64,000 nucleotides of DNA from Rhodococcus sp. 06-462-5 (GTDB taxonomy: Bacteria > Actinomycetota > Actinomycetes > Mycobacteriales > Mycobacteriaceae), in the NCBI RefSeq assembly GCF_002258315.1, contig NZ_NOYD01000001.1, positions 310,001-374,000 on the forward strand. The letters are read 5' to 3'. This document shows, piece by piece, positions 1 to 64,000 of this stretch. The notes beneath the pieces were generated by a model. The model saw nothing but the letters and a program-made list of their open reading frames with translations, searched no databases and had not been told where the DNA came from. The position numbers and the translations under genes are program-made. Positions within the stretch are counted from its first letter, which is position 1; the number at the start of each line of letters is the position of its first letter.

Positions 1-204
1 CGCGACCTGCGCGCGAACGCGGGAGCCGCTGATCGTCACGTCGGCCTTGGGCAGGTCACGCCCACCGAGTACGCGCAATCCCGGCTGAGGCTTGGCGACC
101 GCGTCGGTGCTGCGGGCGGCGAGGACGGCGAGTCGCTCGACGGCTTTGTGCTTGATCTCCAGCGAGCCGCGCTCACCGGGGTCTACAGCAGCTGCCTCAG
201 TCAC
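1..204 (-). CDS. Asp23/Gls24-operon protein, partial (3' end outside window)
   Basis: An open frame of 68 codons runs off the left edge. The proposed GTG start (complement of 202-204) overlaps the stop of the upstream small membrane gene by 8 nt, which points to translational coupling. The visible N-terminus begins VTEAAAVDPGERGSLEIKHK and continues with a basic, Ala/Val-rich segment, then a beta-type stretch (LPKADVTISGSRVRAQVA). This resembles the start of Asp23/Gls24-like proteins, which carry a short variable N-terminus before the conserved beta-alpha domain. It is the most distal gene seen in the minus-strand run starting at 1456, so an alkaline-shock or envelope-associated role is inferred from context. 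The family assignment is tentative because two thirds of the protein are missing. Confidence 0.6.
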   Translation of the reverse strand, partial: MTEAAAVDPGERGSLEIKHKAVERLAVLAARSTDAVAKPQPGLRVLGGRDLPKADVTISGSRVRAQVA

Positions 205-376
205 GACCGCGACCACGCATGATCGAGTTCAGGTCCAGTTCGCCGTCGATGTAGCGGCCGACGAAGAATCCGAGGCCGCCGAGAACGATGGCGATGAGGA
301 AGCCGGTGAAACCGCCGGCCGCTGCGGCGATGGCCAGCAGAAGTCCCACGAACAAACCGATGGTTGCAGTGGTCAT
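197..376 (-). CDS. Small membrane protein (DUF2273-like) of the Asp23 operon
   Basis: About 59 residues starting MTTATIGLFVGLLLAIAAAA. Two hydrophobic segments (roughly residues 3-20 and 24-42) are separated by a Gly-rich turn. A short cytoplasmic tail ends in basic residues (RGRGRD). This matches the small DUF2273/AmaP-like membrane proteins found next to Asp23 genes, which tether Asp23 to the membrane. I chose the ATG at 376 over an in-frame upstream start because a GGAG lies about 8 nt before it and the extension would precede the first membrane helix. The gene lies between the J-domain gene and the partial Asp23-like gene and overlaps the latter by 8 nt. Confidence 0.75.
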   Translation of the reverse strand: MTTATIGLFVGLLLAIAAAAGGFTGFLIAIVLGGLGFFVGRYIDGELDLNSIMRGRGRD

Positions 377-391
377 GGTGTTGATCTCCAC

Positions 392-676
392 TCAGAGTTC
401 GAAGTAGTTGCGTCTGGTGACGCGTTTGCGGATCCGAGCGATCCGCTTGGGCAGAGTGCGTAGCGGGGACGGAATCGGCGAGGCGCGGAATGCCGTCGGC
501 GCGCTCGCCGCGTTGGTCGGAGTCGAGGGAAGGACGGCGAAGCGTCGGTCGACCTCGGCGAGTTCGGCCATGTACCGAACCGGATCTCCGCCGAGATCCG
601 GGTGGTGTTCGCGCGCCACAGCGCGCCGAGCCGCCTTGTACGCGGCGGCTCGGTCGTGCGCTGCATGCTCGTTCAC
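392..676 (-). CDS. Short J-domain-like protein
   Basis: 94 residues from a GTG start just after the stop of the Asp23-like gene; a TTG 18 nt upstream is an alternative. The first 50 residues contain a basic helix (AAYKAARRAVAREH), the HPD tripeptide (HHPDLGGDP) and a following helix. That is the helix II-HPD-helix III core by which DnaJ proteins stimulate Hsp70 ATPase. Helix I is short or absent, and there is no Gly/Phe or zinc domain. The C-terminal half is Pro/Ser/Arg-rich and probably disordered, ending NYFEL. Its position among Asp23 genes suggests it recruits DnaK to envelope-stress proteins, which is an inference. Confidence 0.65.
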   Translation of the reverse strand: MNEHAAHDRAAAYKAARRAVAREHHPDLGGDPVRYMAELAEVDRRFAVLPSTPTNAASAPTAFRASPIPSPLRTLPKRIARIRKRVTRRNYFEL

Positions 677-680
677 CTGG

Positions 681-971
681 TCAGACTCGCACAATGTCCT
701 CGACGGTGACGTGCACGGGCCCGTCGACCATCGCTGCCACTGTGCGACGCACGGCGTCGGCGGTTTCGCGTACCGCGACCCCGAACTCGAGAGTCACGTG
801 AATCTCGGTGCCCTCGTCGCCGATTCGGATACCGGCGATGCGTCGTCCGGGAAGGTACGTAGCGGCCTCACCGAACATGCCGCCGTGCAGCCCGACGACA
901 CCGTCGATCGCCAGAACGGCGTCGGCGATGTCCTCGGACCTGTCGCGCTCCGTCATGTGCGGATCGGTCAC
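681..971 (-). CDS. Asp23-like short protein
   Basis: 96 residues whose ATG overlaps the stop of the larger Asp23 gene (ATGA). The sequence shows the hallmarks of a reduced Asp23 fold: AVLAIDGVVGLHGG, a glycine turn, a beta strand with GTEIHVTLEFGVAVRETADAV, then VTVEDIVRV. The larger neighbour carries the equivalent pattern (IAGIATREVQGVH, AVDIDIVADYGVSIADLA, VTEVNIVVHDI). It is therefore probably a paralogue from a local duplication. Operon structure points to an envelope-stress role. The actual biochemical activity is unknown. Confidence 0.65.
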   Translation of the reverse strand: MTDPHMTERDRSEDIADAVLAIDGVVGLHGGMFGEAATYLPGRRIAGIRIGDEGTEIHVTLEFGVAVRETADAVRRTVAAMVDGPVHVTVEDIVRV

Positions 972-1456
972 TGCACTCGGGTGGAGGGGGCCTCGGTGGT
1001 CTCCTCGTCGTCCGAGCCGTCGTCGAGGTAGATGTCGTGGACGACGATGTTGACCTCGGTGACCTCGAGGCCGGTCATGCGCTCGACGGCGTTGATGACG
1101 TTGCGACGAATGCCCGCTGCGAGGTCTGCAATGGAGACGCCGTAGTCGGCGACGATGTCGATGTCGACTGCGGCCTGACGCTCGCCGACCTCCACCGAGA
1201 CGCCCTGTGACTGGTTGACGCGGGCACCCGGGATGCGCTCGCGGAGAGCACCGATCGCGCGGCTCGCTCCGCCGCCGACGGCGTGCACGCCCTGAACTTC
1301 ACGGGTGGCGATGCCGGCGATCTTGGAGACGACGGTGTCGGCAATGGTGGTGCGGCCCTGCGAGCTGACGAGCACGGAGTCCGACTTCGTGGTGATGTCG
1401 GTCTTTCCCTCGCCTGCAGCGGATACGGTTGCCTTGGTGTCCGTCGTGGAGCTCAT
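968..1456 (-). CDS. Asp23/Gls24 family envelope stress response protein
   Basis: 162 residues. A low-complexity Ser/Thr/Lys N-terminus (about residues 1-30) is followed by the canonical Asp23 domain (about residues 35-140): GRTTIADTVVSKIAGIATRE, GVHAVGGG, VSVEVGERQAAVDIDIVADY, GVSIADLAAGIRRNV and LEVTEVNIVVHDIYLDD. The tail is acidic (DDGSDDEETTEAPS). Family members are abundant peripheral proteins, anchored by small membrane proteins and linked to cell-envelope homeostasis. It is the first gene of the minus-strand operon and lies divergent from the ECF sigma factor at 1628, suggesting sigma-dependent control. Family confidence is high; exact function in this organism is unknown. Confidence 0.88.
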   Translation of the reverse strand: MSSTTDTKATVSAAGEGKTDITTKSDSVLVSSQGRTTIADTVVSKIAGIATREVQGVHAVGGGASRAIGALRERIPGARVNQSQGVSVEVGERQAAVDIDIVADYGVSIADLAAGIRRNVINAVERMTGLEVTEVNIVVHDIYLDDGSDDEETTEAPSTRVQ

Positions 1457-1627
1457 GAATGCCTCTCTTCGTTGAGTGTCGTGCAGAGTGTGTGACAGGA
1501 GTTGGTCGTAGCTCGATGGTCGAAACGCACGTCCGGATAAAGTGACCTACGTCATAGATTACGTCCGCTGGTAAACCGGTATCGAAGACATGCGTGATCG
1601 ATGACCGCTACGTGAACTGGGGGCCCG
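1457..1627. promoter_or_regulatory. Divergent promoter region, Asp23 operon / ECF sigma gene
   Basis: The 171-bp spacer is more AT-rich than the flanks around 1535-1565. It contains TGAC-ctac-GTCA (1543-1554), an inverted repeat placed between the two start codons. It must hold both promoters. No -35/-10 hexamer is clear enough to name, so this is a regional call only. Confidence 0.4.
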
Positions 1628-2185
1628 ATGGAGTGGGTTGATGCATCGGACCGCGTACTCGTCGGCGCGGCCGCGCTCGGCGAGACGGATGCGTTCGAGG
1701 AGATCGTCCGGCGCTACGGTCCGGAGATGTTCCGGTACGCGCGAAACATGCTGTCCGATCAGGGCGCGGCCGAGGAGGTGGTGCAGGACGCGTTCGTCGC
1801 AGCGTGGAAGGGGCTGGACAACTTTCGAGGCGACTCGGCTCTGCGAACATGGTTGTTCTCGTTGGTGTCGCACAAAGTGATCGATCATCGACGACGTCGC
1901 AGCGTTCCTCCAGCAGAAGATTGGGTATTCGAGCGAAAGAGCACCGGGGCGGGCAGTGATCCCGAAGCGGATGTCGAGGCCGACAGTTTCATGGCCGAGC
2001 TCGGAGTCGCGTTGGCCGAACTGCCCTACCGCCAGCGGGCCTGCTGGCTGCTCCGCGAGGTCGAGGGCATGACTCACCCCGAGATCGGCGCGATCATGAC
2101 GTTGTCCGCAGGAGCGGTACGTGGTCAGTTGACCAGAGCACGAGCAACACTGAGCGAAAGGTTGGCAACATGGCGAACCCGGTAG
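1628..2185 (+). CDS. ECF-type RNA polymerase sigma factor
   Basis: 185 residues. Sigma region 2 spans about residues 20-90 (AFEEIVRRYGPEMFRYARNM, AEEVVQDAFVAAWKGL, FRGDSALRTWLFSLVSHKVI), including the FxxRTWL-type core-binding and -10 recognition helices. A charged linker (about 92-122) leads to region 4 at about 125-180 (LAELPYRQRACWLLREVEG, HPEIGAIMTLSAGAVRGQL), the -35-recognition HTH. Length and domain order are standard for an ECF sigma factor. The 3' end overlaps the next gene by 16 nt. No classical zinc-binding anti-sigma factor lies nearby, so its regulator may be the overlapping gene. Divergence from the Asp23 operon suggests that operon is a target. Confidence 0.9.
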   Translation: MEWVDASDRVLVGAAALGETDAFEEIVRRYGPEMFRYARNMLSDQGAAEEVVQDAFVAAWKGLDNFRGDSALRTWLFSLVSHKVIDHRRRRSVPPAEDWVFERKSTGAGSDPEADVEADSFMAELGVALAELPYRQRACWLLREVEGMTHPEIGAIMTLSAGAVRGQLTRARATLSERLATWRTR

Positions 2186-2643
2186 AGCCGGATTCGGTTC
2201 TCGCGCGTGCTGCCACCGAACTTCGGGACGCACCTCAGGAACCGAATTGGGTGGATATCAGCGCGTCCATCATCACGAAAGTACGCAACACCACCAGGCG
2301 TACGTGGCCCATCGACAGCGCATTCCCTGCCGGCAGCGCATCTTCCACGGACGGGGCCCGGCCGCAGGACACGCTGAGGATCAGCGACCACATCGTCAAG
2401 ACAACGCTCCGTCGTGCTCTGGCGGACGTTCACGGCGCACAGCCCACCGAGATCGACCTTCATCTCGACGACCACGCCTGCATCGGCCTGTTCATCGCGG
2501 TGATCGGGGTGTACGGCGACGACCTGCAGGCAGCGGGAGACGAGCTGGCGACCATCGCGATCGATGTCGTGTCGGATCTGCTGGGTACCGAACTCGATCG
2601 CGGCGTCGTCGACGTATGCGTCGACGACATCGAAGAGCGGTAG
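2170..2643 (+). CDS. Asp23-like protein co-translated with the ECF sigma factor
   Basis: 157 residues starting 16 nt inside the sigma gene, so the two are probably translationally coupled. The N-terminus (LARAATELRDAPQEPNWVDI, ASIITKVRNTTRRTWPIDSA) is followed by a domain at about residues 65-155 with LRISDHIVKTTLRRALADV, EIDLHLDDHACIGLFIAVIG and GVVDVCVDDIEER. That alternation of helix and beta strand resembles the Asp23-like proteins on the other strand. There is no HxxxCxxC zinc motif and no membrane helix, so it is not a typical ZAS anti-sigma factor. The position is where an anti-sigma gene usually sits, so sigma regulation is possible but unproven. Confidence 0.6.
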   Translation: MANPVEPDSVLARAATELRDAPQEPNWVDISASIITKVRNTTRRTWPIDSAFPAGSASSTDGARPQDTLRISDHIVKTTLRRALADVHGAQPTEIDLHLDDHACIGLFIAVIGVYGDDLQAAGDELATIAIDVVSDLLGTELDRGVVDVCVDDIEER

Positions 2644-2747
2644 GCGAGAGCGCGCCTGCGTAAATATTGCGTCATAGCCGCTGGTTGCGGTCGTAAGAAA
2701 GCGTAAGGAAACCGTCTGCGGGCGGTGGCGGGATTCAGGATCGAGCA
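2644..2747 (+). promoter_or_regulatory. Probable kdp operon promoter region
   Basis: The 104-bp leader before kdpF contains an AT-richer block (gcgtaaatattgcg, 2659-2672). Two close copies of CGTAAG follow (2690 and 2702 area), separated by about one helical turn, which could be a KdpE or other regulator site. This rests on position and simple repetition only. Confidence 0.35.
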
Positions 2748-2831
2748 ATGACCGAATTGCTCTGTCTCACGGTGGCCGCGTTCGTCGCGGTGTACCTGTT
2801 CGTCGCTCTCCTCGACCCGGAGAGGTTCTGA
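2748..2831 (+). CDS. kdpF: KdpF, small subunit of the K+-transporting ATPase
   Basis: A 27-residue frame, MTELLCLTVAAFVAVYLFVA followed by LLDPERF and TGA. It forms one hydrophobic helix, with the LxxPE(R/K)F ending that is characteristic of KdpF. It sits 7 nt before kdpA, exactly where kdpF lies in other kdp operons. KdpF is a single-pass peptide that packs against KdpA and stabilises the KdpFABC complex. The E. coli protein is 29 residues, so the length is normal. It is too short for most length filters and easily missed. Confidence 0.92.
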   Translation: MTELLCLTVAAFVAVYLFVALLDPERF

Positions 2832-2838
2832 CGCCGCC

Positions 2839-4503
2839 ATGAATCCTGCTCTTCTGGCCGGTCTTCAGATCGCTGTGGTCATCGTCGTCCTGGCTGCGGC
2901 GTACGTGCCGCTCGGTGACTACATGGCCCGGGTGTTCGACTCGTCGCACGACACTCGCGTCGAGCGCCTGCTCTATCGAGTGGCCCGGGTGAACCGGTCC
3001 TCGGAACAGACGTGGATCGGCTACTCCACCAGCCTGCTCGGATTCTCGCTCGCCGGCGTCGTGTTCCTGTTCGTACTCCAGCGGATCCAAGGCGTGTTGC
3101 CGCTGAACGGGGGCCTGTCGGGGGTCAGCCCGGCGATGGCCTTCAACACCGCGGCCTCGTTCGTCACCAACACCAACTGGCAGTCGTACGTCCCCGAGAC
3201 CACAATGTCGAATCTGACGCAGCCGCTGGGGCTCGCAGTGCAGAACTTCGTCTCTGCCGCAGTGGGTATCGCGGTCGCGATCGCCGTCATCCGCGGCTTC
3301 GTGCGGGTGTCCACAGGCGGTGAACTCGGGAACTTCTGGGTCGATCTCACCCGCGGGACGCTGCGCATTCTGCTGCCGCTCTCGCTGCTGGTGGCCGTGA
3401 TCATGCTGACTCAGGGCACCGTCATGTCGTTCTCGACCGGCTTCACCTCAACCGGACTGGACGGGCAGACGGTCACCAATGCGCTTGCGCCCGTTGCATC
3501 CCAGGAGGCGATCAAGGAGATCGGCACCAACGGCGGCGGCATCCTCGCAGCCAACTCCGCGCATCCGTTCGAGAACCCGACGCCGCTGACCAACATCGTG
3601 CAGATCATCTCGTTGCTGTTGATCCCGGTCGCACTCACCCGCACCTTCGGCACCATGATCGGCAACCGCAAGCAGGGTCTGACTCTGCTTGCAGTCATGG
3701 CGACGCTGTGGGCCACGCTGCTCACCGTCACGCTGTTCGCGGAGTCGGGTACTCGAGGCGTCGCGGCAACGGCTGCAGGCGCGATGATGGAAGGCAAGGA
3801 GGTCCGCTTCGGTATTCCGGCATCGGCCTTGTTCGCCGTCTCCACCACCGGAACATCGACCGGTGCAGTCAATTCCGCGCACGACAGCATGTCCGCTCTC
3901 GGCGGCGGAGCCGTGCTGCTGAACATGCTGTTCGGTGAGATCGCGCCCGGCGGTGTCGGCACCGGTCTGTACGGGTTGCTGGTGTTGGCCGTGATCGCCG
4001 TCTTCGTCGGTGGGCTCCTCGTCGGCCGGACCCCGGAATTCCTCGGCAAGAAATTGGGTCGACGCGCTATCACGATGGCAGCGTTGTCGGTACTGGTGAT
4101 GCCGATCCTCGTGCTCGTCGGCACATCCATCACCGTGATTCTCGAATCCACCACGAGTTATCAGGGCAACCCCGGCATCCACGGCTTCACCGAGGTGCTC
4201 TACGCCTATGCGTCGGCGTCCAACAACAACGGCAGCGCCTTCGGCGGACTGACGGTGACCAGCGACTGGTTCCAGATCTCTCTCGGCGTCGCCATGCTGC
4301 TCGGCCGCTTCCTGCCGATCGTCTTCGTACTGGCCCTGGCCGGATCGTTGGCGACGACCAAACGCAGCGCCCCCAACGCAGGCACCCTCCCAACCGACGG
4401 GCCGCTGTTCGGCACCTTGCTGATCGGTACTGCGATTCTCGTCGCCGCCCTCACCTTCTTCCCCGCACTTGCTCTCGGACCCATAGCAGAGGCCATGCAA
4501 TGA
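2839..4503 (+). CDS. kdpA: KdpA, potassium-binding channel-like subunit
   Basis: 554 residues and about ten membrane helices, the usual KdpA size. All four selectivity-filter regions are recognisable: [11 protein letters not shown] (around residue 110), [20 protein letters not shown] (around 230), [17 protein letters not shown] (around 335) and [12 protein letters not shown] (around 460). KdpA is the superfamily-of-K-transporters subunit that takes K+ from the outside and passes it through a tunnel to KdpB. The stop overlaps the kdpB start (ATGA at 4500-4503), so stoichiometric translation is likely. No missing residues noticed. Confidence 0.97.
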
Positions 4504-6500
4504 ACCTGTCACTGAGAACGGCCGTACCCGGAGCGTTCCGCAAACTCGATCCACGACATCTGGCCCGCAACCCGGTGATGTTCGTCGTGTTCCTCGGCTC
4601 CATCGTCACAACCGTGCTCTCGATCGCTCAGCCGTCGGTGTTCGCGTGGTTCGTCACCGGGTGGCTGTGGTTCACCGTGCTCTTCGCCAACCTCGCCGAG
4701 TCCGTGGCCGAAGGTCGAGGGAAAGCGCAGGCAGCGAGCCTACGAAAGGTGAAGCAGGACTATGTTGCTCGACGACGAACAGCATCCGGGGTCGAGGAGG
4801 TCGCGGGTGCGGAACTGGCGGTCGGCGACGAGGTGATCGTCTCGGCGGGCGAGGTCATTCCCGGTGACGGCGACGTCATCGAGGGCATCGCCACCGTCGA
4901 CGAGTCCGCGATCACCGGTGAGTCCGCACCCGTGGTCCGCGAGTCCGGCGGCGATCGATCTGCCGTCACCGGCGGCACCATCGTGCTCTCCGATGAGATC
5001 GTCGTGAAAATCACTGCAGCGCAGGGTGAGACGTTCGTCGACCGGATGATCGCACTCGTCGAGGGCGCGGCTCGGCAGAAGACGCCGAACGAGATCGCCC
5101 TGAACATCCTGCTCGCCTCGCTGACGATCGTGTTCCTCTTCGCGGTGGTGGCCATCGGGCCGATGTCCGATTACGCAGGGCAGCAGCAGGATCCCATCCA
5201 GCTGATCGCGCTGTTGGTCTGCTTGATTCCGACGACCATCGGGGCACTGCTCTCGGCCATCGGCATCGCGGGAATGGACCGGTTGGTGCAACGCAACGTA
5301 CTGGCGATGTCCGGCCGCGCCGTCGAGGCGGCAGGCGACATCGACACGTTGCTCATGGACAAGACCGGAACCATCACCTTCGGTAATCGTCGTGCGACCG
5401 GACTGCACCCGGCGACGGGCATCGATGCCGTCGAGCTGGCGCGCGCTGCCCGGCTGTCCTCATTGGCCGACGGCACTCCCGAGGGACGCAGCATCGTCGA
5501 ACTGGTCGAGCGTGACTTCGAATCCGCAACGGCAGAGGGCGAATCCGAACGTGGCGAGTTCGTGGCCTTCACGGCGCAAACCCGGATGAGCGGGCTGGAT
5601 CTACCGGGCATGGAGATCCGCAAGGGTGCAGCAGATTCGGTCTACGGCTGGATTCGTGAGGGCGGCGGCACAGCGGACCTCGACGCCACCGTGCACGACA
5701 TCGCCCAGAACGGCGGGACCCCGTTGGTAGTGGCTGTACGCGAAACCGGTTCTGCTGCCCGTGCTCTCGGTGTCGTCGAACTCTCCGACGTGGTCAAGCC
5801 GGGCATCGCCGAGCGTTTCGCTCAACTGCGCGCCATGGGAATTCGGACGGTGATGGTGACCGGTGACAATCCACTCACCGCCAAGGCCATTGCCGCCGAG
5901 GCAGGGGTGGACGACTACCTGGCCGAGGCGACTCCGGAGGACAAGCTCACGCTCATTCGGCAGGAGCAGGAGGGCGGCAGGCTGGTCGCGATGACCGGCG
6001 ACGGTACCAACGACGCCCCGGCTCTGGCGCAGGCCGACGTCGGTGTCGCGATGAACACCGGCACCTCTGCCGCCAAGGAAGCCGGCAACATGGTCGACCT
6101 CGATTCGGATCCCACCAAACTGATCGAGATCGTCGAGATCGGTAAGCAGTTGCTCATCACCCGCGGCGCGCTGACGACGTTCTCGCTGGCCAACGATCTG
6201 GCGAAGTACTTCGCGATTCTGCCGGCGATGTTCTCCACCGTCTATCCGCAGCTCGGTGGACTGAACATCATGCATCTGGCCACGCCGGAATCGGCGATCC
6301 TGTCGGCGGTGATCTTCAATGCGCTGGTGATCGTCGCACTGATCCCGTTGGCGCTCAAAGGTGTTCGATACACCCCGGCATCGGCGGCAGCGCTGCTGCG
6401 GCGCAACCTGCTTCTCTACGGCGTCGGCGGCGTCATCAGCCCGTTCGTCGGGATCTGGCTCATCGATCTACTCGTTCGACACATTCCAGGGATAGGCTGA
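4500..6500 (+). CDS. kdpB: KdpB, P-type ATPase subunit
   Basis: 666 residues. The order is typical of KdpB: membrane helices (about 25-75), actuator domain with [10 protein letters not shown] (TGES around residue 141), further helices, then the phosphorylation motif [11 protein letters not shown] with the phospho-accepting Asp at residue 287. The nucleotide-binding domain follows, with KGAAD and GTPL, then the hinge motif [20 protein letters not shown] and C-terminal helices. The Ser of TGES is the residue phosphorylated for inhibition in E. coli KdpB and is retained. It hydrolyses ATP to drive K+ uptake. It overlaps kdpA by 4 nt and is 2 nt from kdpC. Confidence 0.97.
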
Positions 6501-6502
6501 CC

Positions 6503-7159
6503 ATGCGTTTCGTACAGGGATTTCTTCGACAGGTCGTGGCAGGCTTCGCAGTGCTGCTGGCGTTGACCGTCATTCTCGGCATCGGCTACCCGGCCGTGGT
6601 CTGGGGCGTCAGCCGCATCGGAACCGACTCCGCCGAAGGTTCGCCGCTGCGCGACGCCGAGGGCTGCGTCGTCGGAAGCTCGTTGATCGGCGTCGATCCG
6701 CAGGTCGCTCCGGGAGAACCGGATCCGTTCTTCCACACCCGTGTCACCGGCTCGGTGTCGGACGACGACGCGTTCGCCCCCGGGGATCCCGCGGCTGCGC
6801 TGCCGACCAACCAGGGACCGTCCAGCGAAATACTGGCCTCCTTCGTCGAGCAACGCCGCGCCGCCATCGCCGAGCGCGAGAACGTCGACCCGTCGGCGGT
6901 ACCGCCCGACGCCGTCACCGGTTCCGGTTCCGGTGTCGATCCCGATATCAGCCCCGCCTACGCGGCCATCCAGGTCGAGCGAGTGGCGCAGGTCAACGGG
7001 GCGTCGGTGAGCGATGTCGAGGCTCTGGTCGCCGAGTACACCCACGGACCGCAGTACGGTGTACTCGGTGCCGAAGCGGTGAACGTTCCGGAGTTGAACC
7101 TGGCACTACGGGACACATACCGGCCGGGTGAGGAGACAGGCTGTGGCGGACAGGGGTGA
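6503..7159 (+). CDS. kdpC: KdpC, periplasmic-side subunit of the K+ ATPase
   Basis: 218 residues. One N-terminal membrane helix (about 8-34, VVAGFAVLLALTVILGIGYP) precedes an extracytoplasmic domain. Family motifs are GSSLIGVDPQVAPGEPDPFFHTR, TNQGPSSEIL, VPPDAVTGSGSGVDPDISPAYA and YGVLGAEAVNVPELNLAL. The length is slightly above the usual 190-200 residues. KdpC stabilises and couples KdpA and KdpB. The 3' end overlaps the kdpD start region by 17 nt, so the ATPase and its sensor are translated from one mRNA. Confidence 0.95.
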   Translation: MRFVQGFLRQVVAGFAVLLALTVILGIGYPAVVWGVSRIGTDSAEGSPLRDAEGCVVGSSLIGVDPQVAPGEPDPFFHTRVTGSVSDDDAFAPGDPAAALPTNQGPSSEILASFVEQRRAAIAERENVDPSAVPPDAVTGSGSGVDPDISPAYAAIQVERVAQVNGASVSDVEALVAEYTHGPQYGVLGAEAVNVPELNLALRDTYRPGEETGCGGQG

Positions 7160-9596
7160 GCTGCGGATCTACCTCGGCGCGGCTCCCGGCGTCGGCAAGA
7201 CCTTCGCCATGCTCGGCGAGGCGCACCGATTGCGTGGTCGGGGTTGCGACGTCGTGGCCGCGGTGGTCGAGACCCACGGCCGAGCGCGAACGATAGACGC
7301 ACTCGACGGCATCGAAGTGCTACCGATGGCGACCGTGAACTATCGCGGGTCCTCGGCGCAGGAACTCGACCTCGACGCCGTCTTGGCCCGAAAACCGCAG
7401 GTGGTGCTCGTCGACGAACTGGCGCACACCAACACTCCGGGAAGCGTGCACGGCAAGCGGTGGCAGGATGTCGAGGTGCTGCTCGACGCGGGCATCGACG
7501 TCATCTCCACCCTCAACGTGCAGCACCTCGAATCGCTCAACGACGTGGTGCAGCAGATCACCGGTGTGCCGCAGCGAGAGACGGTGCCCGACAGCGTCGT
7601 TCGAGCCGCCGACGAGGTCGAGTTGGTCGACATCACCCCCGAGGCGCTACGAAGCAGGTTGCGGCACGGCAACGTCTACGCCGCCGAGAAGGTCGACGCC
7701 GCACTGAGCAACTACTTCCGCGGCGGCAACCTCACCGCGCTGCGCGAGCTCGCGTTGCTGTGGATCGCCGATCAGGTCGACGCGGCACTGGTGAAGTACC
7801 GCAAGGACAATCGCATCACCGATACGTGGGAGGCCCGCGAGCGCGTGGTGGTGGCCGTGACCGGCGGCCCGGAATCGGAGACTCTGCTGCGGCGCGCCAG
7901 TCGTATCGCCTCGAAGTCGAGCGCAGAGCTGATGGTGTTGCACATCGTCCGCGGTGACGGGCTGATGGGCGTCTCGGCACCGCAGATGGGTTCGGTGCGC
8001 AAGCTCGCCGCAGGCCTCGGTGCCAGCGTCCACAGCGTCGTCGGCGACGACGTGCCGACGACCCTGCTCGACTTCGCCCGCGGCGTGAACGCGACCCAGC
8101 TGGTGATCGGCACCTCGAGACGGTCCCGTGCCGCCCGAATCCTGGACGAGGGTATCGGCGCGGCAGTGGTGCAGAACTCGGGAAAGATCGACGTGCACAT
8201 GGTCACTCACGCCGAGCAGGCTCGCCGCTGGGGTGTGCAGGTCGACTCGGGACGGCGACGCATCCTCGCGTGGGTCGCTGCTGTTCTGGTGCCCTGCCTC
8301 GCGGCAGCGGTACTGAGCACGGTCGGTCCGGATTTCGACTCGAGCGGTGAGAGCGCCCTGTTCTTCATGGTGGTGCTGTGCGTTGCGCTGCTGGGAGGGG
8401 TTGCGCCGGCCGCACTCTCGGCGTTGATCGCGGGCTTCCTGCTCAACTACTTCTTCACCACCCCCAGGTACAGCCTCACCATCGCCGAGCCGGACAACTT
8501 CGTCGTCACCGTCGTGCTGCTCCTCGTCGCCGTCGCCGTCGCAGCCCTCGTCGACGCGGCAGCCCGGCGGACGCGTCAGGCACGCAGGGCAACTCAGGAG
8601 GCCGAGCTGTTGACGCTGTTCGCCGGATCGGTGCTGCGCGGAGCCGACCTGACCGCACTGCTCGAACGCGCGCGTGAGACGTACCGGCAGAGCGGGGTAG
8701 CGCTGTGGGACAACCAGTCCGGGGCCATCGTGGGCAGTGCGGGTGCGCAGGCTCCTGTCGATCGGGACGGTGCCGACACCGAGGTCGACGCGGGTGACTT
8801 CACGTTGCTGCTCGTCGGCGAACGTACCCGCGCGCACGACCGGCGGGTACTCGCGGCGGTGGCCAACCAGGCTGCCGGCATGGTTCGGCAGGGCCGTCTC
8901 GCCGAGGAGGCCAGCCGAGCCAACGCTCTCGCCGAGGCCGACGCGTTGCGTCGAGCATTGCTCTCGGCCGTCAGCCACGATCTGCGGACACCGTTGTCCG
9001 CGGTCAAGGCGGCGTCCTCGTCGCTGCGCAGTACCGACGTTCAGTTCTCGGCCGAGGACACCGACGAACTGCTCGCCACCATCGACGAATCGGCCGACCA
9101 GCTGACCGCTCTGGTGAGCAATCTGCTCGACTCGTCCCGGTTGCAAGCCGGTGTGGTGCAGCCGAGCCTGCGCCCGGTGTTCGTCGACGACGTGCTCGGC
9201 GGCGCGCTGGTCGGAGCGGACGATCGAGTGCGTGTCGAGGTGGGCGATGTCGAGGTACTGGCCGACCCGGGTCTGCTCGAACGGGTGCTCGCGAATCTGG
9301 TGAACAACAGTGCCCGCTACGCCCCCGTCGGCGACATCACCGTCAGTGCCGCCGCGCACGGTGAGTGGGCGAGTATCTCCGTCACCGACCACGGACCCGG
9401 CATCGCCGAGGGTGCCGAGGACACCATGTTCGACGCGTTCCAACGCCTCGGTGATCGGGACAACTCGGTGGGCGTCGGGCTCGGATTGTCGGTGGTGCGG
9501 GGATTCGTGCGTGCGATGGGCGGTACCGTCACGGCATCGAACACCGTCGGCGGCGGGCTGACGATGACGGTCGAGTTGAAGGCGGCGAGCAGGTGA
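7143..9596 (+). CDS. kdpD: KdpD, K+-sensing histidine kinase
   Basis: About 817 residues from the GTG at 7143; a GTG at 7128 is in frame, but GGAG lies 8-9 nt before 7143. The N-terminal KdpD domain has the P-loop APGVGKTF (residues 14-21) and VLVDELAHTN. A universal-stress-like domain (about 225-350) is followed by four membrane helices (about 375-475), a GAF-like segment, HisKA with SAVSHDLRTPLSA (His612) and an ATPase domain with NLVNNSARYAP, DHGPGIAEG and GVGLGLSVV. It senses K+ limitation or turgor and phosphorylates KdpE. It overlaps kdpE by 4 nt (GTGA). Confidence 0.95.
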   Translation: MADRGELRIYLGAAPGVGKTFAMLGEAHRLRGRGCDVVAAVVETHGRARTIDALDGIEVLPMATVNYRGSSAQELDLDAVLARKPQVVLVDELAHTNTPGSVHGKRWQDVEVLLDAGIDVISTLNVQHLESLNDVVQQITGVPQRETVPDSVVRAADEVELVDITPEALRSRLRHGNVYAAEKVDAALSNYFRGGNLTALRELALLWIADQVDAALVKYRKDNRITDTWEARERVVVAVTGGPESETLLRRASRIASKSSAELMVLHIVRGDGLMGVSAPQMGSVRKLAAGLGASVHSVVGDDVPTTLLDFARGVNATQLVIGTSRRSRAARILDEGIGAAVVQNSGKIDVHMVTHAEQARRWGVQVDSGRRRILAWVAAVLVPCLAAAVLSTVGPDFDSSGESALFFMVVLCVALLGGVAPAALSALIAGFLLNYFFTTPRYSLTIAEPDNFVVTVVLLLVAVAVAALVDAAARRTRQARRATQEAELLTLFAGSVLRGADLTALLERARETYRQSGVALWDNQSGAIVGSAGAQAPVDRDGADTEVDAGDFTLLLVGERTRAHDRRVLAAVANQAAGMVRQGRLAEEASRANALAEADALRRALLSAVSHDLRTPLSAVKAASSSLRSTDVQFSAEDTDELLATIDESADQLTALVSNLLDSSRLQAGVVQPSLRPVFVDDVLGGALVGADDRVRVEVGDVEVLADPGLLERVLANLVNNSARYAPVGDITVSAAAHGEWASISVTDHGPGIAEGAEDTMFDAFQRLGDRDNSVGVGLGLSVVRGFVRAMGGTVTASNTVGGGLTMTVELKAASR

Positions 9597-10270
9597 AGGT
9601 GCGGGTGCTCGTCGTCGACGACGAGCCGCAGATCGTGCGGGCGTTGCGGATCAATCTCAACGTGCGTGGGTTCGAGGTGGTCAGCGCGGCCAGCGGTGGG
9701 GAGGCGCTGCGGGTGGCCGCGAACTTCCACCCGGACATCGTGATTCTCGACCTCGGCCTGCCCGACATCGACGGAATCGACGTGATCGCCGGGCTGCGCG
9801 GCTGGACCGACGTACCGATCCTGGTGCTCTCGGCGCGCACCGATTCCGCCGATACCGTCGAAGCACTCGACGCCGGTGCCGACGACTTCGTCACCAAGCC
9901 GTTCGGCATGGACGAGCTGCTGGCCCGATTACGCGCCGCCCTACGCCGCGGACCGCACTCCGTCGCCGATCCCGTTGTCGTCACCGAGGACTTCACCGTC
10001 GACCTCGCTACGAAAACCGTTGTGCGAGATGGGGTGAGCGTGCACCTGACCCGCACCGAGTGGGGAGTACTCGAACTGCTGGTGCGCAACGAGGGCAAGC
10101 TGGTGTCGCAGAAGGACATACTGCGCACCGTCTGGGGTCCCGGACATGAGCGTGAAACACATTATCTACGAATCTATCTCGGCCAACTGCGGCAGAAACT
10201 CGAACGCGACCCGGCCTCCCCGGTGCACCTCATCACCGAAACCGGTATGGGTTACCGATTCGTGCCCTGA
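9593..10270 (+). CDS. kdpE: KdpE, OmpR-family response regulator
   Basis: 225 residues. The receiver domain (about 1-115) has the acidic pair VVDDE, phospho-acceptor Asp53 (ILDLGLPD), and Thr/Lys in VLSART and VTKPFG. A winged-helix DNA-binding domain (about 130-225) has LTRTEWGVLELLVRN, QKDILRTVWG, THYLRIYLGQLRQKLE and ETGMGYRFVP. Partner of the adjacent KdpD and expected activator of the kdpFABC promoter. It starts at a GTG overlapping the kdpD stop. Its 3' end overlaps the convergent gene by 19 bp, leaving no room for a conventional terminator. Confidence 0.95.
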   Translation: MKVRVLVVDDEPQIVRALRINLNVRGFEVVSAASGGEALRVAANFHPDIVILDLGLPDIDGIDVIAGLRGWTDVPILVLSARTDSADTVEALDAGADDFVTKPFGMDELLARLRAALRRGPHSVADPVVVTEDFTVDLATKTVVRDGVSVHLTRTEWGVLELLVRNEGKLVSQKDILRTVWGPGHERETHYLRIYLGQLRQKLERDPASPVHLITETGMGYRFVP

Positions 10271-10710
10271 GCGCGCGGTTGCGGCTCCAATCTCGTGGTG
10301 ACGCCGATGCGGTTCCAGGCATTGATGGTGAAGATCAGTCCGATCAGTTGACCGATGGCGTACTCGTCGAAATGTTCCGCGACGCGGTCGTAGATCTCGT
10401 CCGGTACGCCGCCGTGCGGAAGGGTGGTGACCGCTTCGGTGAGCGCGAGTACGGCTCGTTCGCTCTCGCCGAAGAAACTCGGAGCATCGTGCCAGGTCGA
10501 CACGAGCGCCAGGCGTTCCTCGCTCTCGCCAGCGGCGCGGGCATCCCAGGTGTGTCTGTGTACGCAGTACGCGCAGCCGTTGAGCTGAGATGCCCGGATC
10601 CGGATGAGTTCGGCGAGCTCGGGATCGATTCCTTCACGTACCGCCGTGTCGAGTGCGACGAGTGCCTTGTAGGTCTCCGGTGCGGCTTTCGCCAGGTTGA
10701 TTCGCGTCAT
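10252..10710 (-). CDS. Carboxymuconolactone decarboxylase / AhpD-like protein
   Basis: About 152 residues from the ATG at 10710; a GTG 9 nt upstream is an alternative. The diagnostic region is LIRIRASQLNGCAYCVHRHT, with a CxxC pair and downstream His, as in AhpD-like alkylhydroperoxidases of the carboxymuconolactone decarboxylase family. Here it is followed by ARAAGESEERL and FGESERAVLALTEAVT. The CxxC suggests peroxidase or thiol-redox activity rather than true decarboxylation. It is transcribed divergently from the MocR regulator at 10758 with only 47 bp between, making it a probable MocR target. Confidence 0.85.
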   Translation of the reverse strand: MTRINLAKAAPETYKALVALDTAVREGIDPELAELIRIRASQLNGCAYCVHRHTWDARAAGESEERLALVSTWHDAPSFFGESERAVLALTEAVTTLPHGGVPDEIYDRVAEHFDEYAIGQLIGLIFTINAWNRIGVTTRLEPQPRAQGTNR

Positions 10711-10757
10711 GTCGTCCACGCTACGATCCGAGGTGAACCCGACTATGGTTCACTTTC

Positions 10758-12137
10758 ATGGCAATTGACAGGGTCACTTCGGTCGATCTGCATCTCGATC
10801 TCGACCCGTCCTGCTCCCGCCGGGAGGCATTGGCCAGGGCCCTGCGCGACGCCGTCCGCAGTGGCAGGCTCGAACCGGGCGTGGCGCTTCCCTCCTACCG
10901 CGCGTTGGCTCTCGACCTGGGAGTGGCCAGGAACACCGTCGCCGAGACGTACTCGACACTCGTGGACGAGGGGTGGCTGACGGCCAGGCAAGGATCGTCC
11001 ACCCGGGTGGCCCATCGGGCCCGGCCCGCGCCGGTCGTCAGCGCGGCGATCGCATCGCAGACCCCGCCGCTGTTCGATCTGCGGCCCGGTCGGCCGGATC
11101 CGACGTCGTTTCCGCGCTCGGTCTGGTTGGCCTCGGCTCGACGTGCGATCAACGACGCACCGTCGGATGCGTTCGGCCCCGGTGATCCGCGCGGGCGTAT
11201 CGAACTGCGCACGGCATTGTCGGACTATCTTGCGCGGACTCGCGGGGTGCGCACCGATCCGCAACGAATCGTGGTGTGCTCGGGCTTCTCTCAGGCAATT
11301 GCGATGCTGAGCGACCTCGTACCCGCCGGACCTGTGGCACTCGAATCCTTCGGTTTGCCCTTCCATCGGGACATCGTCGAAAAGTCTCGCCCGACCGTTG
11401 CGCTCGGTGTCGACGACAAGGGCTGTGTTGCAGACGATCTCGGTGCCACTGCGGCATCGGTCGCGGTGCTCACTCCCAGTCATCAGTTCCCCACCGGCGC
11501 GGCGCTCGCGCCCGAGCGCCGAACCGCGGCGGTTCGGTGGGCCCGCGACGTCGACGGAACGGTGATCGAAGACGACTACGACGGCGAGTTCCGGTACGAC
11601 CGGTCGCCGATCGGTGCGATGCAGGGGCTCGATCCCGATCGCGTGATGTACGTGGGTTCTGCGTCGAAGAGCCTGTCCCCTGCCGTGCGCATCGGGTGGA
11701 TGGTGGTTCCGGACCGTCTGCTCGACGCAGTGGTTGCGGCAAAAGGGGTCCGCGAGTCGACGGTGGCCACGGGTGATCAGCTGACCCTGGCGGAGATGAT
11801 GGCGTCGGGACGATACGACCGGCACGTACGGACGATGCGAATGCGCTATCGAGCCCGGCGAGATCTGCTGCAGAAGAACATGGCCGGCGCCGGATCCGGC
11901 GTTGGTATCAGGGGAATCGCGGCCGGGCTGCAGGCCGTGGTCACTCTCCCGCCCGGGTGCGAGACCGAGGTGGTGGCCGAGGCCGCGAGAGTGGGACTCG
12001 CCATCGAAGGGCTGTCGACCTTCCGGCACCCGGCAGCGACCGATCCCGCGTACGACGGCCTGGTCGTCGGCTTCGCTGCTCCGACCGAGAACGCGTATCC
12101 CGCTGCGCTGCGGGCCCTGATGTCTGTCCTGCCCTGA
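10758..12137 (+). CDS. MocR/PdxR-type GntR regulator with aminotransferase domain
   Basis: 459 residues. An N-terminal GntR winged helix (about 20-90) has LARALRDAVRSGRLEPG, LPSYRALALDLGVARNTV and YSTLVDEGWLTARQGSST. A fold-type I aminotransferase domain (about 105-455) has EDDYDGEFRYD and the PLP-lysine motif SASKSLSP (Lys304). Proteins of this class use bound PLP or an amino-PLP adduct as a signal, and many control pyridoxine synthesis or transport. No pdx gene is adjacent. The nearest candidate target is the divergent AhpD-like gene, so its regulon cannot be named from here. Confidence 0.9.
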   Translation: MAIDRVTSVDLHLDLDPSCSRREALARALRDAVRSGRLEPGVALPSYRALALDLGVARNTVAETYSTLVDEGWLTARQGSSTRVAHRARPAPVVSAAIASQTPPLFDLRPGRPDPTSFPRSVWLASARRAINDAPSDAFGPGDPRGRIELRTALSDYLARTRGVRTDPQRIVVCSGFSQAIAMLSDLVPAGPVALESFGLPFHRDIVEKSRPTVALGVDDKGCVADDLGATAASVAVLTPSHQFPTGAALAPERRTAAVRWARDVDGTVIEDDYDGEFRYDRSPIGAMQGLDPDRVMYVGSASKSLSPAVRIGWMVVPDRLLDAVVAAKGVRESTVATGDQLTLAEMMASGRYDRHVRTMRMRYRARRDLLQKNMAGAGSGVGIRGIAAGLQAVVTLPPGCETEVVAEAARVGLAIEGLSTFRHPAATDPAYDGLVVGFAAPTENAYPAALRALMSVLP

Positions 12138-12156
12138 GCGCTACCCGCGCTCGCAC

Positions 12157-14088
12157 CTATCCGCCGAGCACCTCACCCTCGCGGCGGGGGTCGGCTCCAC
12201 CGATCCAGCCGCCGTCGGTTCGCTGTAGCGCGCTCAGTCCACTGGACTGATCTGCGACCGACACCTGGTGGCCCATCTCGCGGAGTTTCACCACAACGGG
12301 ATCGTTCTCACCCGAGACGTTGGGGTGTTCGCCGCCGTAGTTGGTCGACGGTGTGTTGGCCGCACCGAAGTCGACCATCGATACCGCCTGCTGCGGATCC
12401 ATGCCCCAATCGAGCAGTCCCACCAGTGTTTTGACGACGAACTGGATGATCACCGAACCACCGGGTGAACCGGCGACGAGCACCAGATCACCGCGTGCAC
12501 CGTCGTCGTCGCGGTCGAAGACCAGCGTCGGAGCCATCGAGCTGCGCGGACGCTTGCCCGGCTCGACGCGATTGGCCACCGGAGTACCGTCCTCGGCCAC
12601 CGGAGATGCCGAGAAGTCGGTGAGCTGATTGTTGAGCAAGAAGCCGTCGACCATATGGAACGAGCCGAAGGCCGACTCGACGGTCGTCGTCATCGAGGCC
12701 GCGTTGCCCTCACTGTCGACGACGGAGATGTGGCTGGTGCCGTACTCGGGATCGGTGGACGAGGCGAACTGCACCGGGCCGAAGTCGCCGGGCTGCGCCG
12801 TGCCCATCGACCTGCTCTCGTCGATCAGTCCTGCTCGCTCGCTGAGGTATTCGGGATCGAGCAGTGCATCGGGCGACCCACCGGGCAGGGGAACGAAGTC
12901 AGGATCGGCGACGTACTTGTCACGATCGGCGTAGGCGAGGCGCTCGGCCTCGGCGATCAGGTGCACACCCTCGGCCGTCGGGGTTCCGCCGTTGGCGTCC
13001 ATTCCCGTCGGCGCGTACTGCGTGAGATCGAAGTTCGACAGGATCCCCATCGCCGACGCCACCGCGATACCGCCCGAGGACGGGCCGGGCATACCGCAGA
13101 TGTCGTGGTCGCGGTACTCGGTGCACACGGCCGTGCGGGTCCTGGGCTCGTACGCGGCCAGATCCTCCAGCGTGATCTGCCCGGGGGTGCGGCCTGCGGT
13201 GGTGTCGGCGGTCGCATCGACGATGGCCTGCGCGATGTCACCGGTGTAGAAGGCATCGGCACCGTCGGTTGCGATGGCGGACAGCGTCTTCGACATCGCC
13301 GGGTTGTTCAGAACCGTCCCGGCCGGCTTGCCGGTGCCGTCCGGCTGCAGGAAGTACTCCTTGGACGCGGGATCGAGGGCGAGCTTCGGTGCCGAGTCGG
13401 CAATGGAGGACGCCATGCGCGGGCTGATCTCGATCCCGTTGTCGGCGAGACCGATTGCGGGCTGGAACAGTTCGCCCCACGGCTTGGTCCCGTGATCGTC
13501 GTGGGCTTGCTCGAGCATGCGCAGCACTCCAGGAACGCCGACCGACCGTCCACTGGAGCGGGCATCGGGCTGCGGCAGAGTGCGATTGACGTCGTCGATG
13601 TACCGCAGGTAGTCCCCGGTGGCACTCATCGGGGCGGTCTCGCGGCCGTCGTAGCTCTGCACTTCACCGGTTGCTGCGTCGTAGTACATCAGGAAGGCTC
13701 CGCCGCCGATGCCCGAGGACTGCGGCTCGACGAGGCCGAGTACGGTCTGCGCCACGATCAGGGCGTCGGCCGCGGTGCCGCCGTCGCGCAGGACCGCACA
13801 CGCGGCCTCGGTGGAGACGGGGTTGGCCGTCGAGACGGAGTACGAGGGCGTCTCCACCGGGCTCATGTTCGATCGATACCCGGTCGCCACTTCGGGATTG
13901 GTGGAGATGTCGCCCGAACTCGCGCTCGGCGTCGCGCTTACCGGGGTGCCGCCGCTGGCACCGAGGACACAGCTGTTCTCGGCCGCGGAGTCGGGATCGG
14001 TGCTCTCGCCGCTACTGCACGCGGCGAGCGGCACCAGCAGCAGGGCACAGGCAAGGACAGTCGAGCGGTGCACTCCGATTGCAGACAC
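12157..14088 (-). CDS. ggt: Gamma-glutamyltransferase, predicted lipoprotein
   Basis: 643 residues. A signal peptide ends in the lipobox LAAC (Cys24), so the mature enzyme is probably lipid-anchored outside the membrane. The pro-enzyme shows the large-subunit motifs GIGGGAFLMYYDA and DGRETAP. The autoprocessing nucleophile is Thr451 in EYGTSHISVVD. The small subunit contains SSMAPT and GSPGGSVI. The enzyme cleaves gamma-glutamyl bonds of thiols and peptides; in an actinobacterium, peptides or imported glutathione are more likely substrates than an endogenous glutathione pool. It stands alone and is convergent with the MocR gene. Confidence 0.92.
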   Translation of the reverse strand: MSAIGVHRSTVLACALLLVPLAACSSGESTDPDSAAENSCVLGASGGTPVSATPSASSGDISTNPEVATGYRSNMSPVETPSYSVSTANPVSTEAACAVLRDGGTAADALIVAQTVLGLVEPQSSGIGGGAFLMYYDAATGEVQSYDGRETAPMSATGDYLRYIDDVNRTLPQPDARSSGRSVGVPGVLRMLEQAHDDHGTKPWGELFQPAIGLADNGIEISPRMASSIADSAPKLALDPASKEYFLQPDGTGKPAGTVLNNPAMSKTLSAIATDGADAFYTGDIAQAIVDATADTTAGRTPGQITLEDLAAYEPRTRTAVCTEYRDHDICGMPGPSSGGIAVASAMGILSNFDLTQYAPTGMDANGGTPTAEGVHLIAEAERLAYADRDKYVADPDFVPLPGGSPDALLDPEYLSERAGLIDESRSMGTAQPGDFGPVQFASSTDPEYGTSHISVVDSEGNAASMTTTVESAFGSFHMVDGFLLNNQLTDFSASPVAEDGTPVANRVEPGKRPRSSMAPTLVFDRDDDGARGDLVLVAGSPGGSVIIQFVVKTLVGLLDWGMDPQQAVSMVDFGAANTPSTNYGGEHPNVSGENDPVVVKLREMGHQVSVADQSSGLSALQRTDGGWIGGADPRREGEVLGG

Positions 14089-14109
14089 CGCCCGACGCTA
14101 ACATCCGAC

Positions 14110-16341
14110 TCACCTGCCGGGACGGGTCTCGGCAGATTCGAGCAGCCAGTGTGCGACGGGTGCAGGTCTACCGAACAGAAAGCCCTGCGCGAAGCGGCAT
14201 TCGAGAGCCTCGATGATCGCAGCCTGCTCTTCGGTCTCGACGCCCTCGGCCACCGTGGCCACCGGCAGCGCCGACGCCATGGCGACGATGGCGCGAATCA
14301 GCTGAGTGTCCGATTCCGAACTGCCGATCTCGTGGACGAAGGACTTGTCGATCTTGAGCAGTGCGATCGGCATCGCACGCAGCCTGCTCAGCGAGGAGTA
14401 GCCGATACCGAAGTCGTCGAGAACGATGAGCACCCCCATCGCGGCGAGTCGATCGAGAACGCTCTTCGCCGTGCCCATGTCGTCGATCAGGACGCTCTCG
14501 GTGATCTCGAGTGCCAGATCTGCTCCGTGGAGGCCGTACGTGTCGAGCAGTCGCGCGACGATGACCGGCAACGAATCGTCTCGCAGCTGCAACGGGGAGA
14601 CGTTCACCGACATGGTGACTTTCTGCCCGTTGGAACGCAGTGTCACCAGATCGGAGATCGAGGTGCGCAGCACCCATTCGCCGATCTCCTTGATGAGATT
14701 GGTCGATTCGGCGATCGGGATGAACTCGTTGGGGGTACGCACTCGCCCCTGCCAGTTCCAGCGCACGAGTGCCTCGTAGACGACGGTGGTGCGCGAGGCG
14801 GTCTCGATGATCGGCTGGTAGTACACCTCGAGCTCGCCGCGTCTGATCGCGCCGCGCAATGCGGTGGCGGTCTCGATCGCGGACGTCGCTCGCGCACGAA
14901 GGGACTCGTCGAAGAACGCGTAGCGCGCCGCGCCGAGAGATTTGGCGTGATACATCGCGGTGTCGGCCTCGCGGATGGCGTCGTGCAATCGGTCCGCGTC
15001 TGCGATCCCCACCGATGCCGTGACGTACGCCGTTGCGGCGCTCAGGGGGAACGGGTCGTTGGTCCGATCGATGATGCGGCGAGCCAGCGCTTCTGCTCCG
15101 CCGCGATCGCGGCGGGTCAGCACGACGAACTCGTCACCGGCGTACCGAACCACTGTGTCGGCGGCCCCGACTGCGGCGCGGATGCGTCCCGCTGCGGCCA
15201 CGATGAGTTCGTCCCCGACGCGGTGGCCGTACGAGTCGTTGACCATCTTGAAGTTGTCGAGGTCGACGAACAGGACGCACGTGCGTCCCGGAGTCTGGGT
15301 GCGCTCGAGCCGGGTGAATTCCTCGTCGAGCATCGTGCGGTTCGGTAGGCCGGTCAACAGGTCGTGAGCGGCCAGGTATTTCGCGTGCTCCTCGCCGACC
15401 TGCACTCGGGTCAGCGCGCGCTCGCCGCGTAGGAATGCGCCCACCAGGATCGATGCGAGCAACAGGGACCGGACGATCAGATCTCCGGTGGACACGGCCG
15501 AGCCCAGCAGCGGCACCGTGGCGCAGACGACCAGCAGCGTCACCACGAACACGACGCGGCGGCTGCTGTGCGCCGGTGCAGGAGTCTGCCGCTGCGAGAC
15601 GGTACGCATCGACGGATCGAGAGCGGCCATCGCCAGGGAGAGATACGCGAACAGGTAGATGCCGTCGAGCAATCCCGAGGACGGTGCGTCGTCGGTGGTG
15701 GCAGCGAAGGCGTACGAGACGTCGCCGACGAGCGTTGCGACGAGTGCGATCAGGGCCCACTGCAGCGCAGCGGTGCGGGGCTTGGACGAGAACAGCAGGT
15801 AGGTGGTCAGGGTGATCAGCGCTGCGTCGATCGCCGGATACAACCCGTTGACCACCGTCGATGCCGACGAACGAGGAGATTCGAGGGCCGGGGAGATGAA
15901 CAGCAACCACGACAGGAACAGGGTGCCGAGGAAGATCAGGCCTGCGTCGACGAGTGGAGTGATGTCGTCGATCGACTGCCGATCTCGGATCCACCGCGAC
16001 AGTGCGTATCCGACGAGTGCGTACCCGGTCAGTGTGAACAGATCCGGCAGCAGCGGGAACGAATGACTCAGTGCGGTGGGATCGCTGCGCAGCGAGACCC
16101 CGAACATGAACAGCACGGAGGCACCGAACAGTGCCCACCAGCATCGAGAGTCGTCGGGACGGTACCTACGGATCGCGGCGCTGATGGCCAGTACCGAACC
16201 GACGGCGACGGTCGCCAGGACACCGGCCCGCACTCCGGCGTCGCCGAGAACGAAGACGGTACTCGCGACGACGACCACTGCCACCAGACCGGCGGTCCGT
16301 TTGGTAGGCACGGCGAAGGGCGCAGCGACCTTCGTGTTCAT
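14110..16341 (-). CDS. Membrane GGDEF-EAL cyclic di-GMP protein
   Basis: 743 residues. About eight membrane helices (residues 15-305) form a MASE-like sensor. A diguanylate cyclase domain (about 320-475) has DLDNFKMVND and the signature YAGDEF (401-405, the accepted A/G variant). A phosphodiesterase EAL domain (about 495-735) has YEALVRW (522-528), LEITES, DDFGIGYSS (642-650), KIDKSF and AEGVET (698-703). All metal and catalytic acids of EAL are present, so both activities are plausible. It lies 21 bp downstream of ggt's start on the same strand; shared transcription is uncertain. The ligand sensed is unknown. Confidence 0.92.
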   Translation of the reverse strand: MNTKVAAPFAVPTKRTAGLVAVVVVASTVFVLGDAGVRAGVLATVAVGSVLAISAAIRRYRPDDSRCWWALFGASVLFMFGVSLRSDPTALSHSFPLLPDLFTLTGYALVGYALSRWIRDRQSIDDITPLVDAGLIFLGTLFLSWLLFISPALESPRSSASTVVNGLYPAIDAALITLTTYLLFSSKPRTAALQWALIALVATLVGDVSYAFAATTDDAPSSGLLDGIYLFAYLSLAMAALDPSMRTVSQRQTPAPAHSSRRVVFVVTLLVVCATVPLLGSAVSTGDLIVRSLLLASILVGAFLRGERALTRVQVGEEHAKYLAAHDLLTGLPNRTMLDEEFTRLERTQTPGRTCVLFVDLDNFKMVNDSYGHRVGDELIVAAAGRIRAAVGAADTVVRYAGDEFVVLTRRDRGGAEALARRIIDRTNDPFPLSAATAYVTASVGIADADRLHDAIREADTAMYHAKSLGAARYAFFDESLRARATSAIETATALRGAIRRGELEVYYQPIIETASRTTVVYEALVRWNWQGRVRTPNEFIPIAESTNLIKEIGEWVLRTSISDLVTLRSNGQKVTMSVNVSPLQLRDDSLPVIVARLLDTYGLHGADLALEITESVLIDDMGTAKSVLDRLAAMGVLIVLDDFGIGYSSLSRLRAMPIALLKIDKSFVHEIGSSESDTQLIRAIVAMASALPVATVAEGVETEEQAAIIEALECRFAQGFLFGRPAPVAHWLLESAETRPGR

Positions 16342-16377
16342 CGAAGGACCTACTTCCTTCTCGCGCGTGGCGTTCGC

Positions 16378-16827
16378 ATGGCTGTTCTCGACGCCTTCAT
16401 GGGTGAATATACGTCTTTGCGCAGTGCGTACGGGTACGAAGTCAGACCTGGCGGGCGAGGAACTTCAACAGATGTTGTGACGGCACAGCATCGTCAACCG
16501 GAGGTCGACGGACGAGGGTCGTCAACTCTCGATGCCAATCAGGGTTTCTCGCGCTTCACCCCGAGGGCTCGCAACGTGGTGGTCGGTGCGCAGAACGAGG
16601 CGCGGGCCGCCGCCAACGACCGAATCACGACCGGGCACCTGATTCTCGGCCTGCTCGGTGAACCCGAGGCGGTAGCCGTGAAACTGCTGGGCGCTCAGGG
16701 GCTCGCGCCCGAACGGATCCGCACGGCAGTGGCCGCGACGCTACCGGAACCGGCGGATCCGCTGCCCGCCCTCATCCCGTTCGACGCGGGATCGAAGAAG
16801 GTGCTGGAGCTGGCCCTGGGTAGCTAG
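16378..16827 (+). pseudogene. Truncated Clp N-terminal-domain protein (probable remnant)
   Basis: The recognisable part (about 16531-16827) reads GFSRFTPRARNVVVGAQNEA, RITTGHLILGLLGEPEAVAV and IPFDAGSKKVLELALGS. This is Clp-N repeat one plus the beginning of repeat two. In related actinobacterial proteins an N-terminal HTH precedes this, and repeat two continues with an LGHNYIGTEHLLL-type stretch. Here a TAG stops the frame after LALGS, and the upstream 50 codons match no HTH. No ribosome-binding site precedes the possible ATGs (16378, 16399). I read it as a fragment truncated at both ends; a short functional protein cannot be excluded. Confidence 0.6.
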
Positions 16828-17798
16828 GAAGCGATGGCCTTCGCTCGTTCGACGGCGATGCGTACCTCTTCCTCGATCAGGTCACCGTTGATCGCGGCAC
16901 CTGCCTTGACTCCGGCCGCGGACGCCGCCACGACGGTGTCCATCGGCGCGGCCACGTTGCCTGCAACCCACACGCCGGGCACCGATGTGGCACCGACGGG
17001 ATCGGCCTCGACGTACGTGCCGAGGACATGATCGTTCATGATCATCTCGGTCGTGCCGATCCCGAGCGACACCAGGATGTCTGCGCGGGAGGTGAAGTTG
17101 GGGCCCACGACCAGTGCGTCCAGCCGGATCTGCGTGCCGCTCGAGAGTGTCACTCCGACGATGGCGTCGTTGTCGACATCGACCCGAGCGATCTCCTCGT
17201 CGACCACCTCGATGCCACGGGCGGCAAGTCGCTCGAGATCTGCCTCGGCCAATTCCGTTGCCGTGTAGGCGAACACCGTGACGTGCTCGCTGAGCTGACG
17301 CCACATCTGTGCCTGGTGCCCGACCATGGCGCTGCCGATGATGCCGATCCTGCGATCGCGCACCTCCCAGCCGTGGCAGTACGGGCAGTGCAACACGTCG
17401 CGTCCCCACCGGTCGGCGAGGCCCGGTATGTCGGGCAGTTCATCGGTGAGGCCGGTGGTGACCAGGAGGCGGCGGCCGTGGACGACGGAACCGTCGGCGA
17501 GACTCACCTCGAACCCGGTGTCGGTTCGACGCGCGGACGTCGCGACGCCCTCGACGATGCGCGCGCCGTAGTGCCGCGCCTCGTCTCGGCCGAGTCGAAC
17601 CAGCTCGAGAGGTGATTCCCCATCGCGGGTGAGGTAGTTGTGGGAATGCGCTGCCGGGGCGTTGCGGGGATCGCCCGCGTCGATGATCGCAACGGATCGT
17701 CGAGAACGGCCGAGAGCCACGGCGGCACTGAGTCCGGCAACTCCGCCGCCGACGATGATCGCGTCGACCGGTGTGTGTCGATCGGTGTCTGTAGTCAT
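16824..17798 (-). CDS. Thioredoxin-reductase-like FAD/NAD(P) oxidoreductase
   Basis: 324 residues from the ATG at 17798. A longer in-frame start at 17909 would add a hydrophobic leader not seen in the family. The FAD Rossmann motif is GGGVAGLSAAVAL (17-29). The redox-active CPYC (Cys138, Cys141) sits in LHCPYCHGWE. An NADP-binding motif, GIIGSAMVGHQA, and a C-terminal FAD motif, GVWVAGNVAAPMDTVV, follow. The CxxCHGWE context is closer to dithiol oxidases of the HlmI/GliT type and other small-disulfide flavoproteins than to classical TrxB. No thioredoxin gene is adjacent. Substrate unknown. Confidence 0.88.
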   Translation of the reverse strand: MTTDTDRHTPVDAIIVGGGVAGLSAAVALGRSRRSVAIIDAGDPRNAPAAHSHNYLTRDGESPLELVRLGRDEARHYGARIVEGVATSARRTDTGFEVSLADGSVVHGRRLLVTTGLTDELPDIPGLADRWGRDVLHCPYCHGWEVRDRRIGIIGSAMVGHQAQMWRQLSEHVTVFAYTATELAEADLERLAARGIEVVDEEIARVDVDNDAIVGVTLSSGTQIRLDALVVGPNFTSRADILVSLGIGTTEMIMNDHVLGTYVEADPVGATSVPGVWVAGNVAAPMDTVVAASAAGVKAGAAINGDLIEEEVRIAVERAKAIAS

Positions 17799-17827
17799 GT
17801 GGAGAGTGTCCGACAGAGGCTGAACAT

Positions 17828-17845
17828 TGGCAAGAAACATTGCCA
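17828..17845. promoter_or_regulatory. Inverted repeat upstream of the flavoprotein gene
   Basis: TGGCAA-gaaaca-TTGCCA is a perfect 6-bp inverted repeat with a 6-bp spacer, 30 bp upstream of the start at 17798. It lies inside the most AT-rich stretch of this neighbourhood (about 17815-17875). Size and position fit a dimeric repressor site. No regulator gene lies adjacent. Confidence 0.5.
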
Positions 17846-18035
17846 GAACAGCAAATAGTGGAAGCGAAAAATACCGCACGACGCAATCGATCGCCCAGAA
17901 TCGGCACATCGCCGGATTGTGAACGTGCCGATTGGCGTCGAGGCTGTCAGTGGTCGCTGTAAGCGCGGATCTACCGCTTGAACAGGGGGTTCACTCGAGG
18001 TCTACTGGTCGGTAAGAATCGAGCCGGGGGGGCGT

Positions 18036-18278
18036 ATGGGGCACTTCGAGATCGGAGAGACCGTGATCACGGTCCGCAATCTGGGCCACGTGCGATGGCG
18101 TAGCGGAATCCCGAAGGGAACCGTGGGGATCGTCGTCGGCGTCGATTGGCTCGGCGATGCTCGCGTGAACTTCGCCGTCGACGAGTCGATGCGCACCCGA
18201 GGTGAGACGGTCGAACACATCGTCGCCGACGGCGACGTCCGCACGCTGCGGGCCGCTCCCCGCCGTCTGATCGGCTAG
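18036..18278 (+). CDS. Small conserved-style protein with SH3/KOW-like beta fold
   Basis: 80 residues starting MGHFEIGETVITVRNLGHVR. Alternating hydrophobic strands and glycine turns (IPKGTVGIVVGVDWLGDARV, NFAVDE) resemble a small five-stranded barrel of the SH3/KOW type. A basic C-terminal segment (RTLRAAPRRLIG) follows. GC-rich codon use and a G-rich run before the ATG support coding. It stands alone after a 237-bp spacer and overlaps the convergent 56-codon gene by 4 bp. I do not recognise the family; the fold suggestion is from the residue pattern only. Confidence 0.6.
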   Translation: MGHFEIGETVITVRNLGHVRWRSGIPKGTVGIVVGVDWLGDARVNFAVDESMRTRGETVEHIVADGDVRTLRAAPRRLIG

Positions 18279-18445
18279 TTGCCGGCGGTTCGCTCGTCAT
18301 CGGTCGCGGGACCGGTTTCGACGGCTCCGCCTTCGCTGGACCAATCGTTGTCCTCTGCCGCTGCGGCCGGATCGGACGTCACGTCCGGCTTCGCGTCGGG
18401 GGCCGTGTTCTCGTTCTTCTTCGCGTCGTTGTTCTGGGTAGTCAT
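18275..18445 (-). CDS. Small acidic, probably disordered protein (56 aa)
   Basis: The frame begins MTTQNNDAKKNENTAPDAKP and ends RTAGN. It is rich in Asp, Glu, Asn, Ala and Thr, with one aromatic pair region (NDWSSEGG). Nearly every codon ends in G or C, which strongly favours real coding despite only 56 residues. Composition indicates an unstructured hydrophilic peptide. No good Shine-Dalgarno is visible before the ATG at 18445. Convergent with the 80-residue gene (4-bp overlap). Function unknown. Confidence 0.6.
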   Translation of the reverse strand: MTTQNNDAKKNENTAPDAKPDVTSDPAAAAEDNDWSSEGGAVETGPATDDERTAGN

Positions 18446-18513
18446 GACCCGGGGGTACCCGCGCGGAGCCGAAGCAATCGTCGGCCCCGCGCGGGCGAGC
18501 GTTCCGGTGGTCT

Positions 18514-18618
18514 CTACAGCCCGAAGGGCAGCGTTCCCGGTGCCAGCTCGAAGCCGCTGCTACCAGCGGAAATGGAGCCGAAGCCGCTGAGGATCTGGTT
18601 GATGAACGCGGTGATCAT
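18514..18618 (-). CDS. Very small ORF with strong ribosome-binding site (34 aa)
   Basis: MITAFINQILSGFGSISAGS leads into a Gly/Ser/Pro-rich tail ending LPFGL. The start is preceded by AGAGGAAT at good spacing, a better Shine-Dalgarno than most genes here. The first 15 residues could form an amphipathic helix. Size and composition recall short secreted or pore-forming peptides of Corynebacteriales (PorA/PorH size class), but I see no sequence match and do not claim one. It is divergent from the SGNH lipoprotein gene at 18699. Function unknown. Confidence 0.5.
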   Translation of the reverse strand: MITAFINQILSGFGSISAGSSGFELAPGTLPFGL

Positions 18619-18698
18619 GTAATTCCTCTGTTCGATGCGATGGACTGGATGTCCCGGACAACCCGGTCGAGATTACCGGCAGCTGTAGCGTCGAAGCT

Positions 18699-19610
18699 GT
18701 GAGGAGCCAGGGAATTGTCGTCGGTCTTGCTGTGTCGGCCTGCGTACTGGCGGGCTGTTCGTCGGACTCTTCGGTATCGGAAGCCCCGGCTGGATCGGCG
18801 GAAGCGCCCGCTGTGTCGTCCGATCCGGCCGTTCCGCTGAACTACGTCGCGTTGGGTGATTCGGCCGCATCGGGCCCGCGAATCCCCGACCAGGTCGGCG
18901 CACCGGGTTGTCAGCAGTCCGACGCCAACTATCCGCACGTGCTCGCCGAGGAATTGGCCGTGGGCTCCTTCGTCGACGTCACCTGCTCGGGTGCCGTCAC
19001 CGAGAACATCGTCTCCACTCCGCAGGGCACGTCCAGCGGCGAGGTACCGGTGCAGCTCGACGCGCTGACGCCCGAGACCGATCTGGTGACCGTCACGATC
19101 GGTGGTAACGACATCGGGCTGGTCTCGACGGCCGTGCAATGCCTGACGTTCGCGGACACCTCGGCCACCAACGTCTGCAGGGACCGTCTCACCGCAGGCG
19201 GCGTCGACACCGTGGCCGCGGCCATCGCGGACAGTGCACCGAGCTGGGGAGCGATGCTCGACGCGGTGGCCGAACGTGCGCCCGACGCGCGGATCCTGGT
19301 GGTCGGGTACGGCACCTATCTGCCGGACGGCGGCTGCTTCCCCACCCAGCCGATGCTGCCCGAGGACGCCGATTACATCCAGGGCAGCATCACCGCCATG
19401 AACGACGCCCTACGCACGCAGGCGAACGAGCACGGCGCGGAGTTCGTCGACACCGAGCCGTTGAGTGTCGGCCACGACGTGTGTGTCGCTCCCGATCAGC
19501 GGTACTTCGAGGGGGTCGTCCCGCAGAATCCTGCGGCACCGTTGCACCCGACGGCGGCCGGGATGGCAGCGATCGCCGACGGGGTGGCCACTGTCGTGCG
19601 TGCCGGATAG
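18699..19610 (+). CDS. SGNH/GDSL-family hydrolase, predicted lipoprotein
   Basis: 303 residues from a GTG. The signal peptide ends in the lipobox VLAGC (Cys20) and is followed by a Ser/Ala/Pro linker. The catalytic blocks are all present: GDSAASG with Ser55 (block I), TIGGNDIG with Asn137 (block III), and a terminal PLHPTAAG with His283 (block V). Paired cysteines (in APGCQQS, VTCSG, QCLTF, NVCRD, GCFP, DVCV) fit an extracellular disulfide-bonded domain. Members hydrolyse lipids or acyl esters; the in vivo substrate is unknown. Resembles actinobacterial secreted SGNH lipases. Confidence 0.9.
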   Translation: MRSQGIVVGLAVSACVLAGCSSDSSVSEAPAGSAEAPAVSSDPAVPLNYVALGDSAASGPRIPDQVGAPGCQQSDANYPHVLAEELAVGSFVDVTCSGAVTENIVSTPQGTSSGEVPVQLDALTPETDLVTVTIGGNDIGLVSTAVQCLTFADTSATNVCRDRLTAGGVDTVAAAIADSAPSWGAMLDAVAERAPDARILVVGYGTYLPDGGCFPTQPMLPEDADYIQGSITAMNDALRTQANEHGAEFVDTEPLSVGHDVCVAPDQRYFEGVVPQNPAAPLHPTAAGMAAIADGVATVVRAG

Positions 19611-19671
19611 AGACCACGACACCGTAACTGGCTCTTCTCGTATGGGTAGGTCGAGGTGAAGTGTTGTCCGC

Positions 19672-20313
19672 ATGGTGTCGTATTCCGCAGCTCTCGGAGT
19701 GTTCGCAGTGGCTCTCGCGTTGGTTCTGACGCCGGGCCCCAACATGATCTACCTTGTCTCGCGCAGTATTTCGCAGGGCCGACGGGCGGGACTGGTGTCG
19801 TTGGCCGGCGTCGCAGTCGGATTCCTGGTCTATCTCACCGCCACCAATCTCGGCCTGGCAGCGGTGTTCACCGCGGTGCCTGCGCTGTACACGGTGGTCA
19901 AGCTCGCCGGCGCCGCGTACCTCGCCTGGTTGGCTGTGCAGGCGCTCCGTGGCACGGTGTCGGCCTTCGAACCGACCGAGCTGCAACAGGATTCGACTCG
20001 GCGGCTGTTCACCATGGGGTTGGTGACCAACCTGTTGAACCCGAAGATCGCGATCATGTACATCTCGGTCATCCCGCAGTTCGTCGATCCTGCGGCCGGA
20101 CACCTTCTGCTGCAGGGATTCACGCTCGGCGGCGTGCAGATCGCTGTGGCCGTAGCGGTCAACCTGGCGATCGTGGTGCTCGCCGGATCGATCGCGCAGT
20201 TCCTCGCCGTTCGCCCCACGTGGCTGAGGGTGCAGCGCTACGTCATGGGCACGGTGCTCGGACTGCTCGCCGTGCGGGTGGCGACCGACGGCGGCAAACC
20301 GGTCCCGGCTTGA
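19672..20313 (+). CDS. LysE/RhtB-family amino acid exporter
   Basis: 213 residues, about six membrane helices. The family start is ALVLTPGPNMIYLVSRSISQ, followed by GRRAGLVSLAGVAVGF. Further signatures are KLAGAAYLAWLAVQALRG and FTMGLVTNLLNPKIAIMYIS. Members export amino acids such as lysine, homoserine or threonine. The final 76 bp overlap, on the opposite strand, the end of allophanate hydrolase. It follows the SGNH gene by 61 bp on the same strand, without evidence of co-function. Confidence 0.92.
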   Translation: MVSYSAALGVFAVALALVLTPGPNMIYLVSRSISQGRRAGLVSLAGVAVGFLVYLTATNLGLAAVFTAVPALYTVVKLAGAAYLAWLAVQALRGTVSAFEPTELQQDSTRRLFTMGLVTNLLNPKIAIMYISVIPQFVDPAAGHLLLQGFTLGGVQIAVAVAVNLAIVVLAGSIAQFLAVRPTWLRVQRYVMGTVLGLLAVRVATDGGKPVPA

Positions 20314-21998
20314 GCTCTGTATGCGCGCCAGCCGCCGAATTCGGTGATGTCGGTTCCGTTCTCGGCTGCGTCGTGCGCGCAGCAGAATCCGGTGACCCAG
20401 CGGCCGTCGGACAATTCGACCGGGCCCAGGCCCATCGGCGCGGGCAATCCTGCGAGGAAGGTCCCGAGCGCGGCTGCGGACATGCGATACAACTCTCCCG
20501 AGATGGGAGCGCCGTCGCCGGCGCGCCGCACGAGACCGGGCTTGGGCGGGGTGGTGTGCAGATCGACCAGCCGGTAGTCCGCCGTGGTCGTCACCTCGCC
20601 GCTGAACCGGGCACCGCGATCGGTCAACTGGTGATGCACCGGAAAGCCGCGCAGATGCGCACCGACGGCCAACACCTCGATACCGTCGTCGATCAACGAC
20701 GGTGACGCGACGCCGCTCAACTGTGCAGCCAGGTCGATCGCGATCTGATCCTCGAATGCCGGCACCACGACCATGACCCCGAACGGATTGCCGTCCGGCG
20801 TCGGGGCTCCGGGAACGGCCACCGCGGCCATGTCGAGCAGGTTGCAGAAGTTGGTGAACGTGCCGAGGCGTCGATTGATGCCGACCGGATCCGACTGCAC
20901 CGCAGCGATGCTCGGATGCTCGGTGGTGGTGGGCAACAGCAGACCGTCGAAACTGTTCAGCAGTGCCAGGGCCGAAGTCTCGGCCCTGGCGAGCGCATCG
21001 ACGTCGTCCACGTACCGGTGCGCGGACGGTCCCGACGCCGATCGGACGATCGCGGACACCGTGGGATCGGCACCGGCAGGCGCGGTGTCGAGAAACTCTC
21101 CGACGGCCGAATAGCGTTGCGCCACAATTGCTCCGTCGTACAGCAGTGTTGCCGCGTCGAGCAGCGTGGAGATGTCGACCTCGGCGTGGGCAATACCCTT
21201 GTCGGCCAGGCCGGCCACCGTCTCCTCGAATGCCCGACGGTACGCCGGGCTCATCGACGTCAGATCTTCGGCTCGGGGGATGGCGACGCGGGGCTGCAGG
21301 GATGCGGCGAGCCGTACGTCGGCCGGCCAGGCCCGACTGCGTGGATCGGTAGAAGTAGGTCCGGTCATGACTTTCATTGCTGCAGTGGCACTGTCGAGAT
21401 CGCGCGCGAGAACGGTGACGCAATCGTAGTCGGCGCAGGCGGGCACGACGCCGGTGTTCGGCACGATACCCAGCGTGGCCTTGATGCCGACCAGCCCGTG
21501 GAAGGCTGCGGGTACTCGACCCGAACCTGCTGTATCGGTGCCGATTCCGATGTCCGCGATGCCCAGTGCGACCGCGACGGCGGAACCGGAACTCGAGCCT
21601 CCCGAGATCAGTGTCGGATCCCAGGCGCAGCGCACCGCGCCGTAGGGGCTGCGGGTCCCGACCAGTCCGGTGGCGAACTGGTCGAGATTGGTCTTGCCCA
21701 ACACCAGTGCGCCCTGGCTCGTCAGTCGCTCGACGGCGACAGCGGACACGTCGGGGGTGTAGGCGAACTCGGGGCAGGCCGCGGTGGTGGGCAGACCCGA
21801 GACGTCGATGTTGTCCTTGACTGCGACGAGCACACCGGCGAGCGGCAGATCAGCACCGGCTGCGAGCGCCTCGTCGAGGGCGACGGCCTCGGCCAGCACG
21901 TCGTCCTCGTCGCGCAGGGTGATCCAAACCTCGGGGCGATCCACCTCGGCGATCCGTTTGTAGGCCTGCAGAACTCGGTCCCGTACCTCAGGCTGCAT
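20238..21998 (-). CDS. atzF: Allophanate hydrolase
   Basis: 586 residues from the ATG at 21998, which overlaps the upstream stop by 11 nt. The amidase-signature domain (about 1-430) has Lys61 (VAVKDN), GGSSSGSA (cis-Ser around 135-136) and nucleophile Ser159 (DTAGSGR). A C-terminal allophanate-hydrolase domain (about 445-560) has [30 protein letters not shown] and GELYRM. It converts allophanate to ammonia and CO2. The normal end, GGWRAY, is followed by about 25 extra residues that are antisense to lysE, suggesting the original stop was lost. Last gene of the urea/guanidine-type operon. Confidence 0.93.
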
Positions 21999-24015
21999 CG
22001 GTCTTGCCCTTCGTCTTGTCGAATTCGCCCGCTGCCGACCACGCGTCGCGTTCGGCACCGAAGGCGACGGCCTGCGTCGCGCGGAACTCGGCGATGGAGT
22101 CCGCGTTGGTGTCCAGGAAGTTCTCGTGCTCGGCGAGGGAGAACTCACCGTCGGTGATCTGCACTCCGCCACCGCGACCGGCCGCCAGATCTGCGCGCAG
22201 GTCCATCAGTTCCTCGGGTTCGACCGGGTACCAGGAGATTCGGTCGAAGAAGCGAAGCAACCACGGGGTGCCCTCCTCGAACGGGCCGCCGCTGTAGGCG
22301 GCACTGTGGTTCCACACCTGCGTGGTTCGACCCACGAACTGGTATCCGCCAGGACCCTCCATGCCGTAGATGCACAGGTACGCTCCGCCGATGCCGACGG
22401 CGTTCTCCGGCGTCCACGTGCGCGCCGGGTTGTACTTGGTCGTCACCAGTCGGTGCCGCGGATCCAACGGGGTCGCCACCGGTGCGCCCAGGTACACGTC
22501 ACCGAGTCCGAGAACCATGTAGTCGGCAGCGAAGACGGTGTCGAACACCTCTGCCACCGAGTCGAGTCCGTTCATGCGCCGGATGAACTCGATGTTCCAG
22601 GGACACCACGGGGCGTCGGCGCGCACGCCGTGCATGTATCGCTGTATCGCCTCGCGGGTCGAGGGGTCGTCCCACGACAGTGGCAGCCGAACCTGGCGGC
22701 TGGGCACCACGAGTTCCGAGGCCGCGGGCAGATCGTCCTCGACCTCCGATAGCAGACCCATCAACGAATCGATGGACAGCACATCGGGATTCACCTTCAC
22801 CTGTAGCGAGCGAATTCCCGGGGTCAGGTCCACCAACCCGCGGGGCGCGAGTGCTTCGACGCGCTGGTGTAGGGCGTGCACTCGGGCCCGCAGGGCCAGA
22901 TCGAGCTTCATGTCGCCGTACTCGACCAGCACGTTGTCGTCGCCCGAGCGGCGGTAGGTGACGCACGTGTCGGCGTCGCGTCGAGCGATGACGCCGTCGT
23001 CACCGTCGCCGCCTGCGGAGAACACCGCGGGCAGAGACGCGCGGCGAGCGAGACCGAGTGATCCCAGCGGCGCGGTGGACGCGGCCTTCACAGGAACGAA
23101 ACGGATGGTGTCGCCCGGTCGTAGCTGGCCGAGCTTCCACCGCTCGGCCGCGACAACGGTGACAGGGCAGACGAATCCGCCCAGGCTCGGCCCGTCGGGT
23201 CCGAGCAGGATCGGGGTGTCGCCGGTGAAGTCCAACGCCCCGACGCTGTAGGCGTTGTCGTGGATGTTCGACGGGTGCAGTCCGGCCTCGCCGCCGTCGG
23301 GCCGAGCCCACTGCGGCTTCGGTCCGATCAGCCGGACCCCGGTGCGGTCGGAGTTGAAGTGCACCTCGTAGCGGGTGGCGTAGAGGGTGTCGATGTCCTC
23401 GCGGGTGAAGAACTCCGGTGCGCCGTGTGGACCCTCGGTGACGGCGATGTCCCATTTCGACGTCAGCACCGGCAGGTGTTCCATGGGAATCGGACCGAGG
23501 ACTGCGGCGTTGTCGGAGCGGCCCGCCAGTCCGACGACGTCGCCCTCACCGAGCACGCCGCCGCGATGTCCACCGAACTTACCGAGCGTGAACGTTGCTG
23601 CGCTACCGAGGTAGTCGTCGACGTGGAGGCTGCCCTGAATCAGAACGTAGACCCGCAGCCCCGACCCGGTGGTGGTACCGACATCGAGTAGGGCACCGGC
23701 GGGCACCAGTACGGGTTTCCACTGCGGAGCCGCTCGGCCGTCGATGCGCACCGGCACCGCGGCACCGGTGACGCAGACGTAGGTGTCGGCATCGAACGTC
23801 AATGCCGGCCCGGCCATGGTGGATTCCAGCCCCGGTGCACCCTCGGGATTGCCGAGCGCGACGTTGCCGAGCCGGAACGACAGGTCGTCCATCGGTCCCG
23901 ACGGTGGTACGCCGACCTTCCAGTAGCCGACGCGTCCGGGCCAGTCCTGCACCGTGGTGAGCATCCCGGGCCGCTGGACCGTCATCTTGGCGGCTGTGAG
24001 GTTCGCTCCGGTCAT
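21988..24015 (-). CDS. Urea-carboxylase-like protein, carboxyltransferase half only
   Basis: 675 residues from the ATG at 24015 (ATGA overlap with the DUF1989 gene). It has an AHS2/PxpC-like domain (about 8-300: [54 protein letters not shown]) and an AHS1/PxpB-like domain (about 375-600: [53 protein letters not shown]). In urea or guanidine carboxylases these are flanked by an N-terminal biotin carboxylase and a C-terminal biotinyl (AMKM) domain. Both are absent here; the protein ends just after the AHS1 tail at TKGKTDAA. Alone it should be unable to carboxylate; a partner must be elsewhere. Confidence 0.85.
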
Positions 24016-24650
24016 GCGCGCGTCACGATCATGCGCACCGCGGTGGGGTCGAATCCGTTGCAGGGGTTGTTGATCTGCGGGCAGTTGGACACCAGCACCA
24101 GCGTGTCGATCTCGGCACGCAACGACAGCTTCTTGCCGGGAGCCGAGAGACCGTCGACGATGCCGAGGGTGCCGTCGGCGTCGACGGGGACGTTCATGAA
24201 GAAGTTGATGTTGGGCACCAGGTCTCGTTTGCCGAGTCCCCACTTGGATCCCTCGATGAGGAAGTTCTCGACGCACGCGTGCTGATGCTGCGTGTGGTGG
24301 CCGTAGCGGAGGGTGTTCGATTCCTTGGAGCACGCACCGCCGACGGTGTCGTGGTTTCCGACCTCGTCGTCGACGATCGTCATGATCGGCGTCGAATCAT
24401 CGCTCCGCAGCACGGTTCCGGTGGTGAGAAAGAGGTTCTGCTGCGCGCTGACGGTTGCGGGGGCGGAATATCGGATCGAGTGGTCGTGCGCGCCGTACAT
24501 CAGGGTGTCGACGGCCTGATTGCCGTACAGATCGACGATGGTCAGTACGTCACCCGCCTCGACGACGGCGGACCAGGGGCCGAATGCGGGGGCGATCTCG
24601 TCGCGAACGATCGTGGTCTCGAGTGTGCTGCTCACTGTTCCTGTGGTCAC
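24012..24650 (-). CDS. DUF1989 urea-carboxylase-associated protein 1 (CgdA/CgdB-like)
   Basis: 212 residues from the GTG at 24650, preceded by GGAAGG at ideal spacing and overlapping the upstream stop (GTGA). DUF1989 motifs are [66 protein letters not shown] and [17 protein letters not shown]. Conserved Cys and His residues suit metal or covalent chemistry. Paired DUF1989 proteins of this context form carboxyguanidine deiminase in characterised guanidine pathways. Which substrate is used here is an inference from neighbours (permease, carboxylase-like, AtzF). Confidence 0.87.
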
Positions 24651-25429
24651 TGTGCTGCCTTCCATGCGTCCTCGGTGTTCTGCACTGCGCGCAGGTATTC
24701 CGGTTCGGTATTGCCGAGAGTGAGTAGCTCTTCCGGTGCTCGCCACGCCAGTACGTCGAGAGCGGTCGTGGGGAATTCGGACCTCGGGTCGAGTGGGTGA
24801 GCGGTGTTGGCCAGCAACACGATCACCGGCAGGTGGATCAGCAGATCCACGTGCTTTCCCGCTCCTGCGGATCCGGTGCTGATCAGAGCGCCGTCGGCGT
24901 CGACTCTCACGCCGTGAAAGAACGACAGGGACGGTGCGACGTCGCGTGGTTCGAGTCCGTGCTTGGCTGCGGCGAGGGTGAACAGTTCCCGACCGGCCGG
25001 AGCCGACGAATGTGGTCCGCTGACTCCGTATTTGGCGACATTGGTGGCGGTGGAGGTGGTGCCGCACAGTGCGTCGTGGCGGCCGGAGGTGTCGTCGACG
25101 AGGGTGGCCAGCACGCGGCCCTGGTCCGAGAGCAGGGGATGGCCCGAGCTCAGGTAGGCCTGCCACGGCACCTTGACGGTGTCGGCGGTGTTGAGCCGTT
25201 CCCACGGTGCGTCGGCGCGGTAGAGCAGGATGTTGGCGCAGGCATCACCGTCGACGTCGACGAGACGTAGCCGGGTTCCACGTGCGAGGACCTTGGTGGT
25301 GTAGCTGCCGCCGGGCACCGATTCGGCCCAGGTGAGCTCCGAGATGCCCTCCGGTGCAGTGGGTGCCGGAGCGACGGTGGCCTGGGAACGTGCGTGTTCC
25401 TTGGCAGAGTGGGTGGTTGCTGTGCTCAT
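24647..25429 (-). CDS. DUF1989 urea-carboxylase-associated protein 2 (CgdA/CgdB-like)
   Basis: 260 residues. A Thr/Ala/Pro-rich leader (about 1-28) precedes the DUF1989 domain: SVPGGSYTTKVLARGTRLRL, DGDACANILLYRADAPWERL, NTADTVKVPWQAYLSSGHPL, DALCGTTSTATNVAKYG and SFFHGVRVDADGAL. It is the larger partner of the adjacent DUF1989 protein, with a 4-nt overlap, as expected for a heteromeric deiminase. It is second in the operon after the permease (6 nt). If the system acts on guanidine, the product would feed allophanate hydrolase. Confidence 0.87.
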   Translation of the reverse strand: MSTATTHSAKEHARSQATVAPAPTAPEGISELTWAESVPGGSYTTKVLARGTRLRLVDVDGDACANILLYRADAPWERLNTADTVKVPWQAYLSSGHPLLSDQGRVLATLVDDTSGRHDALCGTTSTATNVAKYGVSGPHSSAPAGRELFTLAAAKHGLEPRDVAPSLSFFHGVRVDADGALISTGSAGAGKHVDLLIHLPVIVLLANTAHPLDPRSEFPTTALDVLAWRAPEELLTLGNTEPEYLRAVQNTEDAWKAAQ

Positions 25430-25435
25430 GGTGGC

Positions 25436-26983
25436 TCAGGCTCCGATCGTGACGGGCTTGGGGTGGGCTTTGCCGCGGGGAAGGCAGGCGATGCCGACGA
25501 CGATCACGGCGAGGACGGTCAGCGGTGCGGCCCATCGCAGGATGGGGAATTCTCCGGTGGGGTCGAAGATCTCGGCGCGCGGCCATGACAGGTTGATCAC
25601 CATCAATCCGCCGTACAGGACCGCTGCGATGTTGACGGGCAGGCCGAGTCGGCCGAGGGTGAAGAGCTTGTCCCCGTCGGCATCTTTCTGTACTCCGCCG
25701 TGCGGCCATCCCTTGAGCCGCTGGATCAGCAGCGGGACGGTGACCATCATGTAGGCGAGGTAGATCAGCACGATGCAGACGCTGGACAGCGTGGTGAAGA
25801 TCGCGGAGTTGCCGACGTTGACGGCCAGGATCGCTACGCAGGCCAGACCGATCAGCACCGACGGTGCGATGGGAGTTCCGGTGCGCGAGTTGACCTTCGC
25901 GAGAGCCGCGGAGGCGGGCAGTCGTCCGTCGCGGGCCATGGAGAACATCAGCCGCGATGCCGCGGTCTGGATGGCGAGGGTGCAGATGAACACGGCAATC
26001 GCGACGTCGACCAGTAGAACCTTGCCCCACGGCGAGGTGAGGATCGAGTCGATGACGTACGGAAGCCCCTGTGTCGCAAGCTGACCGTCGGTCAGGCTGG
26101 GTGCGGCCATCAGAGCGCCGACGATCATCAGGCCGCCGCCCAGTGCCGATGCGGACAGTGCCAGGCGGATGGTGCGGGGCGCGACGCGTCGGGGATTGCG
26201 GGTCTCCTCGGCGAGTTCGCCTGCCGAGCCGAAGCCGACCATGACGTAGGCGGCCATCAGGCCCGAGACGATCCAGGCCCCGATGTAGCCGGGATCGGCT
26301 CCGGCACTTCCGGTATCGAACACCACCTGCGGTCCACGCTCGGCGTGGGTGAAGAACACCAGTACCAGGGCGATGACTCCGACGATCTCGCAGGTGACGC
26401 CGATGCTGTTGATCCGCGACATCCAGTTCACGCCGATGCAGTTGATGGTGGTGGTGAGCACCAGCAGAATCGATCCCAGCACAACGGCATTGGCGGCACC
26501 GCTCGGTGAGGTGAGTGCGGTGTCCTCGCCGATCAGCTGGAATCCGCCCCAGATGCTGGGGAGTACCACCTGCAGTGCGATCGCGGCCGCCGAGGCGGTG
26601 ACGATCTGGGCGATGATCATGAACCAACCCGCGAACCACCCGACCAGCTCGCCGCCCATGCGCCGCGACCAGTGGTAGATCGCACCCGAGATGGGATAGC
26701 GGGCAGCGAGTTCGGCGAAGTTCAGGGCCACCATGAACTGCCCGAGGAATACCAGCGGCCAGGTGAGGAAGAAGGCCGGGCCGCCGAAGCTGAAGCCGAG
26801 GCCGAAGAGCTGGAAGATGGTGGTGAGGATCGAGACGAACGAGAAGCCGGCCGCGAAGGACGCGTACTTACCGAGGCTGCGATGCAGCTGCTGGTCGTAA
26901 CCCAGGGCGGCCAGATCCGAATGATCCGAGGTGGCGGGTGATTCGGACCCCTGACCCGACGCGGGCAGTGTGGTCGAGCTCAT
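25436..26983 (-). CDS. APC-family amino acid/amine permease of the urea-carboxylase-type operon
   Basis: 515 residues and twelve predicted membrane helices. APC signatures are YASFAAGFSFVSILTTIFQL, GQFMVALNFAELAARYPISG, YHWSRRMGGELVGWFAGWFM, GFGSAGELAEETRNPRRVAP and ASRLMFSMARDGRLPAS. It heads the minus-strand operon (permease, DUF1989 x2, carboxyltransferase, allophanate hydrolase), so it probably imports the operon's nitrogen substrate, a guanidino or urea-type compound. Its start is 187 bp from the divergent TetR gene, and the spacer carries an inverted motif that may control both. Confidence 0.88.
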   Translation of the reverse strand: MSSTTLPASGQGSESPATSDHSDLAALGYDQQLHRSLGKYASFAAGFSFVSILTTIFQLFGLGFSFGGPAFFLTWPLVFLGQFMVALNFAELAARYPISGAIYHWSRRMGGELVGWFAGWFMIIAQIVTASAAAIALQVVLPSIWGGFQLIGEDTALTSPSGAANAVVLGSILLVLTTTINCIGVNWMSRINSIGVTCEIVGVIALVLVFFTHAERGPQVVFDTGSAGADPGYIGAWIVSGLMAAYVMVGFGSAGELAEETRNPRRVAPRTIRLALSASALGGGLMIVGALMAAPSLTDGQLATQGLPYVIDSILTSPWGKVLLVDVAIAVFICTLAIQTAASRLMFSMARDGRLPASAALAKVNSRTGTPIAPSVLIGLACVAILAVNVGNSAIFTTLSSVCIVLIYLAYMMVTVPLLIQRLKGWPHGGVQKDADGDKLFTLGRLGLPVNIAAVLYGGLMVINLSWPRAEIFDPTGEFPILRWAAPLTVLAVIVVGIACLPRGKAHPKPVTIGA

Positions 26984-27041
26984 GTGATCTCCTACGGGCG
27001 AGGTGGGTGGATGAGTGACCCCGCTGCATCACCGAGGCGGG

Positions 27042-27135
27042 TTTCTGTCAGTTGATAGTTTTCGGCACCGTCGTTCCCGGGCGGTGACCGTCGTGCAACA
27101 AGCTCGTTTCGTCTATTTCGATCAGATGACAGAAA
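27042..27135. promoter_or_regulatory. Inverted operator-like motif between permease operon and TetR gene
   Basis: TTTCTGTCA at 27042-27050 recurs as its exact inverse TGACAGAAA at 27127-27135. The match extends to TTTCTGTCANNTGAT in both copies. One arm is near each divergent start, a common arrangement for a local repressor. The TetR protein at 27170 is the obvious candidate. Confidence 0.55.
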
Positions 27136-27169
27136 TCTCACCGTCATATCGAGCTGACAAGATGCAGTC

Positions 27170-27871
27170 ATGACCGGAGCAGGCAGGCCAAGGCTGAGCA
27201 CGAAGAAGCGGCCCGGTGACACCGCTCGCGAGGAGATACTCGACGCCTCGGCCGAGCTCTTCACCACTCGCGGATTCACCAACACCTCGACTCGCGTCAT
27301 CGCCGAGGCCGTCGGATTGCGTCAGGCCTCGCTGTATCACCACTTCGCGACCAAGGACGACATCCTGGACGCACTGCTCAGCGGAACGGTCGACGCGCCG
27401 CTGGCCGTCGCGCAGCACATTCGAGACTCGCAGGCCGAGGCTGCGACCCAGATGTACGCACTCGCCTACTTCGATTCCGGCCAACTCGGTGCGTCCACCT
27501 GGAATCTGGGCGCGCTGTACCTGCTGCCCGAGCTACGCAGCGAACGCTTCGAGACTTTCCGCGACCATCGCTACACGCTGATGGGTCTGTATGCGGCCAT
27601 CGCGTCGGACACGCTGGACCAACTGGGCTCCCCACGCCGACCGGGGACGGAGGACCTGCCGTTTCGCCTGGTGGAGACCGTGGTGAACGCAAGAGCCGAT
27701 CGTGAGAACGGTCGCAGCGACCCCACAGCCGATGCCGCCGGAATCGCCGCGGCAGCACTGCGCGTGCTCGGCTGGACCGGAGATGTCACGGCGTTGCACG
27801 AGAGTGCGGAAGCCCTGCTCGAGTCGGTCGTCGGAATAGTCGAGGACGGACGTTCCTTGCACAGGACATGA
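27170..27871 (+). CDS. TetR-family transcriptional regulator
   Basis: 233 residues. The HTH domain (about 15-65) has AREEILDASAELFTTRGFTN, TSTRVIAEAVGLRQASLYHH and FATKDDILDALL, which are textbook TetR helices 1-4. The C-terminal ligand domain has no recognisable subfamily signature. Its position divergent from the permease/urea-type operon, with mirrored motifs in the spacer, suggests it represses that operon and itself. The 3' end overlaps the SDR start (ATGA), so it also shares an mRNA with the three genes that follow. Confidence 0.9.
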   Translation: MTGAGRPRLSTKKRPGDTAREEILDASAELFTTRGFTNTSTRVIAEAVGLRQASLYHHFATKDDILDALLSGTVDAPLAVAQHIRDSQAEAATQMYALAYFDSGQLGASTWNLGALYLLPELRSERFETFRDHRYTLMGLYAAIASDTLDQLGSPRRPGTEDLPFRLVETVVNARADRENGRSDPTADAAGIAAAALRVLGWTGDVTALHESAEALLESVVGIVEDGRSLHRT

Positions 27872-28533
27872 CTTCCATAGCAATTGTCGGAGCAGGTGCA
27901 GGTCTCGGAGCAGCGGTGGCGCGCAAGTTCGGCGCGCAGGGTTTCTCGGTCGGCCTCATCTCCCGCAACCAGGCCCGCGTGGACTCCCTGGCCGATCAGC
28001 TCGCTGCCGACGGTATCGCCGCGAAGGGCTTCGTCGCCGACGTACGTGACCCGGCCTCGATCGCCGCAGCGCTCGAGCAGGTCACCGAAACGCTCGGACC
28101 CATCGAGGTGCTGCAGTACAGCCCACTTCCGCAGAAGGACTTCATGCGGCCCGTGCTCGAGACCACCCCGGCCGACATGGTCGGCCCGGTCGAGTTCTCC
28201 ATCTACGGGCCCATTGCCGCCGTGCACCAGGTGCTGCCGGGCATGCGATTTCTCGGCGAGAACAAGGGCACGATCCTGTTCGTCAACGGCGGCTCTGCGG
28301 TGAAGCCCGGTCGTACCGTCACCGGTACGTCCATCGCGTTCGCAGGCCAGGCCGCCTACGCGCAGCTGCTCAACGAGGAACTGGCCGAGGAGGGAATCCA
28401 GGTGTCGCAGTTGATCATCGGTGGTGCCATCGACGGTAGCGACCCGAGGAAGAGCCCCGAGGCTCTCGCCGAACAACTGTGGAACCTGCACACCGGACGC
28501 GACAAGTTCCGGGTTCAGATCGCCACGGATTAG
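27868..28533 (+). CDS. Short-chain dehydrogenase/reductase (SDR), atypical
   Basis: 221 residues. The N-terminal Rossmann motif is IVGAGAGLGAAVARKFGAQG and the next strand is GFVADV. The central region has YSPLPQ where classical SDRs have NAG. The catalytic Tyr-x-x-x-Lys of classical SDRs is not evident: the position reads GTSIAFAGQAAYAQLLNEEL, with Tyr but Gln-Leu-Leu rather than Lys. This points to an atypical or divergent member. It starts inside the tetR stop codon, and a cupin gene follows 10 bp later. Substrate unknown. Confidence 0.82.
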   Translation: MTSIAIVGAGAGLGAAVARKFGAQGFSVGLISRNQARVDSLADQLAADGIAAKGFVADVRDPASIAAALEQVTETLGPIEVLQYSPLPQKDFMRPVLETTPADMVGPVEFSIYGPIAAVHQVLPGMRFLGENKGTILFVNGGSAVKPGRTVTGTSIAFAGQAAYAQLLNEELAEEGIQVSQLIIGGAIDGSDPRKSPEALAEQLWNLHTGRDKFRVQIATD

Positions 28534-28543
28534 GGTTGCGTCC

Positions 28544-28987
28544 ATGACGTCGCTGCCCGACTGGGCTCAGAGCCTGGACCTTGCACCCCACCCGGAGGGT
28601 GGTTGGTTTCGCGAGACCTGGCGCAGCGAGGTCACCATCCCACAGGAGTTCCTGCCCGACGGCTATCCCGGTCCCCGCGCGGCAGGCACGGCAATCCTGT
28701 TCCTGCTCATGCCCGGCCAGCAGTCGGCGTGGCACACCGTCCGCGGCACCGAGATGTGGCTGTATCACCGCGGTAGTCCGGTGCAGCTCGACCTCGGCGG
28801 CGCAGGGGACGATCCGGGAACCGTGACCTCGCTGCTGGTCGGACCGGACTCGCCGCAGCAGATCGTGCCGCCGTCGGTGTGGCAGCGGGCGCGTCCGGTG
28901 GGCGACGAGCCGAGCTTGGTCAGCTGCACCGTCACTCCGGGATTCGATTTCGAGGACTTTCGGCTCGAGGGGCCTGCGAATGGGTAG
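28544..28987 (+). CDS. Cupin, DUF985 family
   Basis: 147 residues. The N-terminus PDWAQSLDLAPHPEGGWFRE followed by TWRS is the DUF985 signature. A beta-barrel core follows: AILFLLMPGQQSAWHTVRGT, EMWLYHRGSPVQL, and VPPSVWQRARPVGDEPSLVS. His residues in AWHTV and LYHRG, with Glu of TEMW, lie where cupins bind metal. Family enzymatic function is not established. It overlaps the spermidine-synthase-like gene by 8 nt and follows the SDR by 10 nt, so the three are co-transcribed. Confidence 0.85.
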   Translation: MTSLPDWAQSLDLAPHPEGGWFRETWRSEVTIPQEFLPDGYPGPRAAGTAILFLLMPGQQSAWHTVRGTEMWLYHRGSPVQLDLGGAGDDPGTVTSLLVGPDSPQQIVPPSVWQRARPVGDEPSLVSCTVTPGFDFEDFRLEGPANG

Positions 28988-29804
28988 GAAGCGCGCGTCG
29001 GCACCGGCCGGCTCTCTGCAACCCGGAGTGTTCGAGATCGATTCGGGCACATGTGAACTGGTTCGTGACGCCTTCTCCGACGACGGCTGGGTCGTCAACG
29101 TCAACGACGTCCCGAGTTCGCACATCGACATGAACGACCCCACCGTTCTCGAATTCGAGTACATGCGCTGGATATCCGGACTGGTTCGCGCGCAGTGGGA
29201 TTCGACCTTCCCGCTGCGGGCGCTGCACCTCGGGGGCGGGGCGTGCACGCTCGCGCGTTCGTTCACCGCGGAATATCCGGGGGCACGTCAGGTGGTCGTG
29301 GAACTCGACGGAAAGCTCTCGGAGTTGGTACGCGAATGGTTCGACCTCCCGCGAGCACCGCTGCTGCGTATCCGCGTCGGTGAGGCGCGGGCGGTCACCG
29401 AGACCTTGAGCGAGAACAGCCGCGACCTGATCGTGCGAGATGTGTTCGCCGGAGCGGTCACTCCGGCCCCGCTACTGACCGCCGAGTTCACCGAGCATGT
29501 TCGACGCGTCCTCACGCCCGGCGGCATGTACGTCGTCAATTGCGGTGATCGACGCGATCTTTCGCTCGCGAAGCAGGAGGCGGCGACTCTTCGCAGTGTC
29601 TTTCCGCACCTGGCGATCGTCGCCGATCCGGCGATGCTCAAGGGCAGGCGCTACGGCAACATCATCATCGCGGGCAGCGATGTGCCGATCGGGGATTCCC
29701 CGTCGTTGGCTCGCGAACTGCTCGGCGGCGCGGTACCGGCTCACGTGTGGCTCACCGAGCAGGTCGAGTCCTTCGCTCGCGATGCGCGAATCCTGAAAGA
29801 TTAG
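28980..29804 (+). CDS. Spermidine-synthase-like class I methyltransferase-fold protein
   Basis: 274 residues. It has the Rossmann-like nucleotide/aminopropyl-donor motif ALHLGGGACTLARSFTAEYP, then VVELDGKLSELVREWFDLP, the region RVGEARAV, and IVRDVFAGAVTPAPL, where spermidine synthases carry their catalytic Asp. A late strand, TPGGMYVVNCGDRRDL, follows. Soluble, no membrane domain. Many actinobacterial relatives are annotated as spermidine synthases without proof, and a methyltransferase role is equally possible. It overlaps the cupin gene (8 nt) and converges with the IclR gene (4 bp overlap). Confidence 0.8.
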   Translation: MGRKRASAPAGSLQPGVFEIDSGTCELVRDAFSDDGWVVNVNDVPSSHIDMNDPTVLEFEYMRWISGLVRAQWDSTFPLRALHLGGGACTLARSFTAEYPGARQVVVELDGKLSELVREWFDLPRAPLLRIRVGEARAVTETLSENSRDLIVRDVFAGAVTPAPLLTAEFTEHVRRVLTPGGMYVVNCGDRRDLSLAKQEAATLRSVFPHLAIVADPAMLKGRRYGNIIIAGSDVPIGDSPSLARELLGGAVPAHVWLTEQVESFARDARILKD

Positions 29805-30577
29805 GGTGCGGGGTTGTTGCCCGCGAGATCTTTGGCCAGTCGCTCGGCCGCCGAGATCAGCAGGGGTACGAACTGTTCGGCCGATTCGAGCGTGACTCGC
29901 GCGGTGGGTCCGGCGATGGACATCGCCGTCAGCGTGGGTGCACCGATCACCGGTACGGCGAAGCAGCGCACTCCCACCTCCTGCTCGCCGTCGTCGATGG
30001 CGTAGCCGCGTTGGCGAATCACCGCAAGATCTTCGAGTAATGCGTCCAGAGTGGTGATGGTGTTGACGGTGCGTGGGGCCATGCCGAGTCGGCCGACGAT
30101 CGCGCGGACGGCGTCGTCGTCCAACTGAGCGAGGAGAGCTTTTCCGACGCCGGTGGAGTGCGGCAGAACCCGCTGTCCGACCTCGTTGAACATCCGCATG
30201 GCGTGTTCGGACGGCACCTGCGCGACATAGACCGCCATGTCGTCTTCGAGGAACGCCATGTTGGACGTCTCGTGCGTGATCCGGACCAGCTCGGCCAGGT
30301 ACGGCTTCGCCCATCCGCCGATCAGTTTGCTCGCGCTGTCACCCAGGCGAATAAGTTTGGTGCCCAACGCATATCGACGGGACGGCAGCCGCCTGACGTA
30401 GCCGAGCGAGACGAGGGTCCCGATCAGTCGATGCACGGTCGGCATCGGCAGATCGGTACCCTCGGCGAGTTCGCTGATCCCGATGGATCCGCCCGAGGCG
30501 GCCATGATGTCGAGCAACTCGAATGCACGCTCCACGGACTGCACCCCGCCACCTGCCGCCACAGTCCCACCTCGCAT
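29801..30577 (-). CDS. IclR-family regulator, probably of urate/allantoin genes
   Basis: 258 residues. The winged helix (about 13-75) has VQSVERAFELLDIMAASGG, GISELAEGTDLPMPTVHRL and LVSLGYVRRLPSRRYALG. The effector domain (about 90-250) has HETSNMAFLEDDMAVYVAQV, VGQRVLPHSTGVGKALLAQL, YAIDDGEQEVGVRCFAVPV and PTLTAMSIAGPTARV. This is the AllR/KdgR-like pattern. AllR proteins repress glyoxylate and allantoin genes and release DNA on binding glyoxylate or allantoin-derived acids. It sits at the end of the urate permease strand and beside the purine cluster, so a catabolite-responsive repressor role is likely. Confidence 0.88.
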   Translation of the reverse strand: MRGGTVAAGGGVQSVERAFELLDIMAASGGSIGISELAEGTDLPMPTVHRLIGTLVSLGYVRRLPSRRYALGTKLIRLGDSASKLIGGWAKPYLAELVRITHETSNMAFLEDDMAVYVAQVPSEHAMRMFNEVGQRVLPHSTGVGKALLAQLDDDAVRAIVGRLGMAPRTVNTITTLDALLEDLAVIRQRGYAIDDGEQEVGVRCFAVPVIGAPTLTAMSIAGPTARVTLESAEQFVPLLISAAERLAKDLAGNNPAP

Positions 30578-30608
30578 GCTCGTAGCTTCTACCGATCTCG
30601 ATAGAACA

Positions 30609-32009
30609 CTACTGGTGATGCCGCGTCGCCACCGGCGGCGCAGCGGTCACCACCGACGGTGAGGGTTTCTGGCCGATCGTGACGACGTTGAAGGCGATGT
30701 TCAGCAGGACGGCGACGATGCTCGCGGCGCTGATGCCCGAGTCGAGTACCACGTGGACCCAATCGGGGAACGCTGCGTAGAAGCCTGGCACCGCGATGGG
30801 GATGACGCCGAAGCCGATGGCGACGGCCACGATCACGAGGTTGAGATTGCCGTCGAACTCCACCTTGGACAGCGTCCTGATGCCGCTGGCGGCCACCGAG
30901 CCGAACAGCACGATGCCCGCGCCGCCGAGTACCGGCAACGGAACCGATGCGACGACCAGTCCGAGGATGGGAAAGAGTCCGAGGAACAACAGCACCGAGC
31001 CGCCGGCCGCGACGACGTAGCGACTCTTGATTCCGGTGACCGCCACCAGGCCGACATTCTGGGCGAAGGCACTGGCGGGGAAGGTGCCGAACACGGGAGC
31101 GATCGTGGTGGCCACCATGTCCGCGCGCAACCCGTCGCCGACGCGTCGGGCATCGACGTCGGTGCCGACTATCTCGCCGACGGCCAGGATGTCCGCGGTG
31201 GTCTCGGTCATGATGACCAGGATGACGACGACCATCGACAGGATCGCCGCGATCTGGAAGGTCGGTGCTCCGAACGCGAACGGCTCGGGGAGGCTGAAGA
31301 TGGCACCGTCGCCGACACCGGAGAAGTCGGCCTTGCCTATCAGGACCGCGAACACCGTGCCGACGATGATGCCGATGAGGATCGACAGCCGCGAGAGTGT
31401 GCCCTGCACCAGTCGGCTGACGAGCAGAACCACCACGAGGCTGAAGGCCGCGAGACCGATGTTGGACATCGAACCCCAGTCGGTGGCCTGTTGATCACCG
31501 CCCATCGCCCACCGAACCGCAACGGGCAGAAGCGAGATGCCGATGACGGTGATGATCGTGCCGGTGACCACCGGTGGGAAGAAGCGAACGATCTTGCTGA
31601 AGAACGGGGTGATGAGGATGCCGATGGCACCGGCGGCGATGATGGCTCCGAACACGGAGTTCAAACCGCCCGGCCCACTTGCGATGGCCACCATCGTCGA
31701 CACCGAGGCGAACGAAATGCCCTGCACCAGAGGGAGCTTTGCGCCGAAGTACGGCACCCCCAGGGTCTGCAGCAAGGTGGCCGCTCCGCTGACGAACAAC
31801 GCGGCCGAGACCAACAGTGCGATCTCGGTGCCGGTCAGCCCCGCTGCACCACCGACGATCAGAGGTGGTGCGATGACTCCGCCGTACATCGTCAGGATGT
31901 GCTGCAATCCGTAGAGATACGACCTGCCGATCGACAACCGCTCGTCCTCGGGACGGGCGGGGTCGTGCGGCGCATGGGTCTTGGTCGACGCGCGTTTCGT
32001 CAGCTTCAT
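30609..32009 (-). CDS. NCS2-family urate/xanthine permease
   Basis: 466 residues, about twelve to fourteen helices, cytoplasmic basic/proline-rich N-terminus. NCS2 motifs are GLQHILTMYGGVIAPPLIVG, GVPYFGAKLPLVQGISFASV, and the substrate-site segment MTETTADILAVGEIVG with SAFAQNVGLVAVTGI. The Glu in TETT and the GxxxQNVG Gln-Asn stretch are the purine-binding residues in UraA/UapA-type carriers. Situated 12 bp after uricase on the same strand, so urate is the likely substrate. A His-rich tail ends TRHHQ. Confidence 0.92.
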   Translation of the reverse strand: MKLTKRASTKTHAPHDPARPEDERLSIGRSYLYGLQHILTMYGGVIAPPLIVGGAAGLTGTEIALLVSAALFVSGAATLLQTLGVPYFGAKLPLVQGISFASVSTMVAIASGPGGLNSVFGAIIAAGAIGILITPFFSKIVRFFPPVVTGTIITVIGISLLPVAVRWAMGGDQQATDWGSMSNIGLAAFSLVVVLLVSRLVQGTLSRLSILIGIIVGTVFAVLIGKADFSGVGDGAIFSLPEPFAFGAPTFQIAAILSMVVVILVIMTETTADILAVGEIVGTDVDARRVGDGLRADMVATTIAPVFGTFPASAFAQNVGLVAVTGIKSRYVVAAGGSVLLFLGLFPILGLVVASVPLPVLGGAGIVLFGSVAASGIRTLSKVEFDGNLNLVIVAVAIGFGVIPIAVPGFYAAFPDWVHVVLDSGISAASIVAVLLNIAFNVVTIGQKPSPSVVTAAPPVATRHHQ

Positions 32010-32021
32010 GTCGGCTCGCTC

Positions 32022-32912
32022 CTAGCAGAATCCGGGCACGGTATCCCAGGCGCGGCCTGCGTCCGGGGCGTCGTCGCGCTGCACCGTGGCCTCGATCAGA
32101 CCGTAGGGGCGATCCGCGACATAGAAGACCTCACCGGGGTTGTCGAGCCCGAACGGCTCGAGGTCGACGAGGAAGTGATGGATGTTGGGCATCGAGAACT
32201 TGATCTCACCGATCTCCGGGTGTACCTCGAGAACCTGCTTGCCCATCTGGAACAGGCTCTGCTGCAACGCAAGAGAGTGAGTCGAGGCGAAGGCGTCGAG
32301 CATGATCGAGCGGACGTCGTCGAAGGTCTTGTCGAAGTCGAGCTCGGTGGTGAGGTACCGCCAGCGGGCGCTGACCGACGTCGCCAGTATCCGGTCCGTG
32401 GTCTCCTTCAGCGTGGTGTAGCGGTCCTTCGGATAACCCCAGAACTCGGATGCTGTCGAGTTCAGCACCACGAGGTCGCTGATTCCGGAGACGATGGAGA
32501 TGTTTTCGCCGTCGATCGTGACGATCGTGTTCCGCTTCTCGTCGCCGGCCTTGACGAACGAGTGGTCGTATCCGTCTTCACCGTCAGCGATTCGCGACCA
32601 GGAGTACTGCTCGATCTCCCAGCGACCGCCGGTGATCCAGTCGAAGCTGTCGGTGAAGTGCGCGCCGAGGCGCAGAGCGAAGTTCTCGATCGCCCCGATG
32701 CCGTCGCGGGCGAAGGCGTACACGGTGTTCTTCTGGGTGTCGGTCGCGACGACGTGGGCGTTGTCCCCCTCGGTGTGGACGGCCTCGAGGTCGCCGCGCA
32801 GCTGCGAGGTGACACTGACGTCGGTGATGCGGTGGCGAGGAGTCTCGCGGTCGATGCGGACGAGTCTGCATTCGGCTTTGCCGTACTGGTTTTCTCCGAG
32901 CACGATGGTCAT
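32022..32912 (-). CDS. uox: Urate oxidase (uricase)
   Basis: 296 residues from the ATG at 32912; the upstream extension lacks family similarity and a GGGAG precedes 32912. Catalytic residues are present: Lys12 in NQYGKAECRLVRI, Thr57 in AHVVATDTQKNTVYAF, and His in SMPNIHHFLVDLEPFGLDN. Other signatures are VRSIMLDAFASTHSLALQQS and VFYVADRPYGLIEATV. It oxidises urate to 5-hydroxyisourate with H2O2 release, without cofactor. It is followed by the permease and preceded (5 nt) by HIU hydrolase, the next enzyme of the pathway. Confidence 0.95.
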   Translation of the reverse strand: MTIVLGENQYGKAECRLVRIDRETPRHRITDVSVTSQLRGDLEAVHTEGDNAHVVATDTQKNTVYAFARDGIGAIENFALRLGAHFTDSFDWITGGRWEIEQYSWSRIADGEDGYDHSFVKAGDEKRNTIVTIDGENISIVSGISDLVVLNSTASEFWGYPKDRYTTLKETTDRILATSVSARWRYLTTELDFDKTFDDVRSIMLDAFASTHSLALQQSLFQMGKQVLEVHPEIGEIKFSMPNIHHFLVDLEPFGLDNPGEVFYVADRPYGLIEATVQRDDAPDAGRAWDTVPGFC

Positions 32913-32917
32913 GGGTT

Positions 32918-33256
32918 CTAGCTCCCTCGATAGGTGGTGAAAGCGAACGGGCTCAACAGAAGTGGGATGTGGTAGTGCTGGTCGGGTGCGGTGATCTCGA
33001 AGGTGACGACCACCTCGGGGTGGAAGCATTCGGTGTGCTGGGCCGCGAAGTACGCGCCGGTTGCGAAAGTGAGGCGGTAGACGCCCGGTTCGAGTTCACT
33101 GGGACCGAGCGCGGCGACCCGCCCTTGCTCGTCGGTGACCGCGTCGGCAACGTGGATACCGTGGTGATCGGCAAGCATGATCGAGACGCCCTGCGCAGGA
33201 ACGCCTCTTGCCGCATCGAGTACGTGGGCGGTCACATGGCTCCTCTGGTCAGACAT
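32918..33256 (-). CDS. 5-hydroxyisourate hydrolase (transthyretin-like)
   Basis: 112 residues from the ATG at 33256. The N-terminal SHVTAHVLDAARGVPAQGVS and the C-terminal tetrapeptide YRGS are the diagnostic HIU-hydrolase ends. Between them are YRLTFATGAYF, HPEVVVTFEITAPDQHYHIP and LLSPFAFTTYRGS. The His in TAHVLD, the His in YHIP and the Arg and Ser of YRGS form the active site. It converts 5-hydroxyisourate to OHCU. The start overlaps the stop of the OHCU decarboxylase gene by 8 nt, so the three urate enzymes are expressed together. Confidence 0.95.
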   Translation of the reverse strand: MSDQRSHVTAHVLDAARGVPAQGVSIMLADHHGIHVADAVTDEQGRVAALGPSELEPGVYRLTFATGAYFAAQHTECFHPEVVVTFEITAPDQHYHIPLLLSPFAFTTYRGS

Positions 33257-33788
33257 CGCCGAGACTTCCTGTCGCGCGAATCTCGGCGATCTCCCGCAGT
33301 TCGTGCTCGACGACGACGGCCTCGGTCTCGGAGTCGTTGCCGAGCCTGCCGTGCAGAGCGTCGAGAACCGCGTGGGCATCCCGGCCGGCGGCCCTGATCA
33401 GAAACACCTGCCCGAATCGCCTCTCGTAGGCCACGTTTCCCGTTCGTAGCCGTTGTTCGATGCTCGCGTCGGAGATGTCGACGCCGGATTGTTCGGCGCT
33501 CGCGTACTCCGCACTCCTATCGTGATTGTCGGGTCTCTCGCCGATGCGCGGATGCACGGCGAGTGCTCGCCCCACCTCCTCGGCTGTCAGTGGTCCGGCA
33601 GCGTGACGGATGGCGTGACGCAGAGCCTGTGTGTCGGCGAACGGGCGGGCGCTCAGAACCCCTCCGACCCAGCGGGGTACGTCGAGGCAGAGCGACAGCC
33701 TGCGCGCCGCATCGGCGTCGGAGGCCGAGTTCAGCTCGACGACTGCAGCGTCGGTGTCTGATTCCGCTATACGAAATGTTGATTCCAC
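33249..33788 (-). CDS. OHCU decarboxylase
   Basis: 179 residues from a GTG at 33788. Signature motifs are the central ALAVHPRIGERP, the His and Glu that act on the substrate, and GRALAVHP with SAEYASAEQSG. The later helices have ASIEQRLRTGNVAYERRFGQ, VFLIRAAGRDAHAVLDALHG and ELREIAEIR. It yields S-allantoin from OHCU, completing urate degradation. It is the first gene of the minus-strand urate operon. A 233-bp divergent spacer separates it from the glyoxylate/allantoin operon. Confidence 0.93.
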   Translation of the reverse strand: MESTFRIAESDTDAAVVELNSASDADAARRLSLCLDVPRWVGGVLSARPFADTQALRHAIRHAAGPLTAEEVGRALAVHPRIGERPDNHDRSAEYASAEQSGVDISDASIEQRLRTGNVAYERRFGQVFLIRAAGRDAHAVLDALHGRLGNDSETEAVVVEHELREIAEIRATGSLGDV

Positions 33789-33956
33789 CAGACGAGCGTG
33801 ACACCGATCACATCCACTGTCAAGGGTTGATCTCGGGTTGTCTGCGTCGAGTCTTTCGGTGTTGCAGCACTGCGGTATTCGGCGCTTCGGTCGGACAGTC
33901 CGGGTGTGCGGGTCTTGACAGATCCACGTGGTGCACGCCACACTCGCTTCACAAAA

Positions 33957-33972
33957 CGGAATCGCAATTCCG
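33957..33972. promoter_or_regulatory. Palindrome in the urate/glyoxylate divergent spacer
   Basis: CGGAAT-CGCA-ATTCCG is a perfect 6-bp inverted repeat with a 4-bp spacer, 50 bp upstream of the plus-strand start. GATTCC half-sites also occur near the minus-strand start (33765-33788). This suits an IclR/AllR-type dimer controlling both operons. Which protein binds is not shown. Confidence 0.5.
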
Positions 33973-34021
33973 CAATGCGGACTTTGAGTCCGGTCCGTTC
34001 GAGCCCGAGAGGAACGACTTC

Positions 34022-34417
34022 ATGACGGAGCTTTTCTGCAACGGTGGTGCGATGCGCGGCGGCAGCCTGCACCACAACGTCTCGTCCCACCCGTTCGTGG
34101 GGACAGTGCGCACCACGCCGAACTACCGCTTCTTCTCGGTACGGGACGAATTCCCGGCGCTGCTGCTCGACCACACCGCAGGTGCGGCCATCGAGGGCGA
34201 GCTCTACGACATTCCGCTCGACGACATCCGCACGGCGTTCCTGCCGGACGAACCGCCGGAGCTCGAACTCACCGTGGTCGCGCTCGAGGACGGGCGCTCC
34301 GTCCTGGGCGTGGGCCTCCGCCCCGGGGTGCTCGATGCACAACCGGACGAGCTGACCGACATCACCTACGCAGGCAGCTGGCGCAGGTACCGCGGCCTGC
34401 CGCAACCTCAGAACTGA
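34022..34417 (+). CDS. Gamma-glutamylcyclotransferase-fold protein (allophanate hydrolase C-domain-like)
   Basis: 131 residues. MTELFCNGGAMRGGSLHHNV, GTVRTTPNYRFFSVRDEFPA, AAIEGELYDIPLDDI and ELTDITYAGSWRRYRGLPQ parallel the C-terminal domain of allophanate hydrolase. There the same elements read [18 protein letters not shown] and SGELYRM. It is the first gene of the glyoxylate/allantoin operon, 12 nt before hydroxypyruvate isomerase. Function is not established. As ureidoglycolate lyase is otherwise missing from the cluster, this protein is one candidate for that step or for processing ureido intermediates; that is inference only. Confidence 0.75.
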   Translation: MTELFCNGGAMRGGSLHHNVSSHPFVGTVRTTPNYRFFSVRDEFPALLLDHTAGAAIEGELYDIPLDDIRTAFLPDEPPELELTVVALEDGRSVLGVGLRPGVLDAQPDELTDITYAGSWRRYRGLPQPQN

Positions 34418-34429
34418 AAGGCACTGTGC

Positions 34430-35266
34430 ATGAACACCTTCGCTGATTCCAGGCTCCACTACACCGTCAACTGTTCCATTCTCTTCACCGACGTACCTCT
34501 GCTCGATCGCCCGCAGCGCGCGCGAGATGCCGGCTTCGACGCCGTCGAATTCTGGTGGCCGTTCTCGAACCCGGTCCCGTCCGATGCCGACGTCGATGCA
34601 TTCGTGAAGTCCGTCCAGGATGCGGGCGTACAGCTGACCGGACTGAACTTCGCCGCCGGCGACATGCCTGCAGGCGATCGTGGGATTCTCTCCGATCCAG
34701 CGCAGAAGCAGGCCTTCCGAGACAACATCGACGCCACCGTCGGAATCGGCGAACAACTCGGCACCAGAGCGTTCAACGCCCTGTACGGAAATCGCATCGA
34801 CGGAGTCGACCCGCTCGACCAGGACGAGGTCGCGATCGAGAACCTGGCCGCAGCCGGGAAGGCCGCAGCGAAAATCGGTGCGGTCGTACTGGTCGAACCC
34901 GTCAGCGGCGCACCCGCCTACCCGCTGAAGTCCGCTGCCGGAGCCGTCGCCACCATCCGCCGCGTGGCCCGTGAGCAGGACGTGCACAACCTGCGTCTGC
35001 TTGCCGACCTGTACCACCTCGCCGTCAACGGAGACGACGTTCCCGCAGCGCTCGAGGCCCACCACGACCTGATCGGGCACGTACAGATCGCCGACTCCCC
35101 CGGCCGCGGAGAACCGGGCACCGGATCGCTCGACCTCGGCGGACAGCTCGTCGGCCTCGCCGAACGCGGTTACGACGGCTACGTCGGACTCGAATACAAA
35201 GCCACCCGCCAGGACACGTTCTTCTGGCTTGCGCCGGATCTGGCCGACGTCACTACCTCCAAGTAA
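34430..35266 (+). CDS. hyi: Hydroxypyruvate isomerase
   Basis: 278 residues, TIM-barrel of the AP-endonuclease 2 superfamily. Motifs are YTVNCSILFTDVPLLDRPQR, ARDAGFDAVEFWWPF, VLVEPVSGAPAYPLKSA, LRLLADLYHLAVNGDD, GHVQIADSPGRGEPGTGSLD and YDGYVGLEYKA. Metal ligands (Glu of VEPV, Asp of ADLYH, His/Gln of HVQIAD, Glu of LEYK) are all present. It interconverts hydroxypyruvate and tartronate semialdehyde, handling a side branch of glyoxylate assimilation. It lies between the AH-C-like gene and glxR in a compact operon. Confidence 0.93.
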   Translation: MNTFADSRLHYTVNCSILFTDVPLLDRPQRARDAGFDAVEFWWPFSNPVPSDADVDAFVKSVQDAGVQLTGLNFAAGDMPAGDRGILSDPAQKQAFRDNIDATVGIGEQLGTRAFNALYGNRIDGVDPLDQDEVAIENLAAAGKAAAKIGAVVLVEPVSGAPAYPLKSAAGAVATIRRVAREQDVHNLRLLADLYHLAVNGDDVPAALEAHHDLIGHVQIADSPGRGEPGTGSLDLGGQLVGLAERGYDGYVGLEYKATRQDTFFWLAPDLADVTTSK

Positions 35267-35274
35267 GGATTCTC

Positions 35275-36156
35275 ATGAGCACCATTGCATTCATCGGCCT
35301 CGGAATCATGGGCAGCCCCATGTCCGTTCATCTCGCCAAGGCCGGCCACCAGGTGGTCGGCTACAACCTGACCCCCGATCGCACCGGCCCCCTCGTCGAA
35401 GCCGGTGGTACCGCGGCGGACTCCATCGCCAAGGCCGTCCACGACGCCGACGTCATCGCGATCATGGTCCCCGACTCCCCCGATGTGCAGGACGTCCTGG
35501 TCGGTGAGGGTGGTGTGTTCGACAATGCTCGACGCGACGCGCTGATCATCGACTTCTCCAGCATCCGTCCCGACGTCACCGCCACCTTGGCTGCCGACGC
35601 GACCTCGCGCGGCTTCCGGATCCTCGATGCCCCGGTCTCCGGGGGCCAGGCCGGTGCCGAGAACGCGACGCTGTCGATCATGGTCGGTGGCAGCGCGGAC
35701 GACTTCGCAACGGCCAAGCCGATTCTCGACGTCGTCGGCAAGACCGTCGTGCATGTGGGCCCGAGCGGATCCGGGCAGACGGTCAAGGCGGCCAACCAGT
35801 TGATCGTGGCCGGCAACATTCAGGTGCTCGCCGAGGCGATCGCGTTCCTCGAGGCGTACGGCGTCGATCTGGCTGCGTCGGTCGAGGTTCTCGGCGGCGG
35901 CCTCGCCGGCTCGGCCGTGCTGAACCAGAAGGCCCAGAAGATCCTGGACCGGTCGTTCGAGCCCGGGTTCCGTATCGACCTGCACCACAAGGACCTCGGT
36001 ATCGTCACCTCGGCAGCGCGCGAGGCGGGAGTCGTGATCCCGATGGGTGCCGTGCTGGCGCAGCTGATGGCTTCCGCCCGCGCCAATGGTGATGGTGGAC
36101 TGGATCATTCGGCACTGTACCGCGGCGTCGCTCGGCTCTCGGGTAAGGACAACTGA
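35275..36156 (+). CDS. glxR: 2-hydroxy-3-oxopropionate (tartronate semialdehyde) reductase
   Basis: 293 residues of the beta-hydroxyacid dehydrogenase family. It has the NAD(P) Rossmann motif [20 protein letters not shown], the substrate motif [20 protein letters not shown], the catalytic lysine region [19 protein letters not shown], and the C-terminal [18 protein letters not shown]. It reduces tartronate semialdehyde from glyoxylate carboligase to D-glycerate. A good Shine-Dalgarno (TAAGGA) precedes the ATG. It is followed by gcl after a 1-nt gap. Confidence 0.94.
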
Positions 36157-36157
36157 T

Positions 36158-37957
36158 ATGGCCAGGATGCGCGCGGCCGATGCCGCAGTGAAGATCCTCG
36201 AACTCGAAGGTGCCACAACCGCATTCGGTCTCCCCGGTGCGGCCATCAATCCCTTCTACGCGGCGATGCGCGATCACGGTGGGATCCGCCACGTGCTGGC
36301 CCGCCACGTCGAGGGTGCCTCGCACATGGCGGAGGGGTTCACCAGGGCAGCTCCGGGCAACATCGGAATCTGTATCGGTACGTCCGGCCCGGCCGGAACC
36401 GACATGATCACCGGGTTGTATTCGGCCATGGCCGACTCGATTCCGATCCTCGCCATCACCGGCCAGGCCCCGGTCGCGCGGTTGCACAAGGAGGACTTCC
36501 AGGCCGTCGACATCGCGTCGATCGCTGCGCCCGTGACCAAGATGGCGATGACGGTGCTCGAGCCGGCCCAGGTTCCCGGTGCCTTCGCGCAGGCGTTCCA
36601 CCTGATGCGGTCCGGTCGCCCCGGTCCGGTGCTGATCGACCTGCCCATCGACGTGCAGCTGGCCGAGATCGACTTCGATCCCGACACCTACCAGTCGCTG
36701 CCCGTGCACAAGCCCGTCGCCTCGCGTGCTCAGGCCGAGAAGGCCATCGACATGCTCCTCGCGGCCGAGCGTCCGTTGATCGTCGCCGGCGGCGGCATCA
36801 TCAACGCCGATGCCTCCGATCTGCTCGTCCAGCTCGCCGAGATCCTCGACGTCCCGGTCATCCCGACCCTGATGGGCTGGGGCACCATCCCCGACGATCA
36901 CCGTCTCGCGGCAGGCATGGTCGGTTTGCAAACCGCGCACCGGTACGGCAACGCAACCCTGTTGGCCTCGGACTTCGTGCTCGGCATCGGAAACCGTTGG
37001 GCCAACCGACATACCGGCGGACTGGACACGTACCGCAAGGGCCGCAAGTTCGTCCACGTCGACATCGAGCCGACCCAGATCGGACGTGTCTTCGCGCCGG
37101 ACTACGGCATCATCTCCGACGCCAAGGCCGCACTCGAGCAGTTCGTGGCCGTCGCCGAGGAGCGTCGGGCGGCGGGCACGTTGCGTGATCTCTCGGGCTG
37201 GGTCGAGGACTGTGCGACTCGTAAGCGGACGATGCATCGGCGCACCCACTTCGACAACGTGCCGATCAAGCCGCAGCGCGTGTACGAGGAGATGAACAAG
37301 GTCTTCGACCGCGATACCCGCTACGTCAGTACCATCGGGCTCTCGCAGATCGCGGGCGGTCAGTTCCTGCACGTCTACTCCCCGCGCAACTGGATCAACT
37401 GCGGGCAGGCCGGCCCGCTCGGCTGGACCATTCCCGCGGCACTGGGTGCGGTGGCAGCCGATCCCAAGGCGAATGTCGTTGCACTGTCGGGAGATTACGA
37501 CTTCCAGTTCATGATCGAAGAACTGGCCGTCGGTGCGCAGTTCAATCTGCCGTACGTGCACGTGGTGGTGAACAACTCGTACCTCGGGCTGATCCGCCAG
37601 GCGCAGCGCGCCTTCGACATGGATTTCTGCGTGCAGTTGGGATTCGACAACATCAACCACCAGGACACGTTGGACACTCAGCCCGGTATCCCCAAGGGCT
37701 ACGGCGTCGACCATGTGCAGGTGGCAGAAGGACTGGGCTGCAAAGCACTCCGAGTCACCGATCCCGACCTGATCGGTGAGACGCTGGTGCGGGCGAGGAC
37801 TCTGGCCAACGAGCACAAGGTTCCCGTCGTCGTGGAGATCATCCTCGAGCGGGTCACCAACATCTCGATGGGCACCGAGATCGACAACGTCGGCGAGTTC
37901 GAGGAGCTGGCCAACACCTCGGCGGACGCACCCACCGCGTTGCTCCTGCTGGACTAG
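36158..37957 (+). CDS. gcl: Glyoxylate carboligase
   Basis: 599 residues from the ATG at 36158. It is a ThDP-dependent enzyme of the acetohydroxyacid synthase type. Motifs are [20 protein letters not shown] and [15 protein letters not shown]. Val51 replaces the otherwise universal catalytic Glu of ThDP enzymes, a hallmark of glyoxylate carboligase. The ThDP/Mg motif at the C-terminus reads [20 protein letters not shown] followed by [10 protein letters not shown]. It joins two glyoxylates to tartronate semialdehyde and CO2. Flanked by glxR and glycerate kinase, it commits allantoin-derived glyoxylate to central metabolism. Confidence 0.95.
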
Positions 37958-37959
37958 AG

Positions 37960-39093
37960 ATGACGCGAATTCTGCTCGCTCCCGACAAGTTCAAGGGCTC
38001 GCTGTCGGCGGCGGAGGTCGCGCGGGCGTTGGCATCGGGGATGCTCTCGGTCGACTCGTCGCTCGAGACGGTGTGCCTGCCCGTCGCCGACGGCGGTGAC
38101 GGCACCGTCGATGCTGCCGTCGCCGCCGGGTGGGACCGAATGGCAGTGACCTGCTCGGGGCCGACCGGTGAAAAGGTGAACACGTCCTACGCACGCCGGG
38201 GCGATACCGCCGTCGTCGAACTGGCATCGGCCGTCGGGCTCGAGCTCCTGCCGGGTGGTCGTCTGGATGCTTCGGGGGCCAGCACATTCGGTCTCGGCAC
38301 CGTCATCGCGGACGCTCTGGAGGCGGGTGCCGAACGTATCGTCGTCGGACTCGGGGGTAGTGCCTCCACCGACGGCGGTGCCGGAATGCTCGTCGCGCTC
38401 GGTGCGCGCATCCTCGATGCCGACGGCAACGACGTCGCGCTAGGTGGCGGTGCGTTGCGCGGCGCGGTGCACCTGGATCTGTCCGGGCTGTTGCCGTCGG
38501 CTCGGAACGCGGTGTTCGAGCTGGCGTGCGACGTCGACAATCCGTTGCTCGGCCGGACCGGAGCCGCGGCGGTGTACGGACCGCAGAAGGGTGCCGGACC
38601 GCAGGAGCTGCTGTATCTGGAACACGGGATGCGGCAGTGGGCGCATCTGGTGCGCAACGCAATCGGACGTGATGTGAGCGGGCTGGCCGGAACCGGAGCG
38701 GCAGGTGGCACTGCGTTCGGAGCCATCGCCGTACTCGGAGCTGCCGCGAAGCCGGGTATCGAGACCGTGCTCGAACTGATCGACTTCGGTAGCGCTCTGG
38801 CGTCGGCCGATCTGGTCGTCACCGGTGAGGGCTCGCTGGACGAGCAGAGCTTGCACGGCAAGGCACCGATCGGTGTCGCGCACGCTGCACGTGCAGGCGG
38901 TGTCCCGGTGATCACCGTGGCCGGGCGGAGCGTCGTCGGCCTGGACCGATTGCGCCCCTACGGAATCACCGCCTCCTATGCACTGACCGACCTGGAGCCG
39001 GATCCTCGGATCTCGATGCGTGATGCGGGCAGGTTGTTGCACGAGGTGGGCCGAACCTTGGCCACCACACACATTTTGGAAGGAACCTCATGA
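37960..39093 (+). CDS. glxK: Glycerate 2-kinase (GlxK/GarK type)
   Basis: 377 residues. Family motifs are LLAPDKFKGSLSAAEVARAL, LPVADGGDGTVDAAVAAGW, VVGLGGSASTDGGAGMLVAL, AVYGPQKGAGPQEL and DLVVTGEGSLDEQSLHGKAP. These match type-2 glycerate kinases. It phosphorylates the glycerate made by GlxR, closing the route from allantoin to phosphoglycerate. It starts 2 nt after gcl and its stop overlaps the allantoicase start (ATGA). No anomaly seen. Confidence 0.94.
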   Translation: MTRILLAPDKFKGSLSAAEVARALASGMLSVDSSLETVCLPVADGGDGTVDAAVAAGWDRMAVTCSGPTGEKVNTSYARRGDTAVVELASAVGLELLPGGRLDASGASTFGLGTVIADALEAGAERIVVGLGGSASTDGGAGMLVALGARILDADGNDVALGGGALRGAVHLDLSGLLPSARNAVFELACDVDNPLLGRTGAAAVYGPQKGAGPQELLYLEHGMRQWAHLVRNAIGRDVSGLAGTGAAGGTAFGAIAVLGAAAKPGIETVLELIDFGSALASADLVVTGEGSLDEQSLHGKAPIGVAHAARAGGVPVITVAGRSVVGLDRLRPYGITASYALTDLEPDPRISMRDAGRLLHEVGRTLATTHILEGTS

Positions 39094-40133
39094 CCGGAAT
39101 CGATTTCACCACGCTGACCGATCTGGCTTCTCGGGCGCTCGGCGGTAGCGTCTCCGCAGCGAACGACGAGTTGTTCGCCCAGCGCGAGAACCTGATCAAG
39201 CCCGATGCTCCGCTGTTCGATCCCGCGGACTTCGGCCACAAGGGAAAGGTGTACGACGGGTGGGAGACTCGTCGTCGCCGTGACGAAGGCGGTCACGACT
39301 GGGCGATCGTGCGACTGGGGGCACCGGGCATCGTGCACGGCGTCGTCGTGGACACCGCTCACTTCACCGGCAACTACCCGCCGTTCGTGTCCGTCGAGGC
39401 GGCGTCGATCGAGGGCTACCCGTCCATCGAGGATGTGCTGAAGGCAGATTGGCACACCATCGTCGACAAGTCCCCGGCGGCCGGTGACACCGCGAACAAG
39501 TACCAGGTGGCCGATCGGCACCGGTGGACGCATGTGCGTCTGTCGATCTACCCCGACGGCGGCGTCGCCCGGTTCCGTGTGCACGGTCAGGTGGTGCAGG
39601 ATCCGCGGTTCCTCGCCGGCACCGTGGACCTGCTCGCCGCCGAGAACGGCGCTCGGCTCACCGATTGCTCCGACGCGTTCTACTCCTCGCCGGCCAACAT
39701 CATCCTGCCCGGTCGGGCCCGCAACATGGGCGAAGGCTGGGAGAATTCTCGACGACGCAACGGCGGCAACGACTTCGCAGTATTCGCTCTCGCATCGCCC
39801 GGTGCTCCGCGACACGTGGAGGTCGATACCAGCTACTACGTCGGTAACGCACCGGGGTGGATTCGACTCAGCGCTGTCGATTCTCGTCGCCGACACATCA
39901 CGGACCCGACGGCATGGAGCGAGATTCTGCCCCGCACCGCCGTTCAACCGGATACGCGCCACCGGTTCCTGCTGAACGAGGCCGACGCGTACACACACCT
40001 GCGACTGGACGTGTACCCCGACGGCGGACTGTCCCGATTGCGATTGTTCGGTGAACTCGACGCCGAAGCCCTCGATGCGGCCGACATCGCGTGGAAGTCC
40101 TCGGAGCTTCAGAGTGTCTCCAGTGCAGTCTGA
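39090..40133 (+). CDS. Allantoicase
   Basis: 347 residues built from two repeated jelly-roll domains (about 20-165 and 190-335), the typical allantoicase duplication. Paired motifs include [20 protein letters not shown] versus [35 protein letters not shown] versus [15 protein letters not shown], and [20 protein letters not shown] versus [20 protein letters not shown]. It splits allantoate into ureidoglycolate and urea. GGAAGGAA precedes the ATG. It is followed by allantoinase with a 20-nt overlap (or 11 nt with the later start). Confidence 0.95.
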
Positions 40134-41439
40134 TCTGGTTGTTCGCGCTTCGCGGGCGGTGATCGACGGACGGGAGGTTGCGGCCTCGATCTCCGTCCTC
40201 GACGGCCGGATCGTGGCCATCGACACTGTGGATGCCCGCGTGTCTGCGGAGGTGGTCGTCGAGCTCGGCCCGGACGAGGTGCTGCTGCCGGGTTTGGTGG
40301 ACACCCATGTGCACGTCAATGAGCCGGGGCGCACCGAGTGGGAAGGGTTCGCCAGCGCGACCCGAGCCGCAGCCGCGGGAGGTATCACGACCATCGTCGA
40401 TATGCCGCTCAACAGCATCCCCCCGACAGTGGACGTCACGGCGTTGGAGATCAAGCGGCGCGTGGCGGTGGATCAGTCGGTCGTCAACGTAGGTTTCTGG
40501 GGCGGTGCAGTGCCGGGAAACGTCGATCAGCTGAGGCCACTGCACGAGGCGGGCGTCTTCGGCTTCAAGTGCTTCCTGCTCGCGTCGGGCGTGGACGAAT
40601 TTCCGCCCTTGACGCTGCCGGAACTGGAGAAGGCCCTGATCGAGATCGCCTCGTTCGACGGGTTGATGATCGTGCATGCCGAGAACGCCGAGGTGATCGC
40701 CGAGGCACCGTCGGCGGTGGGTCGTGAGTACTCGGGATTCTTGGAGTCGCGTCCGCGTGCCGCCGAGAACCGGGCCATCGAGCAGGTGATCGAGTTGTCT
40801 CGACAGACGGGGTGCCGGGTGCACATTCTGCATCTGTCGAGTGCCGATGCCTTGCCGATGATTGCGGCGGCGAAGCGCGACGGCGTACGGGTGACCGTCG
40901 AGACCTGTCCGCATTACCTGTGTTTCGATGCGGAAGCAGTGCCGGCGGGCGCGACCCAGTTCAAATGTTGCCCGCCGATCCGCGAGGCCGGCAACCGAGA
41001 GTTGTTGTGGCAGGGTTTGTCCGACGGCACCATCGACACTATCGTCACCGACCACTCCCCCTGTACGCCGGATCTGAAGAGGTTCGACACCGGAGACTTC
41101 GGTGATGCGTGGGGCGGAATCGCGTCGTTGCAGGTGTCGCTGGCTGCGGTGTGGACCGAGGCGCGTGCCCGTGGGTTCGCAGTGACCGACATCGTGCGGT
41201 GGATGGCCACCAATACTGCCGACCAAGTCGGTATGGCCGATCGCGGGCGCATCGATATCGGTTGCGCTGCAGATCTTGTCGTGTTCACACCCGACGAACG
41301 ATTCACCGTCGACGTCGCGCAGCTGTACCACCGTAATCCGGTGACGGCGTACGACCGACTCGGATTGTCGGGTGTGGTGCGGCGGTCATGGATCGCGGGC
41401 TCGGAATCTTCGACCGGGCGCTTGTTGGCGCGCGCCTAG
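40114..41439 (+). CDS. allB: Allantoinase
   Basis: About 441 residues from a GTG at 40114 (GGAG 8 nt upstream); a GTG at 40123 is also possible. It is a dihydroorotase-type metallo-amidohydrolase. Motifs are [20 protein letters not shown], the carboxylated lysine in [36 protein letters not shown] and [14 protein letters not shown]. Metal ligands HxH, Lys, His, His, Asp are complete. It opens the hydantoin ring of allantoin to allantoate, acting before the upstream allantoicase. It converges with the HNH gene with a 4-bp overlap. Confidence 0.94.
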
Positions 41440-43772
41440 AACGGCGGTGCTGCCGTGTCGTCTGTCTCCTGCTCCTGGTTGTCGGGTGGGTTGGGGTAGG
41501 CGATGATGCCGGATCGTTTCGGTTTGGTGGGGATGTGTGGTCTGAGGTCGTTGCCGAGGATGGGTACGGCTGTGCCGTTGGTGGGCAGGGTGATTCGGGT
41601 GGTCTTCGACGTCGATGTCCACAGGATCGCGCCGCCGGGGAGCATGACGGCTTTCCAGTAGCCGGCGGTTTTGACGCAGTGGTGGTACTCGCACAGGCAC
41701 CGCAGATTGTTGACGGTGGTCCAGCCGCCGCCGAGAGGGTTGGTGTGGTCGAACGGGTTGATGTGGTCGAGTTGGCAGCGGGCGGCGGGTCGGTGGCAAC
41801 CGGGAAATCGGCAGTGTTTGTCGCGGAGTCGGACGGCTGCGGTGGTGAGAGTGTCGGGTCGGTAGATCAGGGCCCGGTCGGTGAGGGGGTCGCGGGAGAC
41901 CGACTTTCCGAGGGTGGGGTCGGCGACGATGGCGGCTTCGAGTGCGGCAGCAAGGGATGTGGTGCCGAGGTAGATGCCGGAGGGTGTCTGGCCTGCTGTG
42001 CAGCCGGTGCGGTTGCCTGACCGGAGTGCCGAGCGTAGGTCGGGTGCCCTCATGTTGTGGGCGGGATGTCTGATGGCGTCCAGGTCGAGGGCAGAGCTGT
42101 GCCGTGTGCCCCTGCCGACAGGGGTGTGAGTGCAGAACAGGGCTGCGGCTGAGTTCAACGATTGCAGGCGGCGCGGAGGTCGATCCTCGGTGTCGGTACC
42201 CGCACCTGGGCGTGTACTCGATGCAGGACTACTGATCGATGTCGGCTCGGATCCACTGATAGTTTCCTCGTCACTGCCGGTTTCGTGGTTCCTGGTGGTA
42301 TCGGATGGTGCAGTGGGAGATCGGTTTTCGCTCGAATCTGGCACTGGATCAGCGGTCGGCCTCTGTTGGACAGGTGTCGACGAAGTCGGTGCGGGTGCTG
42401 GTGACGCAACTGGCTCTGGGCCGGTCGCCTGCGGCGGCTCCGGTAACGGCTTGGTGATGGCCGCCGAAGCGGTTGTTGCTGCGTGCTTGCGGGCTGGGCC
42501 TGAGCCTAGGGTGGTAGCTGCTGCCGGGTCGGTTGCGGGCTCGGTGATCGGCGCGGGATCGTCGACCTGATCGACCCCATCTCCTGCCGGCGAGCTGTGT
42601 TCGGGTGCAGGAGAACCGGGCCCGGTTGGTTCCGACGCCGAAGCTGTCTCCACACTCGAATGAGCCGTCGATGCATTCTGTGCACCTGCACCTGCACCTG
42701 CACCTGCGTTCGCGTCCGTGGGTGTCTCGGCAGTCGTGTCGGTGCCCGCAGAGGCATTCGCATCCGAATCCGGATCGGTGCCTGCTGCCGTTGCCGTGTC
42801 GGTTTCTGTTGCAGGCTCGGTCTTTTCACTGTCGGGGATTCGTTCCCATTCCCCGGTTTCCGGGTTCTGCACGGCCAGTCCGAGTTTCTCGGCGAGGGTG
42901 ACTGCTTCGGTGAGCAGGACCTGCCACTGACTGTTGCGTGCCAACTCCCGGGCGAGGTCGGGGTCGATGGACCCATGACCGGCCAGATACGCCGGGTTGG
43001 CGAGGAGGCCGATGAGGGTGGCGATGTCGACGGTGATCATCGTCAACGGCACCCGCCGATCCGGCAACACCGCATCCGCCTTGGGACAATCCTCCCGTTG
43101 GCACAGGCATTCCAGGCGGGGTTCGCCGTGCATGCGGGCCATGAACGCATCACACAAGCGTTCTTTCTTCCCGCGCGGATCTTTCGGGCACAGGGTGTCC
43201 GCCATCTCCTCGAGCAGCTGCCACGCAGCGGCAGCTTCCGGTGCGGTGAGCTCGGCCCGAATGCGGGTGAGTTCCCCGGCGGGGGTGTAGGTGACGGTGC
43301 GGAACTTCTTCGCGAACTCCCGCAACGCCGCTGCCTCGTCGGGTGCGACGCGCACCAGGATGTCCCAGATCTCCTTCTCCAGCGGACCCGGTGACGACCG
43401 GCGGGCCGCTTCGACGATCTCGTCCTCGACCTTCTTGACGATCTCGTCGCTCAGGTTGTCGAGGATCCGGCACACCGTCCGCACCCGCGCAAGGTCGATT
43501 TCACCGGACTCGAACGCGACCTTGAGCAGTGGCAGTCGGGTGTGCAAAGCGACACCGACGGAAACCCACGATTCGGCGACCGTCGCCGAACATCCCAACG
43601 CGACCGCCATCTCGGTGCGCCCGTATCGGCTGTAATGCTTGTGTTTGGTGTCGAGGGTGATCCAGTCGCAGTGCACGCGGTAGCAGGCGGTGATCTTGCG
43701 GGCCGCCTGCCGATTCTCCTCACACGCGGCCGCGGTCAACGCCTCCAGCGACACAGCTGGCAGTGCACCCAT
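41436..43772 (-). CDS. DUF222 / HNH endonuclease-domain protein (13E12 type)
   Basis: 778 residues. A DUF222 domain (about 20-300) contains [20 protein letters not shown] and [11 protein letters not shown] long low-complexity Ala/Thr/Pro/Ser region (about 325-530) includes an Ala-Gly run encoded by a hexanucleotide repeat. The HNH motif near the C-terminus has [31 protein letters not shown] and [14 protein letters not shown]. This is the zinc-associated HNH fold with its His-Asn-His residues. Such proteins are multicopy in Rhodococcus and mycobacteria; their role is uncertain. It splits the purine cluster and may have been inserted there. Confidence 0.9.
42682..42705. repeat. Hexanucleotide tandem repeat (GCACCT)x4 inside the HNH gene
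   Basis: Four perfect units of GCACCT in tandem, preceded by T and followed by GCG. On the coding strand they encode alternating Ala-Gly. Because the unit is 6 bp, copy-number change would keep the reading frame. Confidence 0.9.
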
Positions 43773-43795
43773 CTTTCACCCCCCGGTGAGCAACA

Positions 43796-43821
43796 TTTCA
43801 GAACGTCCGTTCGAACTGAAA
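43796..43821. promoter_or_regulatory. Inverted repeat upstream of the HNH gene
   Basis: TTTCAG and CTGAAA (43796-43801, 43816-43821) flank a partly symmetric centre (gaacgtccgttcg). This is 24 bp before the HNH start at 43772. It could be an operator or a 5' leader hairpin. No regulator can be assigned. Confidence 0.4.
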
Positions 43822-43950
43822 GAAGACTAACCCGTGCCACCGACAAGAACTGAAAACGCTCAATTCGGGCCCTGTGAGCAGGCAATATCCGTTCTGGAGT
43901 GTGTCTTTCGGGGGGCAGGAGAGTGATGACGAAGCCGCGCCACTGAAGGT

Positions 43951-45027
43951 CTACGCGTATTTTGCGTTCACTCCGTCGTGATGAATCGGGCCGGCGGTAC
44001 GAGTCAGTGGCAGCGCACTACCCCCGCGTCGCACGGCCACGAATTCGGCAGCGATGGCAAGCGCAGTTTCCTCGGGTGTTCTCGCACCCAGGTCGAGGCC
44101 GATGGGAGACTTCAAACGCGCCAGCTCGTGCTCCGTCAGCCCCACCTCGCGTAACCGGGCCGCGCGATCGTCATGAGTCCTGCGCGATCCCATAGCCCCC
44201 ACGAACGCCACGGGCAGTCGCAAAGCTACTTCGAGCAGCGGCACATCGAACTTGGCGTCATGCGTCAGCACGCAGATCACCGTCCGCGAGTCGACCGTAG
44301 TCCGCGCCAAGTAGCTGTGCGGCCATTCGGTCACCACCTCGTCGGCGTCGGGAAACCTGGCAGCAGTGGCAAATACGGGCCGGGCATCGCAGACCGTGAC
44401 TTGGTAGCCGAGAAACTTGCCCACGCGGGCGAGTGCTCCGGCGTAGTCGATGGCTCCGAAGATCAGTAGCCGTGGCGCAGTGGCGTAGGACTGTACGAAC
44501 ACGTCGAGGTCCGGCCTGCACCGCACCGACCGGATGCCGGTACCGCCGGAGTCCAACATTGCCAGCGCCTCACCGACGACCACCGAGTCGACGTCGGAGA
44601 ACCCGGTGCTACCGATCGTGGCCGTGGCGGACACCGCGAGCGACTGCCCGGACTCGGAGAGCACCGTCACCGTGGCCACTGCAGTATCCGATGCGATGGC
44701 CGCGAGCACCGCCCGCGAAGGGCCGAGGCGGACGAAGACTTCGATCACACCCCCGCAGGTCAGACCGACCGCAAAAGCATCGATATCGCTGTAGCCGAAC
44801 GACTCTCGCTTGGACTCGCCGGTCTCGAGCACCTGCAGGCACAGCTCGTACACCGCGCCTTCGACGCACCCGCCCGAGACGCTACCGACGGCCTCACCGT
44901 CGGAGCAGACCGCCATCGCGGCACCCGGAAGCCGTGGAGCACTTCCGGACACCGCGATGACTGTCGCCACTGCGTAGGGAACACCTGCATGGTCCCAGGC
45001 GGTCAGACGATCGACGATCTCTTTCAC
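43951..45027 (-). CDS. XdhC/CoxI-family molybdenum-hydroxylase maturation factor
   Basis: 358 residues. The N-terminal XdhC domain has YAVATVIAVSGSAPRLPGAA, VGSVSGGCVEGAVYELCLQV and DAFAVGLTCGGVIEVFV. A C-terminal Rossmann domain has LLIFGAIDYAGALARVGKFL, VCVLTHDAKFDVPLLE and VGAMGSRRTHDDRAARLREV. These proteins bind and sulfurate molybdenum cofactor and insert it into xanthine dehydrogenase. It lies on the same strand as, and downstream of, the dehydrogenase genes and the purine permease (1-bp gap), consistent with a role in this XDH. Confidence 0.92.
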   Translation of the reverse strand: MKEIVDRLTAWDHAGVPYAVATVIAVSGSAPRLPGAAMAVCSDGEAVGSVSGGCVEGAVYELCLQVLETGESKRESFGYSDIDAFAVGLTCGGVIEVFVRLGPSRAVLAAIASDTAVATVTVLSESGQSLAVSATATIGSTGFSDVDSVVVGEALAMLDSGGTGIRSVRCRPDLDVFVQSYATAPRLLIFGAIDYAGALARVGKFLGYQVTVCDARPVFATAARFPDADEVVTEWPHSYLARTTVDSRTVICVLTHDAKFDVPLLEVALRLPVAFVGAMGSRRTHDDRAARLREVGLTEHELARLKSPIGLDLGARTPEETALAIAAEFVAVRRGGSALPLTRTAGPIHHDGVNAKYA

Positions 45028-45028
45028 G

Positions 45029-46471
45029 TTACGAGATTCCCAACGCTTCTTCGATCGGGTGCAGGGCGAAGTAGACCAGGAAGATGCCCGACATCAGGTA
45101 CAGCAGCCAATGCGTCTGGCGTGCCTTGCCTTTGGCGAGGCGAACGAGGGTGTACGAGATGACACCGGCGGCGACTCCGACGGTGATCGAGTACGTGAAG
45201 GGCATCAGCACGATGGTCAGGAAGGCCGGGATGGCGATTTCGGTGTTCTCCCAGTCGATCTTGCGTACGTGCGTCATCATCAGCGCGCCCACCAGAACCA
45301 GGGCCGGGGCCGCAGCACCCACCGGAACCACGCCGGCCAACGGAGTGAAGAAGATCAGGCTCGTCAGCAATCCGCCGGTGACGACGCTGGCCAGACCGGT
45401 TCGGGCACCTTCGGTGACGCCCGCTGCGGACTCGACGACAGCCGTATTGGCGGAACCGTTGATCGCACCACCGACGATGGCACCGATGCCGTCGACGGTC
45501 AGGATGCGGCTCAATCCCGGCATCCTGCCTTGCTTGTCGACCAGTCCGGCTTCCTCACCGACTCCGAGGATGGTGCCCATGGCATCGAAGAAGCCCGAGA
45601 GAACGAGAGTGAACAGGACGACCGACGCGGTGACGATTCCTGCCCGAGCGAATCCGCCGAACAGGTCGACGTTGAACAGTAGATCGAATTGCGGTGTGGC
45701 GACGATGGAATCGGGCACCTTCGGTACCACGGGACCCCACGCCTCGGGTTCGATGTCGAACACCGAGTTCAAGATGATCGCAAGATTGGTGGCCACGAAG
45801 ATGCCGATCAGCATTGCGCCCGGCACCCTGCGAACGAACAGCATGATCATCAGGATCAGGCCGACGCAGAAGACGAACACGGGCCAGCCGGCGAGCTTGC
45901 CGAACGTGCCGAGGGTGACCGCGGTGGATGCTGCCTCGTGGTGTCCGACGAACCCTGCGTCGACCAGGCCGATGAGCGCGATGAATGCACCGATCCCGAC
46001 GCCGATCGCCTGCTTGAGTACCAGAGGTATGGCATCCATGATGAGTTGCCGAATGCCGGTGAGAGCGAAGACTACGATGACGACGCCCTCGAGAACCACC
46101 AGGCCCATCGCCTGCGGCCAGGTCATGTACGGCGCGGCCTGGAACACCACGATGGGCGTCACCCCGAGGCCGGCCGCCATGGCGAGGGGCGCGTTTCCGA
46201 CGACCCCCATCAGGATGGTCGTCAGACCGGCGGACAATGCCACCATGGTCGACAGCTGAGCGGGATCGAGCGTGGCACCGGTGACGTCGCGGGCATCGCC
46301 GATGATCAGAGGGATGAGAACGATCAGGTAGGCCATGGCCACGAATGTGGTGACGCCACCGCGAATTTCGCGTGAGAGCGTCGAACCGCGGCCGGTGATG
46401 TCGAAGAACTTGTCGATCTGGGATCGACCTCGTCCACTTTGGCGAGTGCTGGATGTGCGTACGTCGGTCAT
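45029..46471 (-). CDS. AzgA-type NCS2 purine permease
   Basis: 480 residues from the ATG at 46471. About thirteen helices. AzgA signatures are GGVTTFVAMAYLIVLIPLII, GNAPLAMAAGLGVTPIVVF, the Gly-rich DAMGTILGVGEEAGLVDKQG, TVDGIGAIVGGAINGSANTA and VVESAAGVTEGARTGLAS. The motif set is that of adenine/guanine/hypoxanthine carriers, distinct from the urate-type permease at 30609. It lies between xdhC and the XDH operon, so it probably imports guanine or hypoxanthine to feed these enzymes. Confidence 0.92.
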   Translation of the reverse strand: MTDVRTSSTRQSGRGRSQIDKFFDITGRGSTLSREIRGGVTTFVAMAYLIVLIPLIIGDARDVTGATLDPAQLSTMVALSAGLTTILMGVVGNAPLAMAAGLGVTPIVVFQAAPYMTWPQAMGLVVLEGVVIVVFALTGIRQLIMDAIPLVLKQAIGVGIGAFIALIGLVDAGFVGHHEAASTAVTLGTFGKLAGWPVFVFCVGLILMIMLFVRRVPGAMLIGIFVATNLAIILNSVFDIEPEAWGPVVPKVPDSIVATPQFDLLFNVDLFGGFARAGIVTASVVLFTLVLSGFFDAMGTILGVGEEAGLVDKQGRMPGLSRILTVDGIGAIVGGAINGSANTAVVESAAGVTEGARTGLASVVTGGLLTSLIFFTPLAGVVPVGAAAPALVLVGALMMTHVRKIDWENTEIAIPAFLTIVLMPFTYSITVGVAAGVISYTLVRLAKGKARQTHWLLYLMSGIFLVYFALHPIEEALGIS

Positions 46472-46593
46472 GATCGGCCCTCCCAGGGCGTGATCAACCT
46501 CGTCGAGCGTGGGGCCGGGCCGACGTGCCGGGGGAGTTGGCGTCGGTGCGGTTGTGCCGGAGAAGGTTTCGTCGAATGGTGATGGAACTCGGA

Positions 46594-48918
46594 TCAGCTG
46601 TTGATGATGTGTTCGGGTCGAACGGGCACGCGGGTCAACGCGAGCCCGGTTGCATTGCGGATGGCTGCGACCACGGCGGGCGTCGACGAGAGGGTGGGTG
46701 GCTCGCCCGCTCCGCGAAGACCGTACGGTGCCAGGGGATCCGGGTTCTCGAGGATGTCCAGCTTCATGGGCGGCATGTCCAGAATGGTCGGAATCAGGTA
46801 GTCGGTGAACGACGGGTTCTTCACCAGACCGTCCACGACGACGATTTCTTCCATCACCGCGAGACCGAGTCCCTGCGCTGTGCCGCCGTGGATCTGGCCT
46901 TCGAGCGAGAGCCGGTTGAGGATCTTGCCGACGTCCTGCACGGCCGCCATCTCGACGACCTTGACCAGACCGAGTTCGACGTCGACGTCCACCACGGCGC
47001 GATGGACACACAGGGCGAGCTGGGTGTGGCTCGCTCCTTGCCCGGTGACCGGATCCATTCCGCTGGTGGGGCGATGGTGGAATTCACGCGTCTGCTCGAT
47101 GACCCGGTCGCCGAGTACGTCCTCGATCGTCGCCAGCACACCGTCGGTGGCCGAGACGATCTTGCCGCCGTCGAGGCTCAGGTCTGCCACCGCGCGGCCC
47201 AGGTACAGGCCGGCCAGGACGAACACCGCCTCACGGACGGCCTCGCAGGCGGTCTTGACTGCGCCGCCGGTCATGTACGACTGCCGCGACGCGGACGAGG
47301 AGCCGGCATTGCCGACCTTGGTATCGGCGGGATGGATAACGACCTTGGTGACGCCGAGCTCGGTGCGCGCGATCTGCGCCTCCAATGTCACCAGGCCCTG
47401 TCCGACCTCGGCCGCGGCGGTGTGAACCAATGCTGTTGCCTCGCCACCGATCACCTCCAGTCGAACGCGCGCGGTGGAGTAGTCGTCGTAGTTCTCGGAG
47501 AAGCAGATGTTCTTGATGCCGACGCCGTAACCGATCCCGCGTACGACGCCTTCGCCGTGGGTGGTCTGCGATGCCCCACCCGGCAGATTACGGATGTCCG
47601 ACGCGTCCACGGGGGCAGGCAGTTCCATCGCCTCGGCTCGGGCGAGCATCTCGGCGAGTGGGGCGGGCGCTTCGATGACCTGGCCGGTTGCCAGGATCGA
47701 TCCCTGGCTGACGGCGTTGATCTGGCGGATCGCCACCGGACCGATGCCGCAGGCCTCGCCGAGCTTGTCCATCATGGACTCGTATGCGAAACATGCTTGC
47801 ACTGCGCCGAATCCACGCATTGCGCCGCACGGCGGGTTGTTGGTGTACACCCCGTACGCATCGATCTCGATGTTGGGGATGACGTACGGTCCGACGCCGA
47901 GAGAGGCGGCGTTGCCGACCACGTTGAGGGTGGCAGAGGTGTACGCGCCGCCATCGAGGATGATCTCGACATCGGCGAACACGAGTTTGCCGTCGCGGGT
48001 CGCGCCGTACTCGTAGTGCATCTGCGCGGGGTGGCGGTGCACGTGTCCGAAGAACGATTCGTAGCGGTTGTAGACGATCTTGACCGGCTTGCCGGTGTGC
48101 ATGGCGAGCATCGCCGCATGGATCTGCATCGAGAGGTCCTCGCGGCCACCGAACGCCCCACCGACGCCGGCCAGCGTCATCCGGATCTTCTCCTCGGGCA
48201 GTCCGAGGCACGGCCCGATCTGGGCGAGGTCGTTGTGCATCCACTGTGTCGCGACGTAGAGGTCGATTCCGCCGTCCTCGGCAGGCACGGCCAGTCCCGA
48301 TTCGGGTCCCAGGAATGCCTGATCCTGAATCCCGACGGCGAAGTCGCTGCTGACGATCACGTCTGCGGTCGCCCGAGCGGCGGCGACGTTGCCGACGCGC
48401 ACCGGCTGATGCCGCGCCACCCCGCCGCGTTCCTGCACCTTCGGGTAGTCCGGGTCCAGCGCGGCGCGTCGGGCATCGGTCAGAGGCTCGAGCACGTCGT
48501 AGACCACGACGATCTTCTCCATTGCGCGCCGGGCAGTTTCGGGATGATCGGCAGCGATCAGGGCGATCGGCTCGCCCTCGTGCCGCACCTCTTCGAAGGC
48601 CAACACCGGCTGATCCCACGTGTGGTCGAGGCCGAAGCATTTGCGTCCCGGCACGTCCTCGTGGGTGAGTACTGCCTCGACGCCGGGTGTTGCCAGCGCC
48701 TTCGAGATGTCGACGGAGACGATCTTCGCCCGAGGATGCGGGCTGCGAAGCGTTGCGCCCCAGAGCATGCCGTCGATGAACAGGTCCGACGAATATGCGA
48801 ACTCGCCCTTGACCTTCAGGGTGCCGTCGGGTCGCAGAGGGCTGTCGCCGACGCGGCCGCGTCCCGGTGCGGGGATGTCGGCGGGAGCTTGCCGGGGTGT
48901 GGTGGTCGGGGCGCTCAC
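46594..48918 (-). CDS. Xanthine dehydrogenase, molybdopterin-binding subunit
   Basis: 774 residues from a GTG at 48918 with GGAGGA at ideal spacing, overlapping the upstream stop (GTGA). Molybdenum-hydroxylase motifs are GGAFGGREDLSMQIHAAM, PCGAMRGFGAVQACFAYESM, AAAEVGQGLVTLEAQIA, SSSASRQSYMTGGAV and the catalytic Glu in YGLRGAGEPPTLSSTP. It binds Moco and hydroxylates hypoxanthine/xanthine to urate together with the FeS (50264) and FAD (50741) subunits. The deaminase gene sits between it and the other subunits. Confidence 0.93.
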   Translation of the reverse strand: MSAPTTTPRQAPADIPAPGRGRVGDSPLRPDGTLKVKGEFAYSSDLFIDGMLWGATLRSPHPRAKIVSVDISKALATPGVEAVLTHEDVPGRKCFGLDHTWDQPVLAFEEVRHEGEPIALIAADHPETARRAMEKIVVVYDVLEPLTDARRAALDPDYPKVQERGGVARHQPVRVGNVAAARATADVIVSSDFAVGIQDQAFLGPESGLAVPAEDGGIDLYVATQWMHNDLAQIGPCLGLPEEKIRMTLAGVGGAFGGREDLSMQIHAAMLAMHTGKPVKIVYNRYESFFGHVHRHPAQMHYEYGATRDGKLVFADVEIILDGGAYTSATLNVVGNAASLGVGPYVIPNIEIDAYGVYTNNPPCGAMRGFGAVQACFAYESMMDKLGEACGIGPVAIRQINAVSQGSILATGQVIEAPAPLAEMLARAEAMELPAPVDASDIRNLPGGASQTTHGEGVVRGIGYGVGIKNICFSENYDDYSTARVRLEVIGGEATALVHTAAAEVGQGLVTLEAQIARTELGVTKVVIHPADTKVGNAGSSSASRQSYMTGGAVKTACEAVREAVFVLAGLYLGRAVADLSLDGGKIVSATDGVLATIEDVLGDRVIEQTREFHHRPTSGMDPVTGQGASHTQLALCVHRAVVDVDVELGLVKVVEMAAVQDVGKILNRLSLEGQIHGGTAQGLGLAVMEEIVVVDGLVKNPSFTDYLIPTILDMPPMKLDILENPDPLAPYGLRGAGEPPTLSSTPAVVAAIRNATGLALTRVPVRPEHIINS

Positions 48919-50267
48919 AGCACGTCCTCCGCGAGTTTCATCAGGCGACGGTGCGCATCGGCTCCGGCGCGGCCTATTTCGTCCTGCGGTGCGCTGGTCA
49001 ACACGTCGTTCTCGACGATCGTTCGACCGCCCACCATCAACCGTGCCAGCGGTGGTGTCTGCCCGTACGCGAACGCAACGACGGGGTCGTCCACGGCCGA
49101 GTAGAAGCCGTCGGTGCGCCAGATCGCGATGTCGGCCAGCTTGCCGACCTCGAGCGATCCGATCTCGCTCTGACGTCCCAGTACCGTTGCTCCGCCCAGT
49201 GTTCCGATCTCGAGTGCCTGACGCGCCGTCAGCGCAGTGGGTCCGTACTTGGCCCGCTGCATGTACATCGCCTGTCGCACTTCGCCGGCCAGCGGCACCA
49301 TTTCGGCCGAGGCGGAACCGTCGACTCCGAGGCCGACGGGCGCACCGGCGGCGAGCAGGTCCGAGATCCGGGCGATACCCGCGCCGAGTCGTGCGTTGGA
49401 ACTCGGGCAGTGGGCGGTACCGGTGCCGGTGGCCGCGATCTTCGCGATATCGGAATCGTGCAGGTGTACCGCGTGGGCGAACCATACATCGTCGCCCAGC
49501 CAGCCGACCTGCTCCATGTATTCGACCGGGGTGCAGTTCATCTGAGCGAGGCAGTGCTCTTCCTCGTCCAGGGTCTCGGCCAGATGCGTGTGCAGCCGAA
49601 CACCTTTGGCGCGGGCGAGCCCTGCGGACTCCACGAGCAACTCTTTACTGATGGAGAACGGTGAGCACGGTGCGACCGCGATGCGGAGCATCGAACCGAA
49701 GGAGGCGTCGTGGTAGGTGTCGATGGCCTCGGCGGTGGCGGTGAGGATGTCGTCGAGCGATTCGACCACCTCGTCCGGTGGCAGACCGCCGTCGGACACA
49801 CCCCGGTCCATCGACCCTCGGCACGGCTGGAAGCGCACGCCGATGCGTCGTGCTGCATCGATCTCGGCCGCGAACAGATCGCCTCGGCCCTTGGGAAAGA
49901 TGTAATGGTGATCGGTGCTCGTGGTGCACCCCGACTTCGCGAGCCAACCGAGGCCGGCCGCGGCAGCACCTCCGACGACCTCGGCATCCATTTTGGACCA
50001 CGGCTTGTAGAGTGCGACAAGCCATTCGAAGAGCGTGTTGTCCTTGGCGAGGCCCTGAGACGCCCACTGGTAGAGGTGGTGGTGGGTATTGACGAGTCCA
50101 GGGGTGACGAGGCAGCCGGACGCGTCGATCGTCTCGGCCCCGGCGATCACCGGTGCCGGGCCCGAACCGATGGCGCTGATCGTGTTGCCCTCGACAACGA
50201 GGTATCCGGAGGGGATTTCGTCCCCGACGATGGGAGCGATGTACGCACCCGAGATCACCGTGGTCAT
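48915..50267 (-). CDS. Guanine / 8-oxoguanine deaminase-type amidohydrolase
   Basis: 450 residues from the ATG at 50267 (ATGA overlap with the FeS-subunit gene). It is an amidohydrolase of the TrzN/ATZ-like group. Metal ligands are in TPGLVNTHHHLYQWASQGLA (HxH), RLHTHLAETLDEEEHCLAQM, AHAVHLHDSDIAKIAATG and GLGVDGSASAEMVPLAGEVR. Motifs resemble 8-oxoguanine deaminases more than GuaD-type guanine deaminase. If correct, 8-oxoguanine would become urate directly and guanine would become xanthine. Its position between XDH subunits, coupled by overlaps on both sides, ties it to purine salvage/catabolism. Confidence 0.85.
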   Translation of the reverse strand: MTTVISGAYIAPIVGDEIPSGYLVVEGNTISAIGSGPAPVIAGAETIDASGCLVTPGLVNTHHHLYQWASQGLAKDNTLFEWLVALYKPWSKMDAEVVGGAAAAGLGWLAKSGCTTSTDHHYIFPKGRGDLFAAEIDAARRIGVRFQPCRGSMDRGVSDGGLPPDEVVESLDDILTATAEAIDTYHDASFGSMLRIAVAPCSPFSISKELLVESAGLARAKGVRLHTHLAETLDEEEHCLAQMNCTPVEYMEQVGWLGDDVWFAHAVHLHDSDIAKIAATGTGTAHCPSSNARLGAGIARISDLLAAGAPVGLGVDGSASAEMVPLAGEVRQAMYMQRAKYGPTALTARQALEIGTLGGATVLGRQSEIGSLEVGKLADIAIWRTDGFYSAVDDPVVAFAYGQTPPLARLMVGGRTIVENDVLTSAPQDEIGRAGADAHRRLMKLAEDVL

Positions 50268-50737
50268 TTGGCTTCGGCCTTTCGAGTTGCTGCGAGCCGT
50301 ACGGCATCGAGGATCTTTTCGTATCCGGTGCAGCGGCAGAGGTTTCCGGCGAGAGATTCGCGAATTTCGACGTCCGACGGGTTGGGAACGCGCTCGATCA
50401 GATCGTGGGCCTGGACCACGAGTCCCGGCGTACAGAATCCGCATTGGACGGCCCCGCACTCGACGAACGCTTCTTGCATCGGGTCGAGCTTCTCGCCGTC
50501 GGCGAGGCCCTCGACGGTACGGATCTCGCGGCCCTCGACCTGACCGGCCGCCACCAGGCAGGCGCAGGCCGGAATGCCGTCGAGATAGACGGTGCACGAG
50601 CCGCATTCGCCTTGTTCGCACGCGTTCTTGGATCCGGGCAGTCCCATGCGTTCGCGCATCAGGTACAGCAGACTCTCGCCCTCCCAGACGTCGTCGGCTT
50701 CCATGTCTTTACCGTTGATGGTGCAGTTGACTCGCAT
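50264..50737 (-). CDS. Xanthine dehydrogenase, 2Fe-2S subunit
   Basis: 157 residues with both iron-sulfur clusters of the molybdenum-hydroxylase family: plant-ferredoxin type Cys40, Cys45, Cys48 and Cys60 (NACEQGECGSCTVYLDGIPA), and the helical cluster Cys99, Cys102, Cys134 and Cys136 (AVQCGFCTPG and AGNLCRCTGY). It passes electrons from the Moco subunit to FAD. It starts 3 nt after the FAD gene's stop and overlaps the deaminase start. All ligands are present. Confidence 0.96.
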   Translation of the reverse strand: MRVNCTINGKDMEADDVWEGESLLYLMRERMGLPGSKNACEQGECGSCTVYLDGIPACACLVAAGQVEGREIRTVEGLADGEKLDPMQEAFVECGAVQCGFCTPGLVVQAHDLIERVPNPSDVEIRESLAGNLCRCTGYEKILDAVRLAATRKAEAK

Positions 50738-50740
50738 GTT

Positions 50741-51607
50741 TCAGGCCACCTTCCGTGCGGCTGTGAGGTCCCGCCATGCCCAGCCCAGTGTTCGCCGGGC
50801 CATCACGGACAGGGCGTGCTTGCGGTAATCGGCAGTGCCACGTACGTCGTCGATGGGACTTGCTGCTGCACTGACCAATCGGCCGAACTCCTCCGACACC
50901 CGAGGATCGAGGGCACCGTCCCACTCGAGTTCGGCCGCGAGGTAGTTCTCGGCATCGTAAGCCCGGCGCGGCGTCGGCGCAGCGGAGCCGAGACCGGTAC
51001 CGACGCGACCCTCCTGCGGAAACAGTGCGATCGAGAACGAGCAGACGGCGATGACCATGGCGTTGCGGGTGCCGATCTTCGAGAAGTACTGCGGCCCTGC
51101 TGCCGGTGCCACGTGGAAGGCGCGGATGAGTTCGTCGGGCTTGCACGAGTTCCGTTTGACGCCGAGGTAGAACTCGGTCGCGGGGATCATCCGTACGCCG
51201 CGTGCCGCCGATTCCACTTCCACGGTGGCACCTGCAGCGAGCAGGGGTGCGTGCAGATCGCCTGCGGGTGACGCGCCGCCGAGGTTGCCGCCGACGGTGC
51301 CGCGATTGCGGATCTGCGGTGAACCGACCGTGCGGGACGCCTGGGCGATGCCGGGAAGCTTGTCTCCCAGCTCGGCGATGATGCGTACGTACGGCACACC
51401 GGCTCCCACCCGCAGGGTGCCGTCGGGAAGCTGTTCCCACTCGGTCAGCTCGGTGATCGGGTTCAGGTCCAGCAATCCCCCCGGACGATGCAGATCGAAG
51501 TTCATCTCGACCATGACGTCGGTGCCGCCCTGGATGGGCACCACGTCGACATCGTCGGCCTTTGCGGCCAACGCGTCGCTCCAGGTCTGTGGTCGCAGGA
51601 ATTGCAT
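50741..51607 (-). CDS. Xanthine dehydrogenase, FAD-binding subunit
   Basis: 288 residues from the ATG at 51607. The FAD-binding signature of CoxM/XdhB-type proteins is present: VDVVPIQGGTDVMVEMNFDL, VGAGVPYVRIIAEL, IRNRGTVGGNLGGASPAGDL and MVIAVCSFSIAL, with a C-terminal CO-dehydrogenase flavoprotein domain (about 180-285). It accepts electrons from the FeS subunit and passes them to NAD+. First gene of the XDH operon, divergent from pucR with a 147-bp spacer holding a possible regulatory repeat. Confidence 0.93.
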   Translation of the reverse strand: MQFLRPQTWSDALAAKADDVDVVPIQGGTDVMVEMNFDLHRPGGLLDLNPITELTEWEQLPDGTLRVGAGVPYVRIIAELGDKLPGIAQASRTVGSPQIRNRGTVGGNLGGASPAGDLHAPLLAAGATVEVESAARGVRMIPATEFYLGVKRNSCKPDELIRAFHVAPAAGPQYFSKIGTRNAMVIAVCSFSIALFPQEGRVGTGLGSAAPTPRRAYDAENYLAAELEWDGALDPRVSEEFGRLVSAAASPIDDVRGTADYRKHALSVMARRTLGWAWRDLTAARKVA

Positions 51608-51713
51608 ATCTTTGCTCTCCGCTCGCTGTCTGCATATCAAGTTCACCCAGTACAGCCGCCGGGCGCGATACGAACGAGAGACAGGAACGACGAAGTATGA
51701 CGGCGATCACAGT

Positions 51714-51734
51714 GTAGGTTTTGGAGGATCCTAC
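51714..51734. promoter_or_regulatory. Inverted repeat between the XDH operon and pucR
   Basis: GTAGG and CCTAC (51714-51718, 51730-51734) with an 11-bp spacer that itself contains TGGAGGATC. It lies 20 bp upstream of the pucR start. It may be a PucR site or a leader hairpin; the arms are short. Confidence 0.35.
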
Positions 51735-51754
51735 GAAGAGGAGGTCGATTCACC

Positions 51755-53260
51755 GTGAGGCTGCGTGATCTCGCCGATCTCCCCGATCTGAAGCTGCAGC
51801 CGATCGTCGCGCCCGAGCACTTCGATCCGACCATCAGATGGGTCGTGACCACCGACATGCTCGATCCGAGCCGCTACCTCAGTGGCGGAGAACTGGTCCT
51901 GACCGGTCTGATGTGGCGGACGGGCCCTGAGGACTCGATGACCTTCGTACGGGCGGTGTCCAAGGCCGGCATCGCAGCGCTGGCGGCGTCCGACGACGGC
52001 GTGGTGCCCGACGATCTGGTGGACGCCTGCCTCGAGCACGGGCTACCGCTCTTTCGTGTACCCGCCGACATTGCTTTCGCCACGGTCACCGAGAGCGTCG
52101 TCCGGCAATTGTCGACGGCGAGAGCCTCGGACCTGAGTCTCGTGCTCGACCGGCATCGGCGCCTCGTGGCGAGCGCAGGCCCTGGCGGCGGATTGGGGCC
52201 GCTGCTGGAGATGGTGAGTTCCGATCTGGGCATGAACTGCTGGGTGGTCACTGCGTCGGGACGGGTACTCGCCGGATCCGACAACCCGCCGGACACCGAG
52301 GCCGTGGCGCAGGAATTCATGACGTCGGTGCGGCTGCCGCGGTACTGCCGAGAGCAGCGCGTGTCGGTGTTCGCCGTCGATGGAGAGTCCGCACCGCGGG
52401 TCGTGGATTGGTTCGTGGCATTCGAAAGCGATTGGCAGACATGGGATGCACCGAGGCTGTCTCTGGCCGGGCAGCTGGCGTCGATCGTGGCCGTGGAGCG
52501 CGGTCGCGTCGACGACCGTCTCTCGGGGTCGGGAATTCTGGCCCAGGAATTCGTGCGCGCGATCGTCGGGGGCGCGACGTCCGCCGACATCCTCGCCCAG
52601 ATGCACGTCATCGGACTCGATATCGAAACACGTTACGCTGCAGTGGCTGTGGCCACATCGGGCGAACCGCTGCGGCTCGGTGAGCTACGTCCACTGTTGC
52701 GAGAAGTGCTGGCACCGTTGGAGATCACGGTCGGGATCGTCGACGACGAGGCCATCGCGTTGGTGGAGGCGCGAACCGACCGAACCGATTCCGTTCGGCG
52801 AGCCGTCGACACACTGGCACCGGGGCTGATCGGTAGCGGTACCTCGATCGGTGTCAGCGCTCCGACCGCGCCCGCCGACATCCGAAGCGCGATCGAGGAA
52901 GCGCGCTACGCCCGCCGGCTCGCCGAGCGCCGCGGCTCGGACTGCAGCGTCGTCGGGCACGATGAATTGGCCACGCTGACAATACTTCTCGCCAACGTAC
53001 CCGACGACGTGCGACGCATGTTCACCTCTAGGCTGTTGACTCCCCTCGTGGACTACGACGACCTGCACAACAGTGATCTCGTCGAGACACTGTCGGTGTA
53101 CCTCGACACCAACGGTGCCTGGACGCGTTGTGCCGAACAACTGCACATGCACGTCAATTCCGTCCGATATCGCATCCAGCGCATCGAGGAACTCACCGGT
53201 CGTGATCTGTCGCGACTGGAGGACAGAATCGAGTTCTACTTGGCACTTCGGCTCAGATGA
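51755..53260 (+). CDS. PucR-family purine catabolism regulator
   Basis: 501 residues. An N-terminal PucR domain (about 8-130) has LKLQPIVAPEHFDPTIRWVV and VPDDLVDACLEHGLPLFRVP. A CdaR-like middle region (about 260-400) precedes the C-terminal HTH_30 (about 445-498), with DLVETLSVYLDTNGAWTRCA, LHMHVNSVRYRIQRIEELTG and LEDRIEFYLALRLR. A strong GAGGAGG lies before its GTG start. PucR proteins activate purine-degradation genes in response to purine breakdown products such as allantoin. It is divergent from the XDH operon, its probable target. Confidence 0.92.
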   Translation: MRLRDLADLPDLKLQPIVAPEHFDPTIRWVVTTDMLDPSRYLSGGELVLTGLMWRTGPEDSMTFVRAVSKAGIAALAASDDGVVPDDLVDACLEHGLPLFRVPADIAFATVTESVVRQLSTARASDLSLVLDRHRRLVASAGPGGGLGPLLEMVSSDLGMNCWVVTASGRVLAGSDNPPDTEAVAQEFMTSVRLPRYCREQRVSVFAVDGESAPRVVDWFVAFESDWQTWDAPRLSLAGQLASIVAVERGRVDDRLSGSGILAQEFVRAIVGGATSADILAQMHVIGLDIETRYAAVAVATSGEPLRLGELRPLLREVLAPLEITVGIVDDEAIALVEARTDRTDSVRRAVDTLAPGLIGSGTSIGVSAPTAPADIRSAIEEARYARRLAERRGSDCSVVGHDELATLTILLANVPDDVRRMFTSRLLTPLVDYDDLHNSDLVETLSVYLDTNGAWTRCAEQLHMHVNSVRYRIQRIEELTGRDLSRLEDRIEFYLALRLR

Positions 53261-53309
53261 CCAGTGTGGGCGGGAGTGGAGCCTGCGGAACGACCCATAG
53301 ACTGGGGTC

Positions 53310-53606
53310 ATGGCTCTCATTGCATTGTTGGATCTGACGTTCAAGCCCGAGTCCGTCGCCGAGGCCCGCGCGTTGTTGCGGACGGTACTCGCCGATACTC
53401 GCGCATTCGAGGGTTGCCTCGGCGTCGAGGTGTGGGTCGACGAGGAGAACGAGGCGCACGTGATTGCCTACGAGACGTGGGAGTCGGCCGAGGCCGATGC
53501 GAAGTACCGCGAGTTCCGCGCCGGTCCAGGCAAGATCGTCGAATTGCCGCCGCTGCTCGCCGCAGCGCCGTCGTTGACCAAGTTCACCGTCGATTCGTCG
53601 TTCTGA
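53310..53606 (+). CDS. Antibiotic biosynthesis monooxygenase (ABM)-domain protein
   Basis: 98 residues. A ferredoxin-like alpha+beta fold pattern: MALIALLDLTFKPESVAEAR, ALLRTVLADTRAFEGCLGVE, VWVDEENEAHVIAYETWESA and FTVDSSF, matching ABM/YgiN-type proteins. Members include quinol monooxygenases and haem-degrading proteins, but many lack assigned activity. It stands alone between pucR and the GGDEF-EAL gene, and its function is unknown. No secretion signal. Confidence 0.85.
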   Translation: MALIALLDLTFKPESVAEARALLRTVLADTRAFEGCLGVEVWVDEENEAHVIAYETWESAEADAKYREFRAGPGKIVELPPLLAAAPSLTKFTVDSSF

Positions 53607-53621
53607 TCCTGGAAGGTTCGG

Positions 53622-55322
53622 TTACGTCGCCACTCGTCGATGGGAGTGCGCGGACGCCGGTTCCGGTCGGCCGGTGAGGAAGCCCTGCACCATTTCGGCC
53701 CCGAGTTCGTTCGCCACCTGCAGTTCCGCTTCGGTCTCGACGCCTTCCAGGATGACGGCGGCATCGATCTGCCGGGCCAAGTCGATGATCGCGGCCGCGG
53801 CCGCTCGCCGCAGGGGATCACGGTCGATCCCATGGACCAGCGCGTAGTCCACTTTGAGGATGTCCGGGCGCAGTTCGATCACGTGGCGTAGACCGGCGAA
53901 TCCGGCACCGACGTCGTCGATGGAAATCTGTACTCCCGCAGCGCGGAGACTGTCGATGGCTCGGGTGACCGCGAGGTAGTCGTCGACACGCTCGTGCTCG
54001 GTGATCTCGAGGTAGAACGTCCGCGACGCCAGGTGCGGACGTAGTCGATCGAGCAGGTTCGTCGTCCGGATGGTGTCGGCCGATGCGTTGAGCGAGACGA
54101 ACGATCCCGGCGGCAGATCGTGCATCGCGTCGAGCGCCCGGTCGAGTGCGGCTCGTTCGAGGCGGGGGCCGATGCCGGCCTCGGTGGCGTCGCGGTACCA
54201 CGACAGCGGAGATCCGGCACCGAAGGGAAAGCGTGAGAGCGCCTCGAAGCCGACGACGGATCCGGTGACGGTGTCGCAGATGGGCTGAAAGAAGATATCG
54301 GGGCCGCCGGATGCGATGAGTTCGTCGATCCGTATCCGCGTCTGTTCGTGGGAGTTCGTTTCGGGAAGTCGCTCGGACACCGCGTTCCCGGAGGTTCGTG
54401 ACTTGAATCGGTACATCTCTATGTCGGCCAGTGCGATCAACCGTCGAACCAGGACATGAATGCTGGTCTCGGAATCGAGTGCTTCGACCGCGGATCCGAG
54501 GCTGGTGGTGAACCGAGGCCCGTCGAACGTCTCCTCCAGGGCGGCTCGAATCCTGTTGTCCGACTGAGTGATTTCCTCGCGAGTGCCGGTTCGGACAACC
54601 ACGAACTCATCACCGCCCAGTCGTGCGACCGCCGACCGATCACCCACTGCCTCGGACAGGCGCCGGGCGACCTCGATCAGGACGGCGTCGCCCGAGGGGT
54701 GGCCGAATCTGTCGTTGATCTGCTTGAAACGGTCGATGTCGAGGACCGTCACCCCCACGGCATCGCCGGCCTCGGAAGGCGAGCCGCCGAGGGTGTCCAC
54801 GGTGTCGAGCAGACCGCGGCGATTCCACAGGCCGGTCAACGGGTCGCGCAGCGCCCGTGCGGCCTTGAGTCGGAGCTGCCCGATGTAGGCCTTGATCATG
54901 AAGGGGGCCGCGTACAGGGAACCGATGGTGACGATGCGGGACGCAGCCGACCACGGGTCGGCACCGTCGATGACGGCCAGGACACCGAGCGTCAGCAGTG
55001 TGACGCTTGCGACGGCGAGGTGTACGACCATCATCCGATAGGAACTTCCGACGACGATGAAGGCGGCGACGATCGCGAACATCGCGCAACCCGGCATCGC
55101 GTCGAAGTGAGTCCGAAAGGCGAACAGGACCGAGACGATCCCGACATCGGCGTACAGGATGTAGGCCGTGGCCAGGCGTGGGGATGTCCAGGGACGGAGG
55201 TACCAGGCGATGGCCACGGGCACCGTGGTGGCCGACGCGAGGAGAACCGCGATCGAGGCCGGACCGGAGAACTGCCCCGCAGGGATCATCAGCACACCGG
55301 CCAGTCCGAACGTCAGCGTCAT
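53622..55322 (-). CDS. Membrane GGDEF-EAL cyclic di-GMP protein
   Basis: 566 residues from the ATG at 55322. About five membrane helices (residues 2-145) precede a GGDEF domain (about 155-310) with LDIDRFKQINDRFGHPSG and RLGGDEF (236-240). An EAL domain (about 325-555) has GFEALSRFPF (359-365), YLEITEHERV, SIDDVGAGFAGLRH, LKVDYALVHG and ILEGVETEAE. All EAL metal ligands are intact, so cyclase and phosphodiesterase activity are both plausible. The frame stays open and family-like upstream (EFIPTTEERWVRLFISG). A GGAGG lies 8 nt before an ATT at 55388, so the true start may be earlier. Confidence 0.9.
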   Translation of the reverse strand: MTLTFGLAGVLMIPAGQFSGPASIAVLLASATTVPVAIAWYLRPWTSPRLATAYILYADVGIVSVLFAFRTHFDAMPGCAMFAIVAAFIVVGSSYRMMVVHLAVASVTLLTLGVLAVIDGADPWSAASRIVTIGSLYAAPFMIKAYIGQLRLKAARALRDPLTGLWNRRGLLDTVDTLGGSPSEAGDAVGVTVLDIDRFKQINDRFGHPSGDAVLIEVARRLSEAVGDRSAVARLGGDEFVVVRTGTREEITQSDNRIRAALEETFDGPRFTTSLGSAVEALDSETSIHVLVRRLIALADIEMYRFKSRTSGNAVSERLPETNSHEQTRIRIDELIASGGPDIFFQPICDTVTGSVVGFEALSRFPFGAGSPLSWYRDATEAGIGPRLERAALDRALDAMHDLPPGSFVSLNASADTIRTTNLLDRLRPHLASRTFYLEITEHERVDDYLAVTRAIDSLRAAGVQISIDDVGAGFAGLRHVIELRPDILKVDYALVHGIDRDPLRRAAAAAIIDLARQIDAAVILEGVETEAELQVANELGAEMVQGFLTGRPEPASAHSHRRVAT

Positions 55323-55469
55323 TCCGCTGATGAAAAGACGAACCCAACGCTCCTCGGTGGTGGGGATGAACTCTCCCAGATCGGAAATCGCAACGCCCTC
55401 CGTCGAGTAAGGCCCCCACCTGCACGAACGCTAGCACTCACGGTATACGCGCACCCTGAATCGGACGAA

Positions 55470-57839
55470 TCAGACCATGTCTCGCTTGGTGAGCCACCGC
55501 AATGTCGGCCACCCGAGAAACACCGGCAACCAGCAGGTCAGGACGCGATAGAGCAAGACCGACGGGACGGCGATGGATGCGGGCACGCCGAAGGCCGCCA
55601 GACCGCCGATGAGCGCGGCCTCCACGGCACCCACACCGCCCGGCGTCGGCGCGGCGGAGGCCAGGGTCCCGCCGATCATGGTGACGACCGTGACGGTGAC
55701 GAACGTGGTGCCGCCGCCGAAGGCCTCGATGCTCGCCCACAAGGCAAGCGCGGCACCCAACGTCGTCGCCGCGCAGCCGAGGATGATGATCGAGAATCGT
55801 TTGGGATCGCGAGCGAGTTCGCCCAGTTCGCCGAGGACTTCTTTGATCTGCGGCCGGACGGCGACCCGCAGCCAGCGGCGCAGCTTGGGTACGAACATGA
55901 ACGTTCCGACGACGCCGAACGCCGCACCTGCGAGGAGATACAGCACGGTGTTGCCCGGCACCATGTTCGACAGCCCGGACGAGGTGCCTGCGACGACGCT
56001 GAAGAAGATCAACAGGCTCACGTGCGTGATCACCTGGACGGACTGTTGCAACGCCACGGCAGCCGTCGCGCGAACCGTTCCCAGCCCGCCCTTCTGCAGG
56101 AACCGAACGCTCAGGGCCAGTCCGCCGACACCCGCGGGAGTAGTGGTTGCCGCGAAGGTGTTGGCGACCTGCATCACCGTCAGATTCCAGAAGCTGACCT
56201 TGCCCAGTGCGCACGCCCACAACGCGGCTCCGGCACCGACGTACGTCAGTGCCGACACCGACAGACCGAGCAGAGCCCACCACCAGTTGGCCGAACCGAG
56301 TTCGGTGACGAACGCGGGAACCGCACTGATGAACGGATATGCGACGTAGACCAATCCGATCAACAACACGAGCGAGATGATCTGGTTGCGGCTGAATCGG
56401 GTGACCTGTTCGGCCTCGATCTTGGCGGTGCCGGTCTGCTCCAGAACCTCGAGCCGAACCGCCTTCATCGTCTTGTCGGCGTCGAGCACCGATTGGCGAA
56501 TGCGAGGCGGGATGGCGGACTTGGTCAATCGACCCGAGGCCGCGATCACGGTGTCGAAGCCGAGTACGTCGATGGCGGTGGCGACGGCGCGCTGAGAGCC
56601 GAACAGGTCTGCCGTGGTGAGCAACAACTGGGCGACGTCGGACTGCATCTGGGAATCCGACGCACCCAGTTCGGCGTGGCCGAAACCGCAGAAGAGGGCC
56701 TTGCCGTCGTGGATCCTCAGTTCGCCGCGGTGCAGGTCGCCGTGGGAGATCTGATTCTCGTGCAGGGTGTTCAGGGCCGACCACAGTGCGCCGAGGGTTG
56801 CGTCGTCGTGCTCTGCCTCGACCGGATCACCGATGGGCAGACTGTGCGCGTACAGGGTCCATCCTCTGTCGAGCGCTGCCACCGCCAACGGGTGACTGCC
56901 TGCCGCTCCCAACCCCTTGATGGCCAGACCCATCAGGGCGCGATGCTCGACCGCTCGACGCATCGACGCGTGTAACGGCGCAGTTTCGCTGCCCCGCAGC
57001 GTGATCCACCGCCAGGACTGACGCAGGGCACCGCCGCTGCGCTGATTCTGCCCGTACAACTCGACCACCACATCGGCGTCGGGAGTGTGCGCGTTCAACA
57101 CCAACGGGCCGGGGCCGGCCGGACGGACGACGGTGAAGCTGCGGACGGTGACGCCGCGACTGTGGAACAGGCGAACCGCCGCGTCGAGCGGAACCTCCAG
57201 CGCCGGTGTGCCGACGAGCAACACGATGACGGCTCCGACGAGCCAGCCGACCGCGAGTCCGAGCATCGAGCGAGCCGGGACCACGGTGGAGACGACCAGG
57301 TGGATCGGTACGAACGCGAGCAACAGCGTCCACCATGCCCGACGCCACTTCGCGGGGAGACCTGGGCCGGAAACCGTCAGCGCCGCAGCCAGCATCGCGA
57401 TCCAGCGCGAATCGTCGAGGAACTGCGCGAGGAACGTGTCGAGTCGCTCGGGAACATCGAGGTCCCAGGTGGGAGTGGAGATCCCGGTTCCGGTGATCGA
57501 CAGCGCCAGCGCAGCCAGCAGAGCCGCGGCCGCGTATCCGGCGAGCAGTTTCCATTTGCGGCCCGCGATCAGTCCGATCAGGACGCCGAACGGGAGCGCG
57601 AGAATGGCGACGCCGTAGACGATGTAGACCGCATTGGATTGGTCGGGGCTGAGCACGCCGACGATGTTCGATACCGATTGCTCGAGCGCATCCCACTGAT
57701 TTCTGGTGATCAGCGAACCGGCGATCACCACGCCCAGCAGTGCCGCGGCCGATACGACACGAATGATGTCACTGGTTCTCCGCACCAGCGGCTGAAGCAG
57801 GTTTCCCGCTACGGGAACGTCCCGCCCATCCACGCGCAT
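55470..57839 (-). CDS. Membrane protein with kinase-like and LPG-synthase/flippase-like domains
   Basis: 789 residues. N-terminal membrane helices (about 20-212) are followed by a soluble kinase-like domain (about 225-430) with SHGDLHRGEL (365-374). The DFG-like position reads FCGFGHAEL, so its Asp is replaced by Gly. The C-terminus (about 470-780) is a multi-helix domain of the lysylphosphatidylglycerol synthase/UPF0104 (TIGR00374) type, with TTTPAGVGGLALSVRFLQKG and ASAAPTPGGVGAVEAALIGG. The gene is common in this form in mycobacteria and Rhodococcus. A role in envelope lipid transport is inferred from the C-terminal domain. Catalysis by the kinase-like part is doubtful. Confidence 0.85.
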   Translation of the reverse strand: MRVDGRDVPVAGNLLQPLVRRTSDIIRVVSAAALLGVVIAGSLITRNQWDALEQSVSNIVGVLSPDQSNAVYIVYGVAILALPFGVLIGLIAGRKWKLLAGYAAAALLAALALSITGTGISTPTWDLDVPERLDTFLAQFLDDSRWIAMLAAALTVSGPGLPAKWRRAWWTLLLAFVPIHLVVSTVVPARSMLGLAVGWLVGAVIVLLVGTPALEVPLDAAVRLFHSRGVTVRSFTVVRPAGPGPLVLNAHTPDADVVVELYGQNQRSGGALRQSWRWITLRGSETAPLHASMRRAVEHRALMGLAIKGLGAAGSHPLAVAALDRGWTLYAHSLPIGDPVEAEHDDATLGALWSALNTLHENQISHGDLHRGELRIHDGKALFCGFGHAELGASDSQMQSDVAQLLLTTADLFGSQRAVATAIDVLGFDTVIAASGRLTKSAIPPRIRQSVLDADKTMKAVRLEVLEQTGTAKIEAEQVTRFSRNQIISLVLLIGLVYVAYPFISAVPAFVTELGSANWWWALLGLSVSALTYVGAGAALWACALGKVSFWNLTVMQVANTFAATTTPAGVGGLALSVRFLQKGGLGTVRATAAVALQQSVQVITHVSLLIFFSVVAGTSSGLSNMVPGNTVLYLLAGAAFGVVGTFMFVPKLRRWLRVAVRPQIKEVLGELGELARDPKRFSIIILGCAATTLGAALALWASIEAFGGGTTFVTVTVVTMIGGTLASAAPTPGGVGAVEAALIGGLAAFGVPASIAVPSVLLYRVLTCWLPVFLGWPTLRWLTKRDMV

Positions 57840-57848
57840 GGGGTCAAC

Positions 57849-58436
57849 CTACCGTGCGGTACGCCTGCGCAGTTCGTTGCGGACGGTAGGCCATTCGGAT
57901 TCGATGATCGAGAACACGACGGTGTCGCGCAACGAACCGTCGGACATGCGTTGATGATTGCGCAGAATCCCGTCCTGCTTCGCGCCCAGTTTCGCGATCG
58001 CCGTACGCGACTGCAGGTTCATCCAGTGGGTACGAAATTCGACGGCGATGCATCCCAATTCCTCGAATGCATGCGTCAACAGCAGCAGTTTGCTCGCGGG
58101 ATTGGTGCCGGTTCCGTGCGCGGAGCGGGCATTCCAGGTGTATCCGATTTCGACGCGACGGTTGGTGGCGTCGGCGTTGCAGAAGGTCGTCGCTCCGATG
58201 ATCTGCCCGGTGTCGTTGCGGCGCAGCGTGAACGGAAGCATCGTGCCTGCGTCCAGCAGTCCGAGTCGACGGTCGATCTCGGCCGCCATCTCCTCGGGCT
58301 TCGGCACGCTGGTGTACCAGAGATTCCACAGCTCGCCGTCGCGCGCGGCGTCGCACAGACCTTCGAGGTGATCGTGGCTCAGCGGCTCGAGGGTCACCAG
58401 ATCGTCAGTGAGGGTCACCGGTTGCAGAAAAGACAT
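57849..58436 (-). CDS. GNAT-family N-acetyltransferase (RimJ/RimL type)
   Basis: 195 residues. It begins LVTLEPLSHDHLEGLCDAA. The core has GQIIGATTFCNADATNRRVE, IGYTWNARSAHGTGTNPASK and LGCIAVEFRTHWMNLQSRTA, with IAKLGAKQDGILRNHQRMSD. The acetyl-CoA loop (SAHGTGTNPASKLL) and the IAKLGA helix match the Acetyltransf_3 group of N-terminal or amino-group acetyltransferases. It overlaps the MFS gene by 32 nt on the same strand, so co-expression is likely. Substrate unknown. Confidence 0.9.
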   Translation of the reverse strand: MSFLQPVTLTDDLVTLEPLSHDHLEGLCDAARDGELWNLWYTSVPKPEEMAAEIDRRLGLLDAGTMLPFTLRRNDTGQIIGATTFCNADATNRRVEIGYTWNARSAHGTGTNPASKLLLLTHAFEELGCIAVEFRTHWMNLQSRTAIAKLGAKQDGILRNHQRMSDGSLRDTVVFSIIESEWPTVRNELRRRTAR

Positions 58437-59688
58437 TCGCCGACGATACGTCGGATCTGCCCGTCCGGGAAAGTGCGATGATCAGCGCTGCCGTGGCGGC
58501 AACGGCCACCACGACGAGGGCGATCACTTCGGTGAAGGCGTGGGCGTAGGCGTCGGCGAATCCCGGTTGTCCGGCCGCCGCTGCCTCGGCGTCGGATTCG
58601 TCGGGCACCCGGTCCCGGACGAGGATCGTCAGCAGCCAGGCGTAGCCGGCGACCATCACGGCCTCGCTACCGATGCGGAAGAGATTGAGTACTCCTGCCG
58701 CGGTACCGCTGCTGTGCGGTGGAACTGCCGCGAGTGCTTCGCCGTCGACCAGACCGATCGGGAGCCCGAAGCCGAGCCCCAACAGAATCATCGGGACCAC
58801 GACGGCGGCGATCGAGACGCCGGGTTGCAGGGCGAGCATGCCGAGATTCCCGAGAACCAGGAAGCCCAGACTCGTCAGAATCACCCGGTCGGGGGTGACG
58901 GCCTCGAAGACGACGATGGACCTGGCGACCGCCAGCGGGGCAATCAGCACCGGAATCGTCATCGCCAGCATGAACAGTCCGGCTCGTCCGGGAGTCAGGG
59001 ACGCGACGGCACCGAGCGCGGTGGGCAAGTAGGTGAGCAGGGTGACGAATCCGATGGCTCCGGCGACCGGGACCAGGCACAGAGCGAGGAAGCGACGGTT
59101 GCGCAGCAGTCCGACATCCAGCATTTTCGATGGTGTGGATGCGCTTCGCAGAGCAGGAAGAGCCAGAGTCCCGACGGCCGCGACGAGCAGAACGAGGGCC
59201 TGAGCGGCGAACACTCCACGCCAATCGAGCACGGCGATCAGCAGTCCGGAAATGGTCGGCCCGAGTGCCAACCCGAGTCCGTTCACGGTGCCGAACAGGG
59301 CGAACGCCGTCGCACGTTCGGTCCCCTGAAAATGCAGCGAGAGAATGGACGTCGAGCCCACCAGGACCGCCGCGGCACCGATGCCGGCGAACACCCGCGC
59401 GGCGTCGAGCAGGAGCAGCGAGGACGCCGAGGCGCTGACCAGGCTGGCGACGGCCGTGAGTACGACGCCGATGCGAAACGACGTGCGGTGTCCGATGCGA
59501 TCCGAGACCGCACCCCAGACGACGGTGAACAGCGCGAACGCGACGTTGAAGCCGTTGACGACCCATTGCAGTGGAATCGGATCGGAGCCGAGATCGGCCG
59601 CGATCACCGGGATCGCGATGGCGGTGCCCGAGATGGACATCGGTACGACGAACTGTGCTGCGAGTACGACCGGCAGAACTGCTCTCAT
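58405..59688 (-). CDS. MFS transporter (drug/efflux type)
   Basis: 427 residues from the ATG at 59688, preceded by GGGGG. Twelve-helix MFS. Motif A region is WGAVSDRIGHRTSFRIGVVL, the motif C-like region is GTVNGLGLALGPTISGLLIA, and the first helix is VLAAQFVVPMSISGTAIAIP. Typical of DHA1-type exporters. It is transcribed with the GNAT gene and divergently from an ArsR-like regulator, with two palindromes between them. That layout suggests substrate-inducible efflux. The substrate is not evident. Confidence 0.9.
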   Translation of the reverse strand: MRAVLPVVLAAQFVVPMSISGTAIAIPVIAADLGSDPIPLQWVVNGFNVAFALFTVVWGAVSDRIGHRTSFRIGVVLTAVASLVSASASSLLLLDAARVFAGIGAAAVLVGSTSILSLHFQGTERATAFALFGTVNGLGLALGPTISGLLIAVLDWRGVFAAQALVLLVAAVGTLALPALRSASTPSKMLDVGLLRNRRFLALCLVPVAGAIGFVTLLTYLPTALGAVASLTPGRAGLFMLAMTIPVLIAPLAVARSIVVFEAVTPDRVILTSLGFLVLGNLGMLALQPGVSIAAVVVPMILLGLGFGLPIGLVDGEALAAVPPHSSGTAAGVLNLFRIGSEAVMVAGYAWLLTILVRDRVPDESDAEAAAAGQPGFADAYAHAFTEVIALVVVAVAATAALIIALSRTGRSDVSSANVFSATGDPH

Positions 59689-59706
59689 GGATCCCCCTGC
59701 GTCTAG

Positions 59707-59759
59707 GTACGATACTTTTCGTACTAGAACAGGTTTGAAGGTACGACGCAAGTCGTACC
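59707..59759. promoter_or_regulatory. Paired operators in the MFS/ArsR-like divergent spacer
   Basis: Two palindromes share the half-site GTACGA: GTACGA-N6-TCGTAC (59707-59724) and GGTACGAC-gcaa-GTCGTACC (59740-59759, perfect). Their centres are 34 bp apart, about three helical turns. They lie between the two starts, so occupancy should repress both genes. The ArsR-like protein at 59781 is the likely ligand. Confidence 0.75.
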
Positions 59760-59780
59760 TAGCGAAAGGCGGCGTCGTTG

Positions 59781-60092
59781 GTGGACGAGAACGGGCACCC
59801 CGAACCCGACGAGATGCAACTCGGTGCCGTGATGTCTGCACTGGCGGATCCACTGCGCCGCAAGGTGGTCACCGAACTAGTCGGCGACGACGACGGTGCC
59901 GAGCGCACCTGTATGTCGTTCGAGCTCGGCGTCACGAAATCGACTCTGACGCATCACTTTCGCGTCCTGCGTGAAGCGGGTCTGGTATTCCAGGTCGACC
60001 GCGGCAACAGTCGCAAAGTGACGCTGCGACGCCAGGAACTCAACGATCGATTTCCCGGCCTGCTGGATCTGATCGCCAACGAAATCCACTAG
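59781..60092 (+). CDS. ArsR-like winged-helix repressor
   Basis: 103 residues from the GTG at 59781; an upstream TTG is in frame. The winged helix spans about residues 14-90: QLGAVMSALADPLRRKVVTE, CMSFELGVTKSTLTHHFRVL, REAGLVFQVDRGNSRKVTLR, in the order helix 1-5 then beta wing. It has no obvious metal-binding Cys pair of the ArsR alpha-3 or alpha-5 type, and Cys45 is isolated. Divergent from the MFS/GNAT operon with palindromic operators in between, so it probably represses that operon and itself. Confidence 0.9.
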   Translation: MDENGHPEPDEMQLGAVMSALADPLRRKVVTELVGDDDGAERTCMSFELGVTKSTLTHHFRVLREAGLVFQVDRGNSRKVTLRRQELNDRFPGLLDLIANEIH

Positions 60093-60126
60093 CTCGCTAC
60101 CCCGTGTGGGCTCTACGGTGGCAATC

Positions 60127-61275
60127 ATGCACATCGCCATGATCGGCACGACGGCCCCCAGTCACATCTATCCATCGCTGGCCGTGATCGCCGAGCTGGT
60201 CAGGCGAGGGCATCGCGTCACCTATGCCGTCGGTGACTCTCTGCGTCACGTTGTCGAACCCGCGGGCGTCGAGGTGGTGCCGTTCTCCTCGATACTTCCC
60301 GACGGAGAGGCTTCATGGCCGGACGATCCGGCGGCGGCGATGCAGGTCTTCCTCGACGAGGCCATTGCGTCGTATCCCGTGCTCACCGCGTTCTACGACG
60401 ACGATCAGCCGGATCTGTTCCTGTACGACATCGGCGGAATGACGGCACCCGTCCTCGGTGTGCGCTACGGGGTGACGGCCGTGCAACTCTCGCCGACGTA
60501 CGTGGCGTGGGACGGATACGTCGCGGATCTCGGTGACGGGATGACCTCTATCCGCGAGTCGACAACGGGCGTTGCGTATCGCGATGCCTACGCATCGTGG
60601 TTGCGAGACAACGACATCGACGCCGATCCATGGGAATGGATCACGTATCCGGCGCACTGCCTGTCTCTGATTCCTCGGGTGATGCAGCCGCACGCCGACC
60701 GGGTGGCCGACACGGTGCAGTTCGTCGGACCGTGCCTCGACCCGGTACGCCTGAACGATCGCAGTTGGACCGTACCCGAAGGCCCGATCCTGTACATCTC
60801 CTTCGGTACCGGATACAACGAGCGACCCGAGTTCTACCGACTGTGCATCGACACCTTCGCTGACACCGACTGGCATGTGGTGATCTCGATCGGCCGACGT
60901 GTCGATCCGGCCACGCTCGGTGAAATTCCTGCCAATGTGGAACTGCACGAACATCTTCCGCAGCTCGCCGTGCTCGACGCCGCCACGGTGTTCATCACCC
61001 ACGCCGGGATGGGTAGCTGCACCGAGGCCCTGTGGTTCGGCGTCCCGACCGTGGCCATCCCCCAGGCAGTGGATCAATTCGGCAACGCGGCAATGCTCTC
61101 CGAACTCGGCGTCGGCGTGCACCTCGAATTCGAGAAAGTGACCGCCGGGAGCCTCGCGGGTGCCGTCGCGGCCGCGCGCGAATTGACCTCCCGCGCAGCC
61201 GAGATCAGTGCGGAGGTGCGATCGCAGGGAGGCGTCGACCAGGCCGGGGATGCGGTAGAGGCGTTTCTCGCGTGA
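60127..61275 (+). CDS. MGT/UGT-type glycosyltransferase
   Basis: 382 residues from the ATG at 60127; a GTG at 60106 is an alternative start. GT-B fold. The N-terminal acceptor domain begins MHIAMIGTTAPSHIYPSLAV and RGHRVTYAVGDSLRHVVEPA. The C-terminal donor domain carries ILYISFGTGYNERPEF and the signature THAGMGSCTEALWFGVPTVA with QAVDQFGNAAML. This is the GT1 pattern of macrolide- and natural-product-type glycosyltransferases. It follows the ArsR-like gene on the same strand, but no sugar or polyketide genes adjoin it. The acceptor is unknown. Confidence 0.9.
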   Translation: MHIAMIGTTAPSHIYPSLAVIAELVRRGHRVTYAVGDSLRHVVEPAGVEVVPFSSILPDGEASWPDDPAAAMQVFLDEAIASYPVLTAFYDDDQPDLFLYDIGGMTAPVLGVRYGVTAVQLSPTYVAWDGYVADLGDGMTSIRESTTGVAYRDAYASWLRDNDIDADPWEWITYPAHCLSLIPRVMQPHADRVADTVQFVGPCLDPVRLNDRSWTVPEGPILYISFGTGYNERPEFYRLCIDTFADTDWHVVISIGRRVDPATLGEIPANVELHEHLPQLAVLDAATVFITHAGMGSCTEALWFGVPTVAIPQAVDQFGNAAMLSELGVGVHLEFEKVTAGSLAGAVAAARELTSRAAEISAEVRSQGGVDQAGDAVEAFLA

Positions 61276-61319
61276 CCTCAGTCGAACGCGCTGCCGCTGT
61301 CGGGGAACGGCGAGGCGGT

Positions 61320-61406
61320 CTACCAGGGTTTCCTGGCTGAGTGGCTTTCCGAACCGACCGTGAACTCGTTGCCGGTGAGATTCGGTGTCGCGAGGAGTCT
61401 GTCCCT
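61320..61406 (-). pseudogene. Possible remnant of an SDR C-terminus
   Basis: Read on the minus strand, the frame ends in TPNLTGNEFTVGSESHSARK, then PW and TAG. This resembles the TGxEFxVDGGxxA(G)KPW ending of many short-chain dehydrogenases, but the DGG is altered. No upstream SDR body follows. It looks like a decayed 3' tail. The similarity is short and judged by eye. Confidence 0.3.
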
Positions 61407-61408
61407 GC

Positions 61409-61471
61409 ATGAGCACATTCATCATGAATTCTGCCGGTGCAACCATTGCCTACGCTGTCCGCGGCGCATGA
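61409..61471 (+). pseudogene. 20-codon ORF resembling an alpha/beta-hydrolase N-terminus
   Basis: MSTFIMNSAGATIAYAVRGA followed by TGA, preceded by GAGGAG. The pattern matches the opening strands of alpha/beta hydrolases. The expected continuation (GxGPPLLLIHG-type) is missing because the frame stops in an ATGA overlap with the SRPBCC start. It is either a truncated gene start or a leader ORF coupled to the next gene. Confidence 0.4.
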
Positions 61472-61965
61472 AGGCCGTCCGAGAGTTTCTTGCCGTGAGC
61501 CGAACGATGGCCGCGAGCCCCGCCGAGATCTTCGCCGTTCTGACCGACCCCAACCGACATCAGGACACCGAACCGGGCGACTGGGTGCGCTCGGCGGTGG
61601 ACTCGAATCGCATCACGGCAATGGGGCAGGTGTTCGCGGTCAACATGTTTCACGAGCTCGCGGGCGGACACTATGTGGTGCACAACCTGGTGACCGCATA
61701 CGAGCAGGATCGAACCATCGCATGGTTGCCGGGAGCGCTGACCGACGATGGATCCGTGAACCACGGCGGTTGGTGGTGGCGCTACGACCTGGCGGCGGCG
61801 GACGAAGGCACGACAGTGACCCTCACCTACGACTGGACCGATACCCCAGAGGCTGTCCGCGCCCACGTCGGTGGACTGCCGGCGGTACCAGCGGAGTTCC
61901 TCGAAGCGTCGTTGGCTTCGCTGGAGTCGAGCCTGCGTGAATCGGGTGCAGCCAGCCGCGCCTAG
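61468..61965 (+). CDS. SRPBCC-family (START-like) protein
   Basis: 165 residues from the ATG at 61468. The hydrophobic-ligand-binding fold is suggested by VSRTMAASPAEIFAVLTDPN, the strand GQVFAVNMFHELAGGHYVVH, the typical YEQDRTIAWLPGA and TTVTLTYDWTDTPEAV, and a long C-terminal helix (LEASLASLESSLRES). It has the organisation of polyketide-cyclase/dehydrase-like proteins. Ligand unknown. The start is fused by ATGA to the upstream 20-codon frame, and the stop is followed within 2 bp by repeat copy A, so the gene is bounded by rearranged DNA. Confidence 0.8.
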   Translation: MKAVREFLAVSRTMAASPAEIFAVLTDPNRHQDTEPGDWVRSAVDSNRITAMGQVFAVNMFHELAGGHYVVHNLVTAYEQDRTIAWLPGALTDDGSVNHGGWWWRYDLAAADEGTTVTLTYDWTDTPEAVRAHVGGLPAVPAEFLEASLASLESSLRESGAASRA

Positions 61966-61966
61966 C

Positions 61967-62108
61967 GCGGTCCAATGCACCCGATTCGGTCCTTGCAGAA
62001 CGCTGACGCTCACGCAGTACGGCAGCGGACGAACGCGTCGACGCGGGGCGGAGTCGTCTCCGTATGCACGGATGGCATCGAGCTCGGTGGCGTCGAGCTG
62101 GGGTGATC
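61967..62108. repeat. Imperfect direct repeat, copy A (with a gene 3'-end fragment)
   Basis: About 140 bp clearly similar to 63684-63838 in the same orientation. The minus-strand translation of copy A gives QLDATELDAIRAYGDDSAPR, matching QLYATELDALRAHKDNTDPR of the gene at the right edge of the window. It is therefore a partial, diverged copy of that gene's 3' end and downstream sequence. The two copies flank the MarR/EamA gene pair. Confidence 0.75.
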
Positions 62109-62116
62109 ACCCGCGG

Positions 62117-62662
62117 TCAGACGCCGCCGGTGTCTCCGAGAGAGATCGACAACTTTCGCAGAAGCCGCTCCAGCTCGCTTCGTTCGTCGGGTTCGAGATC
62201 CGATACCAGGCGGGCTGCATTGGCCACATGGCCGTCCACGACGCGTTCGACCACGTCGTGTCCCTCGGCCGTCAGCGTGATCAGAATGCTGCGCCGGTTC
62301 GCAGGGTCGGTTTCGCGGGTCAGAAGACCCTTCGTCACCAGGCGGTCCACCCGGTTGGTCATCGCGGCCGAGCCGACCATCGTGCGGGCGACCAGGTCTT
62401 TCGGCGTCAGAGTGTAGGGCGGCCCCGACCTGCGCAACGTCGCCAGCACGTCGAATTCCCAGGGCTCCATGTTCTCCCCGGCGAAGTAGCCACGGATCTC
62501 GTGTTCGACCAATCGCGAGGTCCGCGACAGTCGCCCGACCAAGCCCATGGGTGATGCCTCCATCTCGGGCCGCTCTCGTTTCCATTGCTCCAAGAACGAA
62601 TCGACTGCGTCGGTCAACGAACTCTCCTTGCGCACTGCGGATGGCAATCGATATTTCGACAT
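62117..62662 (-). CDS. MarR-family transcriptional regulator
   Basis: 181 residues. The winged-helix core (about 50-150) has FAGENMEPWEFDVLATLRRS, YTLTPKDLVARTMVGSAAMT and NRVDRLVTKGLLTRETDPAN, with the RR in NRRSILITLTAEG at the wing. The N-terminal 40 residues are longer than usual. Divergent from the EamA transporter; TTCGACATCGAA palindromes at its own start and 60 bp on point to autoregulation and control of the transporter. The 3' end is 9 bp from repeat copy A. Confidence 0.9.
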   Translation of the reverse strand: MSKYRLPSAVRKESSLTDAVDSFLEQWKRERPEMEASPMGLVGRLSRTSRLVEHEIRGYFAGENMEPWEFDVLATLRRSGPPYTLTPKDLVARTMVGSAAMTNRVDRLVTKGLLTRETDPANRRSILITLTAEGHDVVERVVDGHVANAARLVSDLEPDERSELERLLRKLSISLGDTGGV

Positions 62663-62726
62663 CGAACCGTTTGACGAACGGTAGCACCTGCCCTATTCTT
62701 TCGACGGGGAACAATTCGACATCGAA
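62655..62726. promoter_or_regulatory. Two identical operator-like palindromes in the MarR/EamA spacer
   Basis: TTCGACATCGAA occurs exactly at 62655-62666, overlapping the MarR start codon, and again at 62715-62726. The starts are exactly 60 bp apart. Each is TTCG-N4-CGAA. A MarR dimer on each site would block transcription both ways. Confidence 0.65.
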
Positions 62727-62743
62727 CTATTCGGGAACGAGAC

Positions 62744-63724
62744 ATGAGGCCTTCAGAAGGAACTTCCGTAGCGGACGCGATCAGGTGTCGTGCACGCCGT
62801 GCCGGTTCGATGAAATCCGGGAGCACGGTGCGCGATTCGTTGCTGACCGTCCTTGCGCCCGCGGTCTGGGGAAGCACGTACCTCGTGACGACCGAACTCC
62901 TTCCGCCCGACCGTCCTCTTCTGGCGTCGGTCGTGCGTGCACTGCCCGCCGGTCTGATCCTTGTCGCGTTGGGACGCGTTTTACCGCACGGAATCTGGTG
63001 GTGGCGCGCGATCGTGCTCGGTGTGCTCAATATCGGCGCGTTCTTCTACTTTCTGTTCGTTGCGGCGTATCACCTGCCCGGCGGTGTCGCGGCACTCGTC
63101 ATGAGTGTTCAGCCGATGATCGTGCTCGTTCTCGGTGTGGGACTGCTCGGGGCAAGGATCAAGAGCACGCACATCGTTGCCTGTGCCATGGGTGCGGTGG
63201 GGGTGGGACTTCTCGTCCTCCAGCCGAACGCCGGACTGGATCCGATCGGGGTCCTCGCAGGACTCGCGGGGGCGGCGAGCATGGCCTCCGGGCTGGTGCT
63301 GACGAAGAGATGGGGCAGACCCGAGGGCGTCGGAGTGCTGACGTTCACCGGATGGCAGCTGACGGTGGGAGGCTCGGTTCTGTGCCCGTTCATGCTGTTC
63401 GGAGAAGGTCTTCCTGACTCCATCACGGCAGAGAACGTCTCCGGGTTCCTCTACCTCAGTGTGATCGGCGCGCTTCTCGCCTACGCGGTGTGGTTCCGCG
63501 GTATCGGCACACTTCCCGCGCTTGCTGTGTCGTTTCTGTCGTTCGCGAGCCCACTCGCGGCAACTGTGCTCGGGTACCTCGTTCTCGGCCAGTCACTCTC
63601 GACTCTGCAACTGGTCGGTGCTGCGACCGTCGTCGCAGCAGTGATCATCGCGCAACCGATCCGCACCCCCTGGCCATTCCCGAGCGCGGTCCAGTGCTCC
63701 CGCTTCAGTCTTCGAGGACGCTGA
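62744..63724 (+). CDS. EamA/DMT-family transporter
   Basis: 326 residues from the ATG at 62744; an ATG at 62810 (MKSGSTVRDS) fits the family's short N-terminus better. Ten-helix DMT fold with two EamA repeats: LAPAVWGSTYLVTTELLPPD, YLFVAAYHLPGGVAALVMSV and ALAVSFLSFASPLAATVLGY. Probably exports a small metabolite or drug under MarR control. The last 14 residues (about PSAVQCSRFSLRGR) are encoded by repeat copy B and overlap the next gene, indicating the native C-terminus or stop was replaced when the repeat formed. Confidence 0.88.
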   Translation: MRPSEGTSVADAIRCRARRAGSMKSGSTVRDSLLTVLAPAVWGSTYLVTTELLPPDRPLLASVVRALPAGLILVALGRVLPHGIWWWRAIVLGVLNIGAFFYFLFVAAYHLPGGVAALVMSVQPMIVLVLGVGLLGARIKSTHIVACAMGAVGVGLLVLQPNAGLDPIGVLAGLAGAASMASGLVLTKRWGRPEGVGVLTFTGWQLTVGGSVLCPFMLFGEGLPDSITAENVSGFLYLSVIGALLAYAVWFRGIGTLPALAVSFLSFASPLAATVLGYLVLGQSLSTLQLVGAATVVAAVIIAQPIRTPWPFPSAVQCSRFSLRGR

Positions 63725-63838
63725 CGCTCACGCCGTACGGCAGGAAGCGGACGCGTCGACGCGGGTCGGTGTTGTCCTTGTGTGCACGGAGGGCATCGAG
63801 TTCGGTGGCGTAGAGCTGGTCGATCTGCGGTGATCCGG
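63684..63838. repeat. Imperfect direct repeat, copy B
   Basis: Partner of copy A at 61967-62108, same orientation. It starts in the EamA 3' end and continues into the minus-strand gene at the right edge. Copy B appears to be the parental one, because it is contiguous with the rest of that gene. Confidence 0.75.
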
Positions 63839-64000
63839 CGTCGTCGACGCTGTAGATCGCCCAGACTCCGTCACCCTTCTGACCTGTGGTTTCAGGCTCC
63901 GGCGGAGCTTTGGGTGCGCCGGAGCCCGAGGCGAACAGGGAGCCGACCACCTCACGCAGGCCCTCGGTTGCCTCACGGGCGAACTTGTCGAAGTCATCGG
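63705..64000 (-). CDS. Conserved hypothetical protein, partial (5' end outside window)
   Basis: The frame is open to the right edge. The visible C-terminal 97 residues read DDFDKFAREATEGLREVVGS, a Gly/Ala/Pro-rich linker (ASGSGAPKAPPEPET), then a compact domain: GVWAIYSVDDAGSPQIDQLY, ATELDALRAHKDNTDPRRRV and RFLPYGVSVSVLED. The last part looks like an alpha+beta C-terminal domain seen in hypothetical actinobacterial proteins, with no known function. Its final 20 bp overlap the EamA 3' end. A diverged copy of this 3' region lies at 61967. Confidence 0.8.
   Translation of the reverse strand, partial: DDFDKFAREATEGLREVVGSLFASGSGAPKAPPEPETTGQKGDGVWAIYSVDDAGSPQIDQLYATELDALRAHKDNTDPRRRVRFLPYGVSVSVLED

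Follow-up and report, generated by a model that had tools for sequence, protein, structure and literature searches.

A carboxyltransferase half of guanidine carboxylase in Rhodococcus and related Mycobacteriales, probably served in trans by a housekeeping biotin carboxylase

The 64,000-nucleotide stretch of Rhodococcus sp. 06-462-5 DNA analysed here, which we call the window, encodes at positions 21988..24015 of its minus strand an orphan carboxyltransferase (CT) half of a guanidine carboxylase, a protein of 675 amino acids with an ATG start, recognised by Pfam, by the TIGR02712 profile and by residue markers. We propose that it is a retained guanidine carboxyltransferase that probably receives its carboxybiotin in trans from the alpha subunit of a housekeeping acyl-CoA carboxylase (AccA3, AccA2 or AccA1). 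Our literature search found no description of a guanidine carboxylase limited to its CT half.

Domain content and substrate

Pfam, at E values up to 0.001, finds only two domains in the protein, CT_A_B (residues 34-308) and CT_C_D (353-571), while the urea carboxylase profile TIGR02712 (urea_carbox), 1201 positions long, aligns with it from 445 to 1119 and scores 963.5 bits, under the curated cut-off of 1303.85 bits. As the match is limited to this segment, the biotin carboxylase domain (BC, about positions 1-444) and the biotin carrier domain (BCCP, about 1120-1201) are absent from the protein. Pfam places no BC domain in the polypeptide, the TIGR02712 match starts only at 445, and a motif scan of the frame returned neither a biotin-type MK motif nor an ATP-grasp glycine motif. 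The first-pass annotation had described AHS2- and AHS1-type domains with neither biotin carboxylase nor carrier, and this description is upheld by all three approaches.

The same annotation had spoken of a urea or guanidine carboxylase homologue. Residue D262, which falls at TIGR02712 position 701, is the marker of the guanidine type, an asparagine occupying this place in urea carboxylase, and D506, at position 956, is the conserved catalytic aspartate; the equivalents of both are present in all 27 core CT-only loci. Because of the aspartate at position 701, the substrate would be guanidine rather than urea, following the specificity rule given in PMC11410670 for aspartate and asparagine in the two families of carboxylases. 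With the substrate assigned by this one residue rule from the literature, urea appears unlikely, and of the earlier pair it is the guanidine type that the marker aspartate favours.

The likeness to guanidine carboxylase (GC or Gca, of the GC-CgdAB-AtzF pathway) extends to the CT domain, to both marker aspartates, to the CgdA, CgdB and AtzF partners and to nesting in the tree, but the protein differs in having neither BC nor BCCP and in scoring under the family cut-off. The urea amidolyase of Kluyveromyces lactis (3va7/5i8i) aligns with it over the whole CT, residues 12-649; in contrast to that enzyme, our protein has the aspartate for the asparagine and is devoid of BC, of BCCP and of the fused allophanate hydrolase.

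The operon and the proposed pathway

The CT gene belongs to an operon that is read on the minus strand. Its first gene (25436..26983) encodes a member of the amino-acid-permease family, 'permease, urea carboxylase system' (TIGR03428, 885.4 bits for a cut-off of 740.45). It is followed by two DUF1989 genes for the subunits of carboxyguanidine deiminase, CgdA/UAAP1 (24647..25429; TIGR03425, 284 bits, cut-off 205.95) and CgdB/UAAP2 (24012..24650, GTG start; TIGR03424, 326.6 bits, cut-off 284.7), then by the CT gene and, in final position, by the gene of the allophanate hydrolase AtzF, with its amidase and AH_C domains (20238..21998; TIGR02713, 646.6 bits, cut-off 511.05). The CgdA and CgdB genes overlap in GTGA, those of CgdB and CT in ATGA, and those of CT and AtzF by 11 nt. 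The arrangement first described, a permease, two DUF1989 proteins and AtzF with overlaps of 4-11 nt, is therefore confirmed in its order, in overlaps read directly from the DNA and in curated cut-offs that are all passed. In some Mycobacterium and Nocardia loci, AtzF or the permease was not seen beside the CT gene.

The pathway that we have in mind would begin with the import of guanidine, a role suggested for the permease by its family and its context. A housekeeping BC-BCCP alpha subunit, most likely AccA3 or AccA2, would carboxylate its own biotin with ATP and bicarbonate and offer the resulting carboxybiotin in trans to the CT protein which, judging from the active-site and specificity residues that it has kept, would move the carboxyl group to guanidine, yielding carboxyguanidine. 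CgdAB would convert carboxyguanidine into allophanate, and AtzF would hydrolyse the latter to ammonia and carbon dioxide, these last two activities being established elsewhere for these families.

The source of the carboxyl group

No BC gene is found within the operon. We examined 51 BC matches from 12 CT-only genomes, and none is of the urea/guanidine-carboxylase type. The whole-genome search for a stand-alone biotin carboxylase, which had been recommended at the outset, yielded nothing of urea-carboxylase ancestry. In the BC tree, assembled from 35 BC loci and three more and, as for the other BC trees and both CT trees of this work, obtained by quick searches without bootstraps, none of the 38 rows placed (all five from the strain itself and 33 out of a further 46) falls within the clade of urea/guanidine-carboxylase BC domains (support 100). 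The remaining 13 of the 46 were classed as AccA1-, AccA2- or AccA3-type by ortholog search only.

The strain's own genome does encode a BC-BCCP alpha subunit. All 31 CT-only genomes encode both an AccA1-type and an AccA2-type subunit, with at least 59% identity, and a full-length AccA3-type subunit, with at least 79% identity, is present in 36 of the 38 genomes searched, including 29 of the 31 that bear the CT gene; the exceptions are two CT-only drafts, G011, where it is missing, and G012, where it is in fragments at contig ends. Each of the seven searched family genomes without a CT gene has the AccA3-type as well. Being near-universal, and for the AccA3-type extending to genomes devoid of CT, presence or absence of the AccA types was uninformative for picking the donor and was set aside. 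The strain's own AccA2-type carrier has a mean identity of 0.50 with the nine closest of the carriers fused in full-length guanidine carboxylases, a value that lies at 0.36-0.42 for the remaining five candidates. This comparison has no control set, does not include the carrier domain of the fused C24 protein and is to be taken as a lead only.

A split design of this sort exists in mycobacteria with AccA alpha and AccD beta subunits, where one BC-BCCP alpha subunit serves several CT subunits (PMC11001197, PMC4347857), AccA3 being the alpha subunit common to three acyl-CoA carboxylase complexes (PMC11001197). The AccD proteins differ in that they are acyl-CoA carboxyltransferases, of another family than the CT protein, and the word 'urea' is absent from the main text of PMC4347857, a paper that describes M. 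smegmatis strains deleted for accD2-accA2 and for accD1-accA1.

The first reading of the sequence had left the choice between supply in trans and biotin-independent chemistry. We favour the former because most positions that are fixed in the biotin-dependent relatives have been kept: of 240 columns that show no variation among 35 full-length guanidine types, 212 are conserved at 97% or more in the 46 core CT-only proteins. The presence of AccA1, AccA2 and AccA3, for its part, names no single donor. In the CT-only clade the other 28 of the 240 columns are less strictly conserved or have changed, and this could mean a new docking surface or an altered chemistry. Lineage-specific changes include those at residues 223, 377, 536 and 539.

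PxpB and PxpC of 5-oxoprolinase, which are of the KipI/KipA type, work without biotin; they belong to the same two CT subdomain families as our protein and have no biotin domain in the polypeptide, and a pair of separate adjacent genes resembling the two CT halves is noted in PMC3199775. Our protein could conceivably likewise dispense with carboxybiotin and, its active site being preserved, draw on some other carboxyl or activating donor, one not known for this family; this improbable reading deserves consideration, as the entire BC and BCCP have been lost with no dedicated replacement. The G139 genome even combines a diverged CT-only relative with the lack of any BC_C match, but its draft is 94% complete and this relative is of another subfamily, in which the catalytic aspartate is replaced. 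The resemblance to the Pxp proteins is nevertheless limited: the equivalog scores are not reached (102.5 against 500 bits for PxpC, 33.3 against 145.55 bits for PxpB), and the CT protein is a single polypeptide in which PF02626 precedes PF02682, as in urea carboxylase. Furthermore, the core clade retains D262, D506 and the 212 columns, which is more than would be expected were the reaction partner irrelevant, and CgdAB and AtzF, downstream, still require carboxyguanidine.

It is still less likely that the partner is a small stand-alone carrier resembling mycobacterial TB7.3, charged by some BC and distinct from the AccA alpha subunits. A carrier of 71 amino acids with an ESMKM motif, which we take to be TB7.3-like, is indeed encoded in the strain's own genome (contig C52, 46566-46778), and such carriers occur in 38 of 44 genomes tested; yet two CT-only genomes, G605 and G652, give no match at E 1e-18, and the carrier is found in six of seven family genomes without CT, so that it is neither required nor specific.

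Retention of the carboxyltransferase

In six closer comparisons the dN/dS of the CT gene ranges from 0.05 to 0.11, and it is lower than that of AtzF in 11 of 11 pairs. The mean pairwise identity among CT-only proteins (0.707) equals that of their full-length relatives (0.708). As read from these sequence comparisons, the CT half has been under strong purifying selection since the loss of its partners. A vestigial or structural remnant, non-catalytic and present in an operon that persists for another reason, would fit those loci in which AtzF or the permease does not adjoin, as well as the broken copy of G005 and the lack of any in G002, but selection stronger than on AtzF and an identity equal to that of complete enzymes make this very doubtful. 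The view that the gene is retained rather than decaying, already expressed in the first-pass annotation, is strongly supported by these values and by the distribution and single clade described below.

Distribution and ancestry

The CT-only protein is present in 36 of 37 genomes of the genus, counting the broken copy in G005, and was found missing in G002; four genomes with the same architecture are single-contig assemblies (G010, G015, G027, G028). Eighty named relatives divide into 31 CT-only, 45 full-length and four partial or unclear, Mycobacterium houstonense (L221) being scored as CT-only with a frame that stops 54 residues early, and all 31 CT-only relatives are Mycobacteriales. At the edge of one locus, L166, some 9 kb from the CT gene, there is a BC match that looks unrelated.

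A CT tree was built of 89 proteins, comprising the window protein, 36 from genome loci and 52 from the 80 named loci. The named loci that it does not cover are the CT-only L162 and L221 and, from the 49 that are not CT-only, a further 26, which are mostly of Streptomyces and Actinoplanes and include the partial L170, L215 and L229. All 46 core CT-only proteins form a single clade in this tree (SH-aLRT 99), nested within the full-length guanidine carboxylases, and a smaller CT tree likewise gathers 27 of 27 in one clade. Since the 46 stand together within the full-length enzymes, a single old loss accounts for them: on this phylogenetic reading, BC and BCCP disappeared on one occasion, in an ancestral member of the Mycobacteriales. 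A deletion in this strain alone, which the first pass had named as the outcome that would overturn its view, is excluded by the genus genomes and the single clade, and although the strain's genome is available as a 61-contig draft, an error of sequencing or assembly, or else a recent deletion, is hardly conceivable when 36 of 37 genus genomes, four of them in one contig, and 31 named genomes share the architecture.

Metabolic consequences

If AccA3 or AccA2 is indeed borrowed, a single pool of carboxybiotin would serve both acyl-CoA carboxylation and the scavenging of nitrogen from guanidine in Rhodococcus and in its relatives of the genera Nocardia, Gordonia and Mycobacterium; with AccA3 as the donor, this would involve the lipids of the cell envelope. 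Lipid and nitrogen metabolism could then be coupled under nitrogen starvation. A single-chain biotin enzyme would have been turned into a borrower of a common alpha subunit. Were no donor needed, biotin-independent carboxylation of guanidine would be new chemistry. A small set of purified proteins would allow either possibility to be tested directly. As for annotation, genes that in these bacteria now carry the label 'urea carboxylase' or 'urea amidolyase' would become guanidine CT subunits.

Control of expression

The published description of msmeg_2184-2189 in M. smegmatis invites comparison: this operon comprises a permease, two unknown frames, a 'urea carboxylase' and an amidase, is induced by nitrogen starvation and is repressed by AmtR (PMC4222082, in a section that is silent on missing domains and on guanidine). 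By analogy with this similarly arranged operon, expression of ours is presumably under nitrogen control via AmtR and GlnR. Divergent from it, at 27170..27871 on the plus strand, lies the gene of an AmtR-type TetR regulator, whose best PDB relative is 5e57, 'Transcription regulator AmtR' (E 5.2e-61). Matches to a GlnR box pattern upstream of the operon were scattered and not conserved in position, and we dropped them as evidence; an Rfam scan of positions 15000-34000 for riboswitches gave no match at E up to 1. Two copies of a palindrome were located by pattern match, CTGTCAGTTGATAG at 27045..27058, by the permease gene, and CTGTCATCTGATCG, read on the minus strand, at 27119..27132, by amtR; we presume them to be AmtR boxes and list them as candidate operators, the pattern having been derived from the sequence itself, so that its chance expectation is a guide only. 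A sequence like this palindrome is also visible by eye in the eight upstream regions compared.

A carboxyltransferase standing alone

The gene at 24015-21988, on the minus strand, is an open frame of 675 residues in which CT_A_B (residues 34-308) and CT_C_D (353-571) are the only Pfam families recognised. It covers positions 445-1119 of the 1201 of TIGR02712, the NCBIfam urea carboxylase model, with 963.5 bits (cut-off 1303.85), and its residues 12-649 align with the carboxyltransferase (CT) of the Kluyveromyces lactis urea carboxylase/urea amidolyase (3va7, 5i8i). These comparisons together indicate that the biotin carboxylase (BC) and the biotin carrier (BCCP) are absent and that the remainder of the protein is complete, in line with the first-pass annotation, which had read it as a CT half lacking both. 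The same annotation had placed the gene in an operon of overlapping genes, and this too is borne out: the permease (25436-26983), the DUF1989 proteins UAAP1/CgdA (24647-25429) and UAAP2/CgdB (24012-24650, GTG start) and the allophanate hydrolase AtzF (20238-21998) all score above curated cut-offs, and the overlaps within the operon, read from the sequence, are GTGA, ATGA and 11 nt.

That the protein is retained, not decaying, as had been supposed, is strongly supported by several measures of constraint. The aspartates at TIGR02712 positions 956 and 701 are both kept in all 27 core CT-only loci (the Mycobacteriales group to which this protein belongs). Mean pairwise identity is 0.707 among CT-only proteins against 0.708 among full-length ones, and of the 240 columns that never vary among 35 full-length guanidine types, 212 are unchanged in 97% or more of 46 CT-only sequences and 28 are not. 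Against six closer relatives the CT shows pairwise dN/dS values of 0.05-0.11; distant pairs reach 0.30, with dS there close to 0.9 or higher. In 11 of 11 pairs the CT value stays below that of AtzF, though not always below that of the permease or CgdB. Aspartate at position 701 marks guanidine carboxylase as distinct from urea carboxylase, according to the methods of PMC11410670, and we infer from the sequence that the substrate is guanidine. Among 17 full-length rows of the marker set, 14 have this aspartate and three asparagine (L084, L089, L119), the latter being probably true urea carboxylases.

Distribution and origin

A match was found in 36 of 37 genomes of the genus, and the comparison of architectures proposed at the outset gave, out of 37 matches, 36 that are CT-only by frame length; the sole full-length protein lies in G005, which also holds one of the 36, a broken copy. 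This one genome combines a broken CT-only copy and a full-length urea carboxylase of the asparagine type (L118, L119). Of the 36 CT-only genus frames 35 were read (all but that of G013), and none has a BC or carrier motif. At E <= 1e-100, and counting full-length proteins too, relatives occur in 59 of 298 genomes sampled from the order and in 16 of 396 from the phylum. Among the best 80 of 555 confirmed relatives in a collection of named genomes, 31 loci are CT-only and 45 full-length; L220 has a BC and no standard carrier motif, and L170, L215 and L229 are masked, cut or frame-broken ahead of the CT. All 31 CT-only loci of these 80 belong to Mycobacteriales (Rhodococcus, Rhodococcoides, Mycobacterium/Mycolicibacterium/Mycolicibacter, Nocardia, Gordonia, Williamsia and Skermania), genera that bear mycolic acids. 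Four Mycobacteriales loci in the same set are not CT-only: two of Mycobacterium (L179, L180), one of Smaragdicoccus (L225) and the masked one of Lolliginicoccus (L170). The closest named relative there, at 95% identity, is Rhodococcoides fascians NBRC 12155. An accident peculiar to this strain is ruled out by the CT-only frames across the genus and by the 31 named loci.

A tree built from 89 CT proteins gathers all 46 core CT-only members in one clade (SH-aLRT 99), nested within full-length guanidine carboxylases, and a smaller tree under a richer model recovers the same single clade (27 of 27), both being quick searches without bootstraps. The core clade has a single origin, and BC and carrier appear to have been lost once, long ago. 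Mycobacterium is represented in each half of the clade as well as among full-length proteins, a pattern suggesting that the gene has passed between species. The distant CT-only rows G139, G157 and G562, with G416 in the smaller tree, lie outside the clade; their specificity position is occupied by Ala, Ile or Met, and they are probably another enzyme. Four distant CT-only loci (L128, L088, L129, L127), three of them from outside Mycobacteriales, have Ile, Met or Ala there; L128 and L129 adjoin DUF1989 proteins and AtzF, and the host genome of L127 has no BC_C match.

We found no description of a CT-only guanidine or urea carboxylase, nor of an AccA subunit serving one, in a mostly open-access literature seen in part, so that absence is unproven. 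The two separate genes resembling the CT halves that PMC3199775 reports in some bacteria and archaea are of the PxpB/C type, unlike the present protein.

Possible sources of the missing domains

The BC of the ancestral enzyme might have moved elsewhere. A genome-wide search for a stand-alone BC of urea-carboxylase affinity, also proposed at the outset, found none in this genome or in twelve further CT-only genomes. The five BC_C matches of the own genome lie on contigs C58, C57, C25, C52 and C24. The one on C58 has an AccD-type carboxyltransferase and an acyl-CoA dehydrogenase next to it, and the one on C24 is a large fused protein; from context and frame size we take the first four to be methylcrotonyl-CoA carboxylase (AccA1 type), AccA2 type, AccA3-like (near PxpA/B/C) and pyruvate carboxylase. 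Of the twelve further genomes, G139 had no BC_C match and the other eleven together had 46, of which eight core-clade genomes account for 40. In a tree of 38 rows (the own genome's five together with 33 of the 46) and 26 BC domains from full-length urea/guanidine carboxylases, none of the 38 falls inside the clade of the latter (support 100). Identity assigns the remaining 13 matches to the AccA1, AccA2 or AccA3 type, so in the genomes examined the ancestral BC has been lost, not moved.

We infer that a BC-BCCP subunit of an acyl-CoA carboxylase is supplied in trans, and likewise the order of the pathway steps. Candidate donors do exist, and their presence singles out none of them: AccA1 and AccA2 types each occur in 31 of 31 CT-only genomes (two matches, in G036 and G086, covering only part of the protein), and the AccA3 type is full-length at no less than 79% identity in 36 of 38 genomes, seven of which lack the CT, the exceptions being G012, where it is in pieces, and G011, whose best match is 47% identical. 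In favour of AccA3, it has been described as the alpha subunit common to three acyl-CoA carboxylase complexes (PMC11001197). In favour of AccA2, a comparison of carriers without a control set puts that of AccA2 closest to the lost one, and the accD2-accA2 pair is dispensable for Mycobacterium smegmatis in standard medium (PMC4347857). A stand-alone carrier resembling TB7.3 is not required, nor is it specific.

The own genome also has truncated AccA3-type genes at the end of C44 and at both ends of C41. The carrier domains at the two ends of C41 are nearly identical, which points to a duplication of AccA3 as the cause of the breaks in the assembly; the closed relative G015 has two copies and G010 three. 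On C25 (L036, 7744-15257) genes that by eye look like PxpA, PxpB and PxpC lie near the AccA3-like BC-BCCP gene, so that another CT pair of urea-carboxylase type sits near an acyl-CoA-carboxylase-like alpha subunit. Two CT-only genomes, G652 and G687, have an extra BC family (L240, L241), 62% identical mutually, far from the other BC groups, not of urea/guanidine type and with no CT match nearby. In another genus of the family, L100 and L104 show, by eye, a short operon of CgdA, CgdB and CT with no AtzF next to it; a TetR gene of AmtR-like kind lies upstream, and a few kb away are a coaD-like gene and a BC-bearing frame of about 1130 residues, probably pyruvate carboxylase.

Regulation and neighbourhood

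Divergent from the operon lies an AmtR-type regulator (27170-27871; closest PDB relative 5e57), and between the two stand two copies of the palindrome CTRTCA-NN-TGAYMG, a pattern written from this sequence; the window has a further site, with one mismatch, at 10341-10354, and the palindrome was also seen by eye in the upstream regions of relatives that were inspected. According to section 10 of PMC4222082, M. smegmatis genes of like arrangement, msmeg_2184-2187 and 2189, rise 48-, 13-, 32-, 3- and 4-fold on nitrogen starvation via GlnR, and AmtR represses them, binding upstream of msmeg_2184. That section calls the gene urea carboxylase, lists R. jostii, N. farcinica, G. bronchialis and others alongside, and reports that AmtR is not released by urea or amino acids, guanidine not being among the effectors it names.

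The operon adjoins a purine/ureide catabolic island (29801-40133) with, among others, an IclR regulator, xanthine permease, uricase, glycerate kinase, allantoicase and a TPP enzyme resembling glyoxylate carboligase. Within its uricase/allantoicase region, on the plus strand, lies a protein (33563-34417) whose only domain is AH_C, the C-terminal domain of allophanate hydrolase, at residues 156-277, with no amidase domain; its translation probably begins at an internal Met.
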